Source: a virus
Virus record (IMG/VR): IMGVR_UViG_3300000576_000013
Coordinates: 2,386 to 29,928 of that record
Strand: one strand, 5' to 3'
Length of the DNA: 27,543 nt
Shown here: positions 1-27,543 of the stretch, one piece after another
Numbering within the stretch: position 1 is the stretch's first letter
Layout of the letters: every line of letters starts with the position of its first letter
Made by a program: the position numbers and the translations under genes
The notes under the pieces: generated by a model
What the model was told of the DNA's origin: nothing
The model's input: only the letters and a program-made list of their open reading frames with translations
Database searches by the model: none

Positions 1-3000
1 CCAATTCTCGTCTGAGCAAAATTTGCAGCTTCTTGAGATCCGGGGGTACCAGAAACATTTTGAGCGGTCGTGTTGCCTGCTGAAGGTGTGATGAAAATAC
101 CTCTAAGAACATCACCTAGTATTTCTTGCAATCTTGTAAATGCACTTATTGTTGCTTGTTTTTCACCCTCCCCGTATTGCGCAGATGCTCCGACAAAATA
201 AGCACTTGCCGCGACTAGAGTCTCAAGATTGCCACCATATGTGAGATCATATCTTAATGCATCAAGAACCAGACCAACATCTTCACGACATTTCTCTTCA
301 TCGTAATCGAGTGAAGGAAGATTTTCAGCAATCCAAGCATCAATCTCATCTAAAATAAAATCTCTGTTATCAAGAAGTAGTCTTCGTGCATTAAAGAATC
401 CAGGATCGTATCCAACAGGATCTGGAAGAACTATACTAGGTGCAACTTCGGGTCCATTTTGAAAGATATTCAACAGTATGTCGAATAAAGTATCTACTCT
501 TGCAATAGATGGCCCATCAGAAAGTTCTGCTATTACACTTGACTTTGCTTCATTGAAAGTGTCGATTGTCAATTGTCGTTGTGGCTCTGCAAGAACATTA
601 GCTGCATTTGCTCTGTAATATGCATTGGCAGCAGTTATGGTTCTAAAGTTGGCACCAAACGCCATGTCATACGCGACAGCTTCAATGATTAGTTTCAAAT
701 CTCGATGACATTTTTCGTAACTATACAAATTAGTTGGTTCGAATACTCGGTCACCTTTATAGTCAAAAAAGCCTGCAATAAAGTTTCTAGTTCCGGTTTG
801 AGTACCAGCCAATAAGTCAAAGGTGATTGATCTAAGAAGAAACCCAGTATCTCTTTTAGTCAATGTTTCGTCTATTAGAGAATATTCAGAACCAATAAAC
901 TTCAATGTTTTTGTTTTCAATACATCTTTGAATAGCAATATTGTGCTTCTGCTATTAAGAAACTCAACATCAATCCAAGATCGATCAAAAGAAGTTGGAT
1001 GTGCTGGCAATGAACTCAAATCATTTTGAAGAACAACAGTTGCAATCTTGTTTGTAAGAGAAAGGACTTTTGAACTTTCAACATTTGTAGCGACCGGACC
1101 TGTCAGTGTCTGCCCAGGGTAAATGCCGAGAACAACTTCTGATGATATCACACCAAGTTGTGCAATTGCAGCTGCGGTGGGTTCTTTTTGGTTTACTGGA
1201 AGTTGGCTTGAAGAACCCGTAAAATATGCTTCAGCATTCGCAATTGTGGCAACATTTGTGTGATAGTTCACATCATGACTTAGTGCATCAATGATATAAC
1301 CGGTGTCACGACGACACATAGCTTCGTCAAATACCAGTGAAGGATATTCGTTGGAGATCCAATCAATCAGATCATCAATAATGAGCTCTCTGTTTGTCTG
1401 TAATTGATCTCTTGCATTTGTATGTTCATCAATGCCAGTGTCTGAAAAGAATACCGTGTTCGCACTTTCAACACCACCGACCAAGATATCCACAATTTGA
1501 TCAAAGGAATCTGTTACTCGCTCAATACTCGTATTGGCATCTTCAATCAGCTTTACAGTTTCATCTCTCAAAAACTCAATTGCACCGGCGGTTTCTGTCA
1601 GTTGTTCATTTATTACAACTTCCGATGCTTGTCTTCTATAAGAAATCCCACTCACAATTGCCCAATAGTTTGTTCCCAACACAAGATCGTTGGTGACACT
1701 TTCTAGAATCAAGCCGACATCTCGTTTACATTTTGCACCATCAAACCCTTGATAACCGGTGTTGGCTGATGTCAAGAAATCCCATGTAGCGTCAATAATA
1801 GTATTAGCGTCATCAAAGATTTCAGTAGACAAAGATTCATTCTGAACAGTGGGAACAACCGTCTCATATGGTTCTACAACTGGAGTAGATCCATTCGAGC
1901 GCATTGAAATGTCACCAAACTGAGTACCAGAGTTATTCAAAGTGACTTGACCACCGTTTAGTGCATAAAATGCAGTTCGTTGGAATATTGTGATCGAGCC
2001 AATACCATTGATGCCCGCCCCGTTTTTTGCAACATATCCGATACCGTTAGGTGAACGTGGAGTTGCGCCAAATGCAAGCATATAAGGGAAGATAGAGTTT
2101 TGATTTAGTACTGCTCTATCTGCAAGTATCACACCACCCCCATTTCCTACAAGAGGGTTAGCGTTGACCGGATCAAGCGGCGCCGCGATTGACTCTCTTG
2201 CAAAGTTACTTATTTGACTGCAATCTCTGATATATGGCGACCTAAGTATCACTGCACCTGGTCTAAATGCAATACCAAATCCTTTAGATGGATCATCTAA
2301 ATCATCTATTCGTTGATTGCGAAAAGCAAAGCCTTGTACATAACAACCAGAACCGACAAGAAAACAATTTTCTTCTTCGAAGCCGTCATTCATCACGATT
2401 GTTGTAGAATATTGGCCGTTTGTTGATACTATAGAACAATCATCTGGTAATGGTAGGTTGCCATTTGTGAAATATTCACCCGGTAATACTGAAATAGATG
2501 CAGGCTTAGGTGACTTTTTGATTGCTTCAAATGCTTCCTCCAATGTCTGGAAGGGTTTATAGTATGAACCATTTCCGGGAACTGTTGCATTTGCATCGAC
2601 GTATAGCTTTGCGACTTTCTGAAGTGTTCTAGCAATTTCTTCCTGTAATGATTCAAATTCAATTTTTACAGTCTGATTGTTTATTACATCTTTGACTATG
2701 AAATAATCTGTAGAACCCAGCGGTGCTTGATAGAATCCAGTGAGATCTATATTAGGATCCGTTACATCTACATTTGTAGCAGTCCCATCGGAGATATCAG
2801 TATTTGTGATTATGCTATTTGTAATAGAAAGATTATCAGCCGAAGAGTTGCTAAAGCTAGAGTTATCAACCTGTGTGTTTAGTATAGTAGATGCTTCTAT
2901 CAGAACATCAGACAGTGAAGAGTTATTGATAGCAGAATCTTCAACTGTTATTGATGAAAATATCCCTGAAGTCACACTTGGATTGTCTATGATTGGTGAA

Positions 3001-3227
3001 TTGATATTGCTATCACCAATAACAGAACTCGACATGTCGACATTTGAAATATTACCACCGGTAATGGTAATGCTATCAAAAACTTCCAATTGAATTGTTT
3101 TGACTAGTTCAGATCTTGTGATGTTCTTAGTACCAAGATCACCCTGCTCTAGATTTACGACAACAAATAGGTCATTAGAATTTAATCTATTAGCAACAAT
3201 AGGACTGAGTTCTGATATTCTACTCAT
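1..3227 (-). CDS. Long tail-fibre-like protein, 3' end beyond window
   Basis: An uninterrupted minus-strand frame of 1075 codons starts at ATG 3227 and leaves the window at base 1, so the C-terminus is missing. The start follows GAGAAAG with a 6-base spacer. The N-terminus (MSRISELSPIVANRLNSNDL) resembles the N-terminal attachment segment of marine T4-like fibre proteins. Residues about 60-170 are Asn/Ser/Ile/Thr-rich, low-complexity, probably beta-helical. From about residue 205 (YVDANATVPGNGSYYKPFQT, then ISVLPGEYF) the sequence resembles the opening of a pectate-lyase-like right-handed beta-helix. From about residue 500 onward a degenerate module of the form CxRDxGLIxDAxxxDxxxG occurs about five times. 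The likely role is a peripheral fibre or host-recognition protein. It has its own late-promoter-like motif and is separated from the chaperone gene by 109 bases. The fibre call is inferred from composition, repeats and location; the exact T4 counterpart cannot be named. Confidence 0.75.
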   Translation of the reverse strand, partial: MSRISELSPIVANRLNSNDLFVVVNLEQGDLGTKNITRSELVKTIQLEVFDSITITGGNISNVDMSSSVIGDSNINSPIIDNPSVTSGIFSSITVEDSAINNSSLSDVLIEASTILNTQVDNSSFSNSSADNLSITNSIITNTDISDGTATNVDVTDPNIDLTGFYQAPLGSTDYFIVKDVINNQTVKIEFESLQEEIARTLQKVAKLYVDANATVPGNGSYYKPFQTLEEAFEAIKKSPKPASISVLPGEYFTNGNLPLPDDCSIVSTNGQYSTTIVMNDGFEEENCFLVGSGCYVQGFAFRNQRIDDLDDPSKGFGIAFRPGAVILRSPYIRDCSQISNFARESIAAPLDPVNANPLVGNGGGVILADRAVLNQNSIFPYMLAFGATPRSPNGIGYVAKNGAGINGIGSITIFQRTAFYALNGGQVTLNNSGTQFGDISMRSNGSTPVVEPYETVVPTVQNESLSTEIFDDANTIIDATWDFLTSANTGYQGFDGAKCKRDVGLILESVTNDLVLGTNYWAIVSGISYRRQASEVVINEQLTETAGAIEFLRDETVKLIEDANTSIERVTDSFDQIVDILVGGVESANTVFFSDTGIDEHTNARDQLQTNRELIIDDLIDWISNEYPSLVFDEAMCRRDTGYIIDALSHDVNYHTNVATIANAEAYFTGSSSQLPVNQKEPTAAAIAQLGVISSEVVLGIYPGQTLTGPVATNVESSKVLSLTNKIATVVLQNDLSSLPAHPTSFDRSWIDVEFLNSRSTILLFKDVLKTKTLKFIGSEYSLIDETLTKRDTGFLLRSITFDLLAGTQTGTRNFIAGFFDYKGDRVFEPTNLYSYEKCHRDLKLIIEAVAYDMAFGANFRTITAANAYYRANAANVLAEPQRQLTIDTFNEAKSSVIAELSDGPSIARVDTLFDILLNIFQNGPEVAPSIVLPDPVGYDPGFFNARRLLLDNRDFILDEIDAWIAENLPSLDYDEEKCREDVGLVLDALRYDLTYGGNLETLVAASAYFVGASAQYGEGEKQATISAFTRLQEILGDVLRGIFITPSAGNTTAQNVSGTPGSQEAANFAQTRI
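273..1747 (-). repeat. Five degenerate copies of a Cys-Arg-Asp protein module
   Basis: Within the left fibre gene, five segments share the pattern (K/M)CxRDxGLIxDAxxxDxxxGxN. The key cysteine codons lie at 1730 (KCKRDVGLILES), 1316 (MCRRDTGYIIDA), 710 (KCHRDLKLIIEA) and 290 (KCREDVGLVLDA). A fifth copy at about 860 (LTKRDTGFLLRS) has Thr in place of Cys. The spacing is 414, 456, 150 and 420 bases. Copies are followed by an Ala/Tyr-rich stretch such as TITAANAYYRANAA. They are diverged at DNA level, so the repetition is old. Confidence 0.7.
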
Positions 3228-3255
3228 AGGATACTTTCTCTAAAATGGTTTGTTC

Positions 3256-3263
3256 TATTTATC
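3256..3263 (-). promoter_or_regulatory. Late-promoter-like motif for the left fibre gene
   Basis: On the minus strand the sequence reads GATAAATA, one base from the T4 late consensus TATAAATA, and ends 28 bases before the ATG at 3227. The surrounding 13-mer TGATAAATAGAAC (3252-3264) is identical to the one in front of gp48 at 26767-26779, which supports a functional element. The 109-base gap 3228-3336 holds nothing else clear. A weak hairpin, with AGTCAA and TTGACT arms, is followed by a T-run only on the plus strand. Confidence 0.6.
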
Positions 3264-3336
3264 ATTTTATTATTGATCTAGAGGTGTAGTGTCAACAGTC
3301 AACAACGATTGTGCTAAAGCATTGACTTTTTCTTTA

Positions 3337-3999
3337 TTAAATAAAATCTGGTTTGATTGGCCAAACAATATCTGTTGGGAAATCTTCTTGTTGAGGGACA
3401 TCAAGAAGATCTTGTCTATATGTAGCTATTTCTTGTTTTTGTTCGTCTGTGAATGAGTCCCATCTTAAAGGGTTTAGAACAACGACATCTAGTTCTGCTA
3501 ATAGAGAATCTCTTTTATCTCTTGAATCCTGTTTTTTGAATTCAAGAACTTCTTCTTCGGTATACTTACCTACTTCAACTAATTTATCATAGCTTTCAGC
3601 ATTTTTTACTGTCTCTGTTTCATCGCATAGATATTGCATTGTTTCCAATTCAAAAACTCCTTCTTTGACAAAGTCATAGAATGTCTTAGGAACTATTTTA
3701 TTGTTTTCAATTTTTTCTAGAAGAGTTCCAGTGGGCTCTGGGTCGTTTTCTTCTGCCGCATTCAACGATAATAATCCTTCATCCACTAGATCTTGCAAAG
3801 GTCTCAACTTCCAATTTGAATCAAACTTTCGGATGTCATCGCCTATATTGACTTGATTGTTGTTAGGCATGGGATTATCTGTCATCCAATTACCTTCATT
3901 CAAGCAGCCTTCATTATTACATTCTTTATAAAGTTCTTTGTAATTTGTAGTATCAACTATATGAATCACTACATTATCTTTTACTTTTACATATTGCAT
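3337..3999 (-). CDS. Tail-fibre assembly chaperone-like protein
   Basis: This is a 220-aa protein. The last 65 residues (RDSLLAELDVVVLNP, SFTDEQKQEIATYRQDLLDV, FPTDIVWPIKPDFI) match the phage tail assembly chaperone pattern: an R-D-x-L-L-A-E-x-D helix, then TDEQ...YRQ.L.D.P, then (F)P....WP.KP. In that family the protein helps fibre subunits fold or trimerise and is usually encoded next to the fibre gene, as here. The N-terminal 150 residues are acidic and not recognised; they may be a fibre-specific part. The start ATG at 3999 follows AAGGAGA (4011-4017), which overlaps the TAA stop of the upstream fibre gene, with an 11-base spacer. The gene is thus co-transcribed with the 470-aa fibre. The family call is good; which of the two fibres it serves is inference. 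Confidence 0.75.
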   Translation of the reverse strand: MQYVKVKDNVVIHIVDTTNYKELYKECNNEGCLNEGNWMTDNPMPNNNQVNIGDDIRKFDSNWKLRPLQDLVDEGLLSLNAAEENDPEPTGTLLEKIENNKIVPKTFYDFVKEGVFELETMQYLCDETETVKNAESYDKLVEVGKYTEEEVLEFKKQDSRDKRDSLLAELDVVVLNPLRWDSFTDEQKQEIATYRQDLLDVPQQEDFPTDIVWPIKPDFI

Positions 4000-4015
4000 T
4001 TATATAATAATCTCC

Positions 4016-5428
4016 TTAATCTGTTCGTCTCCATATACGTATTGTTCTGTTTAGAGGCCTAGTCTCCCCTGAAGTACTTGTTGATGTTCTAGCACCAGTG
4101 CTCCTTCTTGAATCAAATCCTAGTCTCCAACCGCCCCTGTTACCACTGGCACCTATTGTACTAGTGACTCTTGTGCTCGTAGAGAATACACCTCTTGGGT
4201 TTGCAAATGAAGAGTTATTCCATGCGGCGGCTGAGGTTCCTGAACCTATACCACCAGTTAGTCTTTGCATCTGATCTGATTGTAAGTCGCCTTCAAATGA
4301 ATTTGCTCCACCACCTTCTGTTCTAAAGAAAGCACCTTCTGTGTTGAACATGCGCACCCAAGATCCTCCAAAAAGATCACTTGGTGAGTCGGTTCCTGGG
4401 TATTGAACATAAACAGAGTTCACAGGCCAAAAAGCAATTTTAAGCCGTCGAGGTGTTATTACTCTATCAGATCTTATCCCGTCTAGTGTTTCTTGTACCG
4501 TAGCTTCTCTGATGCTGATACTCAAATCTGAAGTTAAGCTACCACCACCTTGAAGACCAGCTCCTGTGTTTATAGCTCTAGATGTTCTAACTATACTTGA
4601 AGGAATCACAATTTCATCTAGGAGACCTGATGTGATTATAGAAGCGTTCAAGTTTGGTATTCTGGCTTCGTTCAAGGTCCCCGTGGCAATTTTAGAGGCG
4701 TCTAGATTTCCGATCCTAGCACTACTCAGAACACCAGATGTGATTTTGTTGGCATTTAGATTTGGTATTCTGTCAGTCCCTAGAACACCCGTCGTGATTT
4801 TAGAAGCATCAATATCACCTATTCTAGCTCCATCTAAAATACCCGTCGTGATTTTAGAAGCATCAATAGCACCTATTCTATCAGAAGAAAACTGTCCGCT
4901 GGTAATAGAACCTGCATCTATTCCGGTGAGTTCGGAACCATCACCTTGGAAAGAGTTTGCTGTTACTTTACCAGCTTGAGATATGGAAACCTGTGGTGTT
5001 GTAGAACCTTCTAATGAAATATCTAAACCGGCAGAAGCTGAAGCAGTAGATGTTTTTATAGACCACCTAGCATTACCACCATTGATCAATCTAAAAATAG
5101 GTTTTTGACCAGCAGACGTTTTCAGATCAAAGATATTAGAAACGCTAGAATCAATTCTTATTGGTGAATTCGAAATAATCTGATCATTGATATCGTCTTT
5201 GTGTTCTATGACATTTACTGAAAGATCTTCAGTAGATGTATGTTCTGAAAGTATAGTATTAGCTGTAAATGTTCCTGTTAGAGTGGAGTTCCCTGCAACG
5301 GTGAAACCAGCACCTGGTCCCGCAAGCATGACATTTTCGTTGACAAGATCAACAAGTTCGTTTGTCTTTGTCAACCAAACTTGGAACGTATCTGATATCT
5401 GAACATTTGTAATGTTTGTGTTACTCAA
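4016..5428 (-). CDS. Tail fibre with 18-residue repeats and collar-type tip (TTG start)
   Basis: This 470-aa protein starts with TTG at 5428. The start is supported by AGAGGA at 5435-5440 (6-base spacer), by the conserved N-terminus SNTNITNVQISDTFQVWL typical of marine T4-like fibres, and by the lack of an ATG nearby. The central residues 175-282 hold about six 18-residue repeats of the form I(T/A)(S/T)GxLxxxRIxxLDASK, expected to form an elongated trimeric shaft. The C-terminal about 130 residues (LFGGSWVRMFNTEGAFFRTE, then a Gly/Ser/Thr-rich loop, then ETRPLNRTIRIWRR) resemble tail-collar or fibre-tip domains, where host receptor binding usually sits. It overlaps the 59-aa gene by 4 bases (TTGA) and is followed by its probable chaperone. 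It probably builds a fibre attached to the baseplate. No exact T4 gene equivalence is claimed. Confidence 0.8.
   Translation of the reverse strand: MSNTNITNVQISDTFQVWLTKTNELVDLVNENVMLAGPGAGFTVAGNSTLTGTFTANTILSEHTSTEDLSVNVIEHKDDINDQIISNSPIRIDSSVSNIFDLKTSAGQKPIFRLINGGNARWSIKTSTASASAGLDISLEGSTTPQVSISQAGKVTANSFQGDGSELTGIDAGSITSGQFSSDRIGAIDASKITTGILDGARIGDIDASKITTGVLGTDRIPNLNANKITSGVLSSARIGNLDASKIATGTLNEARIPNLNASIITSGLLDEIVIPSSIVRTSRAINTGAGLQGGGSLTSDLSISIREATVQETLDGIRSDRVITPRRLKIAFWPVNSVYVQYPGTDSPSDLFGGSWVRMFNTEGAFFRTEGGGANSFEGDLQSDQMQRLTGGIGSGTSAAAWNNSSFANPRGVFSTSTRVTSTIGASGNRGGWRLGFDSRRSTGARTSTSTSGETRPLNRTIRIWRRTD
4583..4906 (-). repeat. 54-bp tandem repeats in the tail-fibre shaft
   Basis: Six in-frame units of 54 bases encode ITSGQFSSDRIGAIDASK-type repeats. 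Two neighbouring units are nearly identical in DNA: the stretches beginning at 4787 and 4841 share 28 consecutive bases and then differ at about one position over the next dozen. This points to a recent tandem duplication or homogenisation, while the other units have diverged. Confidence 0.85.
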
Positions 5429-5604
5429 TGTCTATCCTCTAACTTCTTTACCGTTTTGCATAGATTATTTATACATATCTTTAGAGACTCTATTTCATTT
5501 TTCATTTGAATCAATTCTTTGTCTCGTTTTTTCTCTTTCCTGTATTTCTGAAGTTCTGCGACGTCAGTTTCTACAAGTGCATTTGAGAAAGTATCACGTA
5601 TCAT
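5425..5604 (-). CDS. Small 59-aa coiled-coil-like protein, function unknown
   Basis: A short frame fills the gap between the 1806-aa gene and the tail fibre. Its ATG at 5604 overlaps the TGA stop of the upstream gene as ATGA, and its own TGA overlaps the TTG start of the next gene. The protein begins MIRDTFSNALVETDVAELQK and ends TVKKLEDRH. It is rich in Lys, Glu and Arg, and hydrophobic residues are spaced as in a helical coiled coil between residues about 17 and 57 (for example LIQMKNEIESLKICINNL). It has no signal peptide or membrane segment. The exact overlaps at both ends and the unbroken frame support a real gene. I do not recognise it. It could be a small fibre or baseplate attachment factor, or a chaperone, but that is only inference from location. 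Confidence 0.75.
   Translation of the reverse strand: MIRDTFSNALVETDVAELQKYRKEKKRDKELIQMKNEIESLKICINNLCKTVKKLEDRH
5435..5440 (-). promoter_or_regulatory. Shine-Dalgarno deciding the TTG start of the 470-aa fibre
   Basis: AGAGGA on the minus strand lies 6 bases before TTG 5428. It sits inside the last codons of the 59-aa gene, which makes translational coupling likely. Confidence 0.7.
5466..5473 (-). promoter_or_regulatory. Perfect T4-type late promoter motif TATAAATA
   Basis: The minus strand reads TATAAATA, an exact match to the T4 late promoter -10 element, 37 bases before the TTG start of the 470-aa fibre and inside the 59-aa gene. If used, it would give the fibre and its chaperone extra late transcripts independent of the long baseplate message. 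The motif is short and the genome AT-rich, so several chance copies are expected in the window; position is the main support. Confidence 0.45.
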
Positions 5605-8600
5605 TCGAATGCAATCCCTCTATAATCAAGAACTTTTGGAACATTTGCAACATTATCAGACAACAGATCAATTCGTATTGCAAATGAGCGATATCCAGAA
5701 TAAGTTCCAGTGTCGTTAGTATATTCAACAACACCGTCATTTTTAGCAGAAGCAGGTATTTCATATACAAATTCCTTGAAATCACCTGTGTTCGACGTGC
5801 TGGAAAACAGATCAGCACCAGAAATTGCTTCAAGTTCAATCCACGGATTGTCTCTTATTGCTACAGGGTCCGAATCATTCTTTAGGCGAACATATGTTTT
5901 TATATCAGTCCCCGGTGGTCTATAACCAGTTACATATAATCTAAAGTCTTCTGCATCAAATCCTTCTTGAAGCTCAACTCTTTTTGAAACGTACTTTGAA
6001 GTAGTTTCTGGATCATTTGTGATCTGATAAATGTAAGCAAACAATTGAGCAGTTTCAATGTCTACAACAGGAGTTGTTGTGGGTATATTTTCTTTTTCCA
6101 AGGTAAGTATTAGTTTCAAATTCTTATCTTGATCTACATCATTTGATTTACTGTATACTATACAACCTTTTTCATTGAACTCTTTATTTGCTGCAAACTC
6201 AAACTCTTTGACATAAGGTAAGTCTTGTTGCGCCAAAGGATCTATTGCTTTGACTGCTATTTTCACATCAGTATTAGAATCTGTTATCCGATTGATCATA
6301 GACTGTATATAACTAAGTTCTATATTATCGACAAAATCTATTTGAGCTGTAGCACCACTATCTATACCACTGATAACATCTGCGGATTCAAAAACTCTAT
6401 TTTCACGAGCGGAAGATTTCTCTAGAATCAACAGGTCTGGTTTTCTCGGATTGAAATATGAAACTTCTCCAGCAACAACTGGCTGTGACTGGAAAGAACC
6501 AGAAAACGATGGCAGTCTATCCACGACAACTTCAGTATCGGATATAACATTGGTAATTCTAAATAGTTCTTCATCTCCTTGTGCATTTTCAACATAGAAA
6601 TAATCGCCGGTGCTATACGAAGACAGCCCAGAACCTGTCACCACATTTGTTTCAGTTGATAGATTCACTGCAAATGTAGAAGTTCCTCTTGTTGCATAAA
6701 CAAGTTCTTCATTTCTGAAAGATCCTGATGAGCTATCGAGTCTTAGAAATTCGTAATCAGTAGTTTCAAGTTCTACAGTACCACTGTTCACATTGAAGTT
6801 ATAGCGATATAAATCAAATTTGATGTCTTCATCTTGATATGAAGTCCAAGCTCTGTTGTTAGTCGATGTGAACAAGACACCATCACCCCAGTCAGCATTC
6901 ACCGGTGTTCCAGTAATCAAATCTGTTTCGCCGACCTTTGTTGTGAAGATCAAATAATCTGGATCGTCAGAATCTGGCTGAATGACAACTGAGTATTCTT
7001 TTTCGGCATCCAATCTGACAGGAGCATCAAAAACAACAGATGTTGCTATAGAGGCGTCATCCGAAACATTTACTTCAGTTGATCTCAGATGTTTTTTCCC
7101 AAACGGCAAAATCTCCCATGCAGGATAACCATTTTCTACTTCGCGAATTTGTATGCTGACTCCTCTTATAGTACTTTTGCGTTTGAAATACAAGTCAATA
7201 CCACTTACATATAAAGCATCAGATCCTTGAGTCATACTTTCTTTGACGAAGAAAGTTTGAGCAAGAGGACATTTACCACCTTCTCTAGTAGTTTCCGTTC
7301 TTACTGTTGTGTTTCTGTTGGTGACTGTTCTTGTCGTTCTGCTTTCTAGAACATCAATGTCTGGAAATCTTGTTGATTGTGTCAAACCAGCTTTTTCGAC
7401 ATTAAAGTTATAAGCATTATATTTTAGTTTGCCTAGAGAAGCAGATGCACTATCAATATTTTCAAACGAATCAACATCCGTGATCACAAGTTCTCTTTCG
7501 CCGACAATAAACGTATTTTCTGGTATTGTGAATATAGCAAAAAGTTCGCCATTTTCATTGGTTCTAATAGCACTACCTTCAACACCAGATCCGAAAACTC
7601 TTTGCCCTGCCTGAGCCTGCTCTACATCTTCAAAATAACGACCGGGTCTAACATGCTGATTTACATCGACTTCATCAAAGAAGAAATAGTGGCGAGTATT
7701 GGGACGAAGTCCATACATTTCTATTTGAATTTTTCTTGATCTAATGAAAGGCTGGAATTCAAAGTTCGTAACAAAATCTCCGATGAAGTTTTCTTCGACT
7801 TCGCCTTCCGTGACACTCAATTCTCTGAAAATATCTTCAAAAACTCTTGTTGTATTTGTTGTCGTTGTGGTTGTGGTAGTTGTTCTTCTTCGTTTACCAC
7901 CACTAGTTTCAGTATTTGTCGCAATACTTCTTCTTGTATTAGAAGCTATCAAATTTGTTTGTTGACTTGTTAGAGGAACAAATTCGCTGAGAGCTTCTGT
8001 AAAATCTATAAATGGCTGAGCCAAGTCAATATCGAGTGATAGCGGTGTGGTAACAGTATCATAAGCAACATCGTAGTTAGGTGTTAGAGCACCAACACCT
8101 TTGAAACTATACACATTACTCGTGCAAGATCTAAAGTTGGTGGCATATTGTTGCTTCAGGAATCTGACAATTCTGTTTGAAGATAGTGTGGTTACAGGCC
8201 CAATAGAATCAGTCCCTTCAGTATCAGTTATTCTCAGATCCAAAGGAAATTGTTTTACACTTGGTTTCAGAGAAGTCTCAGACGAATCAACTGATGCATT
8301 GAAATTTGCGTCAGAAACATCCGCAATTGAAAGATCTACAAATGGATCTACTATAATCCCATTTTTGAAGCGATTATTACCATCTTCATCTTGAATGAGA
8401 AGATTTGCAGTTGATGTTTCGAGCGCGGTCAGAGTTACATAGTAAACCAGACGATCTAGCTTTCTAGATATCTTATCTATGTCTTTCATAGTATAAGTAG
8501 AAACTGTTTTGCTTGTTAGAGAAACAGTCTCGCCTCTGCGGTTCAATCTAAAAGCATCTTCCGGTGAAAGTAATGGAAAGCCTGGCACCACTATTTCAGC

Positions 8601-11021
8601 TATTACAGTATTTTCTTTAGTATCAAGTTTGCCATTTGCCGCAGTGGTTTCACCTCCAGTGATGTATTTGAAACTGCCATATGAGTTCCCAATGATATAA
8701 TCAACTCTACTTGAGTAATAAGTCACATCAGCCGAACCACTTGTGTTCACAGAAGGAATCAAATAATCAATACCAGATGAGAACATTTGTTCATTTGAAG
8801 AAGGCAGCTTGGGCGAGGTTTCTGAAAGAACTGTCGCCCCACCTTCATTAGTTGAATATGCTGCAATTGGTAATCTATACGGTCTAAAGTCAATGCATGA
8901 TTTTAAGTCAAGATTTCTACCGTCTTGAGTACTAAAGAATTGAATATCTTCAGGATCTACATTAGAATAACTTTCTATAGTAAAAAGGTTGATTCCAGTT
9001 GAAGCATCAATCCTAAATGTTCTAAACTTGATCGTCAATTGTTCTTCTGGTGGAGTTGTTGTTCCCGGAACTTTTTCGATGTAAGAGTGATCGTAGAAAT
9101 CATCTTTTTGGTTTCTAACAAGTTTGAAACTTGAAGTAAAATCAGTTCCTTGTGTATCTTTCACTTCCAACAATTCTAGTGCATCTGGTATACCTAATGT
9201 GTATATACTTGTTTCGTTGGAATATGTTGTTTTGACAAATACATCAAATACTTGCTTTACTCTTGGAGTGATATTTGTTTGTCTTGCATTGTAATGTATT
9301 CGGACTGCCTTGCTTTCATCATTCGTATCTATGGCTAGATTTCCATTTTGAAGAAGCTCCGCTGACACTACATCAATCTGCTCTAAAGTTGGTGTTGTAG
9401 AAGTGACTACTATATCTTTCAAAGTGTCCTGATTGAATACTTCATCAGGCCCTGGAGTAACTTCAAACTTCCCATCACCATCCGTTGTTGTATCAAAAGT
9501 TTTTCTAATAGAAAATTGAATATTATCAAGTTCTTTAGTGAAAGGAACATTCATATCGAAAATCAGTCTTGACTCCGACGAATTCAACACCTTTGGAACA
9601 ATTTCTATTTGACCAGTACCACCAGTTCCAACAAAAGAAACAGAAGAAAAACTTTCTCCTTGGTTCATTCTAATACCAAATAGGTATAGTTTATCATTTA
9701 CTATATTCTTTATAATAGCAGAGCCTATGACATTGAAACCTGAATCCGTCAAAGGCACATTTTGAAATGTTCTAAGAGGAACATTTCCTTCAATGTTGAC
9801 TATCTTTACAAACCCACCATAATCAAAGTTTACTGGTTGAGCAGATACTTGTTCAGTTGTTTCAACTTCTGGAACTCTGAAAAACCGTTTTCTGTCGTTA
9901 GATATACGATATCCTTTGGAATATGCAACACCTTCACCCATTTCAATGAAGAAGTCATTGTTTTCAGCTCTTCTTTGTATTTCAAATTGAAACGGCTTTT
10001 TCGTATAGTCTCCGTGAGTCTCGTATGTCCTTCTTGCCATTTCTTGAGCAATTGAGTTGAATTGTGAAACATCACGAGTCTCAACAGCTTGACCGTTTTC
10101 GTAGCGACGTAGAATAAAAAACTCTGCATCTTCTTCTGCTTCATCTGTAGGAATTGCAACAAGTCTAGGAACCAAAAGAAGTCTATCAGCACCAGGTGCG
10201 TTTTCGTTCGGAGAACCATTTGCATTATCCAACAAAGAAGGATCTTGCTGAGAGTTTACAATGTTCTCGTCTACTGCATAACCAACGGAAATGTTGTTTG
10301 GTTCCAGCTCAAATTCAACTGTTTCATCGCTGAGATATTTTTTGACGACAATTGTCTGATCATCGACAAACAGAAAATGACCTCTTTGAAAAACAACACC
10401 TTCCGATGCATTCAAGCCAAATGAGTCTCCAATTGGATTTGAAAATCCAGCGACTGATGTTGTTGCAACAATGCCGTTATCTATGGTAGTTTCAATAACT
10501 TCACCATCGACTTCTTGTGTTCTTAGAATGTATTCTCGAATGTTAAGTGTATCGTTCGGTTCATACTCTTTCTTTTCAACACCCCCTCCCATTTCAGCCG
10601 TATTCAGATATAGAACAAAGAAAGTGTTCAGGTCGGGTGCTCTAGATTGAAATCCAGATGTTCCTTGAACAATTGCTGATGTGAGGCCAATATCGTCTTC
10701 AATCTCATAGTAGAACTCATCTATGGTCCCGTCGGTTTGAACAACCGTCTGTTCGACGAAATCTTCTGGTCTGATACCATCGACAACTTTGATGTACTTC
10801 AGATTACGAATTTCTGTAAAGGTACACCCCTTGATGATTGAACCTTCTTTGTAGATGTTCTCACCAAACTGTTCAATCTGGTTCTGGAGAGTTGTCTGAA
10901 GTTGTGTCAGTTCTCTTGCTTGAACTGCAAATCCAGGCTTGAATAGAACACGATAATACTTCTTTGCAATATCGTAGTCATCAAAATATGGAGCAATGTT
11001 CAGATCTGTTTTGATACCCAT
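5601..11021 (-). CDS. Giant baseplate structural protein (gp10 region, DUF4815-like)
   Basis: This 1806-aa protein is the largest complete gene in the window. The N-terminus (YYRVLFKPGFAVQARELTQL, residues about 23-42, followed by QNQIEQFGENIYKEGS) is the signature of the DUF4815-type structural proteins found in marine T4-like phages. Residues 1043-1058 form a basic and threonine run (KRRR then nine Thr). They are followed by a conserved-looking beta segment (FIRSRKIQIEMYGLRPNTRH). A second Thr/Arg-rich linker precedes CPLAQTFFV and a beta-sandwich-like region that may be a carbohydrate-binding or protein-docking domain. It lies after gp8, where T4 has gp9 and gp10, so a peripheral wedge or fibre-connecting role is likely, but T4 gp10 is only about 600 aa. 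The ATG at 11021 follows AAAGG with a suitable spacer that overlaps the gp8 stop. The family assignment is firm for the N-terminus; equivalence to gp10 is inferred. Confidence 0.75.
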   Translation of the reverse strand: MGIKTDLNIAPYFDDYDIAKKYYRVLFKPGFAVQARELTQLQTTLQNQIEQFGENIYKEGSIIKGCTFTEIRNLKYIKVVDGIRPEDFVEQTVVQTDGTIDEFYYEIEDDIGLTSAIVQGTSGFQSRAPDLNTFFVLYLNTAEMGGGVEKKEYEPNDTLNIREYILRTQEVDGEVIETTIDNGIVATTSVAGFSNPIGDSFGLNASEGVVFQRGHFLFVDDQTIVVKKYLSDETVEFELEPNNISVGYAVDENIVNSQQDPSLLDNANGSPNENAPGADRLLLVPRLVAIPTDEAEEDAEFFILRRYENGQAVETRDVSQFNSIAQEMARRTYETHGDYTKKPFQFEIQRRAENNDFFIEMGEGVAYSKGYRISNDRKRFFRVPEVETTEQVSAQPVNFDYGGFVKIVNIEGNVPLRTFQNVPLTDSGFNVIGSAIIKNIVNDKLYLFGIRMNQGESFSSVSFVGTGGTGQIEIVPKVLNSSESRLIFDMNVPFTKELDNIQFSIRKTFDTTTDGDGKFEVTPGPDEVFNQDTLKDIVVTSTTPTLEQIDVVSAELLQNGNLAIDTNDESKAVRIHYNARQTNITPRVKQVFDVFVKTTYSNETSIYTLGIPDALELLEVKDTQGTDFTSSFKLVRNQKDDFYDHSYIEKVPGTTTPPEEQLTIKFRTFRIDASTGINLFTIESYSNVDPEDIQFFSTQDGRNLDLKSCIDFRPYRLPIAAYSTNEGGATVLSETSPKLPSSNEQMFSSGIDYLIPSVNTSGSADVTYYSSRVDYIIGNSYGSFKYITGGETTAANGKLDTKENTVIAEIVVPGFPLLSPEDAFRLNRRGETVSLTSKTVSTYTMKDIDKISRKLDRLVYYVTLTALETSTANLLIQDEDGNNRFKNGIIVDPFVDLSIADVSDANFNASVDSSETSLKPSVKQFPLDLRITDTEGTDSIGPVTTLSSNRIVRFLKQQYATNFRSCTSNVYSFKGVGALTPNYDVAYDTVTTPLSLDIDLAQPFIDFTEALSEFVPLTSQQTNLIASNTRRSIATNTETSGGKRRRTTTTTTTTTNTTRVFEDIFRELSVTEGEVEENFIGDFVTNFEFQPFIRSRKIQIEMYGLRPNTRHYFFFDEVDVNQHVRPGRYFEDVEQAQAGQRVFGSGVEGSAIRTNENGELFAIFTIPENTFIVGERELVITDVDSFENIDSASASLGKLKYNAYNFNVEKAGLTQSTRFPDIDVLESRTTRTVTNRNTTVRTETTREGGKCPLAQTFFVKESMTQGSDALYVSGIDLYFKRKSTIRGVSIQIREVENGYPAWEILPFGKKHLRSTEVNVSDDASIATSVVFDAPVRLDAEKEYSVVIQPDSDDPDYLIFTTKVGETDLITGTPVNADWGDGVLFTSTNNRAWTSYQDEDIKFDLYRYNFNVNSGTVELETTDYEFLRLDSSSGSFRNEELVYATRGTSTFAVNLSTETNVVTGSGLSSYSTGDYFYVENAQGDEELFRITNVISDTEVVVDRLPSFSGSFQSQPVVAGEVSYFNPRKPDLLILEKSSARENRVFESADVISGIDSGATAQIDFVDNIELSYIQSMINRITDSNTDVKIAVKAIDPLAQQDLPYVKEFEFAANKEFNEKGCIVYSKSNDVDQDKNLKLILTLEKENIPTTTPVVDIETAQLFAYIYQITNDPETTSKYVSKRVELQEGFDAEDFRLYVTGYRPPGTDIKTYVRLKNDSDPVAIRDNPWIELEAISGADLFSSTSNTGDFKEFVYEIPASAKNDGVVEYTNDTGTYSGYRSFAIRIDLLSDNVANVPKVLDYRGIAFE

Positions 11022-11032
11022 TTATTATACCT

Positions 11033-12613
11033 TTAAAAATCTAAGACCAGTTTAATTTGTTCTGTACGTTCATTCGAGCGTTCTATTGGTGTAGCATCTA
11101 CAATGGAAAAAACAATACCCGAACCTATTACATATGGAGAATAGTCAATTGTATTTATATCAAAATTTGAAGCTTCAAAACGCAATGGTTCAGTATCAAC
11201 AAATATTGAAGTGTATGGACCTGTATAATTTATCACAAATATAGAATCTGTTTCATTATCAAGTTGGTGAACTACACCTTTGACTTCTCCTTGTTCCACC
11301 ATATCGCCCACTTCAATGTTCCCCGGTAACGGCCCATCAAAAGTAATCTTAATCCTATTATCAAATGAATCTGAATTAAATGAAGACACAAACTCGGGAT
11401 TTTTGACTACTGAAAATTTGCTATATGAACCACTACTAGGTATTATAGAATCAGCGACACTCGAAACTGTTTTTGACAACCCAATATGCCTCACATACAG
11501 CTCTTTGATAATATTTGATCCATGCCCACCTTCGGGTGATATTATAGGTCTCAATACACATCTTATATCTTGTCTATTCACGTTTGTGGGATCAAAAGAA
11601 ACTGGATCTGCTATTGATACATTCGAAATTGTGTAACCATCTCCATTTGAAAGCATTTTAATAGATTCAATTCTTGTATTTGTTTTGTTGAATATGGGGA
11701 TTGCAGATGCTCCACTACCGTCGCCGATTATTTCAACTTTTGGAAGAATCTCAATTTGATCACCTGCTTCTGGTGTAAAATTAGTAGGAGTCTCAATAGA
11801 AACAAATGGAATCGAATTTACAACACCAGATTCTATTATGGGAAACTCACCTGCTGAGATTGAAGATGATGTCACTGCTTTTTGTATATAAATTGATCTG
11901 TTTATATACTTATTAGGTGATTCGAATATTGGGTTAATTTGTTGAGTCTTAGATAACAAATCTCTGAGAAATATTCTAACAACCCCGGGCCTGACGTCTA
12001 TTGATCTAGAAATACCTGTTATTCGTTCATAACCATTATTTGTAGTAGGATTTTCGACTACTATGTTATACAAGCCCGTATCAGCAATATCTTCTATTTG
12101 TTGATCTCTAAAAACCGGCATTAGGCCTCTTGAAAAGAATTTTCTAAAAGAAGTAATAGATGTAGATGACATGTGCTTCCAAATGTAACCATCACTTAGG
12201 AAATAGATACCATCTTGAACAGATTCGTTGAACTGCGGTTTTTGAGACGACTGAGAACCACCTGCATTTGAAAGACATTTGAATATATGATAATCTCCAG
12301 ATTCTGTTTCTGGCTCGGTAATCACATAAAATGGAGTGCCGAGAAGCTCTTTTGTATCGTCGTACTGAGTATATACTCTATTTTGTATCCAAAATTCTAC
12401 TGGGAGCATAAATGAAAAATCTTGTAAATCGTACTTTATCCCGAATATCGTCTGGTTGGCTACATCTCTCAGCTCTCCATCTGTATTTTTGGAGATAGGT
12501 CTTTCAGTTTCTACGCCGTGAGATCCGAACAACCAAAACTCGTTTTCTTCAATGTTTTTCACGAAGTAATGTTCAATTAGATCGTAGCCAAACGCGTTTA
12601 ATTTGATACTCAA
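11033..12613 (-). CDS. 8: Baseplate wedge subunit gp8 (TTG start)
   Basis: This is a 526-aa protein, longer than T4 gp8 (334 aa). Matches to gp8 include the segment YHIFKCLSNAGG, the SDGYIWKHM motif (T4 has GDGYVWEYL) and the C-terminal ERTEQIKLVLDF (T4 has DQTEEINILFTF). gp8 is a dimeric part of the baseplate wedge that binds gp7 and gp10. The extra length lies between residues about 180 and 490 and looks beta-rich. The start is TTG at 12613: AAGGA at 12623-12627 gives a 9-base spacer, and the next in-frame Met is near residue 69, inside conserved sequence. It follows gp7 after 18 bases. Confidence 0.85.
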   Translation of the reverse strand: MSIKLNAFGYDLIEHYFVKNIEENEFWLFGSHGVETERPISKNTDGELRDVANQTIFGIKYDLQDFSFMLPVEFWIQNRVYTQYDDTKELLGTPFYVITEPETESGDYHIFKCLSNAGGSQSSQKPQFNESVQDGIYFLSDGYIWKHMSSTSITSFRKFFSRGLMPVFRDQQIEDIADTGLYNIVVENPTTNNGYERITGISRSIDVRPGVVRIFLRDLLSKTQQINPIFESPNKYINRSIYIQKAVTSSSISAGEFPIIESGVVNSIPFVSIETPTNFTPEAGDQIEILPKVEIIGDGSGASAIPIFNKTNTRIESIKMLSNGDGYTISNVSIADPVSFDPTNVNRQDIRCVLRPIISPEGGHGSNIIKELYVRHIGLSKTVSSVADSIIPSSGSYSKFSVVKNPEFVSSFNSDSFDNRIKITFDGPLPGNIEVGDMVEQGEVKGVVHQLDNETDSIFVINYTGPYTSIFVDTEPLRFEASNFDINTIDYSPYVIGSGIVFSIVDATPIERSNERTEQIKLVLDF

Positions 12614-12622
12614 ATCACAAAG

Positions 12623-12627
12623 TCCTT
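12623..12627 (-). promoter_or_regulatory. Shine-Dalgarno deciding the TTG start of gp8
   Basis: AAGGA on the minus strand sits 9 bases before TTG 12613, in the short gap after the gp7 stop codon. No in-frame ATG lies between the preceding stop and the conserved N-terminus. Confidence 0.65.
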
Positions 12628-12631
12628 TTGA

Positions 12632-15538
12632 TTATTCTAGTTCTTCTACTATCACATCAGCTCTTAATATATCAATAGATGTATTTATATCACCTTCTAT
12701 ACCCAGTTTAGTGAATAATTTTATACCTGATGGGTGTATGATTTCTTTGAATTCTATTTCGTATTCCTCTTGTGGAATATCTACTGTTAATTCGTAAGAA
12801 AAATCTTGATAGAAAAAACTATCCTGTATTACTTTTTCTTGATTAACATGAGACTTAAATGTTAGCCATTTCCCTTCACTAATGCCTTGACTTCGAGCAT
12901 TTGCAACTCCAACAGCATCTATTTGAGTCGATAAATCATCTATTTGAGTCTCTGTTTGGAAAATACTGCTATCAAGATTTAGATTGAAAAGTTCGTCTAG
13001 TCTACTCTTTTTTTCATTGAATTCTGATAGAGAAAAGACTCCATATATTTGATAATCGGTGTAGTTGTCTTCCATATAAGGAAACATTACAGTTTCGATA
13101 TATATCACTAGTGCTTGATTATCACCTCTCCAAGTATCATCATCTATGTTTTCTATATATTCAAGGAATGAGGTATAATCCTCAAACTCAAATGTTCCGT
13201 TTTGATCCACATCTGCCACAGAAAGTCCAGTTTCAGGTATAGTAGCGATCACAAATAAATCACGAGCTGGTTGCTGACCTTGACCTCCTTCTAAAAAAGC
13301 ATTTGCGATATCTTCTAAATTCCATCTTTTTTTGATGGCTTCTGTTGCGTCAGAAAATCCAAACGTGTCTTTTAGTTCTTCAAATTCAGCTTTTAACTGG
13401 GAAAAAGTTTCCAATTGAGACTCAAGATCATTTATTACAGCCCGTCTTTTTTTAGTTTCTACGATTTCGACTGTAGATCCATCTTCATAGCCGATCCCAC
13501 TGTTGAAAACTTCCACCTCTGTGATTCTTCCGAGTAAGAGCTCTACATTTCCTTCGATATTTGCATTCAATCCAAGAGGCAAACTATTGAAATCTCTAGT
13601 CCTTGATATAATAGTAATCGGTATATTAACTCCGTCCTTGAAAAAAGGCTCGTCTGTCACAAATGATTCAAATGTAGTTTGCTTTACTGTTATAGCATTC
13701 CCTCGGACTGCGACAACCACACCTGTTACAGTGACTTGTTCGGCTGTTCCTTCAAACGTCTCTATTGTTTTTGTTTGATTGATCTTGTCACCTTCAAAGA
13801 GAGATATGCCCGAAGGAATCGATACATTTAGGATTTGATCTCTCAGATTAAATCGTCTCAATAAGTTCTCTATTGGAAGAACAAATACACGACTAGTATT
13901 ATCAATACCGGGGTTGATGTTTTTCAGTGAAGCTATAGAACCAATGGTAAAAGTTTCTGGAACAAAAGCTTCATTCAATGGTGTGTTAAGATCTGGGATC
14001 ACTCCATTTACTTTAGTGCCACTCATTTCCAATAAAGCAGGAGGTACTTCAGAATAGTTATTTGAATCTATTGGAACATCCAGATAGTTTTCAATCAAGT
14101 CGGTAATGATTGTAATGGTTTCAGTGTTTTCTATAGTTCCAATTTCAGCTCTCGCTGAAATGTTTCTAGGAGTGACAAATAATGGAGTTCTGGATATATT
14201 CTGTTCTCGGTCGACTGTTTCAATATTAAAATGATCCTCGAAAAAATAGTCATCTTCCACCTCGGTGACAAATTTTGATATATTATCTTGTCTATCTACA
14301 GTAGCAATATCAAAACCCTTTTTGAAAAAATACCTTTTCGGATCTAGTTCTGGATCTGATTTGTCTAGTTGAACTCTTATCAAGTTTTCTTGTTCTAAGA
14401 TTACAACCCCAAAAGTTTCGCGGCCCAGATCATCTATTTGAACAATTTTTTCATTTGGATCGAACTCAGTGCCGGATGTACTGACTAGAAGAGTTTGTTC
14501 TTCTAGATCCGTATAATCAAGGTATATGCCCATCGAATCAGAATTGGTACCTAATACTTTACCAAAGACTGTAGTATCGGATTTCTCTTGTTGTATCTTT
14601 TCGATTATATTGAAATCGTTTGCTTCGGTATCTGAAAAGAATAATGTCTGATCAGAAACAAGAATTGAAGTGTTCGATGTTGTATAGCCATAAGAACCGT
14701 CTACGATTTGAAAATCAATTTCACCGGTGAGTTCTTGTGTTACACCAGACACTCTACCTTTCGCACCAAAGCCAGAATCTGATTTGATATCGACAATGTC
14801 ACCTATATTATTATTGCTAGTGCTTTGACCTGAAGGTAGTATCTCTACAGATCTCAAAGAACCATATACAGACCCGTAAAAAATTAGCGGGTTCAAACTA
14901 TAAATCTGATCAAAGCCTATAAACTCGCCTTTGACATTGTTAAGAAAAATGATAGGAACATTTGCACCATTAATGTTTATAAAGAACACATCACCAACAA
15001 AAGCAGATGCATTAGAAACATCACCAAATATCCTTTTGTTGACTATACCCTCAAAGTCTTTGGTGTTCGGAGTCGGCACCATTTGAAGGAAGGAACCAGT
15101 CTTCCAAAGAGAATTTGAAGGTTTAAACATATCTTGAGAAGGAAAATATATTTCGGCTTCACTATCAAAGAACAGTTTAAAAAATAGTTCAATTCCTTCT
15201 TTTGAACCCTTTCTTCTATAAAGATCAAGAATGTTCTTAACCAGAAATCTAGTATCAATTTCAAAGAATAGCCCATTCAAAAACTTGTTCTTGAAGAAGA
15301 CAAGCATTCGGTCCAATGTAGAGTCGATATTTCTGTATTCATAGATACGTCTAATATTATATATTGATTGTGCTTTGTTTTCTTCTAAGAATCTATAATA
15401 TGCCTTTACAAGCTCAACAAGTTCCCTACCGTTTTCTCTATAAATTGCAGGAAACTGGTTTTCTACGAATATAGACGTCTTTTTTTGCTCTTCTAATGTA
15501 ACTTCTAAGAGACGATCAGTATCAAGAGTTCTTCTCAT
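12632..15538 (-). CDS. 7: Baseplate wedge subunit gp7-like, rearranged domain order
   Basis: This is a 968-aa protein. Its N-terminal 150 residues (FPAIYRENGRELVELVKAYY, YRRKGSKEGIELFFKLFFDS, AEIYFP) match the segment that lies in the C-terminal third of T4 gp7 (AFCEAYIQYLSDG... STKGIEASYKFLFKVLYNEE). The C-terminus (EIIHPSGIKLFTKLGI) matches the T4 VRFVHPVGFGFIAITLL region. The large N-terminal part of T4 gp7 is absent, and about 700 beta-rich residues are inserted between the two conserved parts. The insert contains a 28-residue tandem duplication (YFFKKGFDIATVDRQDNIS then YFFEDHFNIETVDREQNIS), a helical stretch near residue 700 and a dockerin/EF-hand-like loop at residues 776-787. gp7 connects gp6, gp8, gp10 and gp53 in the wedge. 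The start overlaps the gp6 stop (ATGA). Confidence 0.8.
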   Translation of the reverse strand: MRRTLDTDRLLEVTLEEQKKTSIFVENQFPAIYRENGRELVELVKAYYRFLEENKAQSIYNIRRIYEYRNIDSTLDRMLVFFKNKFLNGLFFEIDTRFLVKNILDLYRRKGSKEGIELFFKLFFDSEAEIYFPSQDMFKPSNSLWKTGSFLQMVPTPNTKDFEGIVNKRIFGDVSNASAFVGDVFFININGANVPIIFLNNVKGEFIGFDQIYSLNPLIFYGSVYGSLRSVEILPSGQSTSNNNIGDIVDIKSDSGFGAKGRVSGVTQELTGEIDFQIVDGSYGYTTSNTSILVSDQTLFFSDTEANDFNIIEKIQQEKSDTTVFGKVLGTNSDSMGIYLDYTDLEEQTLLVSTSGTEFDPNEKIVQIDDLGRETFGVVILEQENLIRVQLDKSDPELDPKRYFFKKGFDIATVDRQDNISKFVTEVEDDYFFEDHFNIETVDREQNISRTPLFVTPRNISARAEIGTIENTETITIITDLIENYLDVPIDSNNYSEVPPALLEMSGTKVNGVIPDLNTPLNEAFVPETFTIGSIASLKNINPGIDNTSRVFVLPIENLLRRFNLRDQILNVSIPSGISLFEGDKINQTKTIETFEGTAEQVTVTGVVVAVRGNAITVKQTTFESFVTDEPFFKDGVNIPITIISRTRDFNSLPLGLNANIEGNVELLLGRITEVEVFNSGIGYEDGSTVEIVETKKRRAVINDLESQLETFSQLKAEFEELKDTFGFSDATEAIKKRWNLEDIANAFLEGGQGQQPARDLFVIATIPETGLSVADVDQNGTFEFEDYTSFLEYIENIDDDTWRGDNQALVIYIETVMFPYMEDNYTDYQIYGVFSLSEFNEKKSRLDELFNLNLDSSIFQTETQIDDLSTQIDAVGVANARSQGISEGKWLTFKSHVNQEKVIQDSFFYQDFSYELTVDIPQEEYEIEFKEIIHPSGIKLFTKLGIEGDINTSIDILRADVIVEELE
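14165..14332 (-). repeat. 28-residue tandem duplication inside gp7
   Basis: Two adjacent 84-base units encode YFFKKGFDIATVDRQDNISK... and YFFEDHFNIETVDREQNISR.... The unit starts lie at 14332 and 14248. Twelve of the first 19 residues are identical. The unit resembles a beta-hairpin repeat. Confidence 0.75.
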
Positions 15539-17325
15539 TTGTCTCTTTCTTTCCTAATGTTCATTGTTACATCTCTATCTTTCAGAACCAGTACCTTTCT
15601 TTTTGGTGATGTGACATTTTTATCTGCTGTGTTTACTGAAACTCTAATGCCAGGGCTTTCATAAGAATCCACAATAAAATCTGATAGTTTTACAACGCCT
15701 CTTTCGTAGTCGACAGTCCCCGCATCGCGTTTTATGATTTCAACTCTTCCTAGACCTCTGTCTCTTGCGTTTGTGATATTGATCACCCCCAAACCGTTAT
15801 CCTCAAGGATTGCATTGGAACCATTGAATACAAATACACTGCTTCGAACAAATGAATTGTAGCTTTCTGTTCTGTTTACCCGAGCAAACCCACATGGCGT
15901 CTCAAGAGATGTTCCAAAGTCGAACGTTGGGCTTTCTGACCTTTGAAACTCTGGTGTGTATAATATATATGGAGTTGCTGCAATCGTGTTATTCACGATT
16001 GCAGGATTAGACTGATCGATCAATGATGATACTCTTGAGATTTCAAATGCTGCTCCAAATTTGTTCATATTATTCTCATTGTACTCTTTCAACAACCGTC
16101 TCAGATCTTCTTCTATAGAATCTTTAGATTGACTTGTAAGCTTTGAATCATATATAACATTAACATCCAACTCGATATACAGAAACTCAGGTGGTACAAA
16201 TATTGGCTGAATTGCAATCGGAGTCTTGTCTCTTAAATATTCTTCATATCTCTGTATTGCAATTTGTGAAAGACCTCCTTGTAGATTTACAGAAATCGCA
16301 ACCTTGCCAAATCGAGGCGGGTCTAGTTCATCACCACCTATCACAGAAACATCCTGTATTTCATTAAATCTTTGCTTAAGTAAAATCTCATAATCTCTTT
16401 GAGTGACAGCTCTTTCTTGAACTTGAATTGATCTTGGAGCAAAGAACTTTGTGTCGGATAATGACTCCTTTTCCGCACCTCCAGTCGCATCAGAATCCGT
16501 GCTAACTGTAACATTTGGAAGAAAATTTGTTCTAAACCGACATGCTCCATTTGCTTCTGGTCCTGACGTGATTCTGTATATCACAGTAACCCGAGCATCT
16601 ATCTCGGGATTTTTCCCAAATCGGTTGTTACCAAAAAGTATCTCGTAAGTTTCATCAAAACTTGGTTCTATGTAAAAAACAGGATCATCTGTCTGGACTC
16701 CAAAAATATCATTACGAAACGTATATTCGATTAAATCGACGGGTTGATCAAAATTTTCAAACACTTTGATGCTAGATGTATCTATGTTTCTGTTTATCAA
16801 TCTGACAGTTCTTCTTTCATCAGAAAAGAAGAACGATTCTGATATGATCTCACCTTCAAAAATCTCAATACCATCGCAAACATAAACACCCCCTTGTCTT
16901 CTTGCAATATATGTTTCGTTTGTATAGAAGTTGAATCTACTCCCAGCTGCTGTAGTCGTAAATCTTGTCCCTTCTGGAACAACAATTGTTGAATCTTCAT
17001 TGTTAGGATCTGATATAGTAATGTTGACAACTGCCTTTGCAGACTTTGCAGATCTTGGTAGATAGTTCAGTTCTTTTGCGTGTGATACAACAGAGTTTTC
17101 AAGCTGTGCACTATCTAGAAACATCTCAGAGATTGCCATGTTCGTATAAAAGTTATTCTGATATGTATTGTACGCTAAGACATCAAGAAGAACTGACATG
17201 TTAGAACCTTCAAAGTCGATGTCTCTAAATCGACCTGATGTATCATTTCTAAGAAACTCTCGAAGCTGATTCTTTGCTTGAAAGAAATCAAGTTCTGTGA
17301 TTGGCAATACTGATTTTGTTGGCAT
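15535..17325 (-). CDS. 6: Baseplate wedge subunit gp6
   Basis: This 596-aa protein is close to T4 gp6 (660 aa). The N-terminus (GRFRDIDFEGSNMSVLLDVL, then AYNTYQNNFYTNMAISEMFL and SVVSHAKELNYLPRSAKSAK) is the characteristic gp6/baseplate-J-type signature. The central part (VTQRDYEILLKQRFNEIQDV) has the family's ALTREDYE-like motif. gp6 forms the inner ring that holds the six wedges together and rearranges on contraction. The ATG at 17325 lies 3 bases after the gp25 stop, and the 3' end overlaps gp7 by 4 bases. The gene order gp25-gp6-gp7-gp8 fits wedge assembly. Confidence 0.93.
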   Translation of the reverse strand: MPTKSVLPITELDFFQAKNQLREFLRNDTSGRFRDIDFEGSNMSVLLDVLAYNTYQNNFYTNMAISEMFLDSAQLENSVVSHAKELNYLPRSAKSAKAVVNITISDPNNEDSTIVVPEGTRFTTTAAGSRFNFYTNETYIARRQGGVYVCDGIEIFEGEIISESFFFSDERRTVRLINRNIDTSSIKVFENFDQPVDLIEYTFRNDIFGVQTDDPVFYIEPSFDETYEILFGNNRFGKNPEIDARVTVIYRITSGPEANGACRFRTNFLPNVTVSTDSDATGGAEKESLSDTKFFAPRSIQVQERAVTQRDYEILLKQRFNEIQDVSVIGGDELDPPRFGKVAISVNLQGGLSQIAIQRYEEYLRDKTPIAIQPIFVPPEFLYIELDVNVIYDSKLTSQSKDSIEEDLRRLLKEYNENNMNKFGAAFEISRVSSLIDQSNPAIVNNTIAATPYILYTPEFQRSESPTFDFGTSLETPCGFARVNRTESYNSFVRSSVFVFNGSNAILEDNGLGVINITNARDRGLGRVEIIKRDAGTVDYERGVVKLSDFIVDSYESPGIRVSVNTADKNVTSPKRKVLVLKDRDVTMNIRKERDK

Positions 17326-17328
17326 ATT

Positions 17329-17772
17329 TTACCTTACTCTATCTATGAATACGTCAATTGACAGTGGATCTTCTCTATTCTTCACATAGAAATAAATGGT
17401 TACTTGGATACGATTATCATCATACAAAGAGGTTACATTTATATCAATAACAGATACTCTTGGTTCAAAGTTATTTATCACATCTCTTACACGTTCTTCA
17501 AGAATCTTTAGAGTGGTTGGTGTTGCGTTTTCAAATAATGAAGCTCGAACATCGGAACCAATATTTGGCTGCATCAATCGCTCGCCGCGGTCAGTCAAGA
17601 TGAGATTCTTCAGTGATTCTTTAATTGATTCTTCATTTGTCCGAAGAGCCAAATCAGCTGATATTGGGTTGACTGTTAAGTCTTTATGGAAGTCACTATA
17701 TAAAGTTCTTTTCTTCCGAAGAGGTGAAATTGTTGGTATTGGGTTGAAAGGATCGTTGAGTGTTCTTACCAT
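17329..17772 (-). CDS. 25: Baseplate wedge subunit gp25
   Basis: This is a 147-aa member of the GPW/gp25 family (T4 gp25 has 132 aa). The core (NLILTDRGERLMQPNIGSDV, then LFENATPTT) and the EPR motif at residues 103-105 (NNFEPRVSVIDINV) are diagnostic. gp25 anchors the sheath initiator and binds gp6 and gp53; type VI secretion TssE is a relative. I chose ATG 17772, with AGGA at 17783-17786 and a 10-base spacer. The longer frame from 17871 would overlap the M15 peptidase coding sequence by 92 bases and add non-family residues. The gene starts 7 bases after the stop of the 905-aa gene. Confidence 0.93.
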   Translation of the reverse strand: MVRTLNDPFNPIPTISPLRKKRTLYSDFHKDLTVNPISADLALRTNEESIKESLKNLILTDRGERLMQPNIGSDVRASLFENATPTTLKILEERVRDVINNFEPRVSVIDINVTSLYDDNRIQVTIYFYVKNREDPLSIDVFIDRVR

Positions 17773-17779
17773 GTTTGTG

Positions 17780-20497
17780 TTATCCTGTTTTTCCGCCGTT
17801 TGGTCCGCGTAGTGAATAATAGTTGAACCTACCTCCGGAGTAGTTATACCCTCTGGTATCCACGTGAACAAAACTGTTATATGAAATGAGACCGGTAAAT
17901 CCTGCTTGATATGCTAGATTCATAAATCTTATTTGATCGGAACGGCTGGATATACCTCCACAATCAAATGCCTTTCCCGCCATGTGATATGAGTTTCTAG
18001 CTCCACCTACTGACCTGTTTGCTTGTGGATTTCTATAAGCACTATTTATCTGTATCTGCCTACCCCAAGCCCTAGCAAGAGCAAATAACTTTCGCATAGA
18101 ATCTTCATCCACACCGCCATAAGGTTTTATTAGAAATCCAGCAGGTCCTGTTATTGCTCTTGCAGTACCTGGTGTTAGTGGTGCATACTTTACTTCTCTA
18201 GTTCCGGCAAGTGATTCTTCAAACGTAGGAAACTGATAATCAGATGGTAATGGTGGTAATACTCCAACAGAGATCCCAGCCCCTGGATCAATACTTCTTT
18301 GACCTGCTGCATTTACGAAAGGTGATGTTATCGTTGCGTCAATACTTCCTGCTTGTTGCATTGCCGCCAATCTCGTCTGAGTATCATAACGAATAGCACC
18401 TGCTCTAACAGCTCTCAATGTGGTGTTATTTCCAGTGCCAGCAAGCAACCTGTTTGCTGCTTGAAAGTTATTGATCATTTCTTCAATTGGTTTCGTGGCA
18501 TCTTCGTATATTCTTTCTATTTCTCCAGCCATTTTACAAAATCTTAATGCGACATATTCCACTTCTTCTTTGTTCTTCTGTCTGAACTTTTCTGATGATT
18601 GAGCGATCATCCCTTTCAATGAATCCTTCATTTCTTCTGTTACGGCATCACTTGCAGCATTTTTAGCAATTGCAATCAAGCCAGCCATTTTAGCATAACT
18701 AGATTGCATGTTGAAGTGATATCCATTGTTTAAAGTTTCGGGTGAAAACATCTCTGCCTTGGACTTCAGGTTGGCAGCAGCTTGATCAACAACAGAAAGC
18801 AATTGATCAGCTGTCTGATCCAAAACACCGACGGCTGCAATACCCCGAATTCCATTTTTGATTGATCTCACCAAATCAATCAAGTCTGTTTGCAACAGTT
18901 TTGGAGCTTCTGCCGAAAGTTCTAATGCACCCGTAAACGATTCTTCAAGTGATTCCTTGTGTTTGTCACTGATTTCTTTTGCCTTAGGCTTATCATCTAC
19001 AGCAACCTCTTCTGCCTCTTCAAGAGCATCTTCAACTGTCTCACGATATTCGTCTTCGTTTTCAGCAAAGTCTCTGAAAATATCTTCTACTGCTTCACTA
19101 CCGAGATCTACGATCTGATCCAATTGCTCAAAAAGACTTTGAATATCAACTGGTTTTAAGCCGCCGACCAATGCTTGAATAGATGAAAGCAACCCCGATG
19201 CTGTAGATATGATTTCTAAAATCTTGGACAAGCCAAAATCTCCCGCACCGGGGCCCGCACCTAAGTTGTTTGCGACCGATGAAAGATTTTCAGCAATATC
19301 ACCAACCTTGCTATTTGGTTCTTGAGCCGATGGAAAATCTATAAAATCACTGAAAGCAGAAGAGTTGGCATTCAAATGTGGTATGAATATATTATTCACA
19401 TAAGATTCCACATCAGTTGTTGCGGTGTTGTCAATATACGTTTGTAGTGCATTAGCATCATCATCGTCCATCACCCCATCTTGATTTATATCCCCGAGTG
19501 GTTTGTTAGTGGATTGCAAAATTGCTTGAAATCGATTGTCCTCAGCTTCTATTGCATTTCGAATCAGCTCAAAGTTCCAATTGATTGATAATGAACTTTC
19601 AGCTTGTGTATCTCCATTCCCCATCACTGCACTCAAAACATCCTTAAACTGCATGATTATACCAAATGCAGATGCCAAAAGACTGAATGCACTTTGAAGA
19701 TCTGAAATGATATTGACTGAGTTTTCTTGTGCTTTTTGCATCAACGAGATCAGCTCTTGAACATTTCCTAGAACTTCACCCACATTAGGATTGATAAGCC
19801 CAAGCACGTTTTGATAGTTTTGAAGGAACTCAGATGACGGCCCGCTCAAGTCTCTTTGAGCCTTTACAGGTGCAAATATGTCTTCTAATAGAGAACAGAC
19901 AGAACCCATGATACTGGAACCAATGCCGAGTGAAGACAGAAATCCTTCTAAGAGATTCAGAATGTCAAATGTATTGGTTTTTACATTGTTTGCAAAAAGT
20001 CTTGGATCAAACCCATTTTGAGTTATGAAAGTTTTAGTCTCAGCCGATGAGATAGTCCCTGACAGAAGTCTTTGATTCGTGCTCGGAAATAACGAACCAA
20101 ATGATCTAAAAGAAGACGGACGGATCTCTTTGAGAGTTTCTAAGACAGTTTCTTCTGTAGTGTTTGGAAACAGCTGTCTGTTTTCGTCAACAAAATCAAC
20201 AACATCTCCAACTTTATTGATTCTTGTTCTTGCAAATTCAGTGGAAAGTTTCTGGGGTATTATTCTTTCTGCAAGCCTTCTTTTGACGGAAGGTGTGATT
20301 GTTTTTGTTTTTGCAATGCCATTTTGTATATTCTTGTAGTTTCTTATTTGTCTATTCAAAACTCTTGTATTGAAGTTGAGAATGATCGTATCTTCTTCAC
20401 TTTGATCACCCAAAGGAAGAAAGTTCAGTTCCCCTGTAATCTGCTCAAGACGATTGATAAGATTTTCTTCGTATTTGCAATCTATAAAATCTGGCAA
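17780..20497 (-). CDS. Structural protein with C-terminal M15 zinc peptidase domain (TTG start)
   Basis: This is a 905-aa protein. The last about 107 residues form an M15-type D-Ala-D-Ala peptidase domain: SYHMAGKAFDC gives His838 and Asp845, and FVHVDTRG gives His878, the expected zinc ligands (HxxGxAxD...HVD). Such enzymes cut peptide cross-links in peptidoglycan. Residues 180-300 are hydrophobic/helical. Residues 336-347 form a dockerin/EF-hand-like loop (DINQDGVMDDDD). Residues about 480-540 are very rich in Glu/Asp/Ala and likely helical. The start is TTG at 20497, directly after the gp5 stop, with AGGAGA at 20503-20508 and a 5-base spacer. The position between spike and gp25 suggests a virion protein of the hub region, probably helping the spike through the wall. 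T4 has no direct counterpart. Confidence 0.8.
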   Translation of the reverse strand: MPDFIDCKYEENLINRLEQITGELNFLPLGDQSEEDTIILNFNTRVLNRQIRNYKNIQNGIAKTKTITPSVKRRLAERIIPQKLSTEFARTRINKVGDVVDFVDENRQLFPNTTEETVLETLKEIRPSSFRSFGSLFPSTNQRLLSGTISSAETKTFITQNGFDPRLFANNVKTNTFDILNLLEGFLSSLGIGSSIMGSVCSLLEDIFAPVKAQRDLSGPSSEFLQNYQNVLGLINPNVGEVLGNVQELISLMQKAQENSVNIISDLQSAFSLLASAFGIIMQFKDVLSAVMGNGDTQAESSLSINWNFELIRNAIEAEDNRFQAILQSTNKPLGDINQDGVMDDDDANALQTYIDNTATTDVESYVNNIFIPHLNANSSAFSDFIDFPSAQEPNSKVGDIAENLSSVANNLGAGPGAGDFGLSKILEIISTASGLLSSIQALVGGLKPVDIQSLFEQLDQIVDLGSEAVEDIFRDFAENEDEYRETVEDALEEAEEVAVDDKPKAKEISDKHKESLEESFTGALELSAEAPKLLQTDLIDLVRSIKNGIRGIAAVGVLDQTADQLLSVVDQAAANLKSKAEMFSPETLNNGYHFNMQSSYAKMAGLIAIAKNAASDAVTEEMKDSLKGMIAQSSEKFRQKNKEEVEYVALRFCKMAGEIERIYEDATKPIEEMINNFQAANRLLAGTGNNTTLRAVRAGAIRYDTQTRLAAMQQAGSIDATITSPFVNAAGQRSIDPGAGISVGVLPPLPSDYQFPTFEESLAGTREVKYAPLTPGTARAITGPAGFLIKPYGGVDEDSMRKLFALARAWGRQIQINSAYRNPQANRSVGGARNSYHMAGKAFDCGGISSRSDQIRFMNLAYQAGFTGLISYNSFVHVDTRGYNYSGGRFNYYSLRGPNGGKTG
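17783..17786 (-). promoter_or_regulatory. Shine-Dalgarno deciding the gp25 start
   Basis: AGGA on the minus strand lies 10 bases before ATG 17772, at the end of the 905-aa gene. It favours the internal start over the ATG at 17871. Confidence 0.55.
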
Positions 20498-20498
20498 C

Positions 20499-23400
20499 TT
20501 AATCTCCTAATCTTCTAATTTGATTGCCGCCAATTGTGACAATATCATCTTCTCTGCTATCTATGGGTGTTGATTGTATTTGAACTGACAATCCTTGTAT
20601 TTGTTCGCCTGACCTCAGAGTTTCTATATTACCGTTTGGCAGTTGAACAAGAGCTCTTTGATTACCTGGAGCTCCACTTATTCCCAATAATAAAAAATCT
20701 GATGAAGATACCGCAGGGGTGCCCAATTCAACTCCAAGTGAACCTGTAGAAGCACTTCCAAAATCTTGAGCAAATTCCATACCTTGATCTCCAATTATGC
20801 CGTCTGAAATCTTATTTCCCATGTCCTTGGGATCTGGCGAGCTTGGATCGGGTGGTGTTGGTTGCCCGCTAGGGTCTGATTTGGGGGCATCACCTTCTGG
20901 CTGAGGACCGCCTGTCGCGCTCCCTGGCGGTGTTGCATCCGTTGCTTTTGTAGTCGGTGATTCTTCATTATTATCTCCACTTTCTGCCTCGTCAAATTGT
21001 GCTGGTTCTATAATCTGTTTTGTTTCTACTTCATTTCCTGAATCTGCACCCGTACCCTCAGAAGCTTCGTTTGCACCACCGTTAGCCAATTGAACAATAT
21101 CATCAATGAAAACAGTAGAGCCTCTAATATGAGCATTTGCACCCGAAAGTCTCGCATCCGATCCCGCCTTTAGATTCAAAACAGCACCAGCATCGACATA
21201 TCCAGCACCTCCGGATTTAAGATCAAACTCAGATTCACCTTCAATCTTCACGTTTTGACCCTTGACATTGACATCATTAGATGCTTGCACAAACAAGTCC
21301 CCTCCTTCCGAATCAAATGTCACGTCTCCTGTAGCACCAATATTTGCGTCTCCCCCATCAGCCTTAATGTTGACATTCTGCGAACCTCTGATGTACATAT
21401 TCCTAGATTCTATGCCCATGTTATCAGCTGAAAGCAGATTCAAGCTTCCAGATTCGGAACCGATAAGCATTTCACCCTTTGACTTCAGGTTGAGTGTGCT
21501 TTCTGAATTGAACGATATCGACGATTCTGTTGAGTTGAATCTTATTGCGCCCGCCGATTCAACAGAAACAGTTCCTTCGTTTGCTTTTAGAAATAGATTT
21601 TCTTCCGGATTCATATAGACACTTCCTTCAGACTTCAGATGCATGCTGCCCTCCTGAGAGTGAAGATACAACCCCTTTATGCCAGTAATGTTCATGTCTT
21701 CTTGTGCACCAAGTCTTATTGACTTTGATTTCATGTCAATTGTTTCACCGGAGTCAAAATAGATGTGTTTTCCGGTGCGGATGTTCAAGTTTTCGACATT
21801 TGATTCAATACCAAGAGAAGCACTTCTGATGTCAGTCCTATCCGCACCATTCAACTCAATCCTTCTTGCTCCACCTATTTGAATATTCCCATGGACAATC
21901 TGCTTGTAGTTTCCTTCAATCTCTTCTATTTTATCTCCCTTCACAAGAACATGACTGTCACCTTCAATAGTGACGATATTATTACCACCGATATAGACGT
22001 GATGGTTCCTATCGTTTACATGATAAGCATCACTCATGTTTTTGTGTGTGGTGCTTGTACCTGTGATCTGTATATATGAACCATCGCGATGCCATATCAT
22101 GATTCTTTCGCCACCGGGCGAATCGTCTAGTTCGATTGAATGGCCAGAGGCGGTTTCTATTACTCTGTTGTATGGATATCTAGCCGAATATCCCGATGGA
22201 GGTTCATCCCATGTCGTGGTGCATGCAGGATCCGCTGACGGTGTTGCATAGCCACTATAAGGTTCGTTTACAGTTCCTTCTATTGGTCCTGATGAATCAT
22301 CTAGTTGGATCAGCTGATCTCTAAGTTCTGCTATTTCTTGTTGAAGTTCTTCTATTCTTTCTTGTGTTTCTTCGGTTCTTGGTTGTGGCCCGTTGATCAA
22401 TTCTTCAAGTTCTGCTTCTTTTTCTCTTATCTGTGTTCTGATTTGATCTGCTCTACTAAATCTCTGTTCATCTAATTGTGCTTGTTGAACTCTATCGGGT
22501 TGTGAAGGATCTTCAAAGAGTTGGGGTCCTCCTTGTTGCTGCGAAAAATCAAGACCTTGCGCGTTTTCTATGTTTCTAAAAACTGAAGAAGTAGATTCTG
22601 CTCTTTTTGCAAACTGTTGTGCAGTATCAGCTTCCGAAATGGCAAATCTAGAATCCGTGAAATATGGCCTAAGATTATTTTGAGTAAAATATCTTGAAGC
22701 CTCTACCGGATCACTAATATTTCTGAATACATCAAAACTAGAACCTCCAGACCATTCTCTTGACAATTCTTGAACTAAAAAAGAATAGTTTGCTTCGTCA
22801 CTTCTGGGGTCCAAGTTTCTTGATGAAGAAAAAGATTCGAAGTTATCTCTTCTTGTGCCCGTCCATTGTAGCCAGCCAGCACCACCTCTTCCTGCTATGG
22901 GAGCAATTTCCTGAAAAAATCTAAAATTGCCTGTTTCCTGTAAAATATTTCCCGCCACGGCAGAGGCAGCCGCAGGTGTCATGTTCAAATCTCTCTTAAG
23001 TTGCGCTGCAATGTTTGTTGCTTTGGTCACTCCATCACCCGGTACTGTAAATCTCCCTCGACCCACATCACCTGTCTCACCAATGTCATTGCTCCAAGCA
23101 TTACCATTGCCTACAGCATTATGACCAAATGCACAACCACCTGCAATCGGAATGTTTCTAACACGATTTACTTCCAATGAGTCATTATATGTCTCATTCA
23201 AAAACTCACCAGTTGCTAATCGTGACATTGGGGACAGCCCAAGATCTCTTGGTCTTGAGCCTTGTGATTCTCTGTCATAGTTTTCAGCAGGAACAGACCC
23301 CCAGCCAGTTGTCGCTGGATCAACCAACTCAGAAGCTTGTGCTGGAATCAGACCAATGATCATTGGCTGCTGGGCATCTCTACCATCAATGAAGAAACCG

Positions 23401-23615
23401 AACACCCAAGCATTCAATGGTGGTGGTGTGAAGTTCACATCATGATTTCCAATGATTAATGTTGCCCAAGGCAAGTCTTCGGTTGGTATATCCTGATTCG
23501 AACCATGAACACCAAATGCACGAACGCGAACACGACCTTCAGCACGAGGGTCATTACGATCTTCAACAACACCAACAAAAAACATTGGTTGAACAAAACC
23601 TAGTCCACTATCCAT
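20499..23615 (-). CDS. 5: gp5-like central spike with OB fold, tail lysozyme and beta-helix
   Basis: The protein has 1038 aa from ATG 23615; T4 gp5 has 575. Residues 1-94 are the gp5/VgrG OB fold (GRVRVRAFGVHG, PMIIGLIPAQ). Residues about 195-345 are a phage-tail-lysozyme domain (AVAGNILQETGNF with probable catalytic Glu227, then GWLQWTGTRRDNFESF), not the T4 lysozyme type. Residues 373-437 are a strongly charged coiled coil. Residues about 490-845 are a long beta-helix rich in Gly/Asn/Ser/Ile alternation, starting with the typical HSIELDDSPGGERIMIWHRD. Residues 848-935 form an acidic and Pro/Ser/Thr-rich linker, and residues 970-1038 a separate small beta-rich domain. It should sit on the gp27-like hub, puncture the outer membrane and digest peptidoglycan. 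ATG 23615 lies 1 base after the hub stop. An upstream ATG at 23660 is rejected because it overlaps the hub gene and lies before AAGGGG. Confidence 0.9.
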   Translation of the reverse strand: MDSGLGFVQPMFFVGVVEDRNDPRAEGRVRVRAFGVHGSNQDIPTEDLPWATLIIGNHDVNFTPPPLNAWVFGFFIDGRDAQQPMIIGLIPAQASELVDPATTGWGSVPAENYDRESQGSRPRDLGLSPMSRLATGEFLNETYNDSLEVNRVRNIPIAGGCAFGHNAVGNGNAWSNDIGETGDVGRGRFTVPGDGVTKATNIAAQLKRDLNMTPAAASAVAGNILQETGNFRFFQEIAPIAGRGGAGWLQWTGTRRDNFESFSSSRNLDPRSDEANYSFLVQELSREWSGGSSFDVFRNISDPVEASRYFTQNNLRPYFTDSRFAISEADTAQQFAKRAESTSSVFRNIENAQGLDFSQQQGGPQLFEDPSQPDRVQQAQLDEQRFSRADQIRTQIREKEAELEELINGPQPRTEETQERIEELQQEIAELRDQLIQLDDSSGPIEGTVNEPYSGYATPSADPACTTTWDEPPSGYSARYPYNRVIETASGHSIELDDSPGGERIMIWHRDGSYIQITGTSTTHKNMSDAYHVNDRNHHVYIGGNNIVTIEGDSHVLVKGDKIEEIEGNYKQIVHGNIQIGGARRIELNGADRTDIRSASLGIESNVENLNIRTGKHIYFDSGETIDMKSKSIRLGAQEDMNITGIKGLYLHSQEGSMHLKSEGSVYMNPEENLFLKANEGTVSVESAGAIRFNSTESSISFNSESTLNLKSKGEMLIGSESGSLNLLSADNMGIESRNMYIRGSQNVNIKADGGDANIGATGDVTFDSEGGDLFVQASNDVNVKGQNVKIEGESEFDLKSGGAGYVDAGAVLNLKAGSDARLSGANAHIRGSTVFIDDIVQLANGGANEASEGTGADSGNEVETKQIIEPAQFDEAESGDNNEESPTTKATDATPPGSATGGPQPEGDAPKSDPSGQPTPPDPSSPDPKDMGNKISDGIIGDQGMEFAQDFGSASTGSLGVELGTPAVSSSDFLLLGISGAPGNQRALVQLPNGNIETLRSGEQIQGLSVQIQSTPIDSREDDIVTIGGNQIRRLGD
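20503..20508 (-). promoter_or_regulatory. Shine-Dalgarno deciding the TTG start of the 905-aa gene
   Basis: AGGAGA on the minus strand overlaps the last codons of gp5 and sits 5 bases before TTG 20497. There is no in-frame ATG for about 195 codons after it. Confidence 0.75.
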
Positions 23616-23616
23616 A

Positions 23617-25083
23617 TCAAAATCCCCTTGGATTGTTTTGGTCGAAGTTAGAAAAATCAAACCGTCTACTTACTTCGCTCCAATCTCGTTTGATTAGAGT
23701 GTATGTATTATGCATTTCTTCGTGCTCCATAATATAAGTTACTGATCTGACTATATAACTACCAGATAATCGTTTATTTTCTTCAAATGTCCCTGACTCG
23801 TTATCATCGGCAAATACAAACTTTTTTACTGATAAGTCTATTATGTCACCAGCACTGATATCAAGTCTCCCCGGGCCTTTAGCAGTGACAGTGATGTTCG
23901 AAATATGCTTAGAGTATGCCTGTCTGTTCGAAATGATTTCAGCATAACGAGTAGCAGCTTGCATTGAATTCTCACCAGACTTTTCTTCGGGTGTGTAGTT
24001 TTGAATCACAAGCCATTCCTTTTGAACATCTTGTTCACCTCTATGAACAGAATTGATGAAGTTTTTAGTGTGTCTGTCATCCACGACTTCTTGTGATGGC
24101 TTGACATCAAAATATCTATTCCGCTCCTTGAAATAATCATACTGATTTAGTTCGGGGTCTAGCAAGTTTAGTCTACGCGACAAAATATCCAGTTCGTATA
24201 CTTTATTTCTATATGCACCATTATAGATATCGTCGAAGCTATTCAGTCTTCGAGTATTTTCAAGCACTTCTATGTTATCTCGTTGAGCTTCAAAGTATTC
24301 AAGTGTATTTGGAATGGCGTCCAAATAAGTCAAATCAAAAATACGGTCATCGTCTTGTTCGGCGAGTTCAAACAGTCGTTCGTCTGTGACGTAGTGGTAT
24401 GACTTGAAGTTTTCAAAGAAACGAAAAGTGCAAGAAGGGCTATTATCAGAATAGGAACGCTTGGCCAAAAATGACATTGCCTCTTCTGGTCTCATTTTAG
24501 GAATCCAACAACGAATGACATCATCAGTTTCTTCTATTTCAAGACCTTTGACCAAATCCGTTGGTATGGTTCCTATTTTTTCTGGACCACCATAATATTC
24601 ATTGAACAATTCCCACACTATGTCAGAGACTTTCTTATCTTTGAACGATCTTATAATCTCATATGTACCCGCAACAAATGATTGATACGATATAAAATGT
24701 ATATCATATGTCACCGCATCGTTGACTTCCTTTGTTTGTACGTTGTCAATCTTATAGATATATCCAGCGAACCTGAATGGTTCTGAAACTTTGCCTGTAT
24801 CAACACCTCCATTTTCATTTATCATTTTCGAATCTGCTATTTCAAAAATAATCAATTCTTCACCTCGAAGTGGATCTCTACCTTCATCATCATCACCATC
24901 GAGAAGACCAACGGAATCCAAAAGTCTTGCTGAACCGAAAATGGTTTCGCTGTCAATTGACGTATTCAGTGTAATTGCAGGTATTAGAGCAGTAACGTCA
25001 ACATCACCAATGTTGGAAAACGATGATGTGATAGTCGCTTTTTGTAGATTGTAATATGTATGGTTGACAAAACTTTGGCTCAT
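23617..25083 (-). CDS. 27: gp27-like baseplate central hub protein
   Basis: This 488-aa protein has the hub layout of the gp27/gpD/VgrG N-terminal type. A first barrel-like part holds PLRGEELIIFEIAD (residues 71-84) and FAGYIYKIDNVQTKEVND (105-122). A helix-containing part follows (DKKVSDIVWELFNEYYGG, 149-166; WIPKMRPEEAMSFLAKRS, 193-210; CTFRFFENFKSYHYVTDERL, 218-237). A C-terminal barrel includes GPGRLDISAGDIIDLSV and GSYIVRSVTYIMEHEEMHNT. In T4 the gp27 trimer binds the gp5 trimer and continues the tail tube. The gp5-like gene follows directly, which supports the call. Primary sequence similarity to T4 gp27 is low, so this rests on motif pattern and context. The ATG at 25083 overlaps the stop of the 83-aa gene (ATGA). 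Confidence 0.78.
   Translation of the reverse strand: MSQSFVNHTYYNLQKATITSSFSNIGDVDVTALIPAITLNTSIDSETIFGSARLLDSVGLLDGDDDEGRDPLRGEELIIFEIADSKMINENGGVDTGKVSEPFRFAGYIYKIDNVQTKEVNDAVTYDIHFISYQSFVAGTYEIIRSFKDKKVSDIVWELFNEYYGGPEKIGTIPTDLVKGLEIEETDDVIRCWIPKMRPEEAMSFLAKRSYSDNSPSCTFRFFENFKSYHYVTDERLFELAEQDDDRIFDLTYLDAIPNTLEYFEAQRDNIEVLENTRRLNSFDDIYNGAYRNKVYELDILSRRLNLLDPELNQYDYFKERNRYFDVKPSQEVVDDRHTKNFINSVHRGEQDVQKEWLVIQNYTPEEKSGENSMQAATRYAEIISNRQAYSKHISNITVTAKGPGRLDISAGDIIDLSVKKFVFADDNESGTFEENKRLSGSYIVRSVTYIMEHEEMHNTYTLIKRDWSEVSRRFDFSNFDQNNPRGF
23624..23629 (-). promoter_or_regulatory. Shine-Dalgarno deciding the gp5 start
   Basis: AAGGGG on the minus strand sits 8 bases before ATG 23615 and overlaps the last codons of the hub gene. 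It selects this ATG over the in-frame ATG at 23660. Confidence 0.8.
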
Positions 25084-25331
25084 GGACGAAGTGACCTTTT
25101 GAACTCTTCAACAACTTGGTTTCGATAGATTTTATCAATCAATAGGATGTTTCGTTTGTTTTCGTTCTGCTGTTTTTCGTAATCATAAAGACGAACAGCC
25201 TTGAAATCTTCCGGAATGATTTCTCTGATGACAATCCTTCTTCCATTTTCAGTCAATAGAATGCTCTCGTCTTCTTTTCTTAGAAAAAGTGTTCTGAACG
25301 ATTCAGGTGAAATTCGTACAATATCTACCAT
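25080..25331 (-). CDS. Small 83-aa protein of unknown function in the baseplate operon
   Basis: I do not recognise this protein. It is charged (many Arg, Glu, Lys) with no membrane segment or signal peptide. The first half looks like short beta strands (ESILLTENGRRIVIREIIPE), and the second half is probably helical (YDYEKQQNENKRNILLIDKI). ATG 25331 follows the gp53 stop by 2 bases, and the TGA overlaps the hub ATG as ATGA. The tight coupling on both sides supports a real gene. Because it lies between gp53 and the hub, it may be a minor baseplate component or assembly factor, but that is inference. Confidence 0.8.
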   Translation of the reverse strand: MVDIVRISPESFRTLFLRKEDESILLTENGRRIVIREIIPEDFKAVRLYDYEKQQNENKRNILLIDKIYRNQVVEEFKRSLRP

Positions 25332-25333
25332 TT

Positions 25334-25717
25334 TTAGTCATCAACCTCTCTAAAATAGTATACAATATTATCTGTTCTTGTTTCATCCTGACCCCAACGA
25401 AGAACATCAAATCCAGTTCTCCCAGAAAGTTCCGAATACTTGTCAATGAAATACTGATCAAATTCAACGTCACTCATCGGCCATTCATAATATGGATCTG
25501 TGATGTTGTTTGCGAGAAGAACTAACCAAGTATCGTCAACAGAACCATAATAGAGTCTTGCAATATCTTCTGGTTTTTCACCTTCTCTGACTGTGAATGG
25601 CAAAAAGATATACGGATCTTTCAGAACAGAGTCTCGAATCTTGCTCCTGCGAGTGATATTACGAACTCGCTTGTCCTGATACTGAATCAGTGGATAGTTT
25701 GTAAAATATCTTGACAT
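25334..25717 (-). CDS. 53: Baseplate wedge subunit gp53
   Basis: This is a 127-aa protein of the gp53 family (T4 gp53 has 196 aa). A LysM-like segment at residues 41-80 (VREGEKPEDIARLYYGS, DDTWLVLLANNITDPYYEWP) is the family's diagnostic region, equivalent to T4 KGSPRPEELANAIYGNPQLY and VLLMCNDNYDPYYGW. gp53 completes the wedge and joins neighbouring wedges around the hub. The shorter length comes from a truncated C-terminal part. The ATG at 25717 follows AGGAAA with a rather long spacer. The gene lies 13 bases after gp48. Confidence 0.92.
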   Translation of the reverse strand: MSRYFTNYPLIQYQDKRVRNITRRSKIRDSVLKDPYIFLPFTVREGEKPEDIARLYYGSVDDTWLVLLANNITDPYYEWPMSDVEFDQYFIDKYSELSGRTGFDVLRWGQDETRTDNIVYYFREVDD

Positions 25718-25730
25718 TATCTATAATTTC

Positions 25731-26732
25731 CTATTGAACTCTTGGTAGGCCGGTAGGTGTTATCTGTCTTATACTAGGCAGCTCAAACGATTCTGCACCA
25801 TAGTCTTCTGCTGTATGTATGTCAGATTCTATCACGTTCATTTGCATTTGAACAGCTGCAGGTCTCCCACCTCGTAAGACAGAAACTCCATTCGGAGTAT
25901 AGTTTACGTTAAATGTCTGAACCATTGCAGTCTTGAAGAAATAATAAAAGTTTCCATCCAAACCAACAAAAAAGATATCAACCATAGAAGGATATCTGAA
26001 CATTGCACTTTGAGTCAGTTCACCTCTTACATATTGTGGCAGTATGTTTTTGTTGATAGTCTTTATCACTTCTTTAAGATTTACTGATTCATCAGATGTT
26101 TTGGGTGCAATTGTCCAGTTGAAGCTGTGAGACTTCATTTGAACGCCTTCGAATGAAAGAGCGGCTTTGGGATTCACAAATGTCCCCGTACCAGCATCAA
26201 CACTTCGTCCAATATCACCTGGAAGAGCTCTTCTCAAAGCAAATGCAGCATCAGAAGAAAATCTATTCAGTGCTGATGCATCACTGCTACCTGTCGTTAT
26301 TGTTTCAAACGCACCTTTTATTGCTTTATAAAACTCTTCACCGTCTGTCGCGGCTTTTGGTAATAATGATTCAATAGATCTTTGAACTGCATTCTGAAAA
26401 GTAGATAATTGCATACCCCCTCTAGAAGCAGCATCAGATAAAACTCTTGATATTATTTCGTTCATACTACCCTGATCAAATGGCTGGACTTTGACATTAA
26501 ATGTGTCTTGAATGTTTTCTGGTAACGGCAAGAAAATCGTATCACTAATATTGCTTTCTTCCAGCGAAGCAAAGTTTCTAGTAGAACCTGGAGCTCTGTA
26601 TTGATAATCTCTGAATAGCAAAAGCATTCCATAGTCAGCGTCTTCGAGAGGTACCTGAAGATTTCTCGGTGCTATATTTTCTGCTGCGGTTCTTACTGTT
26701 TCTCTTGCCGGTCTAAATCTATTTTGTGGCAT
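25731..26732 (-). CDS. 48: Baseplate tail-tube cap protein gp48
   Basis: This is a 333-aa protein (T4 gp48 has 364). The segment SHSFNWTIAPKTSDESVNLK (residues 201-220) aligns with T4 KVFTWDLTPRSTEDLM. The C-terminal QTFNVNYTPNGVSVLRGGRP and AVQMQMNVIESDIHTAEDYG segments align with T4 IRFDKTPNGNF and LEITMREIITL. gp48 sits on the hub with gp54 and starts tail-tube polymerisation; it has a tube-protein-like fold. It is the first gene of the minus-strand block. ATG 26732 follows AGGG with a short spacer, and a late-promoter-like motif lies 38 bases upstream. T4 keeps 48 next to 54, but no gp54 is visible here. Confidence 0.82.
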   Translation of the reverse strand: MPQNRFRPARETVRTAAENIAPRNLQVPLEDADYGMLLLFRDYQYRAPGSTRNFASLEESNISDTIFLPLPENIQDTFNVKVQPFDQGSMNEIISRVLSDAASRGGMQLSTFQNAVQRSIESLLPKAATDGEEFYKAIKGAFETITTGSSDASALNRFSSDAAFALRRALPGDIGRSVDAGTGTFVNPKAALSFEGVQMKSHSFNWTIAPKTSDESVNLKEVIKTINKNILPQYVRGELTQSAMFRYPSMVDIFFVGLDGNFYYFFKTAMVQTFNVNYTPNGVSVLRGGRPAAVQMQMNVIESDIHTAEDYGAESFELPSIRQITPTGLPRVQ

Positions 26733-26746
26733 ACTACCCTACTTGT

Positions 26747-26754
26747 GATAAATA
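26747..26754 (+). promoter_or_regulatory. Late-promoter-like motif for gp4 and downstream gene
   Basis: The plus strand reads GATAAATA, 111 bases before the gp4 start. It is the opposite-strand partner of the gp48 motif. A second, less exact candidate is TATAAAATA at 26836-26844, only 21 bases upstream of gp4, with one extra A compared with the consensus. Either could serve gp4. Confidence 0.5.
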
Positions 26755-26770
26755 GTCTTATGATTAGTTC

Positions 26771-26778
26771 TATTTATC
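26771..26778 (-). promoter_or_regulatory. Late-promoter-like motif for the baseplate operon
   Basis: The minus strand reads GATAAATA in the context TGATAAATAGAAC (26767-26779), identical over 13 bases to the motif in front of the left fibre gene. It is the only such element before gp48 and would drive the whole leftward block. It lies in an inverted repeat with a plus-strand copy. Confidence 0.6.
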
Positions 26779-26865
26779 AAGAAAAAAAGAAAATGTTTAA
26801 TGCTTCAGCATGAACCGACGATTTTTCTAGAAATCTATAAAATACTTGGGTCTCAGAGGTGCTAG

Positions 26866-27330
26866 ATGAGCTATAAAGGAAGGTTTAAGCCAAAAAATCC
26901 TGAAAAATATAAGGGTGACCCTACTCGCGTGATATACAGAAGTTTATGGGAATTGTCCCTAATGCGCAAGTTTGATTCGCATCCTGATATTGTCGAGTGG
27001 TCGTCGGAAGAGATTGCCATTCCGTATATGAACCCAGTGAAAGGAAAGACCAGTCGATATTTTCCTGATTTTGTGATCAAAAAACGAATTGGCGAGAATA
27101 AATATCAGATGATAATGATTGAAGTAAAACCGAAAAAACAAACAGCACCGCCAGACCCGTCAAAGAAGTATAATACGCCAACTGGCAGAGTGTCAAGAAG
27201 ATTTTTGAATGAAGCTGCAACATATGCAATAAACGAAGCAAAATGGAAGGCAGCAATGAGATACTGCAAAGAACGAAACATTCTTTTTCAAATATTTACA
27301 GAAGATCAAATTAAGCCACTAGGAAAGTAA
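26866..27330 (+). CDS. 4: Head-completion protein gp4 (gp50), nuclease-like fold
   Basis: This is a 154-aa protein, almost the same length as T4 gp4 (about 150 aa). The start SYKGRFKPKNPEKYKGDP and the segments YRSLWELSLMRKFD (24-37) and VEWSSEEIAIPY (43-54) are characteristic. RYFPDF with Asp68 and IEVKPKKQ with Glu86 and Lys88, together with Glu29 of the LWE motif, follow the E...D...ExK pattern of PD-(D/E)XK/TnsA-like nucleases. In T4, gp4 acts with gp2 in completing the DNA-filled head before tail joining; its biochemical activity is not shown by the sequence. The ATG at 26866 follows AGAGGTG. The gene diverges from gp48, and the next gene follows directly after the stop codon. Confidence 0.9.
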   Translation: MSYKGRFKPKNPEKYKGDPTRVIYRSLWELSLMRKFDSHPDIVEWSSEEIAIPYMNPVKGKTSRYFPDFVIKKRIGENKYQMIMIEVKPKKQTAPPDPSKKYNTPTGRVSRRFLNEAATYAINEAKWKAAMRYCKERNILFQIFTEDQIKPLGK

Positions 27331-27543
27331 ATGACATCCAAGATTTTTGACGACATATTAGTGAAAGGGATCAAGTCTGGTCAGATGCCAGCTAGATCCA
27401 GTACTGCACGTGAGTGGTTTAGAGAGAAAGCAAAAAGTATAGGTAGAGTTTCTGAAACTAGAATCCTTAGAGATGATACAGATAGACTCAAGAATCGCAC
27501 TGCGATAGGGAGGATGTATTTCTTTGTCTATGATGCAAAGCAT
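27331..27543 (+). CDS. 5' part of a protein, possibly gp2 DNA end protector
   Basis: The frame starts with ATG directly after the gp4 stop, preceded by AGGAAAG, and is open for 71 codons to the window end. It begins MTSKIFDDILVKGIKSGQMP and reaches RMYFFVYDAKH. It is basic, with Arg/Lys-rich helices at residues 20-60. In T4 the gene following 4 in this direction is gene 2, whose product protects DNA ends and completes the head; that synteny is the main reason for the suggestion. The sequence alone does not prove it, and it could be another conserved head or neck protein. Confidence 0.5.
   Translation, partial: MTSKIFDDILVKGIKSGQMPARSSTAREWFREKAKSIGRVSETRILRDDTDRLKNRTAIGRMYFFVYDAKH

Follow-up and report, generated by a model that had tools for sequence, protein, structure and literature searches.

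The stretch of DNA analysed here (27,543 nucleotides, hereafter the window) derives from a virus record of IMG/VR with a length of 29,928 bases. Profile matches placed a T4-type tail gene cluster on its minus strand, extending from position 26732 down to 11033, with the genes in the order gp48/tail tube cap, gp53, gp27-like tail protein, gp5, a gene coding for a 905-aa protein, gp25, gp6, gp7 and gp8. The same arrangement is found in the Emdodecavirus Sinorhizobium phage phiM12 (gp48, gp53, gp27-like, gp5, M15 peptidase, gp25, gp6, gp7, gp8), in which the 'peptidase' gene occupies the slot of the 905-aa protein.

The 905-aa protein (17780..20497, minus strand), flanked by gp5 and gp25, is a virion protein with a C-terminal M15 peptidase, assigned by this gene order and by Pfam Peptidase_M15_3 (E = 3.5e-17; 62.9 bits, cut-off 23.2). 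Members of its family in relatives range from about 510 to 970 aa and carry long helical or hydrophobic stretches N-terminal of the peptidase. A separate tape measure was not identified in the window, and the 905-aa protein may take on this function as well. The second protein considered here, a gp7-like baseplate wedge protein of 968 aa (12632..15538, minus strand), was assigned by its matches to PHROG 17744 (E = 2.9e-110) and Pfam Baseplate_wedge, by its relatives in phiM12 and by the gene order gp25-gp6-gp7-gp8 as in phiM12.

The listed start of the gp25 ORF (17329-17871) lies too early, as relatives start at the position corresponding to MVRTLNDPFN (about 17772), and with this start the overlap with the gene of the 905-aa protein disappears. 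The window's gp53 (25080-25717) is distributed over two reading frames, a 127-aa ORF corresponding to PHROG 232 positions 1-126 and an 83-aa ORF corresponding to positions 151-192, whereas the close relative L001 has a single 180-aa ORF; this may represent a real split, a programmed frameshift or an assembly error. Furthermore, the tail lysozyme domain of the window's gp5 (20499-23660) is a Phage_lysozyme2 domain (E = 7e-13), and gp5 of L001 (2124-4808) shows a weak SLT-transglycosylase match (E = 0.002) at this place, so this domain appears to have been exchanged among near relatives.

Anatomy of the module

Each of the two proteins contains a calcium-type loop at the place given by the original prediction, namely DINQDGVMDDDD at residues 336-347 of the 905-aa protein (19457..19492, minus strand) and DVDQNGTFEFED at residues 776-787 of gp7 (13178..13213, minus strand). 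The shared module around these loops had been estimated at about 45 residues, which proved too short; it comprises about 90-100 residues, including an N-terminal helix (INWNFELIRNAI in the 905-aa protein, KKRWNLEDIANA in gp7). It covers residues 303-391 of the 905-aa protein (19334..19600, minus strand), as delimited by HMM and alignment, and residues 736-838 of gp7 (13040..13348, minus strand), as delimited by BLASTP, HMM, alignment and a loop-masked search. Its elements are a W(N/D)[LF]ExI helix, a linker, the loop, an exit helix and a long helix (I[FM][FI]P.L..N), represented in the 905-aa protein by the helix WNFELIRNAI, the loop, the exit helix and the long helix YVNNIFIPHLNAN.

The loop follows the pattern D-x-[ND]-x-[DN]-G-x-hydrophobic-x3-D. 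Among ten copies, D at positions 1 and 12 is kept in all, D or N at positions 3 and 5 in eight each, and position 8 is hydrophobic throughout; a loss of the acidic residues in both proteins was not seen among the homologues. Every one of the ten copies has a single loop, the second element being devoid of an acidic loop. We infer that the loop binds calcium.

In the AlphaFold2 (AF2) model of the 905-aa module most positions reach a pLDDT of 86-96, with one of five models being good (mean 65 versus 39-47), and the gp7 insertion was modelled with a mean pLDDT of 79 (86-93 for the loop and the helices following it). The helices come in the same order in both models, an exit helix from loop position 10 onwards and then the long helix, and the loops are not placed in unrelated folds, but the models are not fully independent, since the alignment used for gp7 contained copies from the 905-aa family. 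Directly before the loop, both predict a coil or a short strand and no entering helix. In gp7 the module is located between two long helices, predicted at residues 691-726 and 837-884, which probably form a stalk.

Homology of the two segments

A single BLASTP comparison of the 905-aa segment with the gp7 segment of the window resulted in E = 3e-5. A profile of the 905-aa family, built from four copies (window, L001, L003 and L011), detected, among 2442 ORFs, the gp7 of the window (E = 2e-10) and, when applied to further gp7 relatives, blindly recovered the previously unseen gp7 of L073 (E = 7e-10). In the opposite direction, the gp7 profile matched the 905-aa copies with E = 1e-6 to 3e-4, and the profile-profile comparison of both families (hhalign) gave P = 7.5e-10. 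The best match among reversed ORFs, which served as control, had E = 1.7.

The loop pattern alone was present in 1-3% of the shuffled versions of both proteins (1.2% for the 905-aa protein, 2.7% for gp7) and was observed in 6 of the 226 long ORFs of the first relative set, where 2.6 were expected. Considering that the loop by itself can thus arise by chance, the claim of homology rests on the surrounding sequence. The frequency in the shuffled versions is the argument for convergence, i.e., for two unrelated segments that share an acidic calcium loop by coincidence. However, after the 12 loop residues had been turned to X on both sides, the gp7 of the window (E = 0.0017) and of L073 (E = 0.004) were still matched in the correct position, and a loop-masked profile in the opposite direction found the copy of L001 (E = 0.003) as well as one in the unrelated phage L113 (E = 0.0075). 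Convergence is also at odds with the common helix order around the loop in the two AF2 models; largely refuted by the masked searches, it is extremely improbable. On the sequence evidence, the two segments of the window are homologous beyond the loop, and the prediction that two different proteins of the baseplate region share a module with a loop of calcium type was borne out.

In L004, L006 and L010, the gp7 copies matched the 905-aa profile weakly (E = 0.0006-0.04) and not at all with the loop masked; they are counted as members largely on account of the loop and of their position, and if they were not homologous, the alternative placement described below would be supported by fewer phages. 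The gp7 copy of the window is nearer to that of L073 and to those of the 905-aa family than to these three, which suggests that the gp7 site may have been filled repeatedly; the module tree itself has poor support.

Pfam and PHROG scans of the bare window segments returned nothing useful, and a tblastn search with the module as query among 50,697 annotated phages gave no credible match, the matches in S-CAM7 and an Arthrobacter phage (E 6-8) being attributed to chance. The module profile likewise had no match in 399 bacterial genomes of one phylum, but as this set had no positive control, the result carries no information. The gp7-module profile also matched an 1806-aa protein weakly (E = 0.01-0.03); as the match lacks a calcium loop, this protein was not accepted as a bearer of the module.

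Placement among relatives

Relatives were gathered from IMG/VR by gp6, which lies between the two genes, and by gp7. Placement was counted in seven near relatives, the window included, in which both proteins are complete; L002 and L008, truncated inside the gene of the 905-aa protein, stand outside this count. The module is located only in the 905-aa protein in L001, L003 and L011, only in gp7 in L004, L006 and L010, and in both in the window, with at least one copy being kept in 7/7. Whole-record searches found one copy per record, also in a record of 208 kb.

In gp7 the module is held by an insertion at about residues 698-872 (12923..13447, minus strand). This insertion of roughly 150-175 residues is absent from gp7 of L001, L002, L003, L008 and L011, and is present at the same site and with the module in L004, L006, L010 and L072/L073. 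Correspondingly, the 905-aa family members of L004, L006 and L010 lack a stretch of about 130 residues. The insertion site is fixed in gp7 and in the 905-aa family alike, and the module is an add-on, inserted in both proteins (roughly 130-175 aa). On the gp6 tree its presence changed at least two times in the 905-aa family and at least three times in gp7.

The original prediction included calcium-dependent docking between the two modules, by which the 905-aa protein would be bridged directly to gp7. The presence of both copies in the window, encoded by genes of one baseplate cluster, fits such a bridge, but six of the seven near relatives counted above have a single copy, and as the copies fail to co-occur, mutual docking is unlikely. 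The gp7 of T4 is located peripherally, as a wedge protein in contact with gp6, gp8, gp9 and gp10 (PMC3004832), and a contact of gp7 with the central 905-aa protein is therefore not expected, although the baseplate of the window may differ. Taking these points together, we regard the bridge as very doubtful. As near relatives carry the module in one protein or the other, both sites probably serve the same job as alternatives and are not the halves of a lock. A common partner for both copies, also part of the original prediction, is possible and fits this alternative placement.

Outside the near relatives, the module profile had 0 matches in the phiM12 record, which shares the gene order, and the module is absent from most of the more distant relatives; the insertion sites hold other, unrelated sequences in relatives. 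The last two observations are also what favours the main rival explanation, according to which the module is a neutral or purely structural filler of surface loops that folds with calcium and has no partner. Against a filler stands that none of the seven near relatives with both proteins complete is without the module at both sites, and that the second helix (YIET[VI]MFPYME.NY) is conserved between gp7 of the window and of L073 despite the divergence of the module as a whole to 40% identity. We consider the filler possible, if unlikely.

A third carrier is known from L113, in which a module copy was recovered blind (E = 2e-8) in a 380-aa structural protein (3971-5110) adjoining two SU10-type adaptor proteins. 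The module stands there after a conserved N-terminal part (PHROG 28581), which is common to the relatives of this protein in 023Pt_psg01, HTVC027P and CRP-902, all of them without the module. The loop of L113 has T at position 3 and S at position 5 and may bind calcium weakly.

The gp7 of the distant relative L036 (1442 aa; 11711-16036) has two separate dockerin-like loops, at residues 367 and 743, which are located in other regions of the protein and match Pfam Dockerin_1 at E = 6e-4, below the cut-off.

Dockerin likeness and putative role

When the module profile was compared with all PDB sequences, the leading matches were dockerins or dockerin-bearing proteins (E = 2e-8 to 1e-3), restricted to the loop and the exit helix, and for the loop of the 905-aa protein the leading matches were dockerin repeats. 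Like the module, the type I dockerin repeat (Pfam PF00404; CelS Doc48S, 1daq/2mte) has a GD[IV][ND]xDGxxxxxD loop, at once followed by a helix ending in YI, with the same spacing, and the module contains the residues of a dockerin-type calcium loop-helix (F-hand) repeat (D1, D/N3, D/N5, D12). By its sequence, the loop-helix is thus dockerin-like. This specific resemblance, together with matches of several relatives' copies to Pfam Dockerin_1 (PF00404), all below the curated cut-off, would be expected of a true dockerin with a phage or host cohesin as its partner. Type I dockerins, however, consist of two tandem repeats, whereas the module has one, with extra helices before and after it, and the window segments did not match PF00404 even at E = 10. 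Cohesin (PF00963) was not found in 15 phage records, most of them fragments. Fold searches of the models against PDB and BFVD yielded nothing significant; Foldseek listed dockerins among the matches, but at E = 4-9 and with a TM of 0.37-0.50 to the target, a result to be read in light of the limited model quality. Since it has a single repeat, stays below the Pfam cut-off, matches no known fold significantly and comes without a cohesin in the 15 records, the module is not a dockerin by membership, and plugging into a cohesin appears highly unlikely.

The EF-hand shares with the module a 12-residue loop with D at positions 1, 3, 5 and 12, the hydrophobic position 8 and an exit helix from position 10. 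It differs in the entering helix directly before the loop, in the pairing of hands and in E at position 12, where the module has D; lacking an entering helix, the module is not an EF-hand. Of the 'dockerin/EF-hand-like' label given originally, the dockerin-like loop-helix therefore stands, and identity with either family does not. Two phage tail-sheath chains (9g8s_g and 31eu_G), with a borderline match to the module profile beyond the loop-helix (E about 0.05), were treated as chance. In the open-access texts searched, a dockerin-like repeat in a phage baseplate was not found.

Exchangeable accessory domains such as the Ig-like ones (Big2, PKD) are small folded modules that are inserted in unrelated phage virion proteins and are present or absent among close relatives. 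The module differs from these beta sandwiches in being, as modelled, all-helical and based on a calcium loop. Its occurrence in either protein, or its absence, among related viruses argues for a movable part, with which phages seem to equip their tail machinery, rather than for a lock joining both proteins.

The explanation we favour, and consider fairly probable, is that both segments represent one mobile module of about 90-100 residues that tailed phages insert in different virion proteins, where its most likely role is that of an accessory contact domain stiffened by calcium. In this domain, one calcium loop of the dockerin type (F-hand) and its exit helix would be packed between the N-terminal helix and the long C-terminal helix, and upon binding of Ca2+ the loop would fix these helices and thereby create a surface. 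This surface may touch a neighbouring virion protein or the surface of the host, and in gp7 the module would be held by the long helices on either side of it, which probably make up a stalk. A more far-reaching version, which we regard as speculative and rather improbable, would see in the module a previously undescribed family of half-dockerin-derived domains, shuffled by phages between virion proteins and acting as a calcium lock after lysis, i.e., flexible in the low-calcium cytoplasm during tail assembly, and folding and fixing the baseplate in extracellular calcium.

Overall, a small module with a calcium-type loop moves between three unrelated virion proteins, namely a tail peptidase, a wedge protein and, in another phage, a protein linked to SU10-type adaptors. 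The two alternative sites of the module in near relatives offer a concrete example, open to testing, of how modules are exchanged within baseplates, and the module itself is a candidate explanation for the calcium dependence of some phages.

Follow-up and report, generated by a model that had tools for sequence, protein, structure and literature searches.

The window, that is, the whole stretch of 27,543 nucleotides that was analysed, belongs to a viral record consisting of a 29.9-kb fragment. It carries a T4-like baseplate cluster, in which the spike gene is accompanied by genes for a tail cap, gp53, a gp27-type hub, a protein with an M15 peptidase domain, gp25 and gp6. Among phage records, Sinorhizobium phages phiN3 and phiM12 come closest to the gp6 protein of the window (38.6%). 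The features of the spike and of its two neighbours are listed below, where HR stands for the PilP/GspC homology region and L009 is a related spike from another viral contig.

23617..25083, minus strand: gp27-type hub (PHROG 350, E 6e-39), present in relatives whether or not they have the HR domain; a candidate internal partner
20499..23615, minus strand: T4 gp5-type central spike (baseplate hub/tail lysozyme), 1038 aa (open frame, PHROG 430, T4 gp5 structures)
23301..23615, minus strand: N-terminal OB domain, residues 1-105 (weak Pfam Phage_base_V match)
22647..23021, minus strand: mid-slot lysozyme, Phage_lysozyme2, residues about 199-323 (Pfam PF18013, E 7e-13)
22317..22514, minus strand: probable coiled coil, residues about 368-433 (sequence and several weak coiled-coil family matches)
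21114..22220, minus strand: trimerisation domain and triple beta-helix, residues about 466-834 (matches to the T4 gp5 C-terminal domain; 61% identical to L009)
21084..21113, minus strand: end-of-helix tip motif VFIDDIVQLA, residues 835-844 (same motif at the helix end in relatives)
20721..21083, minus strand: post-tip acidic Pro/Ser/Thr-rich linker, residues 845-965 (composition; modelled part mostly pLDDT <50; 32% identical to L009)
20502..20720, minus strand: PilP/GspC-HR-like C-terminal domain, residues 966-1038, 73 aa (model, structure comparisons, PilP profile, weak PilP_fam and T2SSC matches)
17780..20497, minus strand: protein with a C-terminal peptidase M15 domain, downstream of the spike (Pfam PF08291, E 3.5e-17), present in relatives whether or not they have the HR domain

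The spike matched PHROG 430 (baseplate hub subunit and tail lysozyme) with E 4e-60 and, by sequence, the solved T4 gp5 structures with E 1e-22 to 1e-20. We took its start as the ATG at 23615, which gives 1038 residues, while the listed open frame opens at 23660. It has the OB domain, trimerisation domain and beta-helix of T4 gp5, together with a lysozyme in mid-position and an adjoining gp27-type hub gene. The chain of T4 gp5 stops at the helix tip, whereas the window spike has a longer helix, the 121-residue linker and the extra domain, its chain running on for 194 residues beyond the tip motif. These residues do not exclude it from the T4 gp5 type, since most of its family has them too.

Two neighbouring genes deserve a comment of their own. 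The M15 protein is 905 aa long with the peptidase at its end; relatives keep it too, often in a much shorter form, and judging from its sequence it is putatively another baseplate enzyme, besides the spike lysozyme, that acts on the wall. Baseplate wedge protein gp53 is encoded by two adjoining genes (127 and 83 aa, window positions 25080-25717), one matching the front of PHROG 232 and the other a part further on. Among the 51 loci in which both parts were found, counted without deduplication, gp53 is split in 22 and a single frame in 29, so that the split looks like a lineage feature.

The segment beyond the helix tip

A sequence-only reading of this DNA had described about 90 acidic residues after the beta-helix, followed by a small domain of about 70. 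The open frame, the composition, the AlphaFold2 model and a counterpart in L009 all indicate that the segment is real; the length given for the domain held (73 aa), whereas the linker turned out to be longer, with 121 aa that include 24 D/E, 36 P/S/T and 14 ILVFMWY residues and carry a net charge of -19. In the AlphaFold2 model of the last 91 residues (mean pLDDT 67.7, pTM 0.50), obtained from an alignment to which L009 was the sole added relative, the domain forms six strands mostly at pLDDT 65-84 and the linker part lies mostly below 50. The L009 domain, modelled on its own (pLDDT 63.5), was predicted to have the same fold; the domain models and the profile used below rest on these two sequences. 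Continuation of the beta-helix through the segment, which would have contradicted the earlier description, is ruled out by the AlphaFold2 model, which gives a disordered linker and a six-strand fold of its own. As modelled, the spike C-terminus is laid out as tip, disordered acidic linker and independently folded domain.

Spike-bearing relatives were collected from viral contigs (80 loci of 92 relatives), and L009 was the only one among the 80 in which tblastn and HMM searches found the HR domain. A second scan gave 28 newly numbered loci, 13 of which were read, 13 being already-read contigs and two (L171 and L176) being left out; in the 13 loci read, the domain appeared only in L161, which is L009 again. 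No further relative came from domain-profile scans of viral contigs and genome contigs, and tblastn of the last 190 residues against 50,697 phage records returned nothing. Two apparent matches were discarded: L082, the only other match in the window-domain scan, is the opposite strand of a collagen-like Gly-rich frame on an unrelated contig, and L083 is the L009 contig itself.

The window and L009 segments, linker and domain together, are 33% identical (BLAST E 3e-11, a two-sequence comparison). Identity to L009 is 86% in the OB domain (measured over residues 1-180), 61% in the helix, 32% in the linker and 42% in the C-terminal domain, in which 13 of the 23 codons for identical residues have changed and the core motif RALV.LP.NG.I...R.G has been kept. 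Conservation of the linker and domain in an independent relative, with codons changed, argues against chance or artefact and rules out a translated non-coding tail. A mid-slot lysozyme common to window and L009 was also considered and dropped, as this stretch is only 31% identical.

Taking as close spikes those with a readable C-terminus and an N-terminal region at least 73% identical to that of the window, the HR domain occurs in two of seven (window and L009) and is lacking in L001, L002, L003, L150 and L156. Had all homologues ended in this way, the domain would simply be the usual tip of such spikes; the survey of spike tails rules this out, and on this point the earlier description stands. 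L002 was read across a frame break in its helix (about 7980-8060), with ambiguous bases nearby, which is likely an assembly fault. A Pro-rich stretch of the linker is found as PATPPDRSAP in L009, PAAPPDRHPP in L002 and PASPPTQSIP in L156, that is, also in relatives that end soon after it. The HR domain therefore looks as if it had been added beyond the usual tail of the family.

Fold of the C-terminal domain

Structure comparisons placed the predicted domain among the HR domains of type IV pilus and type II secretion proteins. For the window domain, the top 11 entries were all of PilP, GspC, PulC, GspB, LspC or Dot/Icm type (Z 7.2 to 4.6), with the first non-HR row at Z 4.1 and the next at 2.9. 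Apart from the best match, GspC as found in its complex with GspD (3oss; Z 7.2, 2.0 A over 57 residues), these entries comprised various bacterial PilP proteins together with LspC, GspB, PulC and a Dot/Icm chain of Legionella. The top 11 entries for the L009 domain again belonged to the HR superfamily (Z 8.1 to 4.2, the eleventh, 2lnv, being level with the first other row at 4.2), the best being 3jc8 (Z 8.1, 2.1 A over 67 residues) and 3oss (Z 8.1, 2.1 A over 60 residues). The GspB/OutB structure 4wfw was among the matches of both domains. With Foldseek, rows 1-7 for the L009 domain were PilP, GspC or Dot/Icm proteins (probability 0.90-1.00) and the next row fell to 0.30; since Foldseek E-values all exceeded 0.04 for both domains, the case for the fold rests on agreement and not on a single number. 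Z scores of 7-8 alone can reflect a common arrangement. Both predicted models show the topology of HR/PilP domains, with two small beta-sheets and six strands, and no clear match was found in a viral structure library.

Profile comparisons pointed to PilP more than to GspC. They were made with hhalign against 30 PilP and 30 GspC sequences, and each of six comparisons had 200 column-shuffled profiles as its null; the 60 controls were the best matches of two Pfam searches, so typical PilP and GspC proteins are over-represented among them. The joint profile of window and L009 scored 32.7 against PilP domains (probability 86.5; best of 200 shuffles 19.9) and 20.3 against GspC, which is within the shuffle range (maximum 21.8, 95th percentile 13.9). 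For reference, the PilP and GspC sets compared directly gave a score of 22.1 (probability 26.4). Taken singly, the window domain matched PilP weakly (probability 12.7, shuffle maximum 9.1) and the L009 domain barely exceeded its shuffles (79.6 against 79.1).

Searches with curated models gave E 0.039 and 15.0 bits for pilP_fam (NCBIfam TIGR03021, cut-off 34.65) and E 0.17 and 12.2 bits for T2SSC (Pfam PF11356, cut-off 27), and with both scores under the cut-offs we do not file the domain as a PilP or GspC protein. Sequence searches of the PDB, made with the domain alone and with the profile, returned no PilP or GspC, and none of the enzyme families compared with the domain matched it. We consider it very probable, from the models and their comparisons, that the C-terminal domain has the HR/PilP fold. 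The likeness consists of the predicted six-strand fold (2.0-2.1 A over 57-67 residues in the best rows) and the PilP profile similarity, whereas the genetic setting differs: instead of an envelope protein in a pilus or secretion operon, we find the terminal domain of a phage spike whose gene lies in a baseplate cluster. The proposal of a separate small beta domain resembling periplasmic secretion or pilus domains is thus borne out by the fold comparisons and the PilP profile, while the generic SH3 likeness suggested with it gives way to GspC-HR/PilP as the closest fold.

Contents of the post-tip position

Spike tails were surveyed in the 71 of 80 relatives whose stop lies inside the contig (9 open ORFs were dropped), which together with the window amounted to 60 unique spike ORFs. 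Some of these needed a looser second pattern for the tip motif, and tails of ORFs without the motif were read by eye. Essentially all readable spikes have a further tail after the helix. The sequence-only reading had taken a segment beyond the tip as a departure from T4-type spikes, a view in need of correction, as a post-tip tail is the rule in this family and often carries a lytic enzyme.

Seven spikes without a mid insert (L014, L016, L017, L018, L019, L026 and L031) bear an endolysin or tail-lysozyme domain after the tip. One of them, L026, is the spike of the cultured Sinorhizobium phage phiN3. An eighth, L165, has a SleB-type hydrolase there (E 2e-11). These eight belong to the same spike family as the window and likewise have a domain fused after the tip, but theirs is a peptidoglycan hydrolase and they have none in mid-position. 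The distance from OB to trimerisation domain, measurable in 51 of the 60 spikes, was 269-384 residues in 10 (window included) and 43-71 in the other 41, and no post-tip hydrolase was seen in the tails, as read, of the 10 with a mid insert. Window and L009 have the enzyme in mid-spike and the HR domain at the tip.

The domain that L018 carries after its tip and the mid domain of L007 are homologous (34%, E 7e-19), and the L014 post-tip domain is related to the latter too (E 2e-13). One and the same enzyme can thus precede or follow the helix, and the content of the post-tip position is exchangeable. That the post-tip position acts as an exchangeable passenger slot seems to us highly likely. Other tails in the survey include that of L175, whose stretch after the tip (after 7165) has no Pfam match and was not counted as a hydrolase, and those of L047, L058, L076 and similar short relatives, which share a conserved post-helix tail of about 75 residues ending in KRWWH.ITS.MRSDDDE-like motifs.

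The VgrG proteins of type VI secretion systems are related spikes, and their C-terminal extensions are passengers fused beyond the tip; one of them, VgrG3cp, reportedly carries an extension that targets peptidoglycan. The window spike has the layout of such evolved VgrGs, a separate domain fused beyond the helix tip. The VgrG passenger is an effector enzyme, whereas the window passenger resembles, going by its modelled fold, a scaffold domain that binds secretins. From VgrG, spikes bearing C-terminal passengers are already known, and a PilP/GspC-type passenger on a phage spike is apparently new: our literature search, which had most subscription journals outside its scope, found no report of one.

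Possible roles of the HR-like domain

In the passages available to us, the HR domain of GspC is described as binding the N0 domain of the secretin GspD by strand pairing (PMC3169554), PilP as binding PilQ N0 likewise (PMC3441751), and OutB-HR as binding OutD N0, with HR domains of GspC, PilP and OutB type all reported to bind the N0 domain of their cognate secretin (PMC9239104). The reading we favour, at a probability of about 0.35, is that the C-terminal domain of the spike binds the N0 domain of a host secretin and serves as a periplasmic anchor. Anything carried ahead of the tip would be the first part of the spike to arrive in the periplasm, where N0 domains sit, and the hydrolases found at the same place would also have to enter the periplasm to act. 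The HR domain of GspB/OutB, an envelope anchor acting through secretin N0 in the parts of PMC9239104 that bear on it, offers a parallel, with the difference that GspB/OutB is a bacterial inner-membrane protein. The domain and linker diverge more than the OB domain and helix, as expected of a host-facing part; such fast divergence fits weak constraint too. Against the anchor counts the fact that five of the seven close spikes do without the HR domain.

In a spike trimer, three HR-type domains would extend on flexible tethers beyond the tip, and contraction would carry them, along with the tip, past the outer membrane. In the periplasm they may anchor, most likely by pairing with a host secretin N0 as PilP, GspC and GspB do, the candidate complexes being those of type IV pili, type II secretion or the like. 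Such an anchor would fix the tail tip, or direct it to a site at which the envelope has already been bridged; the cell wall would meanwhile be opened by the lysozyme in mid-spike and by the M15 peptidase encoded downstream. More tentatively still, the tethered domains may act as PilP/GspC mimics that seize a host secretin by the periplasmic face of its N0 ring; the pilus or secretion machine of the cell would then anchor, and perhaps guide, entry.

The main rival, which we hold to be unlikely, is that the domain folds back onto the phage's own gp27-type hub, which would stow the tether or keep the baseplate locked before contraction. N0-type domains are part of T4 gp27, Mu gp44 and VgrG according to passages of PMC3093366 and PMC3169554, so that gp27-type hubs would offer an N0-like docking site, and the hub gene adjoins that of the spike (23617-25083). 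Nevertheless, the window hub is 63% identical to that of L009, with the domain, and 65, 61 and 56% identical to those of L001, L002 and L003, without it; this similarity across both kinds of relatives speaks against a special link between hub and domain. Besides, a helix of about 370 residues would set the tip far from the hub.

We give a similarly low probability to binding of the cell wall or another envelope component, which would keep the spike near peptidoglycan for its lysozyme, the HR fold being reused without secretin binding. The slot otherwise holds enzymes that act on peptidoglycan, and small beta domains are commonly reused. Yet OutB, in the passages of PMC9239104 concerned, binds peptidoglycan by a C-terminal extension and not by its HR domain, and the passages on HR domains that we consulted contain no peptidoglycan-binding HR domain.

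It appears less probable that the domain serves as an adaptor, its most obvious cargo being the M15 peptidase encoded downstream or a PAAR-like tip, in the manner of effector-loading C-terminal extensions of VgrG. The M15 gene directly follows that of the spike, and post-tip fusions carry enzymes in relatives; still, L001, L002, L003, L006, L007 and further relatives have the same gene after the spike but no HR domain, and no PAAR was found in the 29.9-kb record, itself a fragment. Finally, a leftover of evolution under weak constraint and with no important function, which would suit the absence of the domain from five of seven close spikes and its lower identity to L009 (42% against 86% for OB), is improbable given the retention of the core motif despite the changed codons and the same fold still predicted from both sequences.

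Wall digestion is the main activity known of a phage spike once it has crossed the outer membrane. A fold of secretin partners beyond the tip suggests that a specific docking step in the periplasm may be added to this picture. For annotation, the post-tip region of gp5-type spikes may be treated as a passenger slot, occupied by a hydrolase, an HR domain or a short tail, in parallel to the C-terminal extensions of VgrG.
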